Below, piece after piece: positions 1 through 64,000 of a DNA stretch of 64,000 nt. Numbering within the stretch: position 1 is the first letter of the stretch; each line of letters begins with the position of its first letter. Position numbers and translations under genes: made by a program. The notes beneath the pieces were generated by a model. It saw only the letters and a list, made by a program, of their open reading frames with translations, ran no database searches and was not told where the DNA came from. The stretch comes from Desulfobacteraceae bacterium (GTDB taxonomy: Bacteria > Desulfobacterota > Desulfobacteria > Desulfobacterales > Desulfosarcinaceae), in assembly GCA_013003715.1 (NCBI GenBank), contig JABDIN010000059.1:1-64000 (forward strand), in the 5' to 3' direction.

Positions 1-581
1 TGCTCCCGGTAGGGCATGGAGAGAAGAGCGGTTTTCAATTGTGCGTGATGCCAGGACACCTTCTCTGCCAGGAGTTTCATCATTTCACAGATCACGATAT
101 TGCCGGTGGCCTCGGCCAGGGCGTAGTGGAATTTCAAATCGGCATCGAGAAACGCCTTATAGTCTGCAAGGCGGGCTTCCATGGTGTCCACGATGCGATC
201 CAACCGGTGGAGTTGCTTTTCTTCTGCGCGATCGGCAGCCAGTTCCACGGATTTACATTCCAGCAACTCCCGGACCTCCATGAGATCCAGCAGAGACCCC
301 ACGGCCATTGCCCTGGTGAGCTGGGATAGCGGAGGATCGTCATGGGGAATATCGGTACGGACAAAGGTGCCCTTTCCCTGGACCACATCAATGTAGCCCA
401 TTACGGCCAGGGCATTGAGGGCTTCACGAATTGACGATCGGCCCACGCCGAACATAACGGCGAGCTCCCGCTGGGGCGGCAATTGTCCGCCGGGTTGGAT
501 GTCCCCGCTTTTCACCTTCTCGAGCATCTGCTCAACCACCATCTGCGGCGCCGTGCTTTTTTGAATCATCTCAAATGCCAT
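1..581 (-). CDS. GntR/FadR-family transcriptional regulator (3' end outside window)
   Basis: I translated this frame from the reverse strand; it is open from the ATG at 581 to the window edge, giving about 193 residues. An N-terminal winged helix of GntR type is visible (PQRELAVMFGVGRSSIREAL), followed by an FCD-type all-helical ligand domain (LLDLMEVRELLECKSVELAA). The start lies 16 bases downstream of the stop of the glycyl radical enzyme gene, so it is probably the last gene of the activase-dehydratase operon and its ligand-responsive regulator. A second in-frame ATG at 569 is also possible. FadR-like regulators usually sense small carboxylates; a hydroxyproline-derived ligand is inference. 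The C-terminal part is cut off by the window. Confidence 0.85.
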   Translation of the reverse strand, partial: MAFEMIQKSTAPQMVVEQMLEKVKSGDIQPGGQLPPQRELAVMFGVGRSSIREALNALAVMGYIDVVQGKGTFVRTDIPHDDPPLSQLTRAMAVGSLLDLMEVRELLECKSVELAADRAEEKQLHRLDRIVDTMEARLADYKAFLDADLKFHYALAEATGNIVICEMMKLLAEKVSWHHAQLKTALLSMPYRE

Positions 582-597
582 GGGACACCTGTTCGTT

Positions 598-2961
598 TCA
601 AAGTCTCTGATGGGCGGTACGTTGGATAATTTCATTTTGAAGTTCTTCGGTCAAGTCCACAAAATAGTCTGAATATCCGGCCACCCGGACAATCAGGTCC
701 CGATAATCATCCGGACGTTTCTGTGCCTGGCGGAGGGTTTCGAGGTCCACCACGTTGAATTGGATATGGTGCCCGTCCATTTTAAAATACGCCCGCACGA
801 GGTGAGCCAGTTTGGTGACACCGGCCTCGTCCTCCAGGAGCTGCGGTATGAACTTCTGATTCAGCAAGGTACCGCCGGTACGGATATGATCGATTTTGGC
901 GGCGGACTTCAACACGGCCGTGGGTCCTTCCCTGTCCGCGCCCTGCACCGGTGAAATTCCCTCGGAAAGCGGGGCACCCGCCCTCCGGCCATCGGGCAGG
1001 GCGCCGATGACACTGCCGAAGTACACGTGGCAGGTGGTGGGCAGCAGGTTGATCCGGTGCACCCCGCCCTTGGTGTTGGGCCGGGAATCCACGGCATCGA
1101 AATAGGCTTCAAACACCTGCTGGAGGATAGTGTCGGCATAATCGTCATCGTTGCCGTATTTGGGTGTATGATGCTTCAGAGACTCGTGCAATCGTTCAAA
1201 ACCGTTGAAATCAGACTCAAGGGCTTTTCGCATATCGCCCATGGTGACAGTTTGATGATCATACACATGATATTTCAGAGCGGCCAGGGCATCGGTGAGG
1301 CTGCCCAGCCCCACGCCCTGGATGTAGCTTGTGTTATAACGGGCCCCGCCATTGTTGTAATCCCTGCCGTTGGCAATGCAATCGTCGATCAACAAGGACA
1401 GAAACGGTACCGGCATGTACTTGGCGTTGATCCGTTCAATGATGTTGTTTCCCTTGATTTTTATATCGATGAAATGGCGAAGCTGCCGGTTGAAGGCATC
1501 AAAAAGGGTTTCATAGTCGCCGAAGGCGTCCGGATCACCGGTTTGGATACCGATTTGCCGTCCGATTTGCGGATCGATGCCGTTATTCAGGGTCAACTCC
1601 AGAATTTTAGGCAAATTGAAATAACCGGTCAGGATATAGGCTTCTTTACCGAATGCTCCGGCTTCCACACATCCGGAAGCGCCGCCGGCACGGGCATCTT
1701 CAACCCGCTTTCCCTGGCGTGTCAGCTCCTGGACAATGGCGTCGGTGTTGAATATGGAGGGCTGGCCGAATCCGGTTTTCACGATATTCAACGCCCGCCG
1801 GATAAACCGGTCCGGGTTTTTTTTGCTGAGCTGGACCATGGAACTGGGCTGGAGCAGCCGCATCTCCTCGATTACATCCAGAATCAGATAGGTCAGATCG
1901 TTCACGCCATCCCTGTTTTCCGGCGTCACGCCACCCAGGTTGATCAGGGCGAAATCCACATAGGTATTGCTCTCCTTGCCGGTCACGCCGGTCTTGGGCG
2001 GCGCCGGGTGGTTGTTGAATTTAATCCAGAAGGCGCAAAGCAGTTCCCTGGCGCTTTCCGGTGTCAGGGTACCGGCACCGGTTTCCCGCTTGTAGAACGG
2101 ACATAGATGCTGGTCGAGCCGTCCGGGATTGAAGGCATCCCAGGGATTGAGTTCGGTGATGACCCCCACATGGACGAACCAGTAATACTGGAGTGCTTCC
2201 CAGAAGGTCTCCGGGGCATGGGCCGGCACTTTCCGGCAGATCCCGGCCATCTCCATGAGTTCACTTTTGCGGGTTTTGTCCTTCTCAGCAGCGGCCAGCT
2301 CTTCCAGGGCATCTGCATGGCGGCCGGCAAACCGGATGAGGGTGTCCGCCGCAACCGCCATGGCCATCAATTCCTCTTTCTTGTCCAGCGCTTCGGTATC
2401 TTCATAAAAATCAAGCTTGTCCAGCGCTTCCCGGATTTCCACCTTCAGATCCAGAAACCCTTTATGATATATCTTGTCTCCCAGAACCGTGTGCCCCGGT
2501 GACCGCTGTTCCTGGAACTCCGTGAATACCCCTGTTTCGTATGCCTCTTTCCATTCACTGGGCAAATGTTCGAAAATTTTCTCCCGGATGCTTTTCCCCT
2601 TCCAGAATGGAATAATGGACGTCGTGTAGGCTGTTTTCACCGACTCCGCCACCGAAAACGGCACTTTTTTCCGGGTATCAAACACCTCGAGGTCATGTTC
2701 GGAATGGATGCAGACCTCGGGATAGGTGGGCGTCGCCTTTATGGCCGGTCCCCGCTCACCCACAATCAGCTCCCCATGGTTGATACAGATCTGTTTGTGT
2801 TCAAGGATATAATTGAATGCCAGGGCCCTCTGAACAGGTATGGAATACCGCGATACCGCCTGATCCTGGAAAAACCGGGTCAACAATACGGCCCGTTCCG
2901 CGGATATGCCGGGTATGGCCTCAAGGCTCTGACGGCGTAAGGTTTCAATGCGTCGGTTCAT
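598..2961 (-). CDS. hypD: Glycyl radical enzyme, probable trans-4-hydroxy-L-proline dehydratase
   Basis: This 787-residue PFL-superfamily enzyme would convert trans-4-hydroxy-L-proline to 1-pyrroline-5-carboxylate in the cytoplasm. The catalytic loop GASGCVEAG places the thiyl cysteine at residue 431 and Glu at 433. The glycyl radical motif RVAGYSDYF places Gly at 762. Compared with the Clostridioides difficile HypD active-site numbering as I remember it (H160, D278, S334, D339, F340, C434, E436, Y450, G765), every residue is present here with a constant offset of -3. The closely related loop of characterised HypD reads GCVETG, so one loop position differs. The gene follows the activase by 2 bases and precedes a GntR regulator. 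No proline biosynthesis reductase (ProC) is nearby. Another amino-acid dehydratase of the same branch remains possible. Confidence 0.85.
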   Translation of the reverse strand: MNRRIETLRRQSLEAIPGISAERAVLLTRFFQDQAVSRYSIPVQRALAFNYILEHKQICINHGELIVGERGPAIKATPTYPEVCIHSEHDLEVFDTRKKVPFSVAESVKTAYTTSIIPFWKGKSIREKIFEHLPSEWKEAYETGVFTEFQEQRSPGHTVLGDKIYHKGFLDLKVEIREALDKLDFYEDTEALDKKEELMAMAVAADTLIRFAGRHADALEELAAAEKDKTRKSELMEMAGICRKVPAHAPETFWEALQYYWFVHVGVITELNPWDAFNPGRLDQHLCPFYKRETGAGTLTPESARELLCAFWIKFNNHPAPPKTGVTGKESNTYVDFALINLGGVTPENRDGVNDLTYLILDVIEEMRLLQPSSMVQLSKKNPDRFIRRALNIVKTGFGQPSIFNTDAIVQELTRQGKRVEDARAGGASGCVEAGAFGKEAYILTGYFNLPKILELTLNNGIDPQIGRQIGIQTGDPDAFGDYETLFDAFNRQLRHFIDIKIKGNNIIERINAKYMPVPFLSLLIDDCIANGRDYNNGGARYNTSYIQGVGLGSLTDALAALKYHVYDHQTVTMGDMRKALESDFNGFERLHESLKHHTPKYGNDDDYADTILQQVFEAYFDAVDSRPNTKGGVHRINLLPTTCHVYFGSVIGALPDGRRAGAPLSEGISPVQGADREGPTAVLKSAAKIDHIRTGGTLLNQKFIPQLLEDEAGVTKLAHLVRAYFKMDGHHIQFNVVDLETLRQAQKRPDDYRDLIVRVAGYSDYFVDLTEELQNEIIQRTAHQRL

Positions 2962-2963
2962 GA

Positions 2964-3716
2964 TTATCCTCCAATGCGGACATTAAATCCGGACAGCTCC
3001 AGGTATGCCTTGACACGATTAACCGAATCATCGTCCGGTGGTGTGATGCCGTTCATTTTGTCTTCCAGCCCCAGCCGCTGATATTTGGCGGCGGCAATGT
3101 CGTGAAAGGGCAGGATATCGATATGCCCGATGGTTTCCAGTGACCGGACGAACCGGACCATATTTTCAATATTATCATCCGCATCGGTAATGGTCGGGAT
3201 CAACGGGAACCGGATACGGATTTTTTTTTTAAGTCCGGACAAGTGCCTGAGATTCTCCAGAATCACCGCATTGGATACACCGGTAACCCTGCGATGCATG
3301 GCATCATCCATGAGTTTCAGATCGAACAGAAATAAATCCGCCAGTTCCGCAACCGCCGCAATAGTTGCCGGTTGGGCGAAACCCGTGGTGTCTACGGTGG
3401 TGTGGATACCCAGGGCCGCACATTGTTCAAGCAGGGCCAGCAGAAATTTCACCTGGGCAAGGGGCTCTCCGCCGGAAAACGTTGCCCCGCCGCCGGATTC
3501 ATCGTAGAAAATGATATCCTTGGCAATTTCACCCATCACCTCTTCGGGGGTCACGGATCGTCCTCCGGGGTTCCCGCCCGCCGGGATGCCTTCGGGATTA
3601 TGACACCACCGGCAGGACAGCGGGCATCCCTTTAAAAAAACGGTTGTGCGGATACCCGGACCATCATGGATGGCGTATTTTTGAATCTTGAATATATTGC
3701 CTGTGGTGTTGAACAT
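2964..3716 (-). CDS. Glycyl radical enzyme activase (radical SAM), short form
   Basis: This 250-residue radical SAM protein would install the glycyl radical on the adjacent HypD-like enzyme. The SAM-cluster motif is CPLSCRWC near residue 31, the GGE motif is FSGGEPL, and the start MFNTTGNIFKIQKYAIHDGP is typical for the family. The frame is open up to 3833, but the upstream residues are AT-rich and unlike the family, so I take the ATG at 3716. Activases of non-PFL glycyl radical enzymes normally carry a ferredoxin-like insert with two further [4Fe-4S] clusters after CHNPEG. Here only about 13 residues separate CHNPEG from the next conserved block, and no extra cysteine cluster is visible. In that respect it resembles PflA. 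Confidence 0.88.
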   Translation of the reverse strand: MFNTTGNIFKIQKYAIHDGPGIRTTVFLKGCPLSCRWCHNPEGIPAGGNPGGRSVTPEEVMGEIAKDIIFYDESGGGATFSGGEPLAQVKFLLALLEQCAALGIHTTVDTTGFAQPATIAAVAELADLFLFDLKLMDDAMHRRVTGVSNAVILENLRHLSGLKKKIRIRFPLIPTITDADDNIENMVRFVRSLETIGHIDILPFHDIAAAKYQRLGLEDKMNGITPPDDDSVNRVKAYLELSGFNVRIGG

Positions 3717-3841
3717 AAAAAAGTGCCTGTGGCTGGAAATGCGAAAGAAATTCAACCTTGACAGATATCTTAGCAAAAAATATTCTAAGCGCAATATAAA
3801 AATCAGGTCATCAGACCACCGGACCAATATCACGTAAAAAC
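3717..3841. promoter_or_regulatory. Divergent intergenic region between activase and aconitase-X genes
   Basis: This 125-bp AT-rich spacer must hold the promoters for both the leftward activase-hypD-gntR operon and the rightward aconitase-X operon. It contains an inverted repeat, GGTC-N4-GACC, at 3806-3817, followed by a further GGACC. FadR-type operators are often TGGTC-N-GACCA, so a site for the locus regulator is conceivable, but the spacing of four is atypical. No clear sigma-70 hexamer pair stands out. Confidence 0.3.
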
Positions 3842-5098
3842 ATGTACCTTACCGATGATGAAAAATATATTCTGGACGGTAAAAGGGGTGAGGCGGAACG
3901 CATGGCCCTGTCCATTCTGGTGGAATTGGGCCGGCTTCACGGTGCACAGCGGCTGATCCCCGTATCCCAGGTCCACATCGACGCCACCTTATACATGGTG
4001 GATGCGGGCATTGAATTCGCCGAATTCATGGCCGGTGGAAATGCGAAAACCGCCGTTCCCACCTCCCTGAATCCCAGCGGCGTGGACCTGACCCATTGGC
4101 AGGCCTATCGCGTACCGCCGGATCTGCTGGAAAAAAACCGCCGGCTCGAACGCGCCTATATGCGTATGGGGGCCGCCCCCACCTGGACCTGTGCCCCCTA
4201 CCAGCAGGGACTGGTACCGCGATTCGGGGAACATATCGCCTGGGGGGAATCCAATGCCATCGCGTTCGCCAATTCCGTTCTCGGCGCCAGGACCAATCGT
4301 ATCGCGGATCTCATGGACATCTGCGCCGCCGTTGCCGGTAAAACACCCGAATTCGGTCTGCACCTTTCCGAGCACCGCCGGGCGCGGGTGCGCATCGATT
4401 GCCGGGATTTCTCACCGGATATGACTGAAGATTCCGCCCTGTACCCCCTGTTGGGATATACATTCGGAAAAATGGCCGGCGACCGGGTGGCAGCGCTCAC
4501 CGGGTTACCACCGGATGTTTCCGTGGATGCACTCAAATCCTTCAGTGCGGCAGCCGCCTCTTCCGGAGCCGTGGGCCTGTTCCATCTGCCGGGTATCACC
4601 CCCGAAGCCCGGAACCTTGAAATGTGTTTTCACGGAAAACCGCCGGAGCAGGTATTTGATATCACCGCAGATACCTTGCGGAATGCCGCTCATGGACTGT
4701 GGACCCTGCCCACCGATGCCGTGGACTGGATCGTAACGGGCTGCCCGCATTACTCTTTTGCACAATGCCGACATCTGGCCCGCCTCATGTCCGACAAAAA
4801 GATTCATTCATCGGTCGTTTTCTGGGTCTTCACCAGCCGGATGGTCTATGCCTTGCTGGAACAGAACGGTATCCTCGCCGAATTGAACCGGGCCGGAATC
4901 GATGTTTTCACCGATGGCTGCCCCCTGCAATATCCCAAAACCCGGTGGCACTTTACCGCCGCTGTATCGGATTCCGCCAAGTTCACCCACTACTGCCGCT
5001 CCCAGACCGGCTTACCGGCAGGTCTTTTGAGCATCGGTGAATGCGTTGAAACCGCCGTATCCGGTCGGATTCAACGAAAGGACCGGTCATGGCGCTGA
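3842..5098 (+). CDS. Aconitase X catalytic subunit, probable cis-3-hydroxy-L-proline dehydratase
   Basis: This 418-residue protein belongs to the aconitase-X (former DUF521) catalytic family. Visible family blocks are TWTCAPYQQG, AWGESNAIAFANSVLGARTNR, TGCPHYS and DGCPLQYP, with the conserved cysteines expected of an iron-sulfur dehydratase. Bacterial members have been shown to dehydrate cis-3-hydroxy-L-proline to 1-pyrroline-2-carboxylate. Archaeal two-subunit members are phosphomevalonate dehydratases. The neighbouring HypD-like enzyme and the lack of any mevalonate gene favour the hydroxyproline role; this is inference. The next gene, the small swivelling subunit, overlaps its end by 10 bases, so the pair is probably translationally coupled and forms one enzyme. 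Confidence 0.8.
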   Translation: MYLTDDEKYILDGKRGEAERMALSILVELGRLHGAQRLIPVSQVHIDATLYMVDAGIEFAEFMAGGNAKTAVPTSLNPSGVDLTHWQAYRVPPDLLEKNRRLERAYMRMGAAPTWTCAPYQQGLVPRFGEHIAWGESNAIAFANSVLGARTNRIADLMDICAAVAGKTPEFGLHLSEHRRARVRIDCRDFSPDMTEDSALYPLLGYTFGKMAGDRVAALTGLPPDVSVDALKSFSAAAASSGAVGLFHLPGITPEARNLEMCFHGKPPEQVFDITADTLRNAAHGLWTLPTDAVDWIVTGCPHYSFAQCRHLARLMSDKKIHSSVVFWVFTSRMVYALLEQNGILAELNRAGIDVFTDGCPLQYPKTRWHFTAAVSDSAKFTHYCRSQTGLPAGLLSIGECVETAVSGRIQRKDRSWR

Positions 5099-5517
5099 CC
5101 CTTGAAGGCCGATGCATCGTGGAAGGCAACGCCACCGGGGAACTCCTGGTATCCACCCGCTCCATCAGTTTCTGGGGAGACGTGGACCCGGCCACGGGCA
5201 GTATCTGTGACGCCCGCCATGAATTGTGCCATGTGTCGGTGGCCGGAAAAATCCTGGCGTTTCCCATGGGCAAGGGCTCCAGTACCGGCTCTTTGATTTT
5301 CCTGGAACTGGCCCGCACCCAGAAGGCTCCGGCCGCCATCATCAATGTGAGAACCGAACCCATCCTCACCACCGGCCCGGTGGTGGCCGGACATTTTTAT
5401 GGGGTAAGGGTGCCGGTACTCACCTTGGCGCAGTCCGACTTTGACAAACTGATTTCCGGCTGGATGTGTGAGGTGGTGGTGGCGCCGGAACGAACAATCT
5501 GCACCTTGGCACAATAA
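5089..5517 (+). CDS. Aconitase X swivel (small) subunit
   Basis: This 142-residue protein is the small, swivelling beta-barrel domain of aconitase X (former DUF126). The family loop is visible as FPMGKGSSTGS, and the N-terminal strand pattern CIVEGNATGELLVS is typical. It overlaps the catalytic-subunit gene by 10 bases. In other bacteria the two domains are often fused into one chain of about 570 residues; here they are separate, as in archaea. It should act only together with the upstream subunit. Confidence 0.82.
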   Translation: MALTLEGRCIVEGNATGELLVSTRSISFWGDVDPATGSICDARHELCHVSVAGKILAFPMGKGSSTGSLIFLELARTQKAPAAIINVRTEPILTTGPVVAGHFYGVRVPVLTLAQSDFDKLISGWMCEVVVAPERTICTLAQ

Positions 5518-5606
5518 CTGGAATGTCTTGAATGATAACAAATCAGTTTAAACCGCCGCTGATTTCATCATCTCATATTTTCCCAAATCTGGAAGGAAAT
5601 TACCAC

Positions 5607-5822
5607 ATGAACGGCACCAACAGATCACAAATCAAACCCGGCCTGGAGGTTGATATCGTACTCAAAAAAGACCAGCGCAGCGGCGCACTGACCCGGGGCA
5701 TCGTCAAGGATATCCTCACCAAATCCCCCACCCATCCCCACGGCATCAAGGTCCGGCTGACAAACGGGCAGGTGGGTCGGGTCAAACGCTTGGCTGGGGC
5801 TGAAAAAGAAGCGGTGCGTTGA
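5607..5822 (+). CDS. YwbE family protein (DUF2196)
   Basis: This 71-residue protein matches the small YwbE family over its whole length, with the blocks KPGLEVDIVLKKDQRSG, LTRGIVKDILT and HGIKVRL. Function is unknown; the fold is likely a small beta barrel of KOW/SH3 type, which could bind nucleic acid. The frame is open from 5532, but the ATG at 5607 has a good ribosome-binding site (GGAAGG at 5591-5596) and fits the usual family length. Its stop lies only 26 bases from the end of the convergent RpiR gene. Confidence 0.85.
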   Translation: MNGTNRSQIKPGLEVDIVLKKDQRSGALTRGIVKDILTKSPTHPHGIKVRLTNGQVGRVKRLAGAEKEAVR

Positions 5823-5848
5823 AACTTGAAGGAAAAACCAAAGGAGGG

Positions 5849-6739
5849 TTATGGATTATCGATAACCGGCAAGTTAAAAAGGATATCATTCTCCAGGTAA
5901 ATCCGTTCGAGTTTCTCCTGATGGGAGGTTACCTTTTCGCGATGTCTGGCTGCCAATTCCAGAATCATGTAGCTGATGAGACTGGACATGGCGGCGATGT
6001 AACCAATATATGGAATGGACTGGGAGGGTACCACCATCGTCTTGTGGGCAAATGGAAGCAATGGACACAGTGGACTGTCCGCCAGCACCAAAAGGGTAAA
6101 ATCGAGACGGCGGACCACCTTAGCGAGTCGAATCAGTTCATTGGGGTAGCGGGATGTCGCCACGATGACCACCAGCGCGCCGGCAGATGCATTGTTGAGT
6201 CGATCAACGACGGTGCTGTCGCTACCGTTGAGGATGTCAATCCCCTTGCGGACTTTTGACAACGACCATCCGAGGTAGTAGGCAAATGTGAATGACAGCC
6301 TGGAGCCGGCCACATACACCGCCGGAGCATCACCGATTTCATTTATGAAGGTGTTCAGGACTTCCCGGTCCATGGTCTGGTAAAGCTGGCGCATATTTTC
6401 CATCTCTTCTGCCATGACCCGGCCGAGGCGATCGTTTTCGGCGCCCTTCAGGCCGGGTAGATCGACACGGTCCTGCAAGGTCATGCCGGTGTTGACCAGA
6501 TCTCTCAACGCCTGAAGAAACGCCCCATATGTCCCATACCCCAGTTGGCTGACGAAACGCACAACGGTGGCTTCACTGACAGCGCAGGCATTAGCCAGCT
6601 CTTTGGTGGTCATGAACACCACTCGCCGGGGATTGTGTACCACATAGTTTCCGAGAATACGTCCTTTGGGCGTCAATGTCGGTATATGATTAACGATATG
6701 TTGAACCACCGGATTCGTAGCGTTTTTCATAGTTCCCAC
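5849..6739 (-). CDS. MurR/RpiR family transcriptional regulator
   Basis: The 296-residue protein has an N-terminal RpiR-type helix-turn-helix (about residues 5-80, with LANACAVSEATVVRFVSQLGY) and a C-terminal SIS domain (about 130-265, with VYVAGSRLSFTFAYYLGW and IVATSRYPNEL). SIS domains in this family usually bind phosphosugars or related anions. It is divergent from the soxBDAG operon and a paralogue (32620-33498) sits next to the MttB/betaine-importer train. Both conserve the SIS blocks VxGSRLSxTxAYYxGWSL and ATSRYPNEL, so both probably sense related ligands connected with amine catabolism. A palindrome just upstream of its own start (6763-6780) is a candidate autoregulatory operator. Confidence 0.9.
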   Translation of the reverse strand: MGTMKNATNPVVQHIVNHIPTLTPKGRILGNYVVHNPRRVVFMTTKELANACAVSEATVVRFVSQLGYGTYGAFLQALRDLVNTGMTLQDRVDLPGLKGAENDRLGRVMAEEMENMRQLYQTMDREVLNTFINEIGDAPAVYVAGSRLSFTFAYYLGWSLSKVRKGIDILNGSDSTVVDRLNNASAGALVVIVATSRYPNELIRLAKVVRRLDFTLLVLADSPLCPLLPFAHKTMVVPSQSIPYIGYIAAMSSLISYMILELAARHREKVTSHQEKLERIYLENDILFNLPVIDNP

Positions 6740-6762
6740 CCCATATCTATGCGGGCAATATC

Positions 6763-6780
6763 TTGAAAGAAAAGTTTCAA
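6763..6780. promoter_or_regulatory. Candidate RpiR operator, palindrome TTGAAA-N6-TTTCAA
   Basis: A perfect 6-bp inverted repeat, TTGAAA GAAAAG TTTCAA, lies 24-41 bases upstream of the rpiR start codon. Operators of several RpiR-family regulators are GAAA/TTTC palindromes of similar spacing. The assignment to this regulator is inference. Confidence 0.4.
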
Positions 6781-6883
6781 TTCACCGGATTCTGTTAAAA
6801 TTGCCTCATCTCAAACCAGATTGATATGTTTTGCAAGTGAAAAACCGTTAATAAAGATTTTTTTCTTTCATTACATATTTTAT

Positions 6884-6912
6884 TTGACATTGTTCGTTTC
6901 ATTTAGGATAGA
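6884..6912 (+). promoter_or_regulatory. Candidate sigma-70 promoter of soxBDAG
   Basis: A consensus -35 hexamer, TTGACA, lies at 6884-6889. A weak -10 (GATAGA) follows at 6907-6912 after 17 bases. The spacer contains GTTTCATTT; a closely related motif (TTTCATTT or TTTCAATT) occurs twice upstream of the second RpiR regulator. A repressor bound here would block the polymerase. Confidence 0.35.
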
Positions 6913-7008
6913 GGATCCATCAGCCAAGGGAAATTCTGCGGTCTATGTGAAAATGGTGCGAAGGTTTCCCGTGGAATGGGTGGGCAGGGTACAACCTCGA
7001 ACACTACT

Positions 7009-7025
7009 ACAACGAAAGGTGTTGT
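7009..7025 (+). promoter_or_regulatory. soxB: Hairpin presenting the soxB ribosome-binding site in its loop
   Basis: ACAAC (7009-7013) can pair with GTTGT (7021-7025). The seven-base loop GAAAGGT contains the soxB ribosome-binding site, and the ATG starts two bases after the stem. This supports the start at 7027. Whether the hairpin affects translation is unknown. Confidence 0.3.
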
Positions 7026-7026
7026 C

Positions 7027-8250
7027 ATGCTCGGCAAGCGCAAACCCTTGTGGGGTAAGAAAAAACGGCTCAAATCCAGCTATGATGCCGTGATCATCGG
7101 CGGCGGCCTGCACGGTTTGGCCACAGCCTATTATCTGGCAAAGGAACAGGGGTTGACGGATGTGGCGATAATCGAAAAACGTTACATCGGCTTAGGCGGG
7201 GCGGGCCGTAACACCGCCATTGTTCGGGCCAACCAGCGCACCCAGGAAAATGTACCGCTATATAAGGAAGCCCTGGACTTGTGGCCGGTGCTCACCAAAG
7301 AACTGGATTTTAACCTGATGTTCAATAACTGTGGCAATGTGAATCTGATGCACAGTGAGGCGGCAATGAAAGCCGCCCGTATGAATGTCGCCACGGCCCA
7401 GTTTCACGGTGTGGAGAGCCACCTTATCGATGCCAAAGAGGCCAAGGCCCTGGTGCCGGCGTTGAATATCAGCGAGGATATTACATACCCTATCCATGGG
7501 GCCATGTATCATCCTCCCGGAGGAATCGTCCGCCACGATGCTGTGGTCTGGGGACTGGCCAAAGGGGCCGCCAAACAGGGTGTGCACATTCATCAACAGA
7601 CCGAAGCCACCGCCATCCATACCGGAGGCGGCCGGATCACAGGTGTGGAAACTACCCGGGGCCGCATCAGCACCAACCGTGTGCTGGTGAGTGCCGGAGG
7701 ATACAGTGCAGGGATCATCAACCGGATGCTGGGCCTGCGCCTGCCCATCAGTGTGTTGACCATTCAGGCCATGGTGACCCAGCCGCTCAAACCGATTCTT
7801 GATCATGTGGTCTCTTCAGGTGCCTATCACTGCTATGCCAACCAGACCCTCAAAGGAGAAATCGCCACCGGCGCGCATATGGATCCATGGCCCAACTACA
7901 CCACCCAGAACACGGCGCATTATATCAAGCACCAGGCAGAGGCACTTTCTGACTGGCTGCCCTGCCTGCGCGGCGTAAAATTCATGCGAATCTGGGGCGG
8001 CCTGGCGGACATGACGCCCGATATGGCCCCCATCATGGACGGCAACGACCCGGTGGGTGGATTATATATGGACTGCGGCTGGGGCTACTTCGGGTTTAAA
8101 TCATGCAGCGCCGTCGGCAAGTACATGGCCCAATACATGGCCACAGGCAATTGCCCGGACATACTCAAGCCGTTTCACCTGCGCCGGTATGAAAATCACC
8201 GGTTGATGGGAGAGACCGCCGCCCTGGTTAACTATACACCGGACAATTAA
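7027..8250 (+). CDS. soxB: Sarcosine oxidase-type beta subunit (FAD/FMN)
   Basis: This 407-residue DAO-family flavoprotein is the beta subunit of a heterotetrameric sarcosine oxidase-like enzyme, which oxidatively removes an N-methyl group from sarcosine or a similar secondary or tertiary amine. The dinucleotide-binding motif is VIIGGGLHGLATAYYLA at residues 22-38. The motif GGIVRHDAV places His at residue 170, matching the histidine that carries covalent FMN in known enzymes. The open frame begins at 6976, but the ATG at 7027 has the better ribosome-binding site and gives the usual family N-terminus. It is first in soxBDAG. In an anaerobe an electron acceptor other than oxygen would be expected. 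Confidence 0.9.
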   Translation: MLGKRKPLWGKKKRLKSSYDAVIIGGGLHGLATAYYLAKEQGLTDVAIIEKRYIGLGGAGRNTAIVRANQRTQENVPLYKEALDLWPVLTKELDFNLMFNNCGNVNLMHSEAAMKAARMNVATAQFHGVESHLIDAKEAKALVPALNISEDITYPIHGAMYHPPGGIVRHDAVVWGLAKGAAKQGVHIHQQTEATAIHTGGGRITGVETTRGRISTNRVLVSAGGYSAGIINRMLGLRLPISVLTIQAMVTQPLKPILDHVVSSGAYHCYANQTLKGEIATGAHMDPWPNYTTQNTAHYIKHQAEALSDWLPCLRGVKFMRIWGGLADMTPDMAPIMDGNDPVGGLYMDCGWGYFGFKSCSAVGKYMAQYMATGNCPDILKPFHLRRYENHRLMGETAALVNYTPDN

Positions 8251-8280
8251 CCCTATAAACGTTCGCAACGATAGGGTTAA
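8247..8280 (+). promoter_or_regulatory. Intra-operon hairpin between soxB and soxD
   Basis: A perfect 10-bp inverted repeat, TTAACCCTAT ... ATAGGGTTAA, encloses a second stem, CGTT-CGC-AACG. The soxB stop codon lies inside the left arm. No T-run follows, so it is not a classical terminator. It may be an RNA-processing or stability element that sets different levels of soxB and soxDAG. Confidence 0.5.
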
Positions 8281-8319
8281 CGGTTGCATCGCGGCCGCGA
8301 CGCACAAGGAGTTTGAATC

Positions 8320-8580
8320 ATGGCCTTAACACTCACCTGCCCCATCTGTGGCAAACGCAATGGCTACGAATTTCGTTTCGGGGGCGAAGACAAGGGACCC
8401 CGCCCGCCGGAAGAGGGACTGACACCCGGCGCCTGGTGTGACTATGTCCATATGAACAACTGCACGGCCGGTGTCCAGAAAGAGTGGTGGTTTCACCGTG
8501 ATGGCTGCGGGTCCTGGTTCACAACCTGGCGCGACACGACCAGAAACCTTGAAGCCGAACCACCGGAGGCGAACAAATGA
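8320..8580 (+). CDS. soxD: Sarcosine oxidase-type delta subunit
   Basis: This 86-residue protein is the small zinc-binding delta subunit. CPICGKRNGYEF at residues 7-18 gives the first cysteine pair, and the block WWFHRDGCGSWFTTWRDT is diagnostic for the family. The delta subunit stabilises the heterotetramer and has no catalytic centre of its own. Its stop overlaps the start of soxA by four bases (ATGA). A ribosome-binding site (AAGGAG) precedes the ATG. Confidence 0.92.
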   Translation: MALTLTCPICGKRNGYEFRFGGEDKGPRPPEEGLTPGAWCDYVHMNNCTAGVQKEWWFHRDGCGSWFTTWRDTTRNLEAEPPEANK

Positions 8581-11492
8581 ACAGGCTGAACCAACTGCCG
8601 ACGTTGAGAATCGATCCTGCCGTAAACCATTCTCTGACTTACCGGGGAAGGACCTATCAAGGCGTTGCAGGAGACACCGTTGCTACGGCACTATTTGCAA
8701 ATGGTGTTCGGATTTTCGGGCGCAGCTTGAAATATCACCGGCCCCGGGGACTATACAGCCTCGATGGCGAGTGCAGCAACACCTGTATGGAGGTCGACGG
8801 TATTCCCAATGTGCGCGCAGAGAACACCTTGCTGGAAAATGGGATGACGGTAAAGGAGCAGAATGTCAAAGGATCGGCTGAAAGGGACTGGCTGGGGTTT
8901 ATGGACAAGCTGGACTGGATGATGCCGGCCGGCTTCTACTACAAAATAATGCACAAACCTGCGGCGATCTGGCCCATGGCCATGAAGCAGATCCGGAAGG
9001 CCGCCGGTTTGGGTATTATCTCCGCCGACCATAAAATGAAGGGCCGGTATGACGAGCAATTCCTGAAGGCGGAAGTAACCGTCATCGGCGGCGGCGCGGC
9101 CGGCATGGCCGCTGCCCTGGCCGCTGCACAATCCGGTCGCCGTGTTATACTGCTCGAGTCCCGTCCGCACCTGGGAGGCTGTTTCGACTACCGCGTCAGT
9201 ACCACATCGGACGGTACCCCCCTGCACGAACGCGCCCGCCAACTGGCCGAAAAAGTGAAACAGACCACCAATATCCGATTGTTCGAACACACCTCAATGG
9301 TGGGGGCATACAACAATAACCTGATTACCGCCTTTCAGGTGGGTAAAGCTGACGACGGGTTCACCGAGTGCTATATCGAGATCCGGTCAGACAGTGTTGT
9401 GGTGGCCACAGGCTGTATCGAACGCCCCCTGCTTTTCGACAACAACGAGCGCCCCGGCGTTATGCAGGTGGGCTGCGCCCATCGCCTGGCCCGCACCTAT
9501 GGTCTGCTGCCCGGCAACGCGGCGGTCTTTTCCGTGGGGCACAATCCGGGCCTTGAAGCAGCCGTGGATCTTTTCGACCTCGGGTTGAAGATCAACTGCG
9601 TGGCCGACATTCGTGAAGACGGCCAGGACCCTGCCTTGTTGCTGGCGCTTACCGAGCGAAAGATACCGGTGCTCAAAGGCTGGGTGGCCACCAAAGCCCA
9701 CGGTTCCAAAATGGTGCAGAAAGCAACCCTGTGCACCATTGACGGTATGGTCAAACGCCAATTTTCCTGTGACCTTCTGGTGGCCTCCGCCGGCCTGACG
9801 CCCGTTTCCGGGCCATTCATTCTAGCTCAGGCCATAATGGGCTATGACGATCACACGGGGTATTTTCTACCCGACCAATTACCGGAGAAGATGTTCCCTG
9901 CGGGTCGTATCACCGGTATCAACGATCCCGATGCCATCGAAACATCAGGTCGGCTGGCCGGTCTCGAAGCGGCATCCGCCGCCGGCGCCGATTTGTGGAC
10001 AAAGGTTGCCGAAACCAGGAATGCCCTGGCGGCGATGCCCGGACCGGAACGCGGCTGCAAGCTGGTCATTGCGCCGGTAAAAGGCCGTAAGAGTTTCATC
10101 TGTTTCGATGAGGATGCCACCGTCAAATCAGTGAAACAGGCAATCGATCAGGGATTCGATGTCCCCGAGCTGGTCAAGCGGTTTGCGGGTGTGGGACTTG
10201 GGCCGGGTCAAGGCGGTATACCCGGGCACAACCTGCCCCTTTTCGTGGCGAAATACACCGCATCCAAGGAAACACCAAAGCCGACCACCGTACGCCCCCC
10301 CCTGGTGCCGGCATTCATCGCCACCTATGCCGGCTATAACCATCACATGTTTAAACGCACACCCATCCACCACTCCCAGAAGGCCGATGGCGGTATTTTC
10401 CGCAACATCGGCGTATGGCAACGGGCGCGCTACTTTACTGCTGATGTTGACTGTAAGGAAGAGATCCTGAACGTGCGCAACAATGTGGGGATGCTGGACG
10501 CTTCAACCCTGGGCAAGTTCCGCATCCACGGCCCGGATGCCCTGAAAGCCCTTCAGCGGGTATACGTATCGGACATGGGAAAGGCTGGAAAGGATCGCAT
10601 CAAATACTCAGCCATGTGCAATGACGATGGTTGCGTCATCGACGACGGCGTGGTGGTCAAACGGGGAGAGAACGACTACTATTTTACGACGTCAACCGGA
10701 CGGGCCGGACAAACCGCGGAGTGGATTCGTTATCATACCCGGTATGACAACTGGGACTTTCACCTGGTCAACCTGACCGACGCCATGGGCGTGATCAACC
10801 TCTCCGGTCCAAATGCCCGCAAGGTGCTGACCAAGGTGGTGGATATCGATCTTTCCAACGAGGCCTTTCCCTTTTCCGGATACCGTGAGTTCTATATTCA
10901 GGATACCATCTTCACACGGGCCTTGCGGTTGGGGTTCGTGGGCGAACTCTCGTATGAGTTGCACGTACCGTCATCTTATATGCAGGCGGTGTGGGATCTG
11001 CTCACGGAAGCAGGCAAAGCATTCGGCATCCGCAACTTCGGTGTGGAGGCCCAGAATGTGCTGCGCATGGAGAAAGGCCACATCATCCTCGGACAGGAGT
11101 CGGAACAGCGTACCAACCTGCTGGATGTGGGATTGGGCTTTCTATGGGATCGCAGTAAAACAGTCGCCAGGACCGTCGGTGCCGTAGCCTTGCGCCAGGC
11201 GGCAAACGATACCGGACGACTAACACTGGTGGGCATTCGTATGGAGGACGACGCCCGGCCCGCACGGGACGGCTCGCTCATCGTGGATAATAAGGTGCGC
11301 GGTTATGTGGCCACCATGCGCAGGAGTTTTACCAGCGGTGAGGCCGTGGGCATGGCGCTGGTGGAGTCCCAACTGGCCGGTGCCGGTACCCGGTTGGAGA
11401 TTTTCGAAGATGAGTGCAACGGTGTGCGGATTTATGCCCGCGTCGTTCCCATGCCATTTTACGATCCCGAAGGCGAACGCATGAAAAGCTAA
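8577..11492 (+). CDS. soxA: Sarcosine oxidase-type alpha subunit
   Basis: The 971-residue alpha subunit has the usual order of domains. An N-terminal ferredoxin-like fold (about 20-100, GDTVATALFANGVRIFGRS) is followed by an NAD-binding Rossmann domain (GGGAAGMAAAL at 171-181) and a C-terminal aminomethyltransferase (GcvT-like) domain (about 595-960). The last domain transfers the released one-carbon unit to tetrahydrofolate as 5,10-methylene-THF. The N-terminal domain has only two cysteines in the cluster region (C66, C70), too few for a [2Fe-2S] cluster, as is normal for sarcosine oxidases and unlike related amine dehydrogenases. The THF-linked product fits the nearby corrinoid/THF methyl-transfer genes. 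Confidence 0.92.
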   Translation: MNRLNQLPTLRIDPAVNHSLTYRGRTYQGVAGDTVATALFANGVRIFGRSLKYHRPRGLYSLDGECSNTCMEVDGIPNVRAENTLLENGMTVKEQNVKGSAERDWLGFMDKLDWMMPAGFYYKIMHKPAAIWPMAMKQIRKAAGLGIISADHKMKGRYDEQFLKAEVTVIGGGAAGMAAALAAAQSGRRVILLESRPHLGGCFDYRVSTTSDGTPLHERARQLAEKVKQTTNIRLFEHTSMVGAYNNNLITAFQVGKADDGFTECYIEIRSDSVVVATGCIERPLLFDNNERPGVMQVGCAHRLARTYGLLPGNAAVFSVGHNPGLEAAVDLFDLGLKINCVADIREDGQDPALLLALTERKIPVLKGWVATKAHGSKMVQKATLCTIDGMVKRQFSCDLLVASAGLTPVSGPFILAQAIMGYDDHTGYFLPDQLPEKMFPAGRITGINDPDAIETSGRLAGLEAASAAGADLWTKVAETRNALAAMPGPERGCKLVIAPVKGRKSFICFDEDATVKSVKQAIDQGFDVPELVKRFAGVGLGPGQGGIPGHNLPLFVAKYTASKETPKPTTVRPPLVPAFIATYAGYNHHMFKRTPIHHSQKADGGIFRNIGVWQRARYFTADVDCKEEILNVRNNVGMLDASTLGKFRIHGPDALKALQRVYVSDMGKAGKDRIKYSAMCNDDGCVIDDGVVVKRGENDYYFTTSTGRAGQTAEWIRYHTRYDNWDFHLVNLTDAMGVINLSGPNARKVLTKVVDIDLSNEAFPFSGYREFYIQDTIFTRALRLGFVGELSYELHVPSSYMQAVWDLLTEAGKAFGIRNFGVEAQNVLRMEKGHIILGQESEQRTNLLDVGLGFLWDRSKTVARTVGAVALRQAANDTGRLTLVGIRMEDDARPARDGSLIVDNKVRGYVATMRRSFTSGEAVGMALVESQLAGAGTRLEIFEDECNGVRIYARVVPMPFYDPEGERMKS

Positions 11493-11581
11493 ACCGCAGA
11501 GGTGCATGAAAAACATGCCGGAAAGGGTGTTCATGTTTGTTTATAATAGCCAATATCATTCCCGATAATGAGGTAATACCC

Positions 11582-12229
11582 ATGGCCGATATCAGAAGAC
11601 AATCACCGATGCGGTTCAACACCGGACCCTGCCGGACAGAGGTGCGCGACAATTGGACGGTTACCCTTGCATACGATGATGAGGGTGACGGCCCCTGGTT
11701 GACGGACCTGGCCCATAAAATCCGCTGGGATCTTCAGGACGGCAACATCGATGCGGTGAAGCCTTCCGGCCTGACCATTCCGGCCTCTCCGGGCCGGTGC
11801 ACCCTGGCCGGCGGCACACTGATCAACCGTATGAACGGCACCCAGGCCTCCATCTATCATCTGGGCGCCAAGGCGCCGGCGCTGCCTGATTTTGCGGGCT
11901 ACACCGATGTCAGCGAGTCGATGGTGTTTCTGGCGCTTTTCGGGCCCGGGGTATTTTATATCGCCGAGAAACTGACCAACCTTGATTTTATGGATCCGGC
12001 CGGAAAGGCCCCTTTTCTTTTGCAGGGGCCCTTTTGCCATATCCCCTGCCAAATCGTCATCCTGGAAAAGACGCCGGATGGATCCGGTGGATTTCTGCTC
12101 ACCTGCAGCCGGGGATATGGCGACAGCATGGTCGCTGCCATCCTGAAAGCCGGTGCTGAGTTCAACCTTCGACCGGCTGGCGAAAACCGTTTTGACACCT
12201 GGATTAGTTGTTTGTCAGGAGAGATTTAA
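11582..12229 (+). CDS. soxG: Sarcosine oxidase-type gamma subunit
   Basis: This 215-residue protein is the gamma subunit, a degenerate GcvT-like fold that packs on the alpha subunit. Identification rests on its position at the end of soxBDA, its length and the C-terminal block LLTCSRGYGDSMVAAIL. The frame opens at 11537, but the ATG at 11582 follows GAGGT at suitable distance and is the better start. It completes the four-subunit operon. The following 228 bases up to the convergent uroporphyrinogen-decarboxylase-family gene hold no recognisable terminator or gene. Confidence 0.82.
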   Translation: MADIRRQSPMRFNTGPCRTEVRDNWTVTLAYDDEGDGPWLTDLAHKIRWDLQDGNIDAVKPSGLTIPASPGRCTLAGGTLINRMNGTQASIYHLGAKAPALPDFAGYTDVSESMVFLALFGPGVFYIAEKLTNLDFMDPAGKAPFLLQGPFCHIPCQIVILEKTPDGSGGFLLTCSRGYGDSMVAAILKAGAEFNLRPAGENRFDTWISCLSGEI

Positions 12230-12457
12230 GTAGAAAACCATAGCCACTTGCCTTGGATAATTAGGAAGATTTGCATTAAACTGTTTTCAAAGCCCCGAAA
12301 TACACATTATCAACCAGTTTTATGGCTGGTACTTGATTCACTATTTCAAATCGATGCCACAATGCTCCTGGTTTCTTGTCTGTCTTGTGGGGATGTTTCA
12401 GCCTGCTGCCTGGAGCTATTGCACCCAGCCGGACCAGGCCAGGCCATTTTACTTCTC

Positions 12458-13429
12458 TTAGTTCATTGATGAAGAATTGGGTCGCATTTGCGTACGCTCA
12501 AATTCAAAGGATAAGCGATAGGCCAAATCCACGAGTTCGGGGGACATGCCGGCATGCAGTCCGCAGCAGGTGCCGAATATATATCCGCCTTGACTACCAT
12601 CAGATGTCATTAACGCCTTCATCTCGCGATGCAGGTGACCACAGGTTATGTGCCTGTCACCAGATACGCGGCCTTGATCCAACAGAGACGGATCCAGGCC
12701 GCCCATCAAACAAAGGCTTTGATTGTAGCGCACTTTTATTTTTCCAATATCCATACCGGCGGCTGATTCGATGCATTGAAGACCAGCAAATCCGGCTGAG
12801 GCAATAGCTGGCAGAACCTTGTCGAGATTACCGTCTGAATGGAAAAATACCGGTACACCCAACTCTGCAGCCTTCATGGTTTGAATCTCCCAAAAGGGTT
12901 TTAAATACTGTTCGACCATACTAGGAGAGATGTAAGTTCCTTGGTTATAAGCGATGTCGTCGGCGATGATGATCCCATGAGCGCCGGCACACACACCCTG
13001 AATCATGGAGGACATAACCTGGTCGGACATGCGCTCCAATTCCTTAAAAAGCGCATCGGGTGATTCGGCGATTTCCCTAAAGACTGCCATCAACCCCAGG
13101 CGCTGCACGACTGTCTGGAACACACCGTCGACAATCCAGAAGACGAACAGGCCTTCATCAGAAAAGCGAGGGATGTCCTCCAGTAGCACCCGACACTCCG
13201 GTGCCTCTCCAAAGATCTTGTTTGACTGCAGACAAACAAGATCAAGCTTTAGGGCACGACAACATGCAATGAGTAAATCGGTATCGTTTCTCATATCCGG
13301 TTCGCAGCCGTTCGATTTCCAGGTTAAGAAGTTCTTTGCGAATTGGCGATCCAGAACGAATTCTCCTCTGGCAACAGACATTTGTCTGTCATGACCGATA
13401 GCCTGTTTTACGCGTTGGATTCCGTTCAT
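12458..13429 (-). CDS. Uroporphyrinogen decarboxylase-family corrinoid methyltransferase
   Basis: This 323-residue protein has the URO-D fold shared by MtaA/MtbA/CmuA-type methyltransferases, which move methyl groups between a corrinoid protein and CoM or tetrahydrofolate. Candidate zinc ligands are the His of VFFHSDGN, the Cys of QCIESA and the Cys pair of GTCCGLHAGM, in the H...C...C arrangement seen in methylcobamide methyltransferases. It is 6 bases downstream of the methyl-THF methyltransferase gene and ends the corrinoid operon. Because a THF methyltransferase is already present, it may act on a different methyl donor or acceptor. True haem biosynthetic HemE is unlikely from the divergent sequence and the context. 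Confidence 0.75.
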   Translation of the reverse strand: MNGIQRVKQAIGHDRQMSVARGEFVLDRQFAKNFLTWKSNGCEPDMRNDTDLLIACCRALKLDLVCLQSNKIFGEAPECRVLLEDIPRFSDEGLFVFWIVDGVFQTVVQRLGLMAVFREIAESPDALFKELERMSDQVMSSMIQGVCAGAHGIIIADDIAYNQGTYISPSMVEQYLKPFWEIQTMKAAELGVPVFFHSDGNLDKVLPAIASAGFAGLQCIESAAGMDIGKIKVRYNQSLCLMGGLDPSLLDQGRVSGDRHITCGHLHREMKALMTSDGSQGGYIFGTCCGLHAGMSPELVDLAYRLSFEFERTQMRPNSSSMN

Positions 13430-13435
13430 GGGTGC

Positions 13436-14233
13436 CTATCCTTCAAACAGGCCCTCTCGAAAGGCTTTAAGATAGTTCATGCAAAAGTCATCCCTGCCGG
13501 CAAGAGCCTCAGCAGCGATGATGCCGGCCATTAAGCGCCGATCCAGTGGATTGATGATGGCCCCATCCAGCCCTTTTGAAATGGCCATGGTCATGAATAT
13601 GTGATTCAGATATTTGCGTGCCGGCAGACCGTAAGAGATGTTTGATACACCGCAGGCTGTGTGGATCCCCGGATAGTTGTCCAGAATCTTTTCCATGGCG
13701 TCGATGAATGCCAGGCCGTATGAGTTGTTCACCGATAACGGCTGTACCAAGGGGTCGACGAAGATGTTCTCCACCTTGACGTTGTTGTTTAGCAGGCCGC
13801 CCACAAGTTTGTCGGCAATTCTTAAGCGGTCGTCCACGGTTTGGGGCATACCTTCGTCGCTCATGCACAGAGCGATAACCTTAAAATCCGTACCGGCGAC
13901 GAAGGGCAAGAGTCTATCAAACCGCTCCTTCTCCAGGCTGATTGAGTTGATCAGGGGCGTGCCCTGATGCACCATGACGGCCGCCTCGATGACGGCTGGA
14001 TTGGGGCTGTCTATGGCGCAGGGTTTGTCGGTAGCTGTTTGCACCATCCGCACCAGCCATTTGAGGTACTCAGGCTCCTGGTCCAAGAAGATGCCGGCGT
14101 TGACGTCCATATAATCCGCTCCGGCCCTGGCCTGATCTTGGGCCACTTTCTGAATGGCTGCGCTATCCTGAGATTCGATGGCCGCCTTGATTGCCTCGCG
14201 GCTGGCGTTAATCAGTTCACCGATGATAATCAT
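13436..14233 (-). CDS. Methyltetrahydrofolate:corrinoid methyltransferase (MtgA/AcsE-like)
   Basis: This 265-residue protein has the pterin-binding (DHPS-like) TIM barrel of methyl-THF corrinoid methyltransferases. It starts with MIIIGELINASREAI, has the pterin-site block DYMDVNAG and ends in the usual VSNISYGLPARKYLN region. In glycine-betaine-type systems this enzyme (MtgA) passes the methyl group from the corrinoid protein to tetrahydrofolate. The open frame reaches 14359 and would overlap the corrinoid gene, but family alignment fixes the ATG at 14233, 16 bases after the corrinoid gene stop. Confidence 0.88.
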   Translation of the reverse strand: MIIIGELINASREAIKAAIESQDSAAIQKVAQDQARAGADYMDVNAGIFLDQEPEYLKWLVRMVQTATDKPCAIDSPNPAVIEAAVMVHQGTPLINSISLEKERFDRLLPFVAGTDFKVIALCMSDEGMPQTVDDRLRIADKLVGGLLNNNVKVENIFVDPLVQPLSVNNSYGLAFIDAMEKILDNYPGIHTACGVSNISYGLPARKYLNHIFMTMAISKGLDGAIINPLDRRLMAGIIAAEALAGRDDFCMNYLKAFREGLFEG

Positions 14234-14249
14234 GAGACGTCCCTGCCTT

Positions 14250-14873
14250 TCAACCAACAAGTTCTTTGACGAGCTTGACGGTTCCAGGGGCATCAGCACT
14301 GTATCCGTCTGCCTCGATCTGGTGGGCAAAAGCCTGGCTGACCGGAGCACCACCAACAATAGTCTTTACTGCCAAATTAGCCGCTTTGGTTATCCTGATC
14401 GTTTGTTCCATGGCCGGCATGGTGGTCGTCAAAAGTGATGACAGAGCGATCACATCGGCTTTTTGCTCTGCAGCTGTTTTGACGAAGACCTCGCTTTCCA
14501 CATCCACTCCTAAGTCCACGATTTTAAAACCAGCACCCTCCAACATCATGGCAACCAGATTCTTGCCGATGTCATGCTGGTCGCCCTTGACTGTGCCGAT
14601 AACCACGGTGCCCTTGCTCCGGCTTTGATCGGTGGTCAGCAGTGGTTTAATAAGCTCCAGTCCGGCCTTCATGACCTGGGCGGACTTGAGCATCTCCGGG
14701 ATGAAGAGGTCCCCGGCACTAAACCTTTCTCCAACTATGTCCATGGCTCTGACCAACCCGTCGTCCAGGATGGTCTGGATGTCTGTTCCAGCGCCCAATT
14801 CCGCCCGGACCTTTGCCTTCACCGAGACTTCATCAAATGCCAGTATTGCATTGTAAATCTCCTGTGTGCTCAT
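14250..14873 (-). CDS. Corrinoid (B12-binding) methyl carrier protein, MtgC/MttC-like
   Basis: This 207-residue protein has an N-terminal helical cap (about 1-85) and a Rossmann B12-binding domain. The lower-ligand motif DxHxxG is seen as GDQHDIGKN with His100. It carries the methyl group as methylcob(III)amide between the MttB-family methyltransferase and the methyl-THF methyltransferase encoded on either side of it. No RamA-type reductive activase is encoded within the window, so reactivation must be supplied from elsewhere. Confidence 0.92.
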   Translation of the reverse strand: MSTQEIYNAILAFDEVSVKAKVRAELGAGTDIQTILDDGLVRAMDIVGERFSAGDLFIPEMLKSAQVMKAGLELIKPLLTTDQSRSKGTVVIGTVKGDQHDIGKNLVAMMLEGAGFKIVDLGVDVESEVFVKTAAEQKADVIALSSLLTTTMPAMEQTIRITKAANLAVKTIVGGAPVSQAFAHQIEADGYSADAPGTVKLVKELVG

Positions 14874-14961
14874 TTCTTTGTCTCCTGTTAAGAAATCATC
14901 TGTCGATGATTTGGATTCAACGTTTGTAAGTAAAGCTTCCTAAAATTATAGAACACCTACA

Positions 14962-16434
14962 TCAGATGCGTTGATAAGTTTTATGTGCAAGGATTGCTTC
15001 GATTCCCTTCAGGACGGCTTCAGACTTAGGCGTTACCTGGTGTTGGACCAAAATCTTTCGGGCCTTTTCGGTGCAGCGCTGCTGCATTTCTTTGGCCCCA
15101 TTTTCATGCCATAGCTCAAACCGGCTTCGATCGGCCAGTTTGGGATGAAACAGATCCGTCTTAAAGTGTTTGAATGTATGTTCGTCGTTGAGGAAGATAG
15201 CGCCCTTGCCCACGTTACGCGCTACACGGTCGATCACATCCAACGCCAGAGTGTCCTCGTCAACACGCAACCCATCCACAAAATAACGGCTCATCGCTAC
15301 CAATTCATCCGCCAGGGTCACCATCTCCAGCGAGGAGGTATGCCCCGATTCGATATAGCCCACATCATGGATAAAGTTGCAGCGGGAAAGCATAGCCGTG
15401 ATGATGGAGAGCATCCCTTCGGCACCTGCCTGGGCGTCCACTGTTTTGGCGTCCGTTGCACCGGCAAAGGACCAGACGGGCAGTTTGTAGATCATGTCGC
15501 GCATATCGGCCAGGGCTGCCTGGGTCAGGCTCCATTCGGTGCATCCGTATGAGACCACCGTATGGCGCATGTCCAGAACACTAACATTAGGAGCAAAGAG
15601 AAACGGTGCACCTGCGTTGGTCAGCTGGTGGATGGTGAGCCCCACCAGATTTTCGGCAAGTCCTAAAGCCATGGCTCCAGCCAGGGTGCTCGGGCCTCCG
15701 CCGCCGGCATTACAACCCGAAGGCAGGCAGATGGGAATACGTTTGCGGGCGCAGAACACTAACTTTTCCATGACATTGATTGGAAAGCGCAGCGGGCTAA
15801 TGGCCTCCGAATAGTTGAGGATGAAAGGCCTTCGAGCCAAGGCATCTTCACCCCCAGCCACCAGACAGGCAATCTCATGGATTTTGGCAATATCTTTGCC
15901 GCTATCAGCAATAAAACAGATAGGCTTGTTGCCGTTCTGCACCATTGCGGCGAAGACGTGGACGTAGATTTCCTCAATAGGAGCGTCTTCGGGGTTCCCC
16001 ATGGACATGGAAAAATCGATGTTTTCCAGACCGTCCACCAACTTGGCAAAGTTGCCCGAATCCTGCAATACAGTGCGTCGGCGCTCACCAGTCTCCAGGT
16101 CGATGGTAAAGATGGTATCCGAACCGGTGCCGAAGTAAAAATTGTCGTCCACCAGAGACATGGCCCGCCGACCCTGCTGGTCGTATAGGGCGATCTGTCT
16201 GGGTGCTGATTTTAAGGCTGCATCAGCCAGACGCGCCGGCATCAACACGCGGTCCTCCTGGTCAGTACGGCAGCCAGCCTCCAGCAGCATGCGGCGGGTC
16301 GGCTCATGTTCCATGATGAATCCGGTGTTTTCAAGAATTTCAAGGGCGGCATGGTGGATGGCCCAGGCCTGTTCTTCGTTCAGTACACGCATTCGCGGAC
16401 GAAATGTATTGATTGCGGGTTGCTTCAAAATCAA
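14962..16434 (-). CDS. MttB-superfamily (non-pyrrolysine) quaternary amine methyltransferase
   Basis: This 490-residue TIM-barrel protein belongs to the trimethylamine methyltransferase (MttB) superfamily. It has the usual N-terminus (RMRVLNEEQAWAIHHAALEILENTG) and the blocks LPSGCNAGGGGPSTLAG and SFAGATDAKTVDAQAG. The frame is uninterrupted with no in-frame amber codon, so it is a non-pyrrolysine member like MtgB (glycine betaine), MtpB (proline betaine) or MtcB (carnitine). It would demethylate a quaternary amine onto the adjacent corrinoid protein. The exact substrate cannot be read from sequence. Confidence 0.88.
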   Translation of the reverse strand: MILKQPAINTFRPRMRVLNEEQAWAIHHAALEILENTGFIMEHEPTRRMLLEAGCRTDQEDRVLMPARLADAALKSAPRQIALYDQQGRRAMSLVDDNFYFGTGSDTIFTIDLETGERRRTVLQDSGNFAKLVDGLENIDFSMSMGNPEDAPIEEIYVHVFAAMVQNGNKPICFIADSGKDIAKIHEIACLVAGGEDALARRPFILNYSEAISPLRFPINVMEKLVFCARKRIPICLPSGCNAGGGGPSTLAGAMALGLAENLVGLTIHQLTNAGAPFLFAPNVSVLDMRHTVVSYGCTEWSLTQAALADMRDMIYKLPVWSFAGATDAKTVDAQAGAEGMLSIITAMLSRCNFIHDVGYIESGHTSSLEMVTLADELVAMSRYFVDGLRVDEDTLALDVIDRVARNVGKGAIFLNDEHTFKHFKTDLFHPKLADRSRFELWHENGAKEMQQRCTEKARKILVQHQVTPKSEAVLKGIEAILAHKTYQRI

Positions 16435-16555
16435 CCTCCTTATCTTTTTTCCTGTGGCCGTAAAAGTCGTTCTAATACAGAGTAATCACCTGCGGGCGTC
16501 ACTTCAAAAACTCTAAGGCCATTGGGGAGTAGGGTTTGCTGTGTTTTGTCAGCTG

Positions 16556-17320
16556 TCAGTATGAGATGGCGGGCGATTCAAAGTCATTTTCTTTACGACC
16601 GACAATAGCATAATAGTGGAGAGGGTCTCCGGCCATGGAAAGCCGATGGCAGTAATGGTGTTTTTTATACACCTTCAGGCTCTTGCCGATCATCTCTTGC
16701 AGCATCTGGTTGTAGCCGCTATCGTCGTCACCACTGAAGAATCGGTCTTTGATGTTGAAAACGACCCAACTGCCATTTGAGACGGTATTAAATGCGTTGA
16801 CAAATGCCCGTGTGGGAATATCGCCAAACCCCAGTGCTGCTACGGTTACCAGCGTGTTGAAATTCCAACTTTCTAATTTCTTCTTGTTTCTGTTATCTTC
16901 TTGACTGAGATCTATGACATAATAGTTGTCGTATATACCAGGCCGATCTCTTTCAACGGCCCTTTTAGCCTCCTTGATGATGTCGACACCCACAATCGCT
17001 TCAGTCTCGAACGCATCCTGCAGGCATTCTCCCACGATGCCATTGCCGGCGCCAAAATCCAGCACCCTCAGAGGTGTCGTTTCTTCGCCCTGTGCTTCCA
17101 TGTTTTCCTTTAGCAACGCGGTCAGCACCTGGGGAGAGTCGCATTGGAGTTTGTTGTAAACGACCTCTTCATATAAGCCGGGGACATCATATACACGCTC
17201 ATATTCGTGAATACGAATGCACTCCTGCCCATCCTTAGTCATGAGATGAAACCATTCTTCATCCTGCTCCAGCATGCACTCTCTGCCGGGATACTTTACT
17301 TGTAAATTACAGCTGTGCAT
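16556..17320 (-). CDS. Class I SAM-dependent methyltransferase
   Basis: This 254-residue protein has the class I SAM-binding motif VLDFGAGNGIVGE at about residue 85 and acidic motif II (VGVDI). It is the first gene of the leftward train with the MttB-type methyltransferase, 121 bases upstream of that gene. Substrate is unknown. In this context it could methylate an amine or an intermediate, or be unrelated. The C-terminal segment HHYCHRLSMAGDPLHYYAIVGRK resembles small-molecule methyltransferases of the UbiE-like group. Confidence 0.7.
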   Translation of the reverse strand: MHSCNLQVKYPGRECMLEQDEEWFHLMTKDGQECIRIHEYERVYDVPGLYEEVVYNKLQCDSPQVLTALLKENMEAQGEETTPLRVLDFGAGNGIVGECLQDAFETEAIVGVDIIKEAKRAVERDRPGIYDNYYVIDLSQEDNRNKKKLESWNFNTLVTVAALGFGDIPTRAFVNAFNTVSNGSWVVFNIKDRFFSGDDDSGYNQMLQEMIGKSLKVYKKHHYCHRLSMAGDPLHYYAIVGRKENDFESPAISY

Positions 17321-17823
17321 CTATCCTCCTGACATTCTATTTTTAATTAATAGCAATAATCATAATTAGTGGGTCCGTGCAGCACACTAAAAGAACATTA
17401 GTATAACAACAAGCATGCCAACCTGTATTTAAATTGTGTAACTATTCGTAATTAAAGTTTTTTTGCGTTTAGAGGCCTACTGACTTGATGTAATTTGTGG
17501 TTAGGCAGTCTTGGATATGTGCAAATATAACACACAACCTGGTCGGATTGATAGGGAATTGTAAAAATTTTGCACAGAGCTAATCTTTTACTAACATGCT
17601 CAATTTGCAGAATAATAATAATTATTTCCTATAAGATATTGAATAGTAAGGTACATATTAATATACCATACCTGAAATCGAAACATTAAGCATTTTTTAC
17701 TTGACAGTGAAATATTTATACACAATAAATCATATTTCAGCTTGTTAGGATAGGCAGACTGGTTGAAAACGAAAATCTGCTAACGGTCCGTCTCATTGAT
17801 TACAACACCATGGAATTATTCAG
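17321..17823. other. AT-rich divergent intergenic region, 503 bp
   Basis: This spacer separates the leftward corrinoid operon from the rightward sigma-54 activator gene. It is clearly more AT-rich than its surroundings. A sigma-54-like motif is listed separately. No open frame or stable hairpin with a T-run was seen. Confidence 0.5.
17405..17421 (-). promoter_or_regulatory. Sigma-54 (-24/-12) promoter-like site of the corrinoid operon
   Basis: Read leftward the sequence is TTGGCATG-CTTG-TTGTT. It matches TTGGCACG-N4-TTGCW except for two positions, including GT instead of GC in the -12 element. It lies about 85 bases upstream of the methyltransferase start at 17320, next to a divergent gene for a sigma-54 activator. 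The imperfect -12 lowers confidence. Confidence 0.4.
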
Positions 17824-19188
17824 ATGGCAGTCAAAAAGATCACGATTCTGGTTATCGAGCACGGCGTGGGACTGATCCGCCAGCTAAGACGCATCTGCGG
17901 CGAGAAAAAATTCAATATAATGGGTGTACAAACGATCGAACATGGTTTCGAAAAATTTGAGGATCATGAAATCGATATCTTGCTGCTGAACGGCAATGTG
18001 GCCCGTTTCGGAAGAATTTTCGGCATCGAGTATCTGGATATCATCGCAGAAAAAAGTGCGGCCACCCAAATCTTGTTTTTGGCAACATCAAAAGACATGT
18101 CGCTGGTTTTTGCAGCCCTCAAGCGAGGGTCCTATCAGTACGCCAAGCTACCTATTTCAGATGACGAGCTGAAGATGCTCATCGATGTCGCCCTGCTTCA
18201 TCAACCCCAATACACGCCCAATTTGCTATTGAAATCCGAGGCCGAAAAGATCTCGTTTGAATCCATGGTGGGGGGCTCGCTTAAAATGGTCGATGTCTAC
18301 CGGCAGATCCGTCAGGCGGCCAGCACGGACATGCCGGTGTTACTCACCGGCGAAACCGGCACGGGAAAGGACTTGGTGGCCAGAGCGATCCATCAGCAGA
18401 GTTCACGCCAAAACAGAATCTTTTCACCCATTCACTTAGGTGCACTGCCACCAGAATTGGTGGCTGGCGAGCTGTTTGGTTATGAAAAGGGGGCCTTCAC
18501 CGGAGCAACCAAAACCCATCGGGGACTATTTGAGACAGCGGAAGGCGGGACCATCTTTCTGGACGAAATAGGTACCATTGATGAAAAAATGCAAATAAGC
18601 CTTTTGCGGCTGCTGGAGACACACAAGTTGGAGCGCATAGGCGGCACCCGTACCATCTCCGCCGATGTGCGCATTGTGGCTGCTACCAACGAAAACTTGT
18701 CAGAAGCCGTTGATCAGGGGCGGTTTCGAGAGGATCTCTTCTTTCGTCTGGATATTTTTCAAATTGTATTGCCACCAGTTCGTGAACGCGGGGGGGATAT
18801 TGTTCTGCTTGTGAATCACTATCTCAAGCAATTCAACAATGATTATCAGCGCGATATCGTCGGTATTTCTCCGGAATGCATCTCGGTTCTTGAGTCCTAT
18901 GACTGGCCAGGAAATGTAAGAGAGATCAAAAATGTCATCCATCGTGCAGTGCTCAACTCGACCGGAGGGATTTTGCTCCCCGAACATTTGACTGATCGCC
19001 TCCAGAAAGTACGCAAAAAGTCACCGGAAATCAGATTGCCCATGGGATGCAGCCTGAAGGAAGCCGAGCGGACGCTCATCATGCTAACCCTGAAGTGGAC
19101 TCAGAACAATCGCAAACGCACCGCCGCCATCCTGGGTATCAGCAGGCGCACGCTTTACAATAAGCTTGAGCTGTATAATCTCAATTGA
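17824..19188 (+). CDS. Sigma-54-dependent transcriptional activator with degenerate receiver domain
   Basis: The 454-residue protein has an N-terminal receiver-like domain (1-125), an AAA+ sigma-54 interaction domain (about 145-380) and a C-terminal Fis-type helix-turn-helix (NNRKRTAAILGISRRTLYNKL). The Walker A motif is GETGTGKD, and the loop that contacts sigma-54 is intact (GAFTGA). The receiver lacks the acidic pair (IEHG instead of xxDD), and the phospho-acceptor position is Asn56 (ILLLNG). It is therefore unlikely to be controlled by classical aspartate phosphorylation. No histidine kinase gene is adjacent. It most plausibly activates the divergent corrinoid operon. Confidence 0.88.
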   Translation: MAVKKITILVIEHGVGLIRQLRRICGEKKFNIMGVQTIEHGFEKFEDHEIDILLLNGNVARFGRIFGIEYLDIIAEKSAATQILFLATSKDMSLVFAALKRGSYQYAKLPISDDELKMLIDVALLHQPQYTPNLLLKSEAEKISFESMVGGSLKMVDVYRQIRQAASTDMPVLLTGETGTGKDLVARAIHQQSSRQNRIFSPIHLGALPPELVAGELFGYEKGAFTGATKTHRGLFETAEGGTIFLDEIGTIDEKMQISLLRLLETHKLERIGGTRTISADVRIVAATNENLSEAVDQGRFREDLFFRLDIFQIVLPPVRERGGDIVLLVNHYLKQFNNDYQRDIVGISPECISVLESYDWPGNVREIKNVIHRAVLNSTGGILLPEHLTDRLQKVRKKSPEIRLPMGCSLKEAERTLIMLTLKWTQNNRKRTAAILGISRRTLYNKLELYNLN

Positions 19189-19364
19189 ACGCGGTGCTCA
19201 CCGGCAATCAGAAATAAGGAGTGTCGTACCAACAATATCCCCAGGGAACTAAATTATATGCTGAAATTTCTTTCCTAATAGGCCGAGTATTTTTGCGCCA
19301 CAAGCCTGGCAGGCCATACGCACATGTAAGAGTTGAAACTTTTCCATTTGGGGTATTACCCTGT

Positions 19365-22300
19365 TCAATGAGACGGGGATTCAAGTGGTGGCGCTTGCCA
19401 CACGGCTGCCATCGCAACCCCCACAGCGTTGAGGACTATCGGCAGGTGCATATCCGCAATTGGTGAATGGCGCGGTGATCTCAGCACGAGCAGATTGTTA
19501 ATGGGGAAAGCATACAGGATTTTCTCTCCAATCTCATGAATTCGCTCTTCTTGCGTGATCACAATCAACCGCGGTACCCGGCTGCCGAGAAGGGCCAGTT
19601 CATCGAGCATGAGCGGCAGGCTGCGTTCGCCGGTCATATCGAGAATGATCAAATTATCACGGCGGGTATCGTATTCCGGCTGCAGCTCAGGTAAATACCA
19701 TTTATTGTCGGCATAAAAGGGGACCTGAGTTCTCATCGGTAGCTTTTCCGGTGGCCGCGCCAGAAAATCATCAATACTGCGGCCGTCCAGATAGTGTGCC
19801 TCCCAGCGGCCAACAGCAGCGCTGCCATAGCGCGCTGTTAAGCCGTCACGTTTTTCCAAGGCCACATATTTATCGATAGCCGTGCTATCGACGGTCACAA
19901 TCGGGCCATGGTTGGAATGACCGGGAACGTGATGGACCAATGTCAATCGGCCTGAGCCATCGAATTGATCTTCCCATACACGCCCACTACTGGCAAAGGG
20001 GCTGATGAAAAAGGCCGTACGGTATCTGACATTGGCAGATGCTATCTTGCGTAATCTGGATAAGAGATCGGCATCATCCATAATAGCGGTGATGGCTTCA
20101 GTTGCATCGGAAATGTGGCGCTGGGCGATGGCCGCTTTTCGCGGTGCCTGATTAGACCAGGCTTTTGCTATGATTAGATTCAATCCGACATACAATCGTG
20201 CCGCCGGGCATTGGCCGTCTACTGACGGCAGAATGAAGCGTCCTGCAGTTGTCATTCTATCGTCGAACCATGACGGTGGCGTCGGCCCAAGCCATGCCAA
20301 CTTGTGGTTATTATCGACTGAAGGCAACGCCATACGGCCTTGCTTGCAGTCGGTGGTTGCCGTTGCCGCGACCAGTACAATGGTGTCATCAGTGATATGA
20401 TGGGGCCACTCTCCAGCCGACAACACCCGTATCGGCAGGTTAATCAGTCGGCGCCAGATGGTCACTACATCCTTGACAACTCCGTAGGCTTCCGCATTCA
20501 GGGACACCATCGTCACATCGTTGATTTTGGAGCGTGGATCGAAGAGCAGAAACCCCAGTTGTCTCAGATCAGCTTGGGCATATACTCCCATGGCTGTTAG
20601 AGGATCATCCGCGCATAAATTTTTCGCCAACCGACGAAACTCTTCAAGCGTCTTCACCGGTACAGGCTCGTATAATGCGTCTTCCCATGGAATACCAGCT
20701 TGTTTTGCCTCGCTGGTATTGGCCGCCGGTCGAATCGGTGAAACGGCTGATAGCTGTTTGAGTTCAGCGGTTGGCGACTTAAGAACTTTTGGCCGTGACC
20801 GGGTAACGGTCGATGATTTAGCCCGGTTGCGGGGTACTACACCGGGTCCATGACCGCAGGCGATGCTGAAATCGAGGGCCAGGCGGTAGTAAAAAGCAAG
20901 ATCAATATAGGGTTGGCTTCTGTCATCTGCCCATGGCAGGATTAGACAACGTTTGCCGCACAGCTGGTCGATCATTTTACGGTTTCGGTTCGGACAAGTA
21001 ATCGCAACAAAATCGACACCGGCTGCGGCAAATTTTTGCATAACGGCGACAGCTGCATCGATATGAGCGCGGCAGGTGGCATGGACGAGGACAAATCGGC
21101 CCGCAGACCACCGGCCCGGATCGCTATTGAGAATATCGTCGTAAGAATACCATTTACCAACAGCATACCATCCTGACTCCTCAAGTTTGAGGGCTGCGTC
21201 ATTACCAGTGCCGGCTGCCGCTGAATCACCTACAACCACAACGGCATCGGCCTTGGCCATGTCTGCTGAAGTCTGTTTGGAAAACGCGATGACATCCGCA
21301 TCATCATTGAGCTGTTGAATCCGATCGGCCAAGTCATTAACATATTTGAAAACTTTTTCAAAACAGGCCACCAGGCCTTTTCGGGTGCAAATCCAAGCAC
21401 CCAGCAAATTGACACACAGCAGCATGCAAAGGGTGCTTTTCACACCGGCGATGGTGACCTCTTCTCCACTATAGATGGACATCACTCCGCCCGATTTTTC
21501 CACGGTTAGGGCCATATCGGCATAGCGCTTTTCCGTGATGCCGATCATGAGGATGTTATTGGCGTATAGCTGCTGGGCCAGTTGGACCATTTCGGCAGTG
21601 GTGGATGACCAGCTCAACATGATAACCAGATCCTGCTGAGACTGGAACTCCCGCTTGGGGTTTTCGATGTCACCAGGGCACATGACGTCAATGGCAATCT
21701 CGGGCATCAAATCCCTTAGTAAGTGACTGGCGATGGTGGCCATATTAAAGGCGCTGCCCGCGCCGATGAGGATCAACCGCTGCAGTCCTTCCAGGCGACG
21801 ATTGAAGCGGCGGCGTAGGGTACGGATTTTAAGATCGATGGTCGGGCTGGCGCCGGTCGTGTCCGGGTTGTAGTTATTGAGAATATAGCGGAATCGATCC
21901 GGTACTTCCCGCAGATGGGATTCGTGAAACGATTTGTCCACATCTTTGCGTACGGTCACCGGATTAAGGTGCGTTTTAAACGGTTCTAATTCCGGAAGTG
22001 CGTGGCCGCTAAAATCACTGATGGATACTGCCCGGCTTACGGTTCCGGATTCAAGTCCGGTTTCGATAAGGGCAAAAATTTCCTCGCCGTCAAGGGCATG
22101 GACTTCTACGGCAAAGGATTTCAGCAACTTTTCCCGCTCCTTATCAAAGGCGCTGGCACAGCTGTGAAGAATTTCCCGATCTCCGCCTTCTCCCTCCATT
22201 TGGGCGACAGCCGCGGCTCGGCGTTCTTTCAGTTTCTCCAATGCATTGATCGTCCTTTCCACCAGCACCTGTGGAAAGAGGCCTAAGGCGGCATTGATGT

Positions 22301-23915
22301 CGGACACAACCATGAAATCGTCGTTATCCAGTCGGCGTACGATGAAAACCGGCCGGTTGTGACTCGCCACATAGAGCCTTCGTGATGAAACCAGACTGAT
22401 CCCGACAACTGCGATCTGACCGCCATCGCGGACAATCTGCCGCGCGGCGGCGATAAACGCCATGCGGTCCAGCTCAGCCGCTGTGCGGCCGATCACCCGG
22501 TGGTAAACGTTGAAATCGATGGACTGACTGCCAATGGCAATATCGGCCATATCTTTTTTCACCTGTTCTCGTATCAGGTCGCTGCGACGTTGTTCACCAT
22601 GTAGCTGGTCATAAAAGTGTCCCCATAAAAAAGCGGCATATTCAGCGGAATTGTTGCTTCGTAAACGATACCCTCCCACTGATTCAAGAAAAGTGCGCAA
22701 GCGGGCCTCGACACGACTGTCAAACTGCCCGTTCAAAACAAGGGCCCGCTGGCGGTGTGCATCCATCAGGGGGTGTGCGTTTTTTTCGGTGACACCCGAT
22801 TGCATTGCCCACCGTCCGTGGGCAATGATGGGCGTGACCAGATATCGCAGAAACATCGGATCGGTCCTGCCGGGCACCACAGAATCGGCTGTCATCATCC
22901 CTTTGCGCGAAATATCCGCAGTCACTGCCGGGAAAAATATCTCGCGCTGAAGATATGTGAGGCCCGCCGCTCCTGCCCAGCCATAGACGTTCAACACCTT
23001 TTCAGTCGCATACAGGGTGCGCCAGTTGACCGGATGCGGGCGTTGAGCTGGCAGCCACATCGTGTCCAGCACGCGGTTCAATTCCTCGGCCATAGTTGGA
23101 TCAGTAGCCAATCGGCTCAGTAAAGCGGCATCCAGCAGACGAAATAAGCAGCAAACTCCGTCTCGGTTGTAGTCATCGGGGATGCGAATGACGGTTTCGT
23201 TCAGGCACTGCCAAAGCTGCTTACGGGCGTTGGGCAGTTTGGGCATGGGGCGAAACTTTGGGCGGCGCAACTTTTTAACTCTGGCGCCGGTGCGTGTGGC
23301 CTCAAACAAATCATCAAACGAAGCAATAATGTCGGCATCGGATGCACTGACCGCACCGGATTGGCGGCGACGCGCAATGGTCTCCACCAATGCGCTACGA
23401 ATCAGGGTATGGATTGCCAATGGTGACAGATCAAACGAAGCAATCAGCAATCGGATCAGACGAGAGAAACCTTTTCGCGACTGAATGCGGTATTCGGATT
23501 GAAATTGGGGTTGACCCTTACAACCCGGAACTAGACGCGCCGGTTGTTCGGCCACCAAATCGACCAGAGCGTCAAAATCTGGAGCCTCGGCATGGGGATC
23601 GTGGGACTGGAGATCGAAACCTTCAAACATAAGCAAAGATTGCTGCCGGCTTTGTAAATCATAGGAAGTCGAATCCACTGATAGCATATGATACAAAACA
23701 GGGTCAGGGTGCGGGTAGACCATCTTGGTTTGGAGCACATTGAGCAGTTGCTCCACCGAGCCCAGTGATTTGCGCAATCGGATAGGTTCGTGATCGTCCC
23801 CAAAAAGCCCGATGCCGGTGCTGTCCGGTGCACGATAAATAATAGAGGACATTCCCGATAAAACTCGGGTGATATTGTTACCCGCCCCTCCAAAATACGC
23901 TACAATCCCGCACAT
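19365..23915 (-). CDS. Giant GlmS-superfamily protein: split class II glutamine amidotransferase, two SIS domains and an unknown C-terminal domain
   Basis: This 1,516-residue protein is about 2.5 times the length of glucosamine-6-phosphate synthase. MCGIVAYFGG and YRAPDSTGIG (1-35) begin an Ntn-type amidotransferase with Cys2. After about residue 60 a roughly 300-residue insert interrupts the domain, which resumes at 363 (IAHGRWAMQSG, then LNGQFDSR). SIS domain 1 spans about 710-850 and SIS domain 2 about 885-1020. The GlmS-like tail PRNRAKSSTVT keeps the catalytic lysine (K1033). Compared with GlmS, the SQSGET phosphate loop reads SWSSTT, and the positions of isomerase residues E488 and H504 appear to be Gly and Asp. 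Residues 1041-1516 match nothing I recognise. It follows the MmgE/PrpD gene by 24 bases. Ordinary GlmS function is unlikely. Confidence 0.8.
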   Translation of the reverse strand: MCGIVAYFGGAGNNITRVLSGMSSIIYRAPDSTGIGLFGDDHEPIRLRKSLGSVEQLLNVLQTKMVYPHPDPVLYHMLSVDSTSYDLQSRQQSLLMFEGFDLQSHDPHAEAPDFDALVDLVAEQPARLVPGCKGQPQFQSEYRIQSRKGFSRLIRLLIASFDLSPLAIHTLIRSALVETIARRRQSGAVSASDADIIASFDDLFEATRTGARVKKLRRPKFRPMPKLPNARKQLWQCLNETVIRIPDDYNRDGVCCLFRLLDAALLSRLATDPTMAEELNRVLDTMWLPAQRPHPVNWRTLYATEKVLNVYGWAGAAGLTYLQREIFFPAVTADISRKGMMTADSVVPGRTDPMFLRYLVTPIIAHGRWAMQSGVTEKNAHPLMDAHRQRALVLNGQFDSRVEARLRTFLESVGGYRLRSNNSAEYAAFLWGHFYDQLHGEQRRSDLIREQVKKDMADIAIGSQSIDFNVYHRVIGRTAAELDRMAFIAAARQIVRDGGQIAVVGISLVSSRRLYVASHNRPVFIVRRLDNDDFMVVSDINAALGLFPQVLVERTINALEKLKERRAAAVAQMEGEGGDREILHSCASAFDKEREKLLKSFAVEVHALDGEEIFALIETGLESGTVSRAVSISDFSGHALPELEPFKTHLNPVTVRKDVDKSFHESHLREVPDRFRYILNNYNPDTTGASPTIDLKIRTLRRRFNRRLEGLQRLILIGAGSAFNMATIASHLLRDLMPEIAIDVMCPGDIENPKREFQSQQDLVIMLSWSSTTAEMVQLAQQLYANNILMIGITEKRYADMALTVEKSGGVMSIYSGEEVTIAGVKSTLCMLLCVNLLGAWICTRKGLVACFEKVFKYVNDLADRIQQLNDDADVIAFSKQTSADMAKADAVVVVGDSAAAGTGNDAALKLEESGWYAVGKWYSYDDILNSDPGRWSAGRFVLVHATCRAHIDAAVAVMQKFAAAGVDFVAITCPNRNRKMIDQLCGKRCLILPWADDRSQPYIDLAFYYRLALDFSIACGHGPGVVPRNRAKSSTVTRSRPKVLKSPTAELKQLSAVSPIRPAANTSEAKQAGIPWEDALYEPVPVKTLEEFRRLAKNLCADDPLTAMGVYAQADLRQLGFLLFDPRSKINDVTMVSLNAEAYGVVKDVVTIWRRLINLPIRVLSAGEWPHHITDDTIVLVAATATTDCKQGRMALPSVDNNHKLAWLGPTPPSWFDDRMTTAGRFILPSVDGQCPAARLYVGLNLIIAKAWSNQAPRKAAIAQRHISDATEAITAIMDDADLLSRLRKIASANVRYRTAFFISPFASSGRVWEDQFDGSGRLTLVHHVPGHSNHGPIVTVDSTAIDKYVALEKRDGLTARYGSAAVGRWEAHYLDGRSIDDFLARPPEKLPMRTQVPFYADNKWYLPELQPEYDTRRDNLIILDMTGERSLPLMLDELALLGSRVPRLIVITQEERIHEIGEKILYAFPINNLLVLRSPRHSPIADMHLPIVLNAVGVAMAAVWQAPPLESPSH

Positions 23916-23939
23916 TTACTTTACTTTCTATAATAGGGT

Positions 23940-25274
23940 CTACGTTGTATCCATGACGCAGGCCTGGATTAGCATGCCGACGTGACGCTGCTGATCTAAT
24001 GACCAGACCATGTTTACCAGCGAATCGCCGGTAGCATCACCAAGCACAGGGCCGACAAGCCACCGGAATTTTGCTTCCAGTTCTTCATCCGTGGGTACAC
24101 TGGCAGGCGGTTCCCAACGTGGCTCAACGCGCCCTGAGTTAAAGATCTCACCCCATGTGGTCTCGATCACAACTTGGGCATAGGTTTTAGCTGGAAAGGC
24201 AGCTTCATAATCATGCTTCACTTCAGTTGTAATTCTAGCTACCAGTTCCAGGAGGTTTTTATTAAATATTCTTGGAGGCAGCACCTGGTGCGGGCCTACC
24301 TCTCCATCGACGAGGGCCGCCGCGACGGGATAGGCAATGTTGTACTGGGCCTCTTCGGTATTGGCCGGTGCACGAGTGCTCAAAGCACAGGCCGCGTGGA
24401 AGCTTCGAACGCGGATGGCCTTAATGTCTGAAGCCTTGAGATCATGCGCTGCTTTAATTTGCAGAGCGCCTTCTATGGCCGGCTGGGCCCAGCGGCAAGC
24501 TGCATAGGGCTTGAAGTATAGATGGAAAATCTGCCAGTCCTGTCCGAGTTTCTCGACCCAGTAGGGATTCGGCGTGTCGGAAAACAGCGGTTCAATACCC
24601 GTAAATCCCTCACGGGCCATCAATACGGAGACCATGGCCACCATAGCGCCCCAGCCAATACTATCCTTGCCCATGGATGGTGTTTCAATCCCCTTCATCA
24701 TGGGGGCGATGGGGGCGTGGTACTCCGCCACCCCCATAGCATGCCGCAGGGTTTCAGCGTTTAAACCCATGATGCGACCGGCAGCTGCCGCGCCGGCGAT
24801 GGCTCCCCAGCTTCCAGATGAATGGTACGTTTCATAGGTTGCATGGCGGATCAAACCGGCTCGGATGCCGATCTCATATCCAATCAAAAGACCTGTCAGT
24901 AGCTGTTTACCGCTACACTGCGGTGTCAGTTCCGCTGCGGCCAATACCGGCGGTAGTGCGCAAGCCCCAGGGTGGCCCCTTACCAGTCGGTAGCCGTCGT
25001 CTATATCCAGGGCATTGCAGGAAAATCCGTTGGCCAGGGCAGCCCCGGTAATCGACACCTTGCGACCGTCGACGAGGATGGTCGCGTCTCTACCGCCATA
25101 TTGATCGGCGGCCAATTGGGCCATCATGCGGCCTACAGGCGTTTGGGTGCCGGCCAGCAGTGCACCCAGTGTATCCAAAAGACATCGTTTAGTCTGATGT
25201 TGCACTTCCGGGGGTAGGTCCTGCCAGTGGGTGCCCAAAGCAAAACCAATGGCATGGTCGGTCATTGAACCCAT
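23940..25274 (-). CDS. MmgE/PrpD family protein
   Basis: This 444-residue protein covers the full MmgE/PrpD family length, with the N-terminal helical block KRCLLDTLGALLAGTQTPVG, the motif DIDDGYRLVRGHPGA and SSGSWGAIAGAAAAG. Characterised members are 2-methylcitrate dehydratase and cis-aconitate decarboxylase; many others are of unknown function and act on small polycarboxylates. It lies between the GFA-family gene (18 bases) and the giant GlmS-like gene (24 bases). No other methylcitrate-cycle gene is present, so a dehydratase or isomerase step in amine-derived carbon catabolism is more likely than propionate metabolism. Start at 25274 or at the second Met, 25265. Confidence 0.85.
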   Translation of the reverse strand: MGSMTDHAIGFALGTHWQDLPPEVQHQTKRCLLDTLGALLAGTQTPVGRMMAQLAADQYGGRDATILVDGRKVSITGAALANGFSCNALDIDDGYRLVRGHPGACALPPVLAAAELTPQCSGKQLLTGLLIGYEIGIRAGLIRHATYETYHSSGSWGAIAGAAAAGRIMGLNAETLRHAMGVAEYHAPIAPMMKGIETPSMGKDSIGWGAMVAMVSVLMAREGFTGIEPLFSDTPNPYWVEKLGQDWQIFHLYFKPYAACRWAQPAIEGALQIKAAHDLKASDIKAIRVRSFHAACALSTRAPANTEEAQYNIAYPVAAALVDGEVGPHQVLPPRIFNKNLLELVARITTEVKHDYEAAFPAKTYAQVVIETTWGEIFNSGRVEPRWEPPASVPTDEELEAKFRWLVGPVLGDATGDSLVNMVWSLDQQRHVGMLIQACVMDTT

Positions 25275-25292
25275 GATTTTTTATTCGTCCTG

Positions 25293-25733
25293 TCACTCCG
25301 CTCGCGCGAAGCGCTCGTCGTGTTGAATCAATTTATCAGAAATGCTGTAGTAATCACCTTTTTGGGCAACCCAGACATGCCCGCGGGTCTCAAGGCCAGT
25401 TGGAGTATCCAATGCCCCGGCGGCAATAGAAATACGCGGTTTCCCCCGGGGATCCCAGAACAGGCTGGACCCGCACCGGCTGCAGAAACCACGATGTACG
25501 TTGGGGGTTTCATCGGTAGGGGAGTAAAACCATTTCAAGGTATGGGATTGGAGCAGGACAAGGTTTTTCCGATCCGTTGCAGTGTAGGCGCCCACATGAC
25601 CGTGAAAACGCCTGCATTTGCTGCAGTGGCAATTGATTACGTCCATCAACATGCCATGGATTTCGAACCGGACCGCTCCGCAGAGGCATCCGCCCGCTGC
25701 GAGGGGTCTCGGCTCCTTGGAAGAAGCATTCAC
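25293..25733 (-). CDS. GFA-family (Mss4-like) zinc protein
   Basis: This 146-residue protein has the GFA fold with zinc-binding cysteines C16/C18, C35/C37/C40 and C84/C87 in the motifs GCLCGA, CHCSKCR and CSRCG. The family was named for glutathione-dependent formaldehyde activation, but most members have no proven function. Its place in a demethylation gene train is suggestive of one-carbon (formaldehyde) handling; that is inference. It is 18 bases upstream of the MmgE/PrpD gene. A 145-base gap separates it from the betaine importer genes. Confidence 0.85.
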   Translation of the reverse strand: MNASSKEPRPLAAGGCLCGAVRFEIHGMLMDVINCHCSKCRRFHGHVGAYTATDRKNLVLLQSHTLKWFYSPTDETPNVHRGFCSRCGSSLFWDPRGKPRISIAAGALDTPTGLETRGHVWVAQKGDYYSISDKLIQHDERFARAE

Positions 25734-25878
25734 AGTTGTCTCCCGAAAAGCGGTTTCACATCATCGACGAAAGTATCCCGGGGATATATCATTGCCCACC
25801 GTCATAGTGAGCCGAACGGCTACAGCAACGACCCGGCACGACGAATATGATACCGTCATGCCGGAGCATTGCTCCTGC

Positions 25879-26775
25879 TTACTTCAATCCCTTTGCCTTT
25901 AAAAAGCCGTCAGCTACTTCGGTCACAGACTTTTTCTCCACATCGACTTGCGCGTTTAAAGCAGACATGGTCGCGTCGTCGATGAGACTGGACAATTTGT
26001 TCAGATGCTCAGCCAAGTCCGGATGTGCCTTCAAGGTCTCTTCCCGAACAGTCGGTGTTATGGCATATGCCGGAAAATAATTTTTAGTGTCCCTGAGCAC
26101 AACAAAATTGAATGCGGGGATCCGTCCGTCCGTCGCAAAGACGAGCCCCACATCGACATCACCATCTTTCAGTGCTTTATACACCAAACCGGTTTCCATA
26201 CGCTTTATATCCGAACGGGGGAACTCGAAGCCGTATTTTTTCTGGAGCGGCTTCAAACCGTCATCCCGCTTGTAGAACTCAATATTGCAACCCAGCGTTA
26301 ATTTGTCACCGGCATTAAGTTTTGCAGCGAGATCTTCCAGGGTTTTCAAGCCCTTTGACCCGGAATCGGCCTGGCGTACTGCCAGCGCATAGGTGTTGTT
26401 TGCAGAAGAGGCATTCAGCCACACAATACCGATACCGGCATCCTTGGCTTTCACTGCCTTATAGATCTCTTCTCCTGGTTGATTGGCAAATTTATTTTTA
26501 TGAAAAGTCAAAAATGCGGTTCCCGTATATTCCCAATACAGATCAACTTGCCTGTTTTCCAGTGCTTCACGTACCAGCGAGGTGCCCATGCCTGTTTTCA
26601 GCTCGACGTCGAAACCCTTGCTTGTCAGATATTGACCGGTGACCTCAGCCAATAAAAGCTGTTCGGTAAAGCCCTTTCCACCAACGACAATGGAAGCTGC
26701 CAACACCGTTTGCACCGAAAACATAGCGATGACTAAAATCACTCCAAAACTGATCATTTTAAATGTGTTTTTCAA
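25879..26775 (-). CDS. Glycine betaine/carnitine/choline-type ABC importer, substrate-binding protein
   Basis: The protein is 298 residues long and belongs to the OpuAC/OpuCC/ProX family (IVVGGKGFTEQLLLAEVTGQYL, YWEYTGTAF). An N-terminal signal peptide ending near VLAAS directs it to the periplasm; no lipobox is seen. Upstream sequence is open to 26838, but a strong ribosome-binding site (AAGGAGGAG) stands 6 bases before the TTG at 26775, which gives a normal signal peptide, so I choose TTG. It should capture a quaternary ammonium compound for the two permeases and the ATPase encoded just upstream. Confidence 0.9.
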   Translation of the reverse strand: MKNTFKMISFGVILVIAMFSVQTVLAASIVVGGKGFTEQLLLAEVTGQYLTSKGFDVELKTGMGTSLVREALENRQVDLYWEYTGTAFLTFHKNKFANQPGEEIYKAVKAKDAGIGIVWLNASSANNTYALAVRQADSGSKGLKTLEDLAAKLNAGDKLTLGCNIEFYKRDDGLKPLQKKYGFEFPRSDIKRMETGLVYKALKDGDVDVGLVFATDGRIPAFNFVVLRDTKNYFPAYAITPTVREETLKAHPDLAEHLNKLSSLIDDATMSALNAQVDVEKKSVTEVADGFLKAKGLK

Positions 26776-26824
26776 GGTCTTCTCCTCCTTAATAAAAGTT
26801 ATCCCCAATGATGCAACTTTGGGG

Positions 26825-27580
26825 TTATTCTTGCACAAACCGTTGCGGGTTTACTCCTTTGGGTAACAACCAAAACTGCAATTTCGACAATATAAAATCC
26901 GTGCCAATCGCCAATGCTGCCACTGATAAGGAACCGATCAGCAGGGAATTGAAATCATTCAGTTGAATTCCGGTAAAGATATACTCCCCCAGGCTATCGG
27001 CGGCGATCAGGGTGATTAATGGGCTGGTGCCGACATTCAATGCAAACCCGGTCCGAATACCTGCTGAAATGACATAGAGCGCATTGGGAAATTGCACTTT
27101 CCACAGAATTTGCTGCCCGGTCATACCCTGGCCGCTTGCCGCCTCGATCATATGTTCGGGGACTTCACTGATCCCCTGGTACGTATTTCTGACCACCGGT
27201 AATATGGTGACGGTGACCAGGCCGATAAAAGCCGATTTGAAACCAAGTCCGGTCAGGGTCATGATGATCGTCAGTATCGCCAGTGTCGGCACCGCCGAAA
27301 GAATATTGAAGCTTTGGGCAAACGCTTCGGCATAGCGCTTGAACCATGTACGCGTCATCAGGATACCGGCACAAATCCCCAGAAACGATGCTGTGAGGCC
27401 TGAGGCAAAGACAATAATCGTATTTTGCTTGAGCAAATAAATCCAGTCTTCGTATGTGTCCATGAACTCTTTAATCAAGCCGGACGATTCCGAAAAGACA
27501 CCAAACAAAAATGTCAGCGCCATCAGGCCATACATTAGCAAGGTCTTGCTTCGATTAATGATTTCTATGATGTAAGGCAT
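26825..27580 (-). CDS. Betaine-type ABC importer, permease
   Basis: This 251-residue inner-membrane permease belongs to the OpuCB/OpuCD (ProW) family, with about six membrane segments and the family block NTYQGISEVPEHMIEAASGQGMTG, the cytoplasmic loop that contacts the ATPase. It lies between the ATPase gene (9 bases upstream) and the binding-protein gene. Together with the permease at 28726-29388 it would form a heterodimeric channel. Confidence 0.9.
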   Translation of the reverse strand: MPYIIEIINRSKTLLMYGLMALTFLFGVFSESSGLIKEFMDTYEDWIYLLKQNTIIVFASGLTASFLGICAGILMTRTWFKRYAEAFAQSFNILSAVPTLAILTIIMTLTGLGFKSAFIGLVTVTILPVVRNTYQGISEVPEHMIEAASGQGMTGQQILWKVQFPNALYVISAGIRTGFALNVGTSPLITLIAADSLGEYIFTGIQLNDFNSLLIGSLSVAALAIGTDFILSKLQFWLLPKGVNPQRFVQE

Positions 27581-27589
27581 GAATCCATC

Positions 27590-28729
27590 CTATGTGATTC
27601 TGTCGCCTCGCTTGCGGGGAGCTTCTCCCAGAAGGCTGGCAATGATGTGCTGGGTGATGTAGCCTTTGTATGCACCGTCGTCGTCCACCACAGGCATCCA
27701 ATCGGTTGCATGGGAATACATTTGCGATACGGCATCATGAAGGTTGTCATTCTCATGGATTGTGCCGGGTAGCGGGTCGCTGTAGTCGCTGACGACGCCG
27801 CTCTGATCGCTATTAATTTCCTCCTTGGTAATGTAGCCCCGCGCCCGTCCACGTGGGCCGACCATTACTGCGATGTGTGCTTCACGGCTGCGCATTTTAT
27901 CGGCGACTTTACCCAGAGGGTCATCCGGATTGACCGCCATGCGGAAGGGTAATATCGCCTCGCTGACAGGGATGAGCTTTAGTCGCTTCAGGGCACGGTC
28001 CGATCCGACAAATTCCTTGACGAAATTGTTTGCCGGATTTGCGAGAATTTCATCCGGCGTGTCGCATTGCTCGAGGATGCCCTCACGAAAAATGGCAATT
28101 TGATCTCCCATTTTGACGGCTTCGTCGATGTCATGACTGACAAACAGGACCGTTTTGCCCAGTTCTGCATTCATTTTTAAAAATTCGTCCTGAATGACTT
28201 CGCGGTTGATTGGATCGATGGCCCCAAAAGGCTCGTCCATAAGCATTACCGGTGGATCAGCGGCCAATGCCCGGATGACGCCGATACGCTGTTGTTGCCC
28301 GCCGGAAAGTTCCCTTGGATAACGCTTTAGAAAGATGTTCGGGTCAAGATTGACCATCTCCATCAACTCACGGGCTTTTTTACGGCTTTGCTGCTTGTCC
28401 ATCTTTAATAAATCCGGTACCACGCAGATGTTCGCTTCGATGGTTAAATTCGGAAACAACCCGATCTGCTGGATCACGTAACCGATTTCGCGCCGCAAGG
28501 CGATGGGATCGATATTGTCCGTATCCTTGTTGTCTATGTAGATTTTTCCGGAGGTCTTCGGGATCAGTTTGTTGATCATTTTCAATGCCGTGGTTTTTCC
28601 GCAACCCGACGGCCCTAAAAAGATGCAGATTTCGCCTTTGCCGACTTCCATGGAAACATTGTTGGCGGCGATAACCGGCTCTTTTCCCGGCATCTCAAAA
28701 TGTTTGGTCAAATTTTCAAGCCGAATCAT
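27590..28729 (-). CDS. Betaine-type ABC importer, ATP-binding protein with CBS domains
   Basis: The 379-residue ATPase has Walker A GPSGCGKTT at 39-47, the signature LSGGQQQR near 145, Walker B VMLMDEPFGAID and a C-terminal pair of CBS domains (about 255-370). In OpuA/OpuC importers the CBS pair senses ionic strength or nucleotides and gates transport. Here the importer is embedded in catabolic genes, so nutrient uptake is at least as likely as osmoprotection. It overlaps the upstream permease gene by four bases. Confidence 0.92.
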   Translation of the reverse strand: MIRLENLTKHFEMPGKEPVIAANNVSMEVGKGEICIFLGPSGCGKTTALKMINKLIPKTSGKIYIDNKDTDNIDPIALRREIGYVIQQIGLFPNLTIEANICVVPDLLKMDKQQSRKKARELMEMVNLDPNIFLKRYPRELSGGQQQRIGVIRALAADPPVMLMDEPFGAIDPINREVIQDEFLKMNAELGKTVLFVSHDIDEAVKMGDQIAIFREGILEQCDTPDEILANPANNFVKEFVGSDRALKRLKLIPVSEAILPFRMAVNPDDPLGKVADKMRSREAHIAVMVGPRGRARGYITKEEINSDQSGVVSDYSDPLPGTIHENDNLHDAVSQMYSHATDWMPVVDDDGAYKGYITQHIIASLLGEAPRKRGDRIT

Positions 28730-29388
28730 GACATCTCCCCGCTCAAACCTTTTGGTGTCAGCATTTTTTGGATAAACAAAAACAAATAGTCAGCTATGAT
28801 CGCCAAAAGCGAAACCGCCACCGCACCCACGATCAATTTGGTGCTGTTTGTGCCGGTGATTCCCTCGTTGATAATTGTCCCCAGACCACCCGCACCGATA
28901 TATACGGCAATCGTTGCAACGGCGATGTTCATGACCACAGCCATCCTGACACCGGCCATGATGACAGGGACTGCCAGCGGGATTTCAACTTTTGCCAATC
29001 GCTGCCAGTCGCTCATACCCATGCCTTTCGCTGCTTCACGAAGCGCAGGATCGATGTTGTTTATGGCAGTGTATGTATTGCGGATGATCGGAAGCTGTGA
29101 GTATAGGAAAATTGCGATGGCTGCCGGCCAGAACCCGATCCCCCGGTTGACCATCGACAGCAGGGGAATCATGAGACCAAACATCGCCACCGAAGGAATG
29201 GTGATAATCACCGAAGCGATGTATAAAATGGCATCCGCAAGCTTTTTATCTTTGGTGATAAGGACCCCAATGGGTACCCCTGTCAGGATGGCAACCCCCA
29301 CCGATATGCTCACCAGATAAAGATGCTCGATCGTCAGTTTAAAAATGGTCGGGTAATTGGTTCCAACGTAACGAATAATTTCTTCCAA
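28726..29388 (-). CDS. Betaine-type ABC importer, permease
   Basis: This 220-residue permease of the OpuCB/ProW family has the block NTYTAINNIDPALREAAKGMGMSDWQ, the ATPase-contacting loop. It is the first gene of the importer set. The order permease-ATPase-permease-binding protein is typical of OpuC-like systems split around the ATPase gene. The start ATG at 29388 gives a standard N-terminus. Confidence 0.9.
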   Translation of the reverse strand: MEEIIRYVGTNYPTIFKLTIEHLYLVSISVGVAILTGVPIGVLITKDKKLADAILYIASVIITIPSVAMFGLMIPLLSMVNRGIGFWPAAIAIFLYSQLPIIRNTYTAINNIDPALREAAKGMGMSDWQRLAKVEIPLAVPVIMAGVRMAVVMNIAVATIAVYIGAGGLGTIINEGITGTNSTKLIVGAVAVSLLAIIADYLFLFIQKMLTPKGLSGEMS

Positions 29389-29677
29389 GGGTCACCTGTG
29401 CGTTGTTGAGCTATGGCGATTTGGCTCCGATGCCTATAGTATGTTCTATCAATTCAGAGCAATATTCGATTAGATTATGTCATCGTATCGCAACCCACCT
29501 ACTATAGTCAATGAGATCTCCGAATTCACCTTGAAATGTAATGGCCTTAAAACGGTTGTGTACAGCATCATACCATTGATTGTTTTCGGGCTGATCGGCA
29601 AAGCCTTGGCCAGCGCCATGTGCTTGACAATTATTTACTTGTTGCTTTCCCCTCGCGGGGTGCGGATATGTCGGTGA
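29389..29677. other. Intergenic region between the importer operon and the short MttB genes
   Basis: This 289-bp spacer separates two gene sets on the same strand. It could hold a separate promoter for the importer, but I found no convincing sigma-70 or sigma-54 match and no terminator hairpin. An open frame on the plus strand (29477-29677) has no coding character. Confidence 0.3.
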
Positions 29678-30901
29678 CTACTTGTAAAAATAATGATCGA
29701 GATTGTGCAGGGTATGATCGTCCCGCATATAGTTGGGCCGGCTGCCATTGCGGGCAATGACTTCCACGCCGGCCTCATCGTACGGCTCAACGACATACTC
29801 GGCAGCCTGCTCTGCACCTGTTTCGAGACACAATTCGATATGGCGCTCCAGCTTGGCCAACGAGAAGGAAACCAGCTCCTTTAAAAAACCAAACACGTGT
29901 CTCATTTGGTGGAATCCGTGTTTTTTCAACAGTGCGTATCCGGCTGCCGCATCGGCCTCAGATTGCGGACCGGGTCTTTCTTCATTCGTGCCGCAGGCAC
30001 TCTGGATCGAGGGAAGATCAAGATCCTCGCATATTTTGTCCATCAGCAGGTTGGCCATGGTGTGAGCCATCAGCCCCATATCAACGGCATACTTCTTCTG
30101 AATGTTCGCGATAGAGGGCAAACCTGCGTGCACTACAGTGCACCCCGGATTGACCACCTGGGCCAGGGTGATGCCGAACAGGGCTTCGGCATGGGTGAGG
30201 GTCAGCAGGCCCGACATGGAGTATGGCGCGGACAAGCCGGCCATCGGCATGGTGGACAAATAAATCGGGATGCCCTGACGGACACAGGACAGAAACGGTG
30301 CGATTTGTCCCTCCATTATATTCAATGGACTGTTGATGATGGAGAACTGAACGGTGATGTTACCCCGGTTTTCATGGATCTGTTTGGCCCGTCTGATGCC
30401 GGCTTCAGTAACTGCGCCGACGTAAATCGGTTTCTGGCAATGGGCGATCATGGTATCCATAACCTCTACTTCCCTGTCCGGTACCAGAACCCCCCTGGCC
30501 ATAAAATTCACCGGTTCTGCCTGATCGACGATTTTTGCTATACTGGCGATGTCGGCCAAAGTAGGGGAGACTAATTCACCACTATCGTCATCGAAAACAA
30601 ACGGCGCTGTTCCGCCAACACCAAAGCTGTTGGCGGGAACCCAATAGTCTCTCCGCCCCGGTGTTGCGGCAAGAGCCTGATCAACCAGTGGTGTAAGTAC
30701 GTGAATGTGGCCCGTGGCATCATCATATGCCGCCAGACCGGTATCGGCCAGCAGTTCTTGTATTTCCTGCGAACCGCATAATACACCAACCTCTTCCAGA
30801 ATACGCAGTGCGTCCTGGTGAATCCGGGACAGCATGTTACAGGTTTGCTCGCCCCCGGGCACCCTTAATGGATCTTCGGCTTGTCGAAAAATTGTGTTCA
30901 T
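29678..30901 (-). CDS. Short MttB-superfamily methyltransferase homologue (copy 1)
   Basis: This protein of 407 residues belongs to the trimethylamine-methyltransferase (MttB) superfamily, but is about 80 residues shorter than the 490-residue member at 14962-16434. The barrel core is recognisable (FSIINSPLNIMEGQIAPFLS, MPMAGLSAPYSMSG, SIQSACGTNEE). No in-frame amber codon interrupts it. The ATG at 30901 is 14 bases after the stop of copy 2; a GTG at 30934 would overlap that gene. The two copies are clearly paralogous and may act as a pair. No corrinoid protein is encoded beside them, so they may share the carrier at 14250-14873. Confidence 0.8.
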   Translation of the reverse strand: MNTIFRQAEDPLRVPGGEQTCNMLSRIHQDALRILEEVGVLCGSQEIQELLADTGLAAYDDATGHIHVLTPLVDQALAATPGRRDYWVPANSFGVGGTAPFVFDDDSGELVSPTLADIASIAKIVDQAEPVNFMARGVLVPDREVEVMDTMIAHCQKPIYVGAVTEAGIRRAKQIHENRGNITVQFSIINSPLNIMEGQIAPFLSCVRQGIPIYLSTMPMAGLSAPYSMSGLLTLTHAEALFGITLAQVVNPGCTVVHAGLPSIANIQKKYAVDMGLMAHTMANLLMDKICEDLDLPSIQSACGTNEERPGPQSEADAAAGYALLKKHGFHQMRHVFGFLKELVSFSLAKLERHIELCLETGAEQAAEYVVEPYDEAGVEVIARNGSRPNYMRDDHTLHNLDHYFYK

Positions 30902-30915
30902 GGCTTCTGCCGTTA

Positions 30916-32130
30916 TCAATCCACGAAAACACACCCGATGTTGGCGGTGGTCAATGAGTCGTCCATATACATACCCAGGCCAACGCGCTGGATGGATTCC
31001 ATGCCCCGCTCATCATAGATCGGCATCTTCACATCAGGGGCCTCATCCGCAGTCACTTCTTCGGCAATGCGGATGGCGGCTTCCATTTTGGCGAAAGAAA
31101 AATCGACCAGATGCCGCAAAAAACCAAAACTGTGGCGCATCATATGAAAACCATACTTTTTACACAGCGCCTGTCCGGTACGGGCGTCATCCAGTGCGCG
31201 TTCGGTCGGGTGCTCTTCATTGGTGGTGCATCCGCTCTGGAATGTGGGAAGATCCAGTATCAAATTCAAATGGGCCTGCAGCAGGTTGAGCATAAAGTGG
31301 CTTTTCAGGCCGTAATTAGGATTATATTCGAAGCGCGGATCCGCGATGGTCGGAAAACCGGCATGGATGCATGTGTGTCCGGGCCGGAGGAGTTGAGCAG
31401 TGCAGATGCCGAACAGGACTTCCGCATGTGTCATGGCAAGTACGCCGTTGTAGCAATATGGCGCACTGATGCCGGCCATCGGCATGGCGGAGATGAATAC
31501 CGGCAGCCCGGCTCTGACCACCTGTACGAAATTATCCGAAAAATTTTCATTCACCTCCAAAGGGGGGCGCGTCAGGCAGAATACGATCATCTCTTTGCCG
31601 CGTTGCTGGTAGATCTGTTTGGCACGCTCAAGCGTGCGTTCAGATGTAACCGCATAGTAAAGCGGTTTGGTGCAGTTATCGACCATGACATCGATCTGGT
31701 CGACTTCATTCTTGAGTTTTAGGCCTCTTCCCATGCCTGCCACAACAGGATTGGCCTCTGCGATTTGAGCAATTCGTTTCACATGGTCCGGTGTCGGCAG
31801 CACGCCCCCAACACCGACGGCGTCATCATATACATACGGTGCCGTGCCGCCGACAAAAAAACTGTTTCGCGGAACGAAAAATTGCTCAATGCCAGGTACT
31901 TTTGCCAGACAATCCCTAACCAGCTCCGACATGATATACACACGATTGTCATAAACAATAGCTTTTCCATCCGCTTCAAATTGCCTGAAAACATCCAGCA
32001 TATCGGGCTGTTTGCAGCCAACACCCATGTTTTCAAGGATCCAGAGGGCATCATCATGGACTTTCATCAGCATGTCTACTGTCGCAGATCCCAATAATGT
32101 CCTGGATGTTTCCATCTGTACCAAATTCAT
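30916..32130 (-). CDS. Short MttB-superfamily methyltransferase homologue (copy 2)
   Basis: This 404-residue paralogue of the preceding entry has matching blocks: FVGGTAPYVYDDAVG, SAMPMAGISAPYCYNG and TFQSGCTTNEEHP. Both short copies conserve FxVGGTAPxVxDD, a different active-site neighbourhood from the 490-residue member, so they probably recognise another amine. It is the first gene of the leftward catabolic train, with a GAGG ribosome-binding site before the ATG, and faces the RpiR regulator across a 489-bp spacer. Confidence 0.8.
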   Translation of the reverse strand: MNLVQMETSRTLLGSATVDMLMKVHDDALWILENMGVGCKQPDMLDVFRQFEADGKAIVYDNRVYIMSELVRDCLAKVPGIEQFFVPRNSFFVGGTAPYVYDDAVGVGGVLPTPDHVKRIAQIAEANPVVAGMGRGLKLKNEVDQIDVMVDNCTKPLYYAVTSERTLERAKQIYQQRGKEMIVFCLTRPPLEVNENFSDNFVQVVRAGLPVFISAMPMAGISAPYCYNGVLAMTHAEVLFGICTAQLLRPGHTCIHAGFPTIADPRFEYNPNYGLKSHFMLNLLQAHLNLILDLPTFQSGCTTNEEHPTERALDDARTGQALCKKYGFHMMRHSFGFLRHLVDFSFAKMEAAIRIAEEVTADEAPDVKMPIYDERGMESIQRVGLGMYMDDSLTTANIGCVFVD

Positions 32131-32619
32131 TTGACCTCGCTTTTTTCTCGGAAATCGGGGCCTTCAAAGGTCTGAATGACATCCTTACATTGAGCCACTA
32201 TCTCATGGCACTGTGTGGATAACATGATCTTCGCCATTCAACGGGTTGTTGTTCTAAATAATGAATAATTTCATTTCATATGCAACGATTAATGTCAAAA
32301 TAAAAATGCAATCATCGGGCGATATTTCCGCCTAATTATTCTCATAGTAATTATTATGTGCTTTTATATTTGAATAATATGGATATCTATGCGGCAAAAC
32401 AATCCGATATATGGACACTATACTTTGATAGTTTTCGTTTCAATTTGATATTTATCGACAACAATTCATTGATTAAAGTATTTTTTAATGACATTGATAC
32501 AACAATTTGATTTAATACCCATCCAAATTAAAAGCGGATATGCTGATGGTAACGACACGTTTTCCGGTAAACCGCTTATATTATTACGATTTAATATATA
32601 TCGAGCAAACGGAGTGGAT
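32131..32619. promoter_or_regulatory. Divergent control region between the short mttB genes and rpiR
   Basis: This AT-rich region of 489 bp separates the leftward catabolic train from the rightward regulator. On the minus strand TTGACA occurs at 32295-32300, but the -10 region is poor. The motifs TTTCATTT (near 32272) and TTTCGTTTCAATTT (near 32437) recall GTTTCATTT in the soxB promoter spacer and the TTTCAA palindrome near the first rpiR gene. They are candidate RpiR binding sites. Nothing else was recognised. Confidence 0.35.
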
Positions 32620-33498
32620 ATGATCAAGAAAACGACTCATCCATTGATCCGAAGAATTGAAACCCTGCCGGACAAACTGACGCCGAAGGGCCGGCTTATC
32701 AGTGAATATCTTTTGGATCATTCCCGCAAAGCAGTTTTCATGACCGCCCGGGAGTTGGCAAAAGCCTGCGATATCAGCGAGGCAACAGTTGTCCGTTTTG
32801 TTGCGCAACTCGGATTCAGCGGTTACAGTGAAATGCAGCAGATGCTACGCGACTATGTGGATACCGCACTCACGCTCCTCGATCGGCGGGATTTATTGAG
32901 TCAAAGAGGTGACGGCGTCGAAGGGTTTCGAAAAACAGTAGCCGAAGAGATCGAAAACCTCACCTATCTCTATCAAACCATGCAGTTGGATAACCTGGAG
33001 CAAGCTGTCCGCATGTTGTGCGAAAAGAGCTACGTCTATGTTGTTGGTTCCCGGCTATCCTATACCATCGCCTATTATATGGGGTGGTCGCTGACCAAGG
33101 TGAGAAAGAATATCCGAATTCTGAAGGGAAGCGACAGCACGATATTCGACTGGTTGACCATTGCTCCCGAAGGCAGCCTTGTGGTTGTCGTCGCCACATC
33201 CCGCTATCCGAACGAACTGGTACGCGTGGGACGCTGGGCCCGCCGCAAAAACATGGAGCTGATGGTGATCACCGATGGTTCGTCTTGTCCGGTCATCCCC
33301 TTTTCCCAACTCTCGCTTGTGGTGCCTTCCAAGCATATTCCGTTTTTAGGTAGCCCCACCAGTCTTTCCTGCCTGATCAACTACCTGGTGCACGAAGTAG
33401 CCAACCATCTCGGCAATTCAGTTAAAGAGCACCAGGAGGAGATTGAGCAGACCTACTTGGAAAATGATTTATTATTCAATCCGACACATGAAAGATGA
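32620..33498 (+). CDS. MurR/RpiR family transcriptional regulator (second copy)
   Basis: This 292-residue protein has an RpiR-type helix-turn-helix (LAKACDISEATVVRFVAQLGF) followed by a SIS domain (VVGSRLSYTIAYYMGWSL, ATSRYPNEL, VPSKHIPFLG). It is a close paralogue of the regulator at 5849-6739 along its whole length. The frame is open from 32488, but the ATG at 32620 has GGAG at 32611 and yields the same N-terminus as the paralogue. It most plausibly controls the divergent short-mttB and importer train. The ligand is unknown; the SIS domain suggests a phosphorylated or anionic small molecule. Confidence 0.88.
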   Translation: MIKKTTHPLIRRIETLPDKLTPKGRLISEYLLDHSRKAVFMTARELAKACDISEATVVRFVAQLGFSGYSEMQQMLRDYVDTALTLLDRRDLLSQRGDGVEGFRKTVAEEIENLTYLYQTMQLDNLEQAVRMLCEKSYVYVVGSRLSYTIAYYMGWSLTKVRKNIRILKGSDSTIFDWLTIAPEGSLVVVVATSRYPNELVRVGRWARRKNMELMVITDGSSCPVIPFSQLSLVVPSKHIPFLGSPTSLSCLINYLVHEVANHLGNSVKEHQEEIEQTYLENDLLFNPTHER

Positions 33499-33627
33499 GA
33501 ATGCAAAGAAGCCAAAGCAATAAAGTATGCCCGCCTCTCATAGGCTTGCCGCCCTTTATTTCGAAAAAATGATTGGACCAGCTTCAGCATGCTTACCACC
33601 CATAGTCTCGTTTGCATCCTGCTCCAA

Positions 33628-33999
33628 CTACACGTGCTGATCCACAAGGATTGGATTTCCGTCAGGGTCAACCGCGATAAAACTGGCCGGTCCGGTGGTG
33701 TTCTCGTCAGCTTCGGTCAACAGCGCCATACCTTGTGCTTTTAACCGGCGCTGTATCTCGCGGACGTCCGTAAATGTGTCGACCTGCCCGGCGTTTTTGT
33801 CCCAACCCGGATTGAACGTCAGGGTGTTTTTTTCAAACATCCCCTGGAAAAGACCTATGGTGTGATCGCCGTTCCTCAGAATCAGCCAATTCCGTGATGC
33901 CTCTCCACCAATTACCTTAAAACCGAATTTTTCATAAAAGGCTCTTGAAACTTCTATGTTTTTTACAGCCAGGCTGATGGAAAATGCACCGAGTTCCAT
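33628..33999 (-). CDS. VOC-family (glyoxalase/bleomycin resistance-like) protein
   Basis: This 123-residue protein is a single VOC module with the paired beta-alpha-beta-beta-beta pattern (ISLAVKNIEVSRAFYEKFGF ... FIAVDPDGNPILVDQ). The reaction is unknown; metal ligands cannot be assigned safely. The ATG at 33999 is preceded by AAAGGAG and fits the family start; the longer frame to 34050 is not needed. It is not obviously part of either neighbouring operon. Confidence 0.8.
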   Translation of the reverse strand: MELGAFSISLAVKNIEVSRAFYEKFGFKVIGGEASRNWLILRNGDHTIGLFQGMFEKNTLTFNPGWDKNAGQVDTFTDVREIQRRLKAQGMALLTEADENTTGPASFIAVDPDGNPILVDQHV

Positions 34000-34210
34000 G
34001 ATTGACTCCTTTACCGGTTTTTTTAAAAAAAATAGATAACATGCCGTCATTTGATATTTGAGTTTTGATATTTGACATTAAATTGCATGTATTCCCATAC
34101 GTAAAATATCCCTCGTGCATCGGCGGTGGGGACAATAGTTTGCTGCTTCATTCTATTATTGCGGGCGATTTTTCGCCATTCACGCTGCCGTTCCCCGGAC
34201 AAAAATCCGG

Positions 34211-34915
34211 TCAATCCCACACAAATCTCTTGAGACGGTTATTCCGGACCTCACCGTCATAATCAAGGCGTCCGAATCCGTCGATCTCACCTGTAATGTC
34301 GCCACCGGCCATGGTCAGGGTGATATCGATCATCCCTTCACATTCGAGATCGGCATTGTTCACGGGATTGTTGATAAACGCCAGACGGAACAATCCATCA
34401 CTTTCCACACTGAGATCGGTGACGGCATTATCCGTACCGGAAATCTCGGTATATCCATCGGTTTTAAATTTTAAATAGTCCTCGTGAAATCCCTTGAGTT
34501 CAACTCTTACCAGCCCTTCCAGTTCAAGATTCCGGAGACGGGGAAGCGTGACAAGGGCATGGACCTTGTGCTGTGATTCCGGAGCTAAGTTAGAACTACC
34601 CCTTCCCACGATTAATCTGAGTGTTTCCCCCTGTCGGTTGACGTCAACCCGGTTGACTGCGTATTGTGATCCGGATACAACCACACCAAATCGCGTTCCC
34701 TGCCGGATCTTAACCTCCCAATGGCCGTCAATATAAAGTTCCGTGAAATCCGTCACGGCAAAACTTCTCCGGGTCCGGTCCTGGATGGCCGAATCCGTAT
34801 CTGTTTTCTCAGCCGGTGTGGCCACCGACGTTTTGAGCACAATAAGGGGAAAGAGGATGAATATCCCGAAAAAACCGACCCCTGCCGCCAATAGTAATTT
34901 ATTGCTGGTCTTCAT
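34211..34915 (-). CDS. GIN-domain (DUF2807) putative envelope protein
   Basis: The 234-residue protein begins with an uncleaved signal or membrane anchor (about 5-27) and continues with a beta-helical GIN/DUF2807 domain (GHWEVKIRQGTRFGVVVSG, LRNLELEGLVRVEL, LSVESDGLFRLAF). Such proteins lie on the periplasmic side of the membrane; function is unknown. It is the last gene of the ABC-permease-GntR operon and overlaps the GntR gene by four bases, so it may be a cell-envelope stress component. Confidence 0.78.
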   Translation of the reverse strand: MKTSNKLLLAAGVGFFGIFILFPLIVLKTSVATPAEKTDTDSAIQDRTRRSFAVTDFTELYIDGHWEVKIRQGTRFGVVVSGSQYAVNRVDVNRQGETLRLIVGRGSSNLAPESQHKVHALVTLPRLRNLELEGLVRVELKGFHEDYLKFKTDGYTEISGTDNAVTDLSVESDGLFRLAFINNPVNNADLECEGMIDITLTMAGGDITGEIDGFGRLDYDGEVRNNRLKRFVWD

Positions 34916-35280
34916 GATCGCTCCTTTCCCAATTGCTGAAACAAATCACCAAGATCCTTTATAGTGATATCCAGCAATTTCATGGTTTTATATATATACG
35001 GGAGATCGTTTTTCATGAATTTCAGCTTCATGAGATCACGGGTGGTATCCCACGCATCGTCGGCCACGAAATATCCGATGCCCCTTTTGTTATAGATAAT
35101 GTTTTTTTCCTGCAGATACGTAAATGTCCTCATGATGGTATTGGGATTCACCTCCGTGTGCACCGCCAATTCACGGACCGACGGTATCCGTTCTTCAGGC
35201 TGCCATTTGCCGGTCAGGATATTCTCACAGATGAGATCCGCAATCTGAATATAAATCGCCTGGTTGCTGTGAAAGTCCAT
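34912..35280 (-). CDS. GntR-family regulator, YtrA subfamily
   Basis: This 122-residue protein has the short YtrA layout: a winged helix (IPSVRELAVHTEVNPNTIMRTFTYLQEKNIIYNKRGIGYFV) and only a brief C-terminal dimerisation tail. YtrA-type regulators normally repress their own ABC-transporter operon, often in response to cell-wall-active compounds. It is directly downstream of the permease gene and overlaps the DUF2807 gene. The promoter palindrome at 36945-36954 is its likely operator. Confidence 0.88.
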   Translation of the reverse strand: MDFHSNQAIYIQIADLICENILTGKWQPEERIPSVRELAVHTEVNPNTIMRTFTYLQEKNIIYNKRGIGYFVADDAWDTTRDLMKLKFMKNDLPYIYKTMKLLDITIKDLGDLFQQLGKERS

Positions 35281-35281
35281 A

Positions 35282-36070
35282 TCACACCTCTGTTTCTTTG
35301 AGACGGTAAAATGCGATGACCCAGCAAAGCGGTGCCATGGCCAACCGGAATACCCATTTAAGAGAAACCATCAATCCCTCAAAAAACCGGACCGTCGATG
35401 AATCCCGGCTCCCAACCGTATCCATGAATCGACTGAGAAATTCATAAGAGGGCACCAGCCCCTCAAAATCGTTCCAGAAAATCAGCTTTACCACCATGAG
35501 AGCGGCGGCAAGCAAGGCTATAAAATAAAGTCCCAGGGAGAGAACGGTTTTGCTGAAAGTCATTTTTTTAAAGTAGACAGCCCCTAATAAAAACGGGGCC
35601 TGGAGGATGATATAAAGACCCATAAATTTAAACATCCTTATTTCAAAAGGATTGAACAGATTATTGGTGTGCTTGAACAGGAGATAATTCAATCCTTCTG
35701 AAACCAGGGACACGAGAAACCAGAATGCAGCAGTACCCACGATGAATCCGATTGTGGACAAGAGGAGCAGACTGATAAATTTTTCCGATATCGATGCCGG
35801 GGTCATGAACCAGGCGGTTGCCCGGGTGGGGCGATGAATGTCGCGAAACAGTCGTCCGCTGATGATCACACCGCCGATTAACAGAAGCAGTACAAAGAGC
35901 TTTTGATGGATGGCAGGTCCATCTCCGCCAAATGCATTGAAAGCCGAAATGATCAATCCGATGGCCCCCGCCGTCGCGGCCAATACCAAAAGTTGGGACC
36001 TGTTGAGAATAAGGGTGTTCCGAGTGAGCAACAGGAGACGGTTAATTGATAAAAACGATCCGAATCTCAT
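35282..36070 (-). CDS. ABC-2-type transporter permease
   Basis: This 262-residue inner-membrane protein has about six hydrophobic segments, among them LLVLAATAGAIGLIISAFNAFGG, LFVLLLLIGGVIISG and LLLLSTIGFIVGTAAFWFLV. It lacks recognisable substrate motifs. It overlaps the ATPase gene by four bases and precedes the YtrA-type regulator by one base, so the three are one operon. The substrate is unknown. Confidence 0.8.
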   Translation of the reverse strand: MRFGSFLSINRLLLLTRNTLILNRSQLLVLAATAGAIGLIISAFNAFGGDGPAIHQKLFVLLLLIGGVIISGRLFRDIHRPTRATAWFMTPASISEKFISLLLLSTIGFIVGTAAFWFLVSLVSEGLNYLLFKHTNNLFNPFEIRMFKFMGLYIILQAPFLLGAVYFKKMTFSKTVLSLGLYFIALLAAALMVVKLIFWNDFEGLVPSYEFLSRFMDTVGSRDSSTVRFFEGLMVSLKWVFRLAMAPLCWVIAFYRLKETEV

Positions 36071-36912
36071 GAGGCACCTCCCTGGTCCAGGATGTCTGAA
36101 ATCCTGTCGTGGTTTTCGATGACGGCGTTAAAAAGAATTTCAAGATCGATGCTTGACCCCTCCTGATCCATATTTTCGGAGACCACCAAATAACCGTCCA
36201 GAAGATTTTCAACGTATAGAGCGGTGTCCGGACTCGGGGGCAGGGTCCGTCGGTGGACGGCGAGATGGGTCGAGATGGCATCCATGGGATGATTGAAAAT
36301 GATGCGGCCGCTGTCAAGAATCACCACCGGGTCTATGAGATGTTCCAAATCCCTGGCCTGATGCGTTGAAATGATAAAGGTGCGATCCGGTGTCATGGCC
36401 GCAGCCAAGGCCTTTCTGAGCTGGCGTTTCGAAGGGATGTCCAGACCATTTGTGGGTTCGTCCAGCAACATCAACCGGCAGGTAGAGGCCAGGCCAAAGG
36501 CCAGGAGATATTTCTTTTTTTGTCCATAGGAGTATGCGTCCAGGCTTTGATCCGTATCCAATTCAAAATCCGCCATGTGTTGTAAATACAGCTCCCGGCT
36601 GAATAGCGGATAAAAAGGTGAGTGAAGTGATACGTAATCCGACGCCGTAACCGACGGCAGGTGGAACTCTTCAGGAAGGAGGATCACCTCCCTTAGAAAT
36701 TCCGGACGACGGTTACCGGGCACATACCCCATCACCTCCGCCCGGCCGTTTTGTGGAAAAAGAAGGCCGGCCATAATCTTCAACAATGTGGTTTTGCCGG
36801 CACCGTTTTTCCCCAGCAGACCGCAAATGTTGCCTGCCTCCAGGGTCAGATCCAACCGGGAGAAGAGGGCCTTCTGGGTATACCCGAAATTAAGGTTTTC
36901 GATGGTGATCAT
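36067..36912 (-). CDS. ABC transporter ATP-binding protein (YtrB-like)
   Basis: The 281-residue ATPase has Walker A GLLGKNGAGKTTLLK (about 33-47), a signature region AYSYGQKKKYLLAFGLA in which the canonical LSGGQ is degenerate (YSYGQ), and Walker B LMLLDEPTNGLD. The altered signature is typical of the CcmA/YtrB export group. It is the first gene of the operon, with a good sigma-70 promoter just upstream. Confidence 0.88.
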   Translation of the reverse strand: MITIENLNFGYTQKALFSRLDLTLEAGNICGLLGKNGAGKTTLLKIMAGLLFPQNGRAEVMGYVPGNRRPEFLREVILLPEEFHLPSVTASDYVSLHSPFYPLFSRELYLQHMADFELDTDQSLDAYSYGQKKKYLLAFGLASTCRLMLLDEPTNGLDIPSKRQLRKALAAAMTPDRTFIISTHQARDLEHLIDPVVILDSGRIIFNHPMDAISTHLAVHRRTLPPSPDTALYVENLLDGYLVVSENMDQEGSSIDLEILFNAVIENHDRISDILDQGGAS

Positions 36913-36944
36913 ATGTTGACTCCATTCTTAGTGTATTAGTTTTG

Positions 36945-36979
36945 TAGTGCACTATATCGGTAACGACTGGTGGTGTCAA
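36945..36979 (-). promoter_or_regulatory. Sigma-70 promoter and YtrA-type operator of the ABC operon
   Basis: On the minus strand TTGACA (36979-36974), a 17-base spacer and TATAGT (36956-36951) form a near-consensus promoter, starting about 40 bases upstream of the ATPase start codon. A perfect palindrome, TAGTGCACTA (36945-36954), overlaps the -10 element. That is where an autorepressing GntR protein would act. Confidence 0.6.
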
Positions 36980-37270
36980 GCAATTATGCGATTCATTTGT
37001 CAATACCTGCGCTTTGGGGATTCGGGAAGTTTTTTGCTGAGAAGCAGAGGGCAAAGCGGGTTGGGTGATTTTTCAGCAAGCGTGTGCAGTGTTTGAATGC
37101 TTTGGGAATCGTTGCTAAAAAACAGGGCTATAGAGATATGTTCATTTGCACGTGCGGATTCTGGCCTCATGTAAATACCGCCGGAATACATGAGGCCAGA
37201 ATCATGCAACACGTCCCCAGAAAAACCTCGATATTTACAGGCCCGCAATTGGGATATCTGGTGATCCATT

Positions 37271-37582
37271 TCAAAAAAATGGGTATCCGACAAGACCCGG
37301 ACCTAAACCGCCAGGGACAATGGCCCAGGGATACAAGACCGCCAAAGGGGCCGAGGCGCAAAGGGAAAGCACCGTGAGAAGGCGATATTCCAAATTCCGA
37401 CGATTCGATATCATGGCTGCCACTGCGAAACAGACCGGCATCAGCACCGCCATGACAAGGGGTAAGATTCGCCCGGGTGAGACGGTCAGAAAATGGAGTG
37501 CCTCAATATCTATGGTCGTCGAAACCAAATGCCCGGCAGCGAATAACAGCGGTAATAACATGAGGATTCGTATATTCTGCAT
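37271..37582 (-). CDS. Small hypothetical membrane protein
   Basis: The 103-residue product is not recognised. It has about four hydrophobic stretches (ILMLLPLLFAAGHLV, ILPLVMAVLMPVCFAVAAMI, LLTVLSLCASAPLAVLY) and ends shortly after a Gly/Pro-rich turn. The ATG at 37582 follows AGGAAA at suitable distance; the frame extends upstream without coding character. The 358 bases between the ABC operon and this gene otherwise hold only the ABC promoter and a short inverted repeat near 37160-37200 (TGAGGCCAGAATC appears as repeat copies on both strands). It could be a DUF-type four-helix membrane protein. Confidence 0.5.
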   Translation of the reverse strand: MQNIRILMLLPLLFAAGHLVSTTIDIEALHFLTVSPGRILPLVMAVLMPVCFAVAAMISNRRNLEYRLLTVLSLCASAPLAVLYPWAIVPGGLGPGLVGYPFF

Positions 37583-37733
37583 TAGGTTTTTTCCTGTCCG
37601 GCAAGTGCTGGCCTTAATCACACGGTTAATTCTAATTGCCGAACCCACTACCCGACGACTTCTGTTGTCAACACCGTGTAGAAGCCATCTCAATAAGGCT
37701 TGTCGTCAAAGCCGTCCGGATGGCTGATTCTTG

Positions 37734-38246
37734 TTACGCGAGCGATTTTTCAGCGGTCCGTCGGTTTTGTTTTTGGCGTAATTTTTCAACCATCGTCCAC
37801 CTCGCCGCTGTCTCCAATTTTTTATTCAGGTGATAGGTTAACGCCAAGGAAATGCAGTTTTTTAATTCTTCCACGGGGATCTCGTCATCCATATAGAAAA
37901 GGATGCTCCGGTTTCCGCCATATTTAAATTCCCGTGGATATCTTTCTCTGAATGCATCCACCAGATTCGCCGTACATTTAAAATACATGGCATAGTGTTC
38001 TTCCTGCGTTTTTTTCCAATCCACCCGTATGGTGCTTCCGCTTTTGGTCTTTGGTGTCAAATAGCTGGGTTCCCCCCATTTAAGTGTCTCCTCTATTACT
38101 CCAACGCCTTCCGTGGCCGCTGCCGTGTCCAATATCAACTGACGGAGAAACATTAGTTTCGCCTTTATTTTCCGGGGATAAGACGCGAAAACAGCGGCAA
38201 CTTCCGGATTGCTTATCTTCTTTGAAGGACAGTACTTTTTCATCAT
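37734..38246 (-). CDS. DUF1801 family protein
   Basis: This 170-residue protein matches DUF1801 (YdhG-like): LRQLILDTAAATEGVGVIEETLKWGEPSYLTPKTKSGSTIRVDW and FKCTANLVDAFRERYP are characteristic. The fold is frataxin-like in related proteins; function here is unknown. The ATG at 38246 has GAGGA five bases upstream; the TTG at 38261 is less likely. No functional link to neighbours is evident. Confidence 0.82.
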   Translation of the reverse strand: MMKKYCPSKKISNPEVAAVFASYPRKIKAKLMFLRQLILDTAAATEGVGVIEETLKWGEPSYLTPKTKSGSTIRVDWKKTQEEHYAMYFKCTANLVDAFRERYPREFKYGGNRSILFYMDDEIPVEELKNCISLALTYHLNKKLETAARWTMVEKLRQKQNRRTAEKSLA

Positions 38247-38693
38247 TCTCTTCCTCGTCAAACATCAAAGGATCTGAAAAATTTCTCATCTGAAGATGTG
38301 GGCAAAACAGGCTGCCTGCCAGGTAACATATGGGCTATATGGCAAATGGTCAACGGTCCTGTGCTTTTCACCTGGGATAATGGCCTTGAAACCATGGCGG
38401 TGATCCTCACGCCGAAGACAGTCAATTGAATCCTTCAAAAACTGCGACCGTAAAACCGCCGTAATACATGATATATCCTAACCGCGTTCGCAAATAAAAC
38501 TTATGTGTGTGCACAGGTATGCGTATCATTCGGCATGTGCGAATAAAAGAAGGGTATAGAAATGCAGATTGCCGAAAAATCGGTCGGAAAACAATTTTTG
38601 ATTTCACCGGGGCAAATTAAAAAACTGAAATGAAACACCCTAAAGCAAGCTGCGGGGAATATTCGGCCGCAAGGGATTCCATTTGATGCCGAT

Positions 38694-39089
38694 TGTGCCA
38701 TGTGAATTGAGGGAGATGAGCGGATAAAGATCAAAAATAAGCCACTGCAAGATAATGAACGCGTGTTTTGTACGTGAACTTGAACTCAACGCAACGTGAT
38801 CGATCCGGGCAATTGGAGGAGTAGAGGTAACCGTCTCAGCACTGGTCTAAGGGAGATGGAATATGTAATAACGGGCGCTCAACAATAACGGTGTATCTTG
38901 CAGTGACTTATTTTCTTGGGTGGAAAGACTGCAAATGCGGTGCCAAGCTATTCATGCTTTCGAAAAACTTTTCATGTAACTGTAAATACAATCAATTTCA
39001 ATTTGCCTGCGAGGGACCCAATATTGATTAAAATGGCGGTTGGCCCAAATTGAATAGGGCAATATAAACCTATCGGGTCATTTTGACCT
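38694..39089 (+). repeat. MITE-like repeat, left copy
   Basis: About 396 bp are repeated in the same orientation at 40882-41269. The best conserved core carries terminal inverted repeats of 21 bp: 38734-38754 and 38894-38914 (AAAATAAGCCACTGCAAGATA against TATCTTGCAGTGACTTATTTT, one mismatch), giving a 181-bp element. The outer end carries the palindrome GGTCA-TTT-TGACC. No transposase or coding capacity is visible. The region 38262-38693 contains nothing else I recognise. Confidence 0.7.
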
Positions 39090-39196
39090 TATTCTTGCAT
39101 CATTCCCGAATGCCCCCTTTTCGGAAAAAAACGATCCCGGTATTTATTAATCAGGGTCAATTTCCAGCGCTGAACCAGGTCTTCCGAATTCCGCAT

Positions 39197-40588
39197 TCAG
39201 CGTCCAACAACCGAGATGAAACAGCCACCACCACCGCCACCACTTCCACTATCACTCCCGCTGTTTCCGATGGTTCCGCTGTTCGCACTTGTATATTCGT
39301 CCGCACCAATGTCCCGGGCAGAACCTATGGGTCGGGTCTGTCCGTCGAAGTCATCATCACAAAGCCCGGGTGCCACTACCACCCCTTTATCTATGGCCAC
39401 ACCGGCGGTGTCCAGGAGATGCAGATCACCATCGGTTCCGCTGGAAAACAGGGACAATGGTTGATTGGTGAGATTTCCTGCCAGACTGGCCGAGCCACCG
39501 CGATCCATAAACTCATGGGAGAGCAGATTGTTGGTCAACTCGACATCGGCATTCGAGAACCGCCATTCAACGGCTGCAAATGGGGGGCCGGCAAAGGCGA
39601 TCGTATTATGAATCGCCAGGGCGCCACAGGCCTGAGTTAAGGCGATCCCACCGTCTATGCCGTATTCCGAATCGATAAGCGCCGTGCGGCTCGCAAAAAT
39701 GGCGTTGTTTCGGATGACACCGTCGTAATGGTCGACATAGCCACTGGCACCGGGACATGGATTGTCGGTATACGTTCGCCCCGTGCCGTTTTCATTGAGC
39801 CCGAAACCAATGCCCCGGGCATTATCGATCAATGCATTTCGCTCCACCACGGTATCCCGACTGCCGCTCCAGAAGTGAACGCCATGTTCGGAAAGCCCTT
39901 CCGGGCACCAGAAACCCCTGATGGTATTGTCCCTGATCACCCACCCCCTGCTTTGATGGCTATCCACACCGCCCGTATAGCAACTGCCGTTTATCTCCCA
40001 AACACGGGCCCTTCCCGCATCGGTGAGTTCGATGGTCGAGCAGGCAAGGATACCGTTGTCGGTAAAATTGACCGCGGCCACATGGGGATTTATTTTAACG
40101 GCCTGTTGACCCGGATCGATAATATGGACATTGTAGATGAGCGTGTTGAGTGTATCGCCGCCATCCGTCGAAACAACATGGATGGGGTGGGTTCCGGCGC
40201 GCTTGATCGTCACATCGGCGATGGTCACGTCGGAGGCAGCAACGGTGATTATCTCCGTGCCCAGGTAATTGTCATCCAGAATGACATCTTGTCGATTGCC
40301 GCTGGCCGATCGCAGCGTCACAGAGGGTGTGGTGAACCATAAACTGTAACCATGTTGCCCTAAATTGTAAGTGCCATCACCGATGAGGATGGTGGTTCCG
40401 GCTTCAGCGGTGTTCACCGCATTAAAAATTTCCGCCTCGGAAGAAGTGTTTATGATGGTACCCTCCGGCGCCGGCAGAGGTGGACATGCGCCACTACTAT
40501 CGCCCAATGCACAAACGGTTGATAGTGCCAATATGGTGGGAATCAAGAATAGGGATAAGATAATATGGTCCTTATGTTTAACAGTCAT
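39197..40588 (-). CDS. Secreted parallel beta-helix protein with truncated CFI-box-like C-terminus
   Basis: The 463-residue protein has a signal peptide (about 1-30, LSLFLIPTILALSTVCALG) followed by right-handed parallel beta-helix repeats with many N/D-rich turns (VTIADVTIKRAGTHPIHVV, GWVIRDNTIRGFW, VERNALIDNARGIGF), as in pectate-lyase-like and NosD-like proteins. No catalytic site can be assigned. It ends in a Ser/Gly-rich linker and GGGGGGCFISVVGR. Many Desulfobacterota surface proteins end in a longer CFI-box domain (GGGCFIATAAYGS...). Here the motif breaks off after CFIS and the downstream frame does not restore it. The gene sits exactly between two MITE-like direct repeats. Confidence 0.75.
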   Translation of the reverse strand: MTVKHKDHIILSLFLIPTILALSTVCALGDSSGACPPLPAPEGTIINTSSEAEIFNAVNTAEAGTTILIGDGTYNLGQHGYSLWFTTPSVTLRSASGNRQDVILDDNYLGTEIITVAASDVTIADVTIKRAGTHPIHVVSTDGGDTLNTLIYNVHIIDPGQQAVKINPHVAAVNFTDNGILACSTIELTDAGRARVWEINGSCYTGGVDSHQSRGWVIRDNTIRGFWCPEGLSEHGVHFWSGSRDTVVERNALIDNARGIGFGLNENGTGRTYTDNPCPGASGYVDHYDGVIRNNAIFASRTALIDSEYGIDGGIALTQACGALAIHNTIAFAGPPFAAVEWRFSNADVELTNNLLSHEFMDRGGSASLAGNLTNQPLSLFSSGTDGDLHLLDTAGVAIDKGVVVAPGLCDDDFDGQTRPIGSARDIGADEYTSANSGTIGNSGSDSGSGGGGGGCFISVVGR

Positions 40589-40881
40589 GACAACCTCCGG
40601 TTATAACGTTCACACAGCAAATGGAATGGCAGAGCCGTTCCATCCTGGCGTTGGCCAATACACTCAAGGTCAGTAACAATTGGGAATGAACACATACCTA
40701 CCAAAAGCAATACCCATACCGCAATTCAACTTGATTTATGACTGTCTGTCAATTTGGCAATTATGATGACGATTTGTGGTCCGGTCGGGAGCAAAAAAGG
40801 CTATCTCGTGTGGAGACAATGCCTGAAATGGCCGTGATGGTTTCATCCGCTACGTTGTTGCGGGCTGAACATGCCTTTTTA

Positions 40882-41269
40882 TGTGCCATGGGAAATGAGG
40901 GAGGCGGGCGGATAAACATCAGAAATAGGTCACTGCAAGATAATGAACGTGTGTTTTGAATATGAACTCAACGCAACGTGATCGATCCGGACAATTGGAG
41001 GAGTAGAGGTAACCGTCTCAGCACTGGTCTAAAGGAGATACAATGTATTATAACGGGCGCTCAGCAATAACGGGGTATCTTGCAGTGACTTATTTTCCTG
41101 TCTGAGGGGACTGCAAGCACGATGCCAAGCATCCGCTGTCCCTGGCCAACATTTTAACTATTCGGAAATATTAAATATTTTAATTTCTCAAAAAGGGGCC
41201 TTCATTAATTCAAATGGCAAGTGGCTCAAATTGAATAGGGCAACACAACCCGGTCGGATCATTTTGACC
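40882..41269 (+). repeat. MITE-like repeat, right copy
   Basis: This is the direct-repeat partner of 38694-39089. The core is bounded by inverted repeats at 40922-40942 and 41076-41096 (two mismatches), giving 175 bp. Long blocks are identical to the left copy (for example CACTGCAAGATAATGAACG and GTAGAGGTAACCGTCTCAGC), while the outer 150 bases are more diverged. It lies upstream of the beta-helix gene. The rest of 40589-41398 shows no gene. Confidence 0.7.
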
Positions 41270-41398
41270 CGATTAATAGTTATATCCGGATCGGATCCAA
41301 AACAAGACCTTTAGCCAATCCGGGTCACGGTCCGCACCTCTTTTGCATGCCCTCAGCGGTTGGCAGGATACGTTAAAATCGAATCCCCACCAGGTCAT

Positions 41399-43816
41399 TC
41401 AGGTGGCGGCAACCACCTGCCGTCGCCGGCCATAGGCAAGGCTCAACAATGCCGGGATCAGCAGAAAATCGGCCACCAGTGCGAAAATCACGGCAGATCC
41501 GGTTAACAATCCGAACCGGATATTGCTGACGAGATAGGAAGTCGTATACACGAAAAAACCACCACACAGCACCATGCTGGTAATCAACAACGCGCGTCCG
41601 GTGGTATGCAGGGTTTCGCGTACGGCCGTTTCCACACACCCCGTGTCATCGAACGCTGCCCGGAAATGGTGCAGGAAATGAATGGTGTCGTCCACCACGA
41701 GGCCCAACACGATGGAGCCGATCAGAATGGTGGCCATGTCCAGGGGAATGGCAACCGCACCCATTATGCCGAAAACGCAAATAATAGGCCCCAGGTTGGC
41801 AACCATACTCATCAGGCCGATCCGTAACCTTCCGATCAATATCACCATTAACAGGGTGATGACCAGGATGGCAAAGGTATAGCTCTTCACCAGGCTGGTG
41901 ATGAAGTTTTTTGTGATTTTCACAAACAATGCCATATGTCCGGTGAGTGTCGCGGTTTCAGTGGGGAATTGCCGGTCGAGATAATCCACGACTTTTCGCA
42001 CATAATCTTTATAAATCACTGAATCCGCCCATGGCGCCAGGATCGACAACCGGCCGGTCCGGTAGTTGCTGTCCGTGACTTCAGTCAAGTCCTCACTGCC
42101 CGACAACTCGAACAGCAGCAACTCCTGGGCGATAAGTTCGCGGGAACCGGGAAGTGCATAAGCGCTGTCGTCATCCGCATTCAAGGCGCGGTGGGTCTCT
42201 TTCAGGAGATCGGTGATGGACCAGGCCTTAGCTGCGGCAATCCCCTGCTCCCGGATGGTCGGGATATAAGACACGGCCTCATCCATGCGCTTCAGAATGT
42301 CCGGATCCTGGAGACCGTTCTCCCGGCCGGTGTCCACCAATACTTCAAGCATGACCGTACCACCATTGACATGGTTCAACATTTGTGTGGCCGTACGAAT
42401 GGGCGCCTGTTCGGGAAACCACTCCATGGCATTGTGGGATATACGGACGGAAAGCGCATGGTAACCCGCAGTAATGAGGATGACGGCGGCGACCGAAGAC
42501 ACCATAATGGGGCGTCGGGTGCTTACGGCGGCCAATTGATTGAACAAACGGTCCATAAACGGCAAGGTCTTCTCATGGGCAACCGATTTTTGTTTCACCG
42601 GGAATACGGCAATCAATGCCGGCAACATGATGATGGTGTAAAAAAAGGCGAGCATCACGCCCACAGGCGCCACATAACCCAATTGTGCAATGGCGGCAAT
42701 ATCGGCCCAGACAAACGAAATAAGGCCGAGGGCTGTGGTCATGCTGGTCATCAATACCGGCAGGCCTGCGCTACCCGCGGCCCGGACGATGGCTTGTTTT
42801 TTATCCATCCCCTTATTCAAATTACGGTAAAACAGGGTCAGGATATGCACACTGTCCGCGATACCGACCACGATCAGAAATGTAGGCAGAATCTGAATCA
42901 CGTTGGTAATGGCGATATCCGCCAGGGCCATTATGCCCAGGCATGAAATGAGTGAAAAAAACACGGTCATCAGCGGATAGATGACACCCGATGTCCGACG
43001 AAAAAGGAGGATCAGGAACAGTATAATGATCAAAAAGGAAAGCGGAACCATCAGACCCAGATCCTTCTCGATGGCCTTCTGAATCTCAGCCACGAATACC
43101 GGGGTTCCGCTGTAGTGGAACTCAATACCGCGGTCCTGGTATCTCTCGGTGACGGCGTATACGGCAGCAGCGATTTCCATATTCTGGGCATTGCTCAGAT
43201 AATTCTTCTGGTGTGGGATCGATGATTGAACAGGATCATCAAATGCTGCCAGCACCTCGTCTTCGGCGGTATCAATTATCGCCTGGGCACGCACCAGGAT
43301 ACTGGCCAGAGTGCGGTCACGGGAAACAAGCAGATTTTCGTACATGGGGTAACGGTTTACCAGAGACATCATCTGCTGCACGGCCTCATGAGTTGCCGGG
43401 GGTTCCGCCATTAAATCTTCGACCAAGAGGGTGTCTCCTTCGGCACGGACGACTCTACCGTTCACCAACGCATCGATGTCGTCGAGATACGGGATATTCT
43501 CCTTCAGGTCATAGAACAATGCGGACAGGGTCGCAAAGAAATCCGGTGTCATGCCGGATGCCGGTTTCAGGGCAATGATAAACAGATCATCCTGGCCGAA
43601 CCTGTCCCGGAAATCATTGTAGGCCACCAGCTCCGGATCATCTTCATGGAAAAAGCTTTCATCCCGGGTATCGATCCGGATATCCGGGACCTGAACGGCA
43701 AGCCCGGCCGTCATCAGCACCATGATGGCCAGTGAAGCCCATTTCCATTGATAAACCAGGTCCGTGAACCGTTCAAAACAAGATTCAATTCTCCTGTGAA
43801 TTTGAGCCATTTTCAT
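41399..43816 (-). CDS. MMPL/RND-superfamily exporter (HAE3-like)
   Basis: This 805-residue membrane protein has two repeats of one transmembrane helix, a large periplasmic loop and five further helices. The sterol-sensing-like blocks are VVGIADSVHILTLFYR and LGLVVDDTIHFLHHFRAAF. The paired motifs GIADSVH and LVVDDTIH contain the acidic residues expected for proton coupling. Members export hydrophobic compounds or lipids. It is 4 bases downstream of a TetR-family regulator gene, which probably controls it. No adaptor or outer-membrane channel gene is adjacent. Confidence 0.88.
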   Translation of the reverse strand: MKMAQIHRRIESCFERFTDLVYQWKWASLAIMVLMTAGLAVQVPDIRIDTRDESFFHEDDPELVAYNDFRDRFGQDDLFIIALKPASGMTPDFFATLSALFYDLKENIPYLDDIDALVNGRVVRAEGDTLLVEDLMAEPPATHEAVQQMMSLVNRYPMYENLLVSRDRTLASILVRAQAIIDTAEDEVLAAFDDPVQSSIPHQKNYLSNAQNMEIAAAVYAVTERYQDRGIEFHYSGTPVFVAEIQKAIEKDLGLMVPLSFLIIILFLILLFRRTSGVIYPLMTVFFSLISCLGIMALADIAITNVIQILPTFLIVVGIADSVHILTLFYRNLNKGMDKKQAIVRAAGSAGLPVLMTSMTTALGLISFVWADIAAIAQLGYVAPVGVMLAFFYTIIMLPALIAVFPVKQKSVAHEKTLPFMDRLFNQLAAVSTRRPIMVSSVAAVILITAGYHALSVRISHNAMEWFPEQAPIRTATQMLNHVNGGTVMLEVLVDTGRENGLQDPDILKRMDEAVSYIPTIREQGIAAAKAWSITDLLKETHRALNADDDSAYALPGSRELIAQELLLFELSGSEDLTEVTDSNYRTGRLSILAPWADSVIYKDYVRKVVDYLDRQFPTETATLTGHMALFVKITKNFITSLVKSYTFAILVITLLMVILIGRLRIGLMSMVANLGPIICVFGIMGAVAIPLDMATILIGSIVLGLVVDDTIHFLHHFRAAFDDTGCVETAVRETLHTTGRALLITSMVLCGGFFVYTTSYLVSNIRFGLLTGSAVIFALVADFLLIPALLSLAYGRRRQVVAAT

Positions 43817-43820
43817 CCTT

Positions 43821-44429
43821 TTACCCGAGTTGCGGTTCTATCCCGGCAAGAAATTGTTGCGTTATTTTCGCAAGATGCGCCGCCGCCGCCGCCGGGGTCA
43901 TTTCCGGGTCCCGAATGAAACGGATGAGCATCATGAAATAAAAAGCCCCGAGGGACTCCGCCGCCACCAGCGATTCAAGCCGGCTGTCAATGTTTCCCGC
44001 GGCCTGTTCATCGCGGACAATGGTGCTTAAGAACCTTAAAAACCGATCCATCTGTTCTTTAATGTGCGGACTGTCGGCGTCTGTTTCAAAGGTGGTGCTT
44101 CGAAGCAATTCACGATATAAATTTCGGTTTGTGTCGTAGAACCGGAACATGGCGCCCCAGATATGCATCAATCGATCAAGCAAGGGCCGGTCCTCCGGCA
44201 ATCCTGCAATAGCATGCATTATCGTATGTTCGATATCTTCATGAAGGGCGGCTTCGATCAATCCGGTTTTGGTCTTGAAATGCACCACCACGGATGCCGG
44301 GGACACACCGGCCTCAGCAGCCACGCTTCGCATGGTGCATTTTACAATGCCATTTTCCAATAGTATTTTTTTTGCCGAAGCCAGTATTATCTCACTGGTT
44401 TCAGCCTTGGTGGTTTCGCGTCGGTTCAC
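43821..44429 (-). CDS. TetR/AcrR family transcriptional regulator
   Basis: This 202-residue protein has a TetR-type helix-turn-helix (ILASAKKILLENGIVKCTMRSVAAEAGVSPASVVVHFKTK) and a helical ligand domain. The frame is open to 44492 with a TTG lacking a proper ribosome-binding site. The GTG at 44429 is preceded by GAGG at suitable distance and gives the usual short arm before the DNA-binding domain. It is directly upstream of the MMPL exporter gene and probably represses it. Two palindromes at 44565-44595 are candidate operators. Confidence 0.85.
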   Translation of the reverse strand: MNRRETTKAETSEIILASAKKILLENGIVKCTMRSVAAEAGVSPASVVVHFKTKTGLIEAALHEDIEHTIMHAIAGLPEDRPLLDRLMHIWGAMFRFYDTNRNLYRELLRSTTFETDADSPHIKEQMDRFLRFLSTIVRDEQAAGNIDSRLESLVAAESLGAFYFMMLIRFIRDPEMTPAAAAAHLAKITQQFLAGIEPQLG

Positions 44430-44564
44430 CAGGCCCTCACTGTACGTGTTTTTTTGATAAACGTGTTTAAAGCCTGAACGAAAAATTGTCAACCTTCATA
44501 AACGCTTTGGCCAGGGCGATCTCATCTAAAAATGAGGAGTTGACATGAAAAGAGCTGCATATTA

Positions 44565-44595
44565 ATGAACTCGTTCATAAATTAAACATGTTTAA
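44565..44595. promoter_or_regulatory. Tandem palindromes, candidate TetR operators
   Basis: Two inverted repeats lie side by side: ATGAAC-TC-GTTCAT (44565-44578) and the perfect 14-bp palindrome TTAAACATGTTTAA (44582-44595). They lie between the TetR start (44429, leftward) and the damaged redox gene (44618, rightward), where a regulator could control both directions. Confidence 0.5.
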
Positions 44596-44617
44596 TAAAA
44601 CGTGGAGGGAGAGCGAC

Positions 44618-44933
44618 ATGGAAAACAAATACCTTGTGGAGCCTGATGCTGATAAAGGATCGAGTGGGAAATTCAGCGGGGCGCAATGTTTATTTTGATT
44701 GGTATTTACTGATATTGGCGTTGCTTTTAGGCATTACCGGGATGCTCACCCAGATAGTCCGCCTTGCCGACTGGCCGACGACGGCGCTCTTGATGTACTT
44801 TTTCCATCTTGTTCTGGCGTTCAACCTGATCGCCTTTCTTCCCTACTCCAAATTGGCCCACATCGTTTATCGTACCATGGCCGTGACATACAGCACCTAT
44901 GCTAAACATAACGACCGGAAAAACGCCGATTGA
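44618..44933 (+). pseudogene. Internally deleted redox membrane protein gene (QmoC/TmcC-like remnant)
   Basis: An ATG at 44618 with a strong ribosome-binding site (GGAGGGAG) starts MENKYLVEPDAD, the N-terminus of HdrC-like iron-sulfur proteins fused to a NarI-like membrane domain. This frame ends after 26 residues. The overlapping frame from about 44670 to 44933 encodes the C-terminal membrane end of such a protein (DWYLLILALLLGITGMLTQ, FHLVLAFNLIAFLPYSKLAHIVYRT). The two cysteine-rich cluster motifs and most of the membrane domain are missing. This points to a large internal, frame-disrupting deletion. The identification as QmoC/TmcC-type is from the terminal motifs only. Confidence 0.6.
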
Positions 44934-44985
44934 CGAACTGAATTTCACACTTATTTTTAGACCGCATTGAACAATTGTTATATTC

Positions 44986-45003
44986 CTAACAATTCTCTAA
45001 CAA
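44986..45003. promoter_or_regulatory. Pho-box-like direct repeat upstream of the phosphate transporter
   Basis: CTAACAA-TTCT-CTAACAA repeats with an 11-base period, the spacing of PhoB half-sites (7-bp repeats separated by 4). It lies about 240 bases upstream of the PiT start codon. The sequence differs from the enterobacterial CTGTCAT consensus. Confidence 0.45.
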
Positions 45004-45084
45004 TAGACCATTATAAGGGCGACACTGAAAAGCGATGCCCGGCTGATGCTCCGGCGGATAAATATGTAAGATTCATGTTTCTGG

Positions 45085-45230
45085 TTAATGGGGGAGGGTA
45101 GCTGCAAGAAGGGCGTACCCAGTACCTTCCGCCGGAAACACCTTAGGTATTTCAGACATACGTCGCTTCACCTATTTAGTTGCCGGGTTAATATTACGGT
45201 GGGCGAGCCGGCTGAGACCAACCGATACGC
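45085..45230 (+). promoter_or_regulatory. Structured leader upstream of the phosphate transporter
   Basis: The 200-base leader contains a GGGGGAGGGTAGC segment, a GGGTA...TACCC stem and, near the end, GGCGAGCCGGCTGAGACCAACC. The order of these elements loosely recalls yybP-ykoY (manganese) riboswitches, which have GGGGAGUAGC at the 5' side and a GAGACC block at the 3' side. Pairing of GGTT (near 45084) with AACC (near 45220) could close the structure. I did not fold it; the match is tentative. Confidence 0.25.
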
Positions 45231-45240
45231 AGAGGAAAAT

Positions 45241-47487
45241 ATGGAATTATTCTTGTTCGCAGTGGGTGTATTGTTCATGATCGCCATCATGGACCTGGTG
45301 GTGGGTGTCAGCAATGATGCCGTTAACTTTTTAAACTCTTCCGTCGGTTCTCGTGTGGCGCCGCGTCATATCATCATGATCATCGCCAGCCTCGGCATTC
45401 TGGCGGGCGTCACCTTCTCCAGCGGAATGATGGAAGTCGCCAGGAAGGGGATTTTCCACCCCGGCCTTTTTCTGATGCCGGAGCTGATCACCATATTCCT
45501 TGCAGTCATGATCACCGACATCCTGCTCCTGGATCTGTTCAACACCTTCGGCCTGCCCACCTCCACTACGGTTTCCATCGTTTTCGAGCTGCTCGGGGCG
45601 GCCATTGCCGTTTCCTTGTATAAAATCTCCCAGAACGGCCAAAGCCTGCTATCCCTGGGCGAATACATCAATACGGCAAAAGCCCTTGCCATCATCACCG
45701 GCATACTGCTGTCCGTGGGGATCGCCTTTGTTTGCGGCGCCGCGGCACAATTCATCACCCGCCTGCTTTTTACTTTTGACTATCAAAAAAAATTGAAACG
45801 GTATGGCGGCCTGTGGGGCGGGCTGGCGCTTTCCATGATCACCTATTTTATTTTGATCAAGGGATCCAAAGGCGCTTCTTTCATGACCCCGGAAATGATC
45901 TCCTGGGTTAGTGGACATACTCTTACCATTTTATTATCGGGATTTATCGTCTTCGCCTTCCTCTTTCAGATCCTGACGATGTTCACCGGCATCAACATTT
46001 TAAAACCCGTAGTCCTGGCCGGCACGTTCGCGCTGGCCATGGCTTTTGCAGCCAATGACCTCGTGAACTTTATCGGTGTCCCCCTTGCGGGCTTTCATTC
46101 ATATGTGTTGTCGCAGACCGGTCCGGACATGCTCACGATGTCCATGTCGGCCCTTCAGGAAAAAGTACCGACGAACACCATTTTTTTGTTGGCTGCCGGA
46201 GCCATCATGGTGGTGACATTGTGGTTGTCCCGGAAAGCACGAACCGTTACCAAGACCGAAGTCAATCTGGGACGCCAGGATGAAGGCTTGGAACGGTTCG
46301 ACTCATCACAGCTTTCACGAATCGTGGTTCGAATGGTCATGCGGTCCTATGAAGTTGTATGCCATATTTTCCCTGCACCCGTCCGTAGCTGGATTTCCAA
46401 ACGGTTCAGCACAACGGAATATGAGCCTGTCAAAGGATTTGACGGCACAATACCGGAGTTTGACCTCCTTCGCGCCAGTGTCAATCTGATGGTTGCCAGC
46501 GCACTGGTTTCCTGGGCCACCAGCATGAAACTTCCATTGTCCACCACCTATGTCACCTTCATGGTGGCCATGGGCACCTCACTGGCGGATCAGGCCTGGG
46601 GCCAGGAGAGTGCTGTGTATCGGGTTACCGGAGTACTGACGGTCATCGGCGGCTGGTTCTTTACGGCACTGATGGCATTTACCATTTCCCTGACCTTTGC
46701 CTTCGCCATTGTTTATTTGAAGGGAATCGCCGTCGTCGGACTGCTGCTCCTGGTGGGTGTGGTAATTTTCAGAAATTTCCTTGTTCACGACCGAAGGGAA
46801 AAAGCCGCCCATGAATTGGAATTATTGCACCTGGACCACAATGCAGACGCGGCCTTTGCCATTCGAACCTGCTTTACCCACAGCGGTCGATTTCTGGAAA
46901 CAGTTCGGGATTATGTGGCCAATTGTTATGATGGAATTCTCAACCAGGACCGCAAACTGCTCAAGGAACTCAGACGCGAAACCAGTAAGGTCCAGAACTG
47001 GTCAAACATCATTGTGGCCAATATCTTCAGGACGATGCGCCTGCTTGAGAAGAAAGACGTACACAATGCCGGTAAATATGCAACGGTCATTGCATGCCTC
47101 CAGACCATTACGGAGAGCCTGAGGGATATGATCAACCGGTGCCACGTCCACATATCCAATCAACATTCCGGACTGCTGCCCGCCCAAAAGACGGAATTGC
47201 GCAAATTGAGGCAGTCTCTGGAGGCCCAACTCAACGATACGGTCAATATCCTGATCCATCGGAAATCGTACGAATACCGTGAAGTGGCCGCACACTATGT
47301 GGAAATCAAACAACTGCTGGACGACTTCGACCAAAACCAGATAAACCGGATTCGCTCCAGTGAATCCGCAACGCGCTTGAGTATTTTATACTATGGTATT
47401 AACAATGCAGCACTGAAGATCAGCGAGCAGGCGTTGGGGCTGCTTACCATTTTTGAAGAGACATTCAAGTCCGGGGATCAAGGGTAA
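45241..47487 (+). CDS. PiT-family inorganic phosphate transporter with PhoU-like C-terminal region
   Basis: The 748-residue protein carries the paired PiT repeats: [22 protein letters not shown] near the N-terminus and [22 protein letters not shown] in the middle, with about ten membrane segments. Both [16 protein letters not shown] and [16 protein letters not shown] are typical. After about residue 520 it continues with a long soluble helical region resembling PhoU-type regulatory domains. The frame opens at 45088, but the ATG at 45241 follows AGAGGAAAA and begins the hydrophobic N-terminus. It would take up phosphate, driven by sodium or protons. An 11-base direct repeat upstream resembles a Pho box. 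Confidence 0.9.
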
Positions 47488-47983
47488 ACCGCCATCTGCA
47501 ATGAACATCTTCCGGGTGCGGATCCGGCGGGGCAAACAGGCATTGAACCCGAATACGCCGGTCAATCTCATGTGCGAAGCTCTCAAATTCTCCACGATGC
47601 ATCTCTTTGCAGTCGTACTCCGGTAATCCCCGCTTTGTACGCGCCACCTGAGTGGGACAGGAGGGGACATGAATGAGTACTTCCTCATCGGTCTCAACGA
47701 TTTGATAGCCGACCAGTATGCACCAGGGGAAATACCTTAACGCCTCGACGAATCCCGGCAAACCGTCCTTATTCAACCCGAAACGTTTTTTCAAATCGCC
47801 GGCAGCCATGGCGGCGACCTTATGCCATACCTTTTCATTGAAATGATCGGCGGTGGCAGCATCATATTCCTCGGCGATATTCAAATACCAGAACGCATCC
47901 ACAACCCGATAATGCCAGAGCAAAAAATTGATGTATTGCCGAAGATCCTGTTCATCCATACCCTCAATGATCGAAAAATCCAT
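47465..47983 (-). CDS. DUF6125-like hypothetical protein
   Basis: This 172-residue protein resembles a family common in sulfate reducers, with an N-terminal block [30 protein letters not shown] and a later [29 protein letters not shown]. The cysteines and histidine in that block suggest a metal or small-molecule site. Function is unknown. The gene converges on the phosphate transporter and overlaps its last 23 bases. Confidence 0.7.
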
Positions 47984-48176
47984 GGCGATTCCTTTCCAGG
48001 CACAGGCAGTATTTACTTATTTGCCTATTTTACAAAATAATTATCTGTTTGAAAACAGGCTTTTGATGGCCAGTGGATGCCGAAAACGAGGTAGACATTG
48101 CAATTGATTCAAAATATGGGTAAACGAATGCTTCCGTATTGTCTGACATGGTTATCATTGAAGGGGACTATCCGAA

Positions 48177-48809
48177 GTGACCGGCATTATCGACATATCC
48201 ATCCTGGTTGTTTTCATCCCCACCTTTTTTCTGGTGTCGATAACACCCGGCATGTGCATGACACTGGCCATGACACTGGGAATGACCATCGGTCTTCGCC
48301 GGACGTTCTGGATGATGTCCGGGGAGCTTTTGGGTGTGGGTGTCGTATCCGTGGCGGCAGTTGTCGGTGTGGCGACCATCATGCTGAGGCACAGCCTGGT
48401 ATTCAACGTTTTTAAATACGTGGGTGGGGCGTATCTCTTATATCTGGGCATCCAGTTATGGCTATCCCAGGGAAAGATGGCGGTATCCGCAAGCAGCGGC
48501 CGGGGGATGGGGGCGACAAGAGCACAATTGGCGGCACAGGGATTTGTAACCGCCGTTGCCAATCCAAAGGGTTGGGGATTTATGATTTCCCTGTTGCCCC
48601 CATTCATCAACCCGCAGTATCCCATGACGGCCCAATTGTCGATTCTGATTTTAATTATCATGAGCACCGAATTTATCTGCATGTGCACCTATGCATCCGG
48701 GGGCAAAACCCTGCGGCGATATCTACAGCGACAAGGCAACGTCCAGGTGATGAATCGCATCTCCGGTTCATTGATGCTCGGCATCGGGTTGTGGCTGGCG
48801 CTGGGGTAG
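48177..48809 (+). CDS. LysE/RhtB-family amino acid exporter
   Basis: This 210-residue protein with six predicted membrane helices belongs to the LysE/RhtB group (IPTFFLVSITPGMCMTLAMTLGMTIGLRR, FKYVGGAYLLYLGIQLW, GFVTAVANPKGWGFMISLLP). The family exports amino acids or related compounds. GTG is the start, with GAAGGGG about nine bases upstream. It has its own leader and is not in an operon with the neighbours. Confidence 0.88.
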   Translation: MTGIIDISILVVFIPTFFLVSITPGMCMTLAMTLGMTIGLRRTFWMMSGELLGVGVVSVAAVVGVATIMLRHSLVFNVFKYVGGAYLLYLGIQLWLSQGKMAVSASSGRGMGATRAQLAAQGFVTAVANPKGWGFMISLLPPFINPQYPMTAQLSILILIIMSTEFICMCTYASGGKTLRRYLQRQGNVQVMNRISGSLMLGIGLWLALG

Positions 48810-49289
48810 GATTACGGCAGACAGTCAATACCGCCGCCGCGGTTCGCCGGCATGGTCCAGGCCTCTTTATTTTTCTACAATACCCAATGGCTTATACAAA
48901 AATGGTGTTCAACATAACCTGTATATCGTTCACCCGGCGATAACATCCGGATCTCAATTTCAGTTGACAAGCGAAATCACCTACCCTATACAATCTCTGT
49001 TTTCTTACAAACCTACTTACCACAGATAAAACCGCCCGTTGGCGTTGAATGCATATTGTTGCTTGCCATAAGTTGTTGATTTTATTTCAGATATCGAGAA
49101 GCTGGATTTGCAGGCGGGGATGTATCACGACAAGACAATAATGCCTTCCGGCATATAGTACCCGGACATCCTACACCGCAATATGTCCACGTCTATTCCG
49201 CATGATACCGAATACTGTTCGGCGATATCATAACTACATCCAGCGTTAGCTCGATCAGGATTAATAACGTTACACAGGAGTCGTTTAAG
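48810..49289. other. Intergenic region of 480 bp with one promoter-like element
   Basis: No gene or RNA structure was recognised between the LysE-type gene and the pentapeptide-repeat gene. The only clear signal is the sigma-70-like promoter listed at 48964-48992, which would leave a leader of about 290 bases. Confidence 0.5.
48964..48992 (+). promoter_or_regulatory. Sigma-70-like promoter far upstream of the pentapeptide-repeat gene
   Basis: TTGACA (48964-48969), a 17-base spacer and TATACA (48987-48992) form a near-consensus promoter. It lies about 300 bases upstream of the ATG at 49290, so the transcript would have a long leader or could be a separate small RNA. Confidence 0.45.
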
Positions 49290-50258
49290 ATGGCCAATCA
49301 AAAACATGTTGAAATTCTCCAAAAGGGCGTAACCTACTGGAACCGCTGGAGATCAGATGAGCCTTATGTCAAGCCCAATCTCAGCGAATCCAATCTCATC
49401 GATCTGGACCTGACCAGTGCCAACCTGAATCAGACCAATCTTCGCAAGGCCGATCTCAGAAGGTCCGTCTTGACCAAAGCCATACTCACGAAAGCCGATC
49501 TCAGAAATTCTCATATGAGAGAGGCCCATCTTGGGGAAGCGGTGATGACCGATGCGAAAATAAGCGGGGCGAACCTCATGGGCGCCCACATGAAAAAAGC
49601 AATCCTCGACGGAGCGGACCTCAGAAGAACCAATCTCACCAGAGCTGACTTACACGAAGCCCATCTGATCGATGCGGACATTTCGGACGCGAATCTCTCA
49701 AATGCTCAGTTGTTTTACTCCAAACTTAAGAATGCAAGATTGAGGGGCGCCAATATGATGGACTCGGTTTTAGGCATCTCCGACCTGTCATTCGCTGATT
49801 TTACCCTCGCCAATATTACCGGAGCCAAGCTGTATGGATCGATTAGAGATGATTGGAAGATAGACGGTGTCAAATGCGATTACATCTACTGGGATATCAA
49901 GGGATTGAGGAGAACTCCAAGGGATCGCAATTTCAAACCCGGAGAATTCGAACACCGGTATAAGACACTGCCCGTGATCGAGTATGTCTTTGAAAACGGC
50001 TTTACCATGCTCAGTGCAGTTGTGATGGAGCGTGTGGTCAAGCATATAAAGGAACAGGAACCGGAATTCGAGCTCAATCTGGAGCGGATCGAATTCCGGG
50101 GGAAGCCCCGGGCTGTTTTCTCTCTGTTGCAAAACAACCACCGGGAGAAGGCACTGAAATGGATTGACGAATTATTCAAGAAGCAGGCCGAACAGATCCG
50201 GGAGGGCAATGATAAAATCGCTGGTTATTTCTCAGGATTTCACCTCGAGGACAATTAA
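49290..50258 (+). CDS. Pentapeptide-repeat protein with C-terminal extension
   Basis: The 322-residue protein has about 26 pentapeptide repeats of the A(D/N)Lxx type from residue 30 to 180 (SANLNQTNLRKADLRRSV, GADLRRTNLTRADLHEAHL), forming a right-handed quadrilateral beta-helix. After the helix comes a region WKIDGVKCDYIYWD, which often caps such repeats in cyanobacterial and deltaproteobacterial proteins, and a roughly 100-residue helical C-terminal domain. The start has an AGGAG ribosome-binding site. Function is unknown; no gyrase or toxin gene is nearby to suggest a protective role. Confidence 0.88.
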   Translation: MANQKHVEILQKGVTYWNRWRSDEPYVKPNLSESNLIDLDLTSANLNQTNLRKADLRRSVLTKAILTKADLRNSHMREAHLGEAVMTDAKISGANLMGAHMKKAILDGADLRRTNLTRADLHEAHLIDADISDANLSNAQLFYSKLKNARLRGANMMDSVLGISDLSFADFTLANITGAKLYGSIRDDWKIDGVKCDYIYWDIKGLRRTPRDRNFKPGEFEHRYKTLPVIEYVFENGFTMLSAVVMERVVKHIKEQEPEFELNLERIEFRGKPRAVFSLLQNNHREKALKWIDELFKKQAEQIREGNDKIAGYFSGFHLEDN

Positions 50259-51193
50259 TTCCCGGCGCTGCGTTCAATCCTGTTTAAATCCTTTCTGATC
50301 AGATTATCAAACCAATCCGGTCCAAACCAGGAATAGATAACAACGATCAGCCAGATATACTTCACGGCGTTGGACCAAAATGTATATCCGAGATCATTCA
50401 GGCCCAGTTCGGCGATACGAAACAAAGCATATGTAAACACCAGTATTAAAACAATCCGTGAGGTGCTTCCGCCCGTCAACCAGCCGTTCAGTTTCCACCA
50501 GGCACCGACAAGGGGATTGGTCCTCGCCTTGATTTGGGACAGAAGTAATACGGCGTCGGCATTAAAAACACTCTTTTGCAATGCCCATAGGGCGTGGCCC
50601 CTGGCTTCTTCAATTTCACCCTCAAGCAACCGGATGAAGCCCATTTCCAATCGTGCGTCGATTCCCTCTGAATTTAATTCTATCGCTTTCCGGATGCAAT
50701 CACCGGCCGCTGCCAACTTGCCGTCGCGTCTTAAAAGTCGCCCCAACGCTGTATATCCATCAGCTTCATTCGGATCGATCCAAATCGCTTTTTTAAAGTG
50801 TTCGCGGGCTTCAATAGTATTTCCGGTAAGGGCGTAGACATTTCCAAGTCCTGTCATGTATCGGGAATTGTCCGGCTCCGCCGCCAATGCCTGCCGCAAG
50901 TGTTGGATGGCTGCCGCATATTTTTCATTGGCGCACAGGACCATACCCAGCGCATAATGGCAAAACGGCATATCCGCCCCAAGGTCCACACCGGACCTGG
51001 CTTCATGAACGGCCGCACGCGGCCGGTTCAGATCCACCAGCACCAATGCCAACAGGCTGTGCAACACGGGTTCCCGGGGGGAGATGGACAGCGCTTCCCG
51101 GAGGGATTCCAGGGCATCAAGCCCTTTATCCGCCAGTCGCTGCTGCCGGACTTGATCCATCAGCCTGTCCATTGACGGGTTCTCAGATGGCAT
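50255..51193 (-). CDS. Tetratricopeptide-repeat protein with C-terminal membrane segments
   Basis: The 312-residue protein contains about five TPR units (for example PFCHYALGMVLCANEKYAAAIQHLRQAL, YMTGLGNVYALTGNTIEAREHFKKAI, GYTALGRLLRRDGKLAAAGDCIRKAI) and two hydrophobic segments at about 240-290. The open frame reaches 51229, but the ATG at 51193 overlaps the stop of the upstream membrane-protein gene (TGATG), which indicates coupling. It is likely a membrane-bound scaffold protein; partners are unknown apart from the coupled gene. Confidence 0.8.
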   Translation of the reverse strand: MPSENPSMDRLMDQVRQQRLADKGLDALESLREALSISPREPVLHSLLALVLVDLNRPRAAVHEARSGVDLGADMPFCHYALGMVLCANEKYAAAIQHLRQALAAEPDNSRYMTGLGNVYALTGNTIEAREHFKKAIWIDPNEADGYTALGRLLRRDGKLAAAGDCIRKAIELNSEGIDARLEMGFIRLLEGEIEEARGHALWALQKSVFNADAVLLLSQIKARTNPLVGAWWKLNGWLTGGSTSRIVLILVFTYALFRIAELGLNDLGYTFWSNAVKYIWLIVVIYSWFGPDWFDNLIRKDLNRIERSAGN

Positions 51194-51657
51194 CAGAGGG
51201 TCACTCCAAGAATTGCCGACATTACCCATGTTTGCAGGTGAGCGCCGAAAATGAAAGCCAATATCAGCCCTACCACACCGGACTTTTGTGCACCCCCGGC
51301 TTGAATATAAATTTCATAGCCTGGGATTTGAAGCACATACAACAGGTATGAGATCGGCAATGATATCAACATAAAAACCAGGCGAATATAGGAGAGCGTC
51401 GCCTCGCTGACTTCCCGGCTGCCATGAAATGAATGCATAACCAGTGTATAGGCACAGAGAACGACCATGCCACCCAGGATCAGGGCAAACTCTTTTTTTC
51501 TTTCGCTGCTGCCCAGGGCCTGACTGTTGAGCCCGTACCAAAGCCAGCTGAAGACGGCGCTACCGAGCATATAGGACAATAACGGCCACAATGGATTGAC
51601 GATAATCCGGGCCATACGCCCCGGACTCGGTTCATCGATGAGGTGATAAGCGGACAT
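51193..51657 (-). CDS. Small integral membrane protein, possibly Yip1-like
   Basis: The 154-residue protein has four to five hydrophobic segments (LLSYMLGSAVFSWLWYGL, FALILGGMVVLCAYTLVM, LVFMLISLPISYLLYVLQI, VVGLILAFIFGAHLQTWVM). The spacing recalls the Yip1 domain, but I cannot assign it firmly. It is translationally coupled to the TPR gene that follows, so the two may act together at the membrane. Confidence 0.6.
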   Translation of the reverse strand: MSAYHLIDEPSPGRMARIIVNPLWPLLSYMLGSAVFSWLWYGLNSQALGSSERKKEFALILGGMVVLCAYTLVMHSFHGSREVSEATLSYIRLVFMLISLPISYLLYVLQIPGYEIYIQAGGAQKSGVVGLILAFIFGAHLQTWVMSAILGVTL

Positions 51658-51922
51658 GAACTTTAATTCCCTGCTTTTTTTTGATAGGTATCGTCGCCGC
51701 TGCCATCAAGTACCAAGCGCAATGGCAGGATATAAAATCTTGTTTCCTGTGTCCTATTACAGGTATCATGCTTATTCAATCCCTAAATTATCCGTTCAGC
51801 AAAAGATGCCTTTCGTCGAACCTTGCCATCGATATCCAATTGGATGTATAGATACCGAACGATCCGAATCCGGCGGCCACTCCCGATAATACATGGGAGA
51901 ACCGCCACCACAAGGAAGCATT

Positions 51923-52696
51923 ATGACACGCATATTCCAGGGTATTTCCTACAATTTGAAAGGGTTGAGATTGGGACTGAGTTCCCCGAAGCTGTTGACA
52001 TTGGGTCTGATCCGGCTGGCCGTGATCGTCCTCATCACCATCGCCTCGGCGGCCGTCATACTGGTGAACTATCAGGAAATCCTCAACCTGATGTGGAACC
52101 GGCCGGAAAATCTCTGGATTGTATGGCTATGGCATCTGACCTCGTGGTTCATCGCCATGCTGCTGGTGGGGATTTCAGCCGTGCTAGGGTTTTTGGCATC
52201 GCAGGTGCTGTTCAGTGTTGTCATTATGGATGTCATGTCCCAGATCACCGAACGCAAAATAACCGGGAACGTCAAATCATCTGCGGTAAGGCCGTGGCTC
52301 ACCTATTTCCTGTTTCTGCTACGCCAGGAAATCCCGAGAGCGGTGGCACCCATTCTCATTTCCATGATACTCCTGGTGTTGAGCTGGTTCACCCCATTGG
52401 GCCCCGTTCTCACCGTGCTTTCACCACTGGCGGCGGCTGTATTCCTGGCCTGGGACAATTCGGATCTGGTACCGGCGCGCCGCCTTGTGCCGTTTAATTC
52501 AAGGTTCCACTTCCTGCGCAGCCATCTCGCTTTTCATCTGGGATTCGGATCATTGTTCCTCATTCCCGTTGCCAACATTTTATTCCTGAGCTTTGCACCG
52601 GTGGGGGCGACCCTTTTTTACATCGAGCAGATCGATCCCGGTTCTATTGAAAATACTTCAACAGGTACGCCTTCAACTCCTTCCGGGGCAGCGTAA
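51923..52696 (+). CDS. EI24/CysZ-like membrane protein
   Basis: This 257-residue inner-membrane protein resembles the EI24 (CysZ) family: [28 protein letters not shown] at the N-terminus, and [51 protein letters not shown] in the centre. CysZ imports sulfate, but homology here is distant and no cysteine genes are near. ATG at 51923 has AAGGAAG upstream. Its 3' end overlaps the convergent glycyl-tRNA synthetase gene by 53 bases; the last 20 residues are low-complexity (T/S/P/G), so the natural end may have been extended. Confidence 0.72.
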
Positions 52697-54011
52697 TCTG
52701 CTCCATGGTGTCGCGGTCGCGGAGGGTTACCGGTGATTCCTCCTGTTCGATGGAATTGAAATCGATGGTAATGCACAGCGGGGTACCCACCTCGTCATGC
52801 CGCCGATAGGCTTTGCCGACATTCCCGATGTTCTCGAAAAAAACACGGCCGATGCCCAGTTTCATGAGATCGCTTTTAATCTCCATGGCCCTGGTCACGA
52901 TGGCCTCATGATTTTTCTTCAGCGGTATCACGGCCACCTTGATGGGGCTGAGGTGCTTTTTCAGTTTCAAAACGATACGGGTTTTCCCGTTGTCCAGCGC
53001 TTCTTCAGTGTAGGCTTCGGTGAGAACCGCGAGGATGCCGCGATCCACACCTGCGGAAGGCTCGATACAAAACGGCACGTACCACCGTTTCTCCGTATCA
53101 TCGAACAGGGCCATCTTAGTATTGGAATCGGTATTGGGGTGAACCTTTGCGGTCAGGTTCAGCTCTTCCTGATTTTTACTATGATTTCCCAGATCATAAT
53201 CCGTCCGATTGGCAATACCTTCCAGCTCTTCGACGCCATGGGGAAACTCATACTCCAGGTCGTATGTGCGCTTGGAATAGTGGGCCAGATCTTCCGGCGG
53301 TACATCCAGTACGTGAATCTTGTCACGGGAAACCCCCTGGGCATCCCACCACTTCAGGCGGTTCTCCAACCATTTATCGTGGCATGTCTCGTCCTCTCCG
53401 GGTTTCACAAAATACTCCAGCTCCATCTGCTCGAATTCACGCACACGAAAGATAAAATTCCGGGCCACGATCTCATTCCTGAAAGCCCTGCCCTGCTGGG
53501 CGATACCGAAAGGCGCTTTCCGATTGGTGGAATCCACGATATTTTTAAAATTCACGAAAATGTGCTGGGCGGTTTCCGGGCGAAGGTATCCGATGGACGC
53601 ATCATCCTGAACCGGACCGATATGGGTCTTGAACATCAAATTGAAATCCCGCGGCTCCGTAATATCGGTGGAACCGCAACTATCGCATTTTTTATGGTCT
53701 TTCATCTGATCCGCACGCATGCGATGGTTGCAGGCCTTGCAATCCACAAGCGGATCATTGAAGGTTTCCGTATGACCGGAATAGTGGAATATCTTCTGAT
53801 GGCCGATGATGGAGCCGTCCATGCCTTCCACATCGTCCCGCTCATACACCATGGCACGCCACCAGGCGTCCTTCAGATTTTTTTTCAGTTCAGCGCCCAA
53901 AGGACCGTAATCATAGGCGCCCTTGAGACCCCCATAGATGTCGGCGCTCTGGAAAATGAAACCGCGGCGTTTGCACAAGGAGACAAGCTGGTTCATGTTT
54001 GTAGCTGGCAT
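52644..54011 (-). CDS. glyS: Glycyl-tRNA synthetase (alpha2 type)
   Basis: This 455-residue class II synthetase charges tRNA-Gly. The single-chain type is shown by the N-terminus ([31 protein letters not shown]), a zinc-finger-like Cx2C...Cx2C insert ([22 protein letters not shown]) and the C-terminal anticodon-binding domain. Motif 2 is visible as [20 protein letters not shown]. Its length is normal for the bacterial/eukaryotic-type dimer; the separate alpha and beta subunits of many proteobacteria are not used here. ATG at 54011 has AAGGAAAA upstream. The long open frame antisense to it is not coding. Confidence 0.95.
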
Positions 54012-54343
54012 TGGTTTTTCCTTCTTATGGTTCAGTTAAAGTCGTTTTTTCGCCATTGGCGAGCATCGGCTGGATCGGAAACAAATACAAAGTGTGTAAA
54101 ATAGACGAAAAAACCGATGCAAGTCAACCGCTTCCGGAAAAGCGGCTGCTGGTCGGACTTCGGCTATTTTGGTGGATTTTAAAAAAAACCCATCTCGATT
54201 TGTGAAGAAATCGTTTTTGCCCTGGAAAATTGCCTGATGCATTAAAAAACACGGTCACTGCCCATAGCCGGATCCTTCGGATTGAAATACAATGCCGACG
54301 TTTGGATAAGATCGCCCGTTTCACCGGAAACCGCCGTCGGAAT
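54012..54343. other. Intergenic region upstream of glyS, 332 bp
   Basis: The region contains one small inverted repeat on the leader side (CCGCTT-TTCCGG-AAGCGG on the minus strand, near 54128-54147). No T-box specifier structure or tRNA gene is seen. The rest is AT-rich and shows nothing I recognise. Confidence 0.4.
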
Positions 54344-54916
54344 TCACACCGCCAGGATTTGCCTTGCGGTTTCTTCCACATGGTTCAACAGGTCTTGGTC
54401 CGCATGTATCTCCCGCGGTGACGTTACTCCACAGGCACGGATCATAAGGGAAGGTTGAAATCCGGCCAGGTTAAAAAACCCGCCATATTTTTCAAATATG
54501 TCGCGGTGTAGACTTTTGTCGCCCTCCTGGCTCTGGATGAATACCAGCTTCTTACCCTTCGGCAGCCGGGAAGGCTCGGAGTTGGTAAGATAGTCCGGTT
54601 TCGCCAGAGAAAACAGGCGGTCGATAAAACATTTTAACTGACCGGATACATCGCTGAAATATACCGGCGTGGAAATGACCACCAGATCCGTTCTGAACAA
54701 TTCATCAAGAACAGGTGCCAGCTCATCATTCAATACACAGCGTTCACTTCCGGTTTTACAGGCATAACACCCCTGGCAACCCTGATACTGCATCCGGTTC
54801 AATTCAAAGCTGTCGATGGTGGCGCCTTGCTGCCCGATACGAGCCAAAAATAATTGTGCCAGACCTGTGCTGATGCCATCTTTCCGGGGACTTCCCGAAA
54901 TGTGTAATACCTTCAT
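54344..54916 (-). CDS. Flavodoxin-like NAD(P)H-dependent FMN oxidoreductase
   Basis: This 190-residue protein of the flavodoxin/NADPH-dependent FMN reductase superfamily begins with the FMN phosphate loop (HISGSPRKDGIS). A cysteine pair, QGCQGCYACK, is typical of the iron-sulfur flavoprotein-related branch. It would reduce quinones or other small electrophiles. The ATG at 54916 follows AAGGAGGAAAA. It is divergent from an HxlR-family regulator, a common arrangement for redox-responsive reductases. Confidence 0.85.
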   Translation of the reverse strand: MKVLHISGSPRKDGISTGLAQLFLARIGQQGATIDSFELNRMQYQGCQGCYACKTGSERCVLNDELAPVLDELFRTDLVVISTPVYFSDVSGQLKCFIDRLFSLAKPDYLTNSEPSRLPKGKKLVFIQSQEGDKSLHRDIFEKYGGFFNLAGFQPSLMIRACGVTSPREIHADQDLLNHVEETARQILAV

Positions 54917-55019
54917 TTTTCCTCCTTTTGTAAAAATGTTTGCCAATACCCGGCCACATCACTGGTGTGGAGCTTAATTACATGATTTCGTTTGTAAAGT
55001 AGGCACCCATTTGTTATAT

Positions 55020-55037
55020 ACTTTCGAAAACGAAAGT
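55020..55037. promoter_or_regulatory. Inverted repeat, candidate HxlR operator
   Basis: ACTTTCG-AAAA-CGAAAGT is a perfect 7-bp inverted repeat 25 bases upstream of the chosen HxlR start, in the divergent spacer with the flavodoxin-like gene. HxlR-family regulators bind palindromes of this sort and often respond to redox state or electrophiles. Confidence 0.5.
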
Positions 55038-55061
55038 AATGTTATGAATGAAGGATCTACA

Positions 55062-55376
55062 ATGACAACAAAATGTGAGAATCATTCCTGCGCCATCATG
55101 AACACCCTGCAACTCATCGGCAACAAGTGGGTGATCCTGATCATCGCCAGGCTATTCGAAGGAACCCGCCGCTTTGGGGAACTGGGCCGGGAAATACCGG
55201 AAATCAGCTCAAAAATGCTCACTCAGCAATTACGAAAAATGGAAAAGGACGGTCTCGTCTCCAGGAAGGTTTATCCCGAAGTCCCGCCAAAGGTTGAATA
55301 CTCGCTTACGGAGAAAGGAAAATCATTGAAACCGATATTGCTGTCCGTCGTGGAATGGGGGGAACGATACGTGTGA
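55062..55376 (+). CDS. HxlR-family transcriptional regulator
   Basis: This 104-residue winged-helix protein matches HxlR along its full length: CAIMNTLQLIGNKWVILIIARLFEGTRRFGEL, then EISSKMLTQQLRKMEKDGLVSRKVYPEVPPKVEYSLTEKG. The ATG at 55062 follows GAAGGA and gives the usual family length; upstream in-frame starts exist. An N-terminal cysteine (C-E-N-H-S-C region) lies where redox-sensing HxlR proteins such as HypR and YodB carry theirs. It probably controls the divergent reductase and itself. Confidence 0.88.
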   Translation: MTTKCENHSCAIMNTLQLIGNKWVILIIARLFEGTRRFGELGREIPEISSKMLTQQLRKMEKDGLVSRKVYPEVPPKVEYSLTEKGKSLKPILLSVVEWGERYV

Positions 55377-55515
55377 GGATTCAGATGTCTATTGTGTTGG
55401 TAAATACGTGGATAATGATTGTATTTATCAGAAGAAATATTCCCACGAGAACCCGCCCATCCAGCGGCTATGGATGAGCGGATCCATTGATGGCAAGCAT
55501 CTTGTCAATGATGAA

Positions 55516-55953
55516 TTAAACCCCACGGTCCTTGCGGGTCGCAATGGCCTCCCGCTCGGCGGCCAACTCGGCCAGCAGGTCCTTTAAACGCCAGCCTTCG
55601 GATGCCGGTGTCAGAACAGCCCACAGGGCCTGTTTCATCCCCGCCTGCCGGCATCCATCGATCAATCGGTGCAACTCGTTCTCGGTAATCCCGCACACAA
55701 TAAGGGACCGCGGCAGCTCGGAAGTATTCCCCAGGCCACTGCCATCTGCGGTGCTCACCAGCTCCGACAAGGCTGTCTCCGATTGATCCGCGGACAACCA
55801 GACGAGGGGTAGATCGGAAAAGCCCAGCATTTTTAAAAGTTGCATAAATTTCTGCTGGGCTTCCGGGCCAAAGCCCGCCAACAGCAATTTTCGTGGCCCG
55901 TAGAGTTGTTTGTCCGAAACCGCCACTTTTTCAAATGCCGCCCGATCATTCAT
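55516..55953 (-). CDS. DUF3783-containing hypothetical protein
   Basis: The 145-residue protein contains a DUF3783 domain in its second half (ELPRSLIVCGITENELHRLIDGCRQAGMKQALWAVLTPASEGWRLKDLLAELAAEREAI), preceded by an alpha/beta segment that starts LLLAGFGPEAQQKFMQLLKMLGF. The family is widespread in sulfate reducers and has no known function. A GAGAAA ribosome-binding site precedes the ATG. Confidence 0.8.
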   Translation of the reverse strand: MNDRAAFEKVAVSDKQLYGPRKLLLAGFGPEAQQKFMQLLKMLGFSDLPLVWLSADQSETALSELVSTADGSGLGNTSELPRSLIVCGITENELHRLIDGCRQAGMKQALWAVLTPASEGWRLKDLLAELAAEREAIATRKDRGV

Positions 55954-56076
55954 CTGTTTCTCCTTTCAATTGGATGAATTAAATACCTGGAACAGACTCT
56001 TTAATGAATATACAATGGTTGGGTCAAGGGCGAAAAACAAGTGACTGAATAAAATTCAGATTAAAACAAGTCGAAA

Positions 56077-57237
56077 TTATCGTTTAAGAGAATAAAAATT
56101 GCTGTCCACACTAGCGATATAAATATGGCTGTCTGTGACGATCGGCGACGAAAAGATGCCGCCAGTGACAAATCCTTCAACTTTATCCATGTAAAAACGA
56201 TAGATTCTGCGCCCATCTTCGATATTAAACGCCTGGAGTGCCCGGACGTTGGTTGAAGCCCAGGAGTATCTAGCGCTTATGCTTCCGATGTAGACGATCT
56301 TTTCATGAATGACCGGGGTGCCCCAGGCCCAACCACCCGTTGAGCTTTTCCATCGTATTTCTCCGGAATCCGCTTCGATACATAAAAGGAGCCGCGCATC
56401 CGAACTCCCGATATAGGCTTTATTTCCAAGGATCACGGGAGTGGATTCCACCCATGAACCGTCCGGAAATGAACAGGTCCATTCAAGTGACCCATTCGCT
56501 ATATTCAATGCCGACAGCGATGCACCACGGCTGCCGATGATAAGTTTGTTTTCGTAGATAGCCGCTGTCGACTGAATAACTTCTCCGATACGGCTGGACC
56601 AGATCAACTCTCCGACACCGGCCTTCAGCGCATACATATAGCCATCCCAACTCCCAACATTTACAACGGCATCATGCACGAGGGGTGTGGCCCTGATGAT
56701 ACCCTTTGTCGGGAAACGCCATTTAATGGAACCATCGCTTGTATTGATGGCATAGAGATGGTGATTTGAACTGCCGATGTACAATACACCATCGGTTACA
56801 TTTGGAGAGGACTGCAGGTAATCAAAGTCATACGGTTCATCGTTGGCGGGCAGTCTCTTTCTTACATTATTTTCAATATTTACCCGCCATCGGAGACTAC
56901 CTGTCCCTATATCTATCGCATAAAGGTAGCCATCATCACTGGAAATGTAGACGGTTTTTTTTTCAATGGCCGGTTTACAGCGGACCATACCACCGGTTTT
57001 ATATTGCCATTTAACACGGCCGTTTTCTGAACCGAGTGCGAATACGACCCCATCATCATTCCCAAAAAACAAGGTTTTTTGAACAAGGACAGGAGAGGAC
57101 CAGATGGCTCCAGTTGTTGCATAAACCCATTCTTTAACAGGGGGGGACGTGTTTTCACTGTATGCTGAACCGGGCAGAAGCCATAGCGCGGATAAAAACA
57201 AAATCAATCGGATCAGCGGCGATGCAAAAAAATTCAT
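56077..57237 (-). CDS. Periplasmic PQQ-like beta-propeller repeat protein
   Basis: The 386-residue protein has a signal peptide (about 1-26, ending GSAYS) and about eight WD-like PQQ-type blades. Typical blade segments are GAIWSSPVLVQKTLFFGNDDGVVFALGSENGRVKWQYK, VYISSDDGYLYAIDIGTGSLRWRV and LYIGSSNHHLYAINTSDGSIKWRF. Enzymatic PQQ residues are not evident; such proteins are often scaffolds (BamB-like) or surface binding proteins. It is a single gene between the DUF3783 gene and the MerR regulator. Confidence 0.85.
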   Translation of the reverse strand: MNFFASPLIRLILFLSALWLLPGSAYSENTSPPVKEWVYATTGAIWSSPVLVQKTLFFGNDDGVVFALGSENGRVKWQYKTGGMVRCKPAIEKKTVYISSDDGYLYAIDIGTGSLRWRVNIENNVRKRLPANDEPYDFDYLQSSPNVTDGVLYIGSSNHHLYAINTSDGSIKWRFPTKGIIRATPLVHDAVVNVGSWDGYMYALKAGVGELIWSSRIGEVIQSTAAIYENKLIIGSRGASLSALNIANGSLEWTCSFPDGSWVESTPVILGNKAYIGSSDARLLLCIEADSGEIRWKSSTGGWAWGTPVIHEKIVYIGSISARYSWASTNVRALQAFNIEDGRRIYRFYMDKVEGFVTGGIFSSPIVTDSHIYIASVDSNFYSLKR

Positions 57238-57320
57238 AGTGACTCCTCATTAAAATGATGACGGTTGAGAGGGAAGGCCATCCAGGCCCAGGCTTTATTA
57301 TGGACGGAGATTATAAAGCC

Positions 57321-58217
57321 TCAAGTTGCTTGAGGGTCAACAGGAAATCTCTTTTTTTTGACCGGCACTCTGACTTCGGTCACATGTTTTTCAGGGTTGG
57401 CCGTTATGGCAGTTCCAACATGGTAGATCCATTCCAGCGAGCCGGCGGGTATAAACCCTTGCTTTCGAATCCATGCTTCCAGAGGGTCCAATTTGCCAAT
57501 GATGGGATCAAGCAATCCAACATGGTAAAATGAGGCTGCCTGGCGAGCGTTGATGGCCTGTGTGAACGGGTGCGATTCTCCCGGATTTCGATTCAAGGGG
57601 ATACAATATACCATGTTATGGACCATATAATCTCTGCCAGGGTAATCATGGAATATCGTTCGCAATTGAGAAAGTCCGGTTATCTCCAGGTTATTTGCAT
57701 CAATAATCCTGATTAATGCATTAACGGCTTGCTGGTAGGATAAATAGTGGTACTTGTCATCAGACCTCACGAACACGACTTGCTGCTCAGGTATTTGTAT
57801 GATTTGCGCGTCAACGCCGCCTGCATCCTGCCTGCCGCCATTTACCAGTGGATTAAATTTTGCCAGCGTGGATTGATACGCGTTGAGATAGGTTTTGATT
57901 TTTTTATAATAATTAATTTTGCCGGTAACTTCCTTCTCTTTCTTCTCATAACACGCACCCAAGGAATGGCTATCATGATTCTTGATCTGTTTGATGTCAT
58001 CCAGGGAAAAATGTAACTCTTTCCAGGTATTGATGAAGTTAACATCATAGAGTTGATGCGCCCGATAATACCGATATTTGGTTACAGGATCTGTATGATC
58101 CGGCTTCAACAGGTTGATTTCATCATAATAACGCAAGGTACTGACGGGGAGGCGAGCCAGTTTGGACATTTCACCAATGCTTAGGCAGTCCTTGGATTTG
58201 GTTGGTTTTGAGTCCAT
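57321..58217 (-). CDS. MerR-family regulator with GyrI-like effector domain
   Basis: The 298-residue protein has a MerR helix-turn-helix (IGEMSKLARLPVSTLRYYDEINLLKPD), a coiled-coil dimerisation helix, and a C-terminal BltR/BmrR-like (GyrI-like) effector domain from about residue 140. Effector domains of this class bind aromatic or cationic drugs. The ATG at 58217 is chosen over a GTG at 58259. It is divergent from the reductase-TDO-kynureninase operon and may regulate it, perhaps through a tryptophan-derived compound; this is inference. Confidence 0.82.
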   Translation of the reverse strand: MDSKPTKSKDCLSIGEMSKLARLPVSTLRYYDEINLLKPDHTDPVTKYRYYRAHQLYDVNFINTWKELHFSLDDIKQIKNHDSHSLGACYEKKEKEVTGKINYYKKIKTYLNAYQSTLAKFNPLVNGGRQDAGGVDAQIIQIPEQQVVFVRSDDKYHYLSYQQAVNALIRIIDANNLEITGLSQLRTIFHDYPGRDYMVHNMVYCIPLNRNPGESHPFTQAINARQAASFYHVGLLDPIIGKLDPLEAWIRKQGFIPAGSLEWIYHVGTAITANPEKHVTEVRVPVKKKRFPVDPQAT

Positions 58218-58395
58218 GAATCTATGTTGGAATGCCTTTGTTTTTAATAAATAAACCACGCATCCTTATCCATAGCATTTTGTCGATTATTAGAAAAGTA
58301 CTGGATTCTTTCCGGTTTTTACATCCTCGGTAATCTGTGTTAATCTTCACATGGTTCGAATTCATCAACATCCTTAGGTTTAATGGAGCGCATCA

Positions 58396-59778
58396 ATGGA
58401 TAATTATGATGTAGTAATTGTAGGGTCGGGTACGGCCGGGCAGACCGCGGCCTATGAATTAAATGCGCACAAGATGCGGGTGGCGGTGATTGAGAAAAGC
58501 GACCGGCCCGGAGGAACTTGCGCCCTGGCCGGCTGCCAGGCCAAAAAATGGTTTTATGAAATTACCGAGACCGTCGCCAGGTCCGGTCATCTGCACGGTC
58601 TGGGGATAGAACAGATGCCGGTGTGGTCATGGCCGGACACGCTGAAACAAAAAAACAAGTTCACATCACGCGTTCCGGATTCAACGGTTGAGGGCTTAAA
58701 ATCGGCCGGTATCGAATACATAAAAGGGGACACCCGATTCCTTGACCCGGACACCATGGTTGTTGACGGAAAAAAAATCAGTGCCGGCCGATTTATTCTG
58801 GCCACCGGCGCACAGCCGATGTCTTTACCCATTGACGGCGCGGAACACCTCATTACCAGTGAGGCGTTCCTTGAGCTCGACGAACTGCCGGAACGCATGG
58901 TATTTGTCGGCGGCGGATTCATCTCATTCGAATTTGCTCACTTTGCGGCCAGGCTTGGGCCTGAAAACCGCCGAATCACAATTTTAGAGGCTGGCGACCG
59001 GCCGCTGGGGCCCTTTGACCAGGAGGTGGTGGAATGGTTGTCCAAGGCTTCGCAGGATGAGGGTGTGGAAATACGCACGAAGGTTGAAATACTGTCCGTG
59101 ATCAAAAAGGGGACTGAGTATAAAATCAGCACGCGTTCCGCGGATAATTTCACGGCCGACCTTGTCATTCATGGTGCGGGACGAACACCGGATATCGAAC
59201 ACCTCGGCCTGGAGTCGGGTGGTGTCGAATTCGACCGCCGCGGAATCCGGGTTAATCCTGCAATGCAGTCAACCAACCCGAAGGTCTATGCTGTGGGAGA
59301 TTGCGCCAATACCATCCAACTCGCCAGGGTCGCCGATTGTGAAGCCCTGGTGGCTGCAAAAAACATCATCACCGGCAATGACCAATCCGAACCCGCGGAA
59401 ATGGACTACACAACCGTACCCGCCGTGTTATTTACCTATCCCCAATACGGTATGGTGGGAAAAACCGAAGCCGCTTTGATTGCTGAGGGGATTGATTACC
59501 GGAAAAGCGCCGGCAACAACCTTGGATGGCCGACCTATAAACGGATCGGCATGAAGCACGCCGGTTACAAAATAATGTCCGGGTCCGACGGGAGGATTTT
59601 AGGCGCCCACATCCTCTCGGACAATTGTAGCGGGCTCATCAACACCATAAGACAGGCCATGATCCACGGATCGACAGTGGGTGAGCTGCATTGGCAAAGC
59701 CTCATGACCCCTTACCCCAGCCGGGAGAGCGACCTGGTGTACATGTTGAAACCGCTCCTGGACGATAGCAACGGCTGA
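58396..59778 (+). CDS. NAD(P)/FAD-dependent disulfide-reductase-family oxidoreductase
   Basis: This 460-residue flavoprotein has an N-terminal FAD-binding motif (VVIVGSGTAGQTAAYEL), the redox-active cysteine pair C42-x4-C47 (GGTCALAGCQAKK), an NAD-binding glycine motif (FVGGGFISFEFAHFAARLG) and the second FAD motif (VYAVGDCA). In the C-terminal region the His-Glu dyad of dihydrolipoamide and glutathione reductases reads TPYPSRES, so Tyr stands in for the catalytic His. Related proteins in mercuric-reductase-like groups share this. It starts the operon with tryptophan dioxygenase (25 bases) and could recycle a disulfide or metal substrate; its link to tryptophan is unknown. Confidence 0.8.
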   Translation: MDNYDVVIVGSGTAGQTAAYELNAHKMRVAVIEKSDRPGGTCALAGCQAKKWFYEITETVARSGHLHGLGIEQMPVWSWPDTLKQKNKFTSRVPDSTVEGLKSAGIEYIKGDTRFLDPDTMVVDGKKISAGRFILATGAQPMSLPIDGAEHLITSEAFLELDELPERMVFVGGGFISFEFAHFAARLGPENRRITILEAGDRPLGPFDQEVVEWLSKASQDEGVEIRTKVEILSVIKKGTEYKISTRSADNFTADLVIHGAGRTPDIEHLGLESGGVEFDRRGIRVNPAMQSTNPKVYAVGDCANTIQLARVADCEALVAAKNIITGNDQSEPAEMDYTTVPAVLFTYPQYGMVGKTEAALIAEGIDYRKSAGNNLGWPTYKRIGMKHAGYKIMSGSDGRILGAHILSDNCSGLINTIRQAMIHGSTVGELHWQSLMTPYPSRESDLVYMLKPLLDDSNG

Positions 59779-59803
59779 TGTTATTGAAAGAAAAGGAGGA
59801 TGG

Positions 59804-60604
59804 GTGGAACTGACATATTCCGGTTATCTGCAGGTAGACAAACTGCTGTCGTTGCAAGACCTTCGCTCCTATGAACCCGCCAATGATGAATTATTGTTCA
59901 TTATCATTCACCAGGCATATGAACTATGGTTCAAGCAGGTTTTGCATGAGATCGATCAACTGATCCACCTGCTTGGCGCCGGGGATATCAGCCGGATACC
60001 CCATAAATTGAAGCGAATTCGAACCATCTTTAAAGTTCTGGCCCACCAATGGGATATTCTGGAGACCATGACCCCGGATGATTTTCTCAGGTTCAGGACC
60101 AAACTGGGCACCGCCAGCGGATTTCAGTCCTTCCAGTTCAGGGAGTTGGAATTTGTCCTCGGCTATAAGCGGAACCAAATGTTATCCATATTCAAGGATG
60201 ATCCGCCGGCACACAAACGGCTCACGCACCGACTCTCCCAGCCGTCACTGTGGGATGCCTTTCTCATATTCCTGGACAGTGCGGGTTATCCCATACCCCA
60301 AAATCGTCTGGGGAAGACAACAGACACACCCACCGAACCCAACGCGGATATCCAAGACGTGCTGCTGCGGATATACCGGGACAACCTCACGTTGCGAGAT
60401 ATTTGTGAATCCCTGGTGGATATCGACGAGGGCATCCAGGAATGGCGCTATCACCACGTAAAAATGGTTGAACGCACACTGGGCGGCAAACCGGGAACAG
60501 GCGGTTCCTCGGGCACAGACTATTTGCGCAAGACGCTGTTCAAACCTTTTTTCCCCGATTTGTGGGCCATTCGATCCCAGTTTGTGGACGCCAATGAAAG
60601 CTGA
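59804..60604 (+). CDS. kynA: Tryptophan 2,3-dioxygenase
   Basis: This 266-residue haem protein matches tryptophan 2,3-dioxygenase along its length. LHEIDQLIHLL, FKVLAHQWDILETMTPDDFLRFRTKLGTASGFQSFQFRELEFVLG and the end MVERTLGGKPGTGGSSGTDYLRKTL are diagnostic. The YHH just before the last block holds the haem-ligand histidine. It converts L-tryptophan and oxygen to N-formylkynurenine. GTG (59804) is the start, with AAGGAGG upstream. The kynureninase gene overlaps its end by 11 bases. A kynurenine formamidase gene is not in the window. Confidence 0.93.
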   Translation: MELTYSGYLQVDKLLSLQDLRSYEPANDELLFIIIHQAYELWFKQVLHEIDQLIHLLGAGDISRIPHKLKRIRTIFKVLAHQWDILETMTPDDFLRFRTKLGTASGFQSFQFRELEFVLGYKRNQMLSIFKDDPPAHKRLTHRLSQPSLWDAFLIFLDSAGYPIPQNRLGKTTDTPTEPNADIQDVLLRIYRDNLTLRDICESLVDIDEGIQEWRYHHVKMVERTLGGKPGTGGSSGTDYLRKTLFKPFFPDLWAIRSQFVDANES

Positions 60605-61790
60605 AGAACTTTACCGCACACCCAACGGCATCGCTCATCATTACTCACAATTCAGGGTTTCCGAACGGCTGCTGTTCACCGGTCACTCCCATCAGGCATG
60701 GCCGGATTGTGCCATGGACGGTCAGGTACAGGCCTGGCATGATGCGGCCCGATATGTCGATCACAAGTGGGAACATGCATTTGCGCGGGCGGCTCGGGTG
60801 AAAAAAGGATACGCCGGGTTGCTGGAGGACGATCCCCAAAACATCACCCTGGGATCGAACACCCATGAACTGGTGGTAAAATTTTTATCTGCCTTGCCCC
60901 TGGGAGATCGCCCCAGGCTCATCACCACGGATGGTGAATTCCATACCATTCGCCGTCAACTGGACCGCCTGGAAGAAGAAGGGGTGGAAATCGTCAAGGT
61001 CCCGACCCATCCGCCGGACCGTATTGTCGAGCGCACACTGAAATTGATTGATGATCGAACCGCGGCGGTTTTGATGTCAAAGGTATTTTTCAATTCCGGC
61101 ATCATTGTCCATGGTCTCGATGAACTCGCGCAACGATGCCGGCGCTCCGGTGCTGAGTTTTTGGTGGACGCCTACCACGCCCTGAATGTCGTCCCATTCT
61201 CCGTAAAACAAGAAAAACTGGAATCGGCGTTCATCGTCGGTGGCGGTTATAAATACTGCCAGATGGGTGAAGGCAATTGTTTCCTGCGGGTGCCGCCGGA
61301 TTGCAGTCGCCGTCCGGTCGTCACGGGGTGGTTTGCAGAGTTTGAAACACTTGCAACCGCCCATGAATCAGAAAAGGTGCCCTACCCCCGCAACGCGGAA
61401 CGGTTTGCCGGTTCGACATACGATCCCACCTGTCACTACCGCGCATCTGAAGTCTTTGCCTTTTTTGAGAAACAGCGGCTGACCCCCGATTTGCTGCGAA
61501 CGGTGAGTCAACACCAGATAAAATGTCTCATGGACGATTTCGATGACCTGGATCTCGATCCCGGTGTCATCCAATATGATAAAACCATCCCCATGCAAGA
61601 CAGGGCCGGGTTCCTGGTTCTGCATACCCCGAACGCCCATTTTATTCAAAAAACCCTGGTGGAACACGGTGTTCTCACCGACTGCCGTGATACTGCGTTG
61701 CGCTTCGGTCCGGCCCCATATCTTTCAGACCGTCAATTAAGTGAAGCAATGCGGATACTCGGCGAAGTGATTAACACGATGCTCCGGTAA
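60594..61790 (+). CDS. kynU: Kynureninase
   Basis: This 398-residue PLP enzyme of fold type I cleaves kynurenine to anthranilate and alanine. The PLP lysine is seen in GGGYKYCQMGEGNCF, the Asp of the pyridine contact in LVDAYHALNVVPF, and the N-terminus (HSHQAWPDCAMDGQVQAW) is a known variant of the family. The frame opens at 60468, but the ATG at 60594 overlaps the dioxygenase stop and is the natural start. It ends the operon. It is shorter than the 415-465 residues of well studied enzymes, so a related selenocysteine-lyase-like activity cannot be excluded. Confidence 0.85.
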   Translation: MKAEELYRTPNGIAHHYSQFRVSERLLFTGHSHQAWPDCAMDGQVQAWHDAARYVDHKWEHAFARAARVKKGYAGLLEDDPQNITLGSNTHELVVKFLSALPLGDRPRLITTDGEFHTIRRQLDRLEEEGVEIVKVPTHPPDRIVERTLKLIDDRTAAVLMSKVFFNSGIIVHGLDELAQRCRRSGAEFLVDAYHALNVVPFSVKQEKLESAFIVGGGYKYCQMGEGNCFLRVPPDCSRRPVVTGWFAEFETLATAHESEKVPYPRNAERFAGSTYDPTCHYRASEVFAFFEKQRLTPDLLRTVSQHQIKCLMDDFDDLDLDPGVIQYDKTIPMQDRAGFLVLHTPNAHFIQKTLVEHGVLTDCRDTALRFGPAPYLSDRQLSEAMRILGEVINTMLR

Positions 61791-61860
61791 TCTCCGCACA
61801 ATCACACAGTTATGATCGATCACCGGAAAAACCCTGTTAGCGAAGGGGGCATCCAAATTC

Positions 61861-62367
61861 TCAATTTTTCGATTCAGTCAGCGACCGCAGGTCGATCTCA
61901 CCCTTTTCATTGATCGGCACCCGGTTCAACAGTCCCGAACCGCCCAACTGCAGGTGGCCCTTGATCGCGTAAGTCCATTTTTCATCGGGTGTTTCCTGCC
62001 CGGCCCCCCGAATGAGGCGGTGAACCGTAGTGATCATATCCAGCACCGAAGAATACAAGGTCAGGGTGATCGTATCGCCGCTGTATGGCCCTATCTCCAT
62101 TTGCGGACCGGCCACACCCTGGGCGAACGGACGGCCGTTCAATGACAAATCGCAATCAATGCCGCTGATTGTCAGCGATTGCGCACTTCGGTTCAGAACA
62201 CGAAGATCCACATCAAAGGCTGTTTCCAGTCCCCGAAACTCCTTGACGCGAATGGATGCCAGGCTGATCCGGGGCGGCTCCTGCCGATTTCCCAGCGTGG
62301 CACAGGATACGGGCAGACAGACAAGCAGTAGAAGAAACACGATTGTGCGTAGTTTGTTTTTCTCCAT
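61861..62367 (-). CDS. LEA14-like (LEA type 2) lipoprotein
   Basis: The 168-residue protein has a lipoprotein signal peptide (lipobox LPVSC) followed by one LEA type 2 domain (SIRVKEFRGLETAFDVDLRVLNRSAQSLTISGIDCDLSLNG). It should be anchored to the outer or inner membrane on the periplasmic side. Function is unknown. The ATG at 62367 follows AAGGA and fits the signal peptide better than the TTG at 62391. Confidence 0.83.
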   Translation of the reverse strand: MEKNKLRTIVFLLLLVCLPVSCATLGNRQEPPRISLASIRVKEFRGLETAFDVDLRVLNRSAQSLTISGIDCDLSLNGRPFAQGVAGPQMEIGPYSGDTITLTLYSSVLDMITTVHRLIRGAGQETPDEKWTYAIKGHLQLGGSGLLNRVPINEKGEIDLRSLTESKN

Positions 62368-62540
62368 GGGAATCGTCCTTTTTGTCTTCAATTGTTTTCT
62401 TATTCTGGTTAGTATGTTTTTTTACAAATCTGAAGCGCCCGGATTCATAAATGGATTCATAAACGGATTCAATTGTATTCGTATCTTACCATAAAGACGA
62501 ATAACATGATTTTAGTCCGCAATCATTAATCTTTACTGAC

Positions 62541-62596
62541 TATTATGAACCGGACCTCAGAATAGTCTTGACTATTTTGAAGTCCGGTTCATAATA
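62541..62596. repeat. 56-bp near-perfect inverted repeat directly upstream of the ATPase gene
   Basis: Two 27-base arms (62541-62567 and 62570-62596) separated by TT are complementary except at two positions. The outer part reads TATTATGAACCGGAC and its complement. The right arm ends six bases before the ATG at 62603, so a transcript would fold a very strong hairpin against the start codon. No ribosome-binding site lies between the hairpin and the ATG. It may be a small mobile-element relic, an operator or a cruciform site. Confidence 0.8.
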
Positions 62597-62602
62597 GCGG
62601 AT

Positions 62603-63742
62603 ATGATACGATATTTGGAAAATAAAATTAAAGAAGATCTTCCGGAAAAAATAATCCTTTTATCCGGCCCCCGTCAGGTTGGAAAAACCACTTTATCAAA
62701 ACAATTGGTAGACTCTTTTGCCTATTTGAACTACGACGCCACGGCTGACCGAAAAATTATCCATAATGAAGAGTGGACACGGGAAGTTCAACTGGTAATT
62801 TTCGATGAGCTGCATAAAATAAAAAATTGGAAATCCCGAATAAAAGGCATATATGACACCGAAGGATTTCCGCCATCCATAATTGTCACAGGGTCCGCCA
62901 GACTCGATACATATAAAAAAAGCGGCGAATCTTTAGCCGGCAGATATTTTCCTTTCCGATTGCATCCCCTGACTGTCACCGAAGCATGTAAAGATTTGAA
63001 TGCGGATTCCAAATCAGTCTTGGCTAATTTGTTGAAATTCGGCTGCTTTCCGGAACCCTATCTGAAAGGCAGCGAGACATTTTCAAAACGCTGGCGAAGA
63101 ACGCACACCGATATCATCATCAGGGAAGACCTGTTGGATCTGGAAAAGGTCAGGGATATAAAATCAATAGAGATACTGATCGATCTGATAAGAGCAAGAG
63201 TGGGCGCTCCCACATCCTATACCTCTCTGGCCAATGATCTTCAGGTCTCCGTTCATACGGTAAAACATTGGCTGCAAATCCTGGAAAATCTGTATGTAAT
63301 TTTTCCGGTACATCCATACCATAAAAACATTACGCGCAGCATTTTGAAAGCGTCAAAATACTATGTGTACGATACCGGAGGAGTTGACGGGAATATCGGA
63401 CAGAGGCTTGAAAATGCTGTTGCCTGTGCCCTCCTGCGGGAGCTCCACTATATCGAGGATACTACCGGCAGTAAGACAGGACTTTTTTATTTGAAAGATA
63501 AAGAACAGCATGAGGTGGATTTTCTGGTGGTCATTGATAACAAGCCGATTATCATGATAGAAGTCAAAACCGGTGATGATCAATTTTCACGATCGCTGTT
63601 TCGATTTAAACGTTATCTGAAGAATACGAAAGCTGTTCAGGTTGTTTTCGACCTGAAACGAAAAAAAACCAAAGAAACGGTCAATATGCTGCCCGCCCAT
63701 GAATTCCTGAAGGATTTACCGCTAATCATTCACGCCTCCTGA
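62603..63742 (+). CDS. AAA-family ATPase with DUF4143 domain
   Basis: The 379-residue protein has an N-terminal AAA_14 ATPase domain (Walker A GPRQVGKTTLSK at about 22-33, Walker B LVIFDELHK, sensor VTGSARLD) and a C-terminal DUF4143 domain with a restriction-endonuclease-like fold (HEVDFLVVIDNKPIIMIEVKTG). The D...ExK pattern of that fold is present (VDFLV ... IEVK). Such proteins are common, often horizontally transferred and of unknown function. Codon use is more AT-rich than in the neighbours. A 56-bp inverted repeat lies immediately upstream. Confidence 0.85.
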   Translation: MIRYLENKIKEDLPEKIILLSGPRQVGKTTLSKQLVDSFAYLNYDATADRKIIHNEEWTREVQLVIFDELHKIKNWKSRIKGIYDTEGFPPSIIVTGSARLDTYKKSGESLAGRYFPFRLHPLTVTEACKDLNADSKSVLANLLKFGCFPEPYLKGSETFSKRWRRTHTDIIIREDLLDLEKVRDIKSIEILIDLIRARVGAPTSYTSLANDLQVSVHTVKHWLQILENLYVIFPVHPYHKNITRSILKASKYYVYDTGGVDGNIGQRLENAVACALLRELHYIEDTTGSKTGLFYLKDKEQHEVDFLVVIDNKPIIMIEVKTGDDQFSRSLFRFKRYLKNTKAVQVVFDLKRKKTKETVNMLPAHEFLKDLPLIIHAS

Positions 63743-63857
63743 TTTCGTGGCTGTTGCAATTCCAAGACAATCACCCCGGCCTGACGCGATCAATGGGCTG
63801 TCGACCATATGGTGGTGTAAAGGCAGTATAGAAACTGCCAATAGGTAATACTTCAAA

Positions 63858-64000
63858 TCAGCCGATTTTTTTCTTCACCTGATGTTTTATCCAAGCCACC
63901 CACTCCTCCAGACCCTGCTCGGCCGTGGCGGAGGTTTCGAAGATGGGCATGTCGGGATGTATTTGGCGGATGTTGGCGATGGCGGCCGCTTTGTCATAAG
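63858..64000 (-). CDS. hypB: Hydrogenase nickel-incorporation GTPase HypB, C-terminal end (5' part outside window)
   Basis: The last 47 residues of a gene entering from the right edge read YDKAAAIANIRQIHPDMPIFETSATAEQGLEEWVAWI. This is the C-terminal segment of HypB-type GTPases, with the SA(T/K) base-recognition motif ETSATA. HypB loads nickel into [NiFe] hydrogenases. Only the end is visible, so another SIMIBI GTPase remains possible. Confidence 0.72.
   Translation of the reverse strand, partial: YDKAAAIANIRQIHPDMPIFETSATAEQGLEEWVAWIKHQVKKKIG

Follow-up and report, generated by a model that had tools for sequence, protein, structure and literature searches.

The locus studied here raises the question of what role a protein of 1,516 residues, derived from glucosamine-6-phosphate synthase (GlmS), may play among genes for the uptake and demethylation of quaternary amines. 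The gene lies in a window of 64,000 nucleotides (the whole stretch of DNA that was analysed) and occupies 19365-23915 on the minus strand, running from an ATG start to a terminal stop with zero frame breaks, and the open reading frame of the preliminary description is thereby confirmed as genuine and intact. Full-length relatives of about 1,500 aa were found in 44 of the 298 Desulfobacteria genomes searched (completeness at least 85%) and, in a phylum-wide sample, in 3 genomes outside this class; the identity of these homologues to the 1,516-aa protein is mostly 33-43%. Misassembly or a fused frame was ruled out by the equal length and layout across dozens of genomes, and the length, together with the insert and tail described below, is therefore a feature of the family and not an assembly error. 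A contig scan with a single protein as query returned one locus. No relative was found in the viral contigs searched, and neither this protein nor the enlarged GlmS discussed below turned up in literature searches. One homologue (L020, G223:C6) carries EEDVCSSDLS where EEVTISGLKS is conserved; VCSSDL resembles a translated Illumina adapter, and this assembly is probably contaminated at that point.

Searches with the single sequence pick up the middle of the protein alone (Pfam SIS at 713-801 and a sub-threshold GATase_6), and the scores fall far under the GlmS cut-offs of TIGR01135 (90.5 vs 418.05 bits) and NF001484 (108.2 vs 381 bits). Alignment to E. coli GlmS and profile matches gave the order amidotransferase (GATase) - SIS - SIS - PRNRAKS, as had been proposed from the sequence, and descent from GlmS is supported by profile-profile and Foldseek matches to GlmS/GFAT. 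The features of the protein are as follows.

19365..23915 (-): whole gene, GlmS-derived 1,516-aa protein (ORF and full-length homologues)
23730..23915 (-): GATase part 1, residues 1-62, with Cys2 and R28 of YRAPDSTG (hhalign to canonical GlmS GATase)
22854..23729 (-): GATase insert, residues ~63-354, present in every member (alignment)
21996..22853 (-): GATase part 2, residues 355-640, with R368, W369, Q372, H381, N395-G396 and S423 (alignment)
20796..21995 (-): SIS-A, first SIS-SIS module, residues 641-1040 (hhalign to GlmS; Foldseek)
21597..21614 (-): phosphate loop SWSSTT, S768-T773, equivalent to GlmS S347-T352 (alignment)
21177..21188 (-): K910-L-E-E913, equivalent to GlmS Lys485 and Glu488 (alignment)
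20814..20834 (-): PRNRAKS, residues 1028-1034, K1033 being equivalent to GlmS Lys603, the Schiff-base lysine (alignment)
19368..20795 (-): SIS-B, residues 1041-1516, read from profile-profile comparison as a degenerate second SIS-SIS module and interrupted by an insert of its own at ~1347-1392
19887..19922 (-): GHSNHGPIVTVD, residues 1332-1343 in SIS-B, aligned with GlmS GELKHGPLALID; H1336 is equivalent to GlmS His504 (alignment)

With its insert removed, the GATase matched the canonical GlmS GATase at E 1.2e-17 (hhalign). The proposed split of this domain by some 300 residues (64-360) was borne out, the insert measuring about 290 aa (residues ~63-354). The insert is conserved, yet profile, Pfam and PDB searches found no family and no PDB relative for it, nor did it resemble any other part of the same protein or the GATase insert found in the enlarged GlmS of ~1,250 aa. 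Among 29 full-length homologues, C2, R28, R368, N379, H381, N395, G396 and E425 are invariant, and both the N-terminal Cys nucleophile (C2) and the oxyanion Asn-Gly pair (N395-G396) are thus kept. The Cys2, RWA, NG and Lys1033 landmarks singled out earlier are likewise present and conserved in this set, with W changed to Y in two sequences. In GlmS, the glutamine site includes Arg73, Thr76, His77 and Asp123, and Asp123 touches the alpha-amino group of glutamine. Here the Arg is kept, Thr76 is replaced by M/V/L/I, His77 by Gln (Q372) and Asp123 by Ser (S423), and the losses of His77 and Asp123, both invariant in the family, were overlooked in the preliminary description. Because invariant Gln and Ser stand at these two positions, the protein probably uses a donor other than plain glutamine or binds its donor in a different way. 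The residue pattern is consistent with an active Ntn-type amidase whose donor specificity has changed; a GATase without Asp123 may also hydrolyse nothing.

SIS-A matched canonical GlmS at E 1.2e-28 (hhalign, profile-profile), and the top Foldseek matches of its predicted model were GlmS/GFAT isomerase domains (E 2.1e-13); against Pfam PF01380 it scored 25.5 bits, barely above the cut-off of 25. The alignment reproduced the reported change of the phosphate loop from SQSGET to SWSSTT, in which Ser347, Ser349 and Thr352 are retained as S768, S770 and T773 and Gln348 is replaced by Trp. The earlier claim that Glu488 had become Gly stems from a misalignment: EGALKLKEISY pairs gap-free with DAALKLEESGW, so Lys485 corresponds to K910 and Glu488 to E913, and Lys603 is represented by K1033. 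His504, by comparison, is indeed lost from its normal place, with no SIS-A counterpart in any family member.

The 470-residue C-terminus had been described as matching nothing, and profile-profile comparison instead showed a second SIS-SIS pair; a novel domain was ruled out by the comparison with SIS-A and GlmS. Residues 1041-1516 aligned with SIS-A over 281 co-linear columns and with the canonical GlmS SIS profile (33 sequences) over 241 columns (E 9.5e-6). Removal of the ~46-residue insert of SIS-B (1347-1392) gave 285 columns against SIS-A (E 2.9e-7) and 282 against canonical GlmS (E 4.5e-6). GlmS GELKHGPLALID has its aligned counterpart in a family motif, GESAHGPLVTVD, and the His of this motif is H1336 in the 1,516-aa protein. 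Each of 23 family rows contains a single copy of the 12-residue motif, and none of 432 neighbouring ORFs has it; the sole background match, L043, is itself a family member. When the HGP stretch was masked, SIS-B still matched SIS-A at E 1.3e-6 and GlmS at 3.9e-4, and a clade without HGP, compared alone, gave E 2.5e-4; the homology of SIS-B therefore does not rest on the motif. Of the controls, reversed profiles gave E values no better than 0.04, and profiles of unrelated neighbour families had no credible match.

Sequence searches of Pfam and the PDB alone would miss this identity. The Pfam search detected no SIS in the C-terminus, and the best match of the C-terminal profile among 177,635 PDB sequences was the GlmS isomerase domain, with HGPL in register, at an E value of only 0.28. 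Structures were predicted from alignments of two sequences each (the window protein and L013): in the model of both modules SIS-A was folded and SIS-B had a pLDDT of about 20-48, the SIS-B-only model had a mean pLDDT of 42, and this low-confidence module returned a SIS heptose isomerase as its top Foldseek match, at E 0.17 only. On the profile evidence we read residues 1041-1516 as a second, degenerate SIS-SIS module, the similarity being weak in each single comparison. SIS-B has neither phosphate loop nor lysine tail and has kept the His loop.

In the human enzyme GFAT-1, the sugar site is made from both isomerase domains, and His577* from the other monomer is catalytically relevant together with Lys558, Glu561 and Lys676, residues conserved from E. 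coli (PMC7000685); the catalytic residues of E. coli GlmS are Glu488, His504 and Lys603 (PMC9272926). The two modules of the present protein have complementary losses, in that SIS-A keeps everything except the His and SIS-B keeps the His loop only. Ten family rows (L028-L037), which form one clade with 100/100 support, carry N at K485, L/I/V at E488 and A/I/L/M at E481 and have no HGP, while all other rows retain Glu or Asp at 488 as well as the His. This co-loss is a single evolutionary event, and it strikes both modules together at residues of the predicted shared site. The complementary losses and the co-loss clade point, with moderate confidence, to a chain that forms a GlmS pseudo-dimer within itself and has a single isomerase site; with similar confidence, the L028-L037 clade appears to have since given up that site. 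An ancestral GlmS would have taken both isomerase halves of its dimer into one chain, laid out as one GATase with the ~290-aa insert, then SIS-A, then SIS-B. SIS-A would give the phosphate loop (S768, S770, T773) together with K910, E913 and the Schiff-base K1033, and SIS-B would give H1336, the His that the partner subunit provides in trans in GlmS/GFAT, and from these contributions each chain is predicted to have one complete isomerase site.

The GlmS complement of the genome bears on whether such a chain could still perform the ancestral reaction. A GlmS search at the curated cut-off yielded no passing match in the genome, so that the absence of a canonical glmS elsewhere, raised in the preliminary description, is literally true. 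It does not rescue a GlmS role for the 1,516-aa protein, however, because the genome encodes an enlarged GlmS of ~1,250 aa ('GlmS-L'; G000:C99:17427-21173, minus strand; L002/L108) that is present in 140 of 146 Desulfobacteria genomes. This paralogue is apparently the housekeeping GlmS, and since it is near-universal the 1,516-aa protein is an additional, accessory member; that the latter is the sole GlmS of the genome is unlikely. The two proteins share an enlarged, split GATase and a SIS pair, but the enlarged GlmS has a GATase insert that shows no similarity to the one here, keeps Asp123 as well as the Glu488 and His504 equivalents within one SIS pair, lacks the PRNxAKS (Lys603) tail and is near-universal where the 1,516-aa family is sporadic. 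In six members of that family, the longest ones (L009, L010, L019, L020, L039 and L040), the chain runs on for a further ~250-320 residues at the C-terminus, and this extension is similar to the C-terminal domain of the enlarged GlmS (E 2.8e-9).

In the class, where the enlarged form is near-universal, canonical glmS is absent; canonical GlmS was found in 67 of 78 genomes from other lineages of the phylum. The enlarged proteins (L083-L132) mostly carry a conserved stretch of ~50-70 aa before the catalytic Cys, e.g. VPxxSIVLFPCxxNxLCCGLAGI, which suggests a cleaved propeptide as in PurF, and a few begin directly at MCG.

A second GlmS, converting glutamine and fructose-6-phosphate to glucosamine-6-phosphate, perhaps for osmotic or envelope needs alongside osmolyte uptake, is accordingly an alternative that we consider unlikely. 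It agrees with the lack of a canonical GlmS in the genome and with all that the protein shares with GlmS/GFAT (TIGR01135): a GATase followed by tandem SIS, Cys2, the oxyanion NG, the phosphate-loop Ser/Ser/Thr, the Lys485/Glu488/Lys603 equivalents and the PRNxAKS tail, with the His504-loop motif placed in SIS-B. The protein differs from GlmS/GFAT in its length (1,516 vs ~609 aa), the ~290-aa GATase insert, the extra SIS pair behind the PRNxAKS tail, Gln348 replaced by Trp, His504 absent from SIS-A, a catabolic operon, and invariant Ser and Gln at Asp123 and His77. These last two changes, the score of 90.5 against 418 bits, the other enlarged GlmS that is near-universal in the class, the three genomes in which a 1,516-aa-type protein and canonical GlmS co-occur, and the clade in which the isomerase residues are gone argue against a second GlmS.

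The surroundings of the gene had been described as a betaine uptake and demethylation context, and Pfam agrees, with MmgE/PrpD, OpuAC, two permeases, an ATPase with CBS, three MttB proteins and a pterin methyltransferase.

23940..25274 (-): MmgE/PrpD-family gene, directly upstream of the 1,516-aa gene on the same strand, an adjacency that recurs (Pfam)
25293..25733 (-): GFA-family (formaldehyde-activating-like) protein (Pfam)
25879..29388 (-): OpuA-type quaternary-amine ABC transporter, comprising OpuAC, permease, ATPase with CBS and permease (Pfam)
29678..32130 (-): two short MttB-superfamily genes, 29678-30934 and 30916-32130 (Pfam)
13436..16434 (-): pterin-binding methyltransferase, corrinoid-protein-like ORF and third MttB, 14962-16434 (Pfam for the first and third); our reading of the middle ORF is a putative corrinoid protein

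The 5.5-Mb genome yielded three MttB genes, and all of them flank the 1,516-aa gene within 9 kb. The recurrence of homologues beside MttB/Opu genes, expected in the preliminary description, was seen among 38 homologous loci (two of these being one and the same contig, some ending at contig edges): MttB is a neighbour in 21, MmgE/PrpD in 16 (15 of them directly upstream on the same strand), the OpuA ATPase in 14 and OpuAC in 12. Some loci (e.g. L044, L048, L054 and L068) had no MttB/Opu neighbours, and some were wholly without this context. Of 146 sampled genomes, 20 have the 1,516-aa family and MttB occurs in 19 of these, vs 63 of the 126 without the family (Fisher p 1.3e-4, uncorrected for relatedness). 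MttB-superfamily loci such as those of MtgB (glycine betaine) and MtpB (proline betaine) have MttB, a corrinoid protein, a pterin methyltransferase and an Opu transporter in common with this one. A GlmS-like or MmgE/PrpD protein as partner of an MttB system was not found in literature searches and, to our knowledge, has not been described.

Three further observations concern the neighbourhood. A UroD/MtbA-like methyltransferase ORF (window 12458-13429, minus strand) lies beside the pterin methyltransferase and corrinoid protein. The GFA-family protein stands between MttB/Opu and MmgE/PrpD both in the window (25293-25733) and in L013 (8187-8630). A SIS-domain regulator of RpiR type, named from sequence, occurs near the locus in the window (32488-33495, plus strand) and in seven other loci, hinting at phosphosugar sensing.

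The gene would thus serve a locus for quaternary-amine uptake and corrinoid demethylation and, since this is what the locus encodes, the amine and the product would probably belong to that pathway. We place the pseudo-dimer architecture and the link to the quaternary-amine pathway, taken jointly, at a probability of roughly 0.6. As to the reaction, a new ammonia- or amine-transfer activity is possible. The Cys2 GATase would act on an amide donor to free ammonia or a small amine, which would pass to SIS-A/SIS-B and there join a keto-sugar phosphate, or a carbonyl phosphate of similar kind, on K1033; E913 and H1336 would then isomerise the adduct. The protein might represent a new enzyme class, in which the pseudo-dimer joins a non-ammonia amine (e.g. 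a methylated one from betaine) to a sugar phosphate, or frees it from one, with a non-glutamine amide donor, as a novel step in anaerobic quaternary-amine catabolism. We offer this as a tentative proposal that may well prove wrong, and we regard the specific chemistry of the main reading as doubtful in the same degree.

The reverse reaction, by which a deglycase or C-N lyase (cf. FrlB-type SIS) frees the amine from a phosphorylated amine-sugar conjugate and feeds demethylation, would suit the catabolic neighbourhood, the RpiR-type SIS regulators that recur nearby, the retained Schiff-base lysine and phosphate loop and the changed glutamine-site aspartate. The single-chain double-SIS isomerases/deglycases AgaS, FrlB and NagB-II share the tandem SIS fold and the phosphate loop, but have no GATase and a single SIS pair. 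A pure deglycase would have no need of Cys2 or of the amidotransferase oxyanion residues, all of them invariant here, and Amadori chemistry requires a primary or secondary amine, betaine being neither; we regard this alternative as improbable. A catalytically silent descendant, sensing phosphosugar or amine and regulating or scaffolding the demethylation enzymes, could explain the several altered ancestral catalytic positions and the clade in which all isomerase acid/base residues have gone from both modules while gene and linkage persist, but has little likelihood with Cys2, R368, N395-G396 and K1033 invariant over 29 divergent sequences, that clade included.

GlmS is a textbook enzyme in which each of two isomerase sites is built from both subunits. 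In the pseudo-dimer reading the contribution of the partner has apparently been fused, the second copy is decaying and one clade is without the site, and the family would offer a natural experiment on the need for GlmS dimerisation. The linkage to MttB, Opu and MmgE/PrpD genes points to an undescribed step in the pathway by which betaine-type osmolytes, a substrate pool of importance in marine sediments, are broken down anaerobically.
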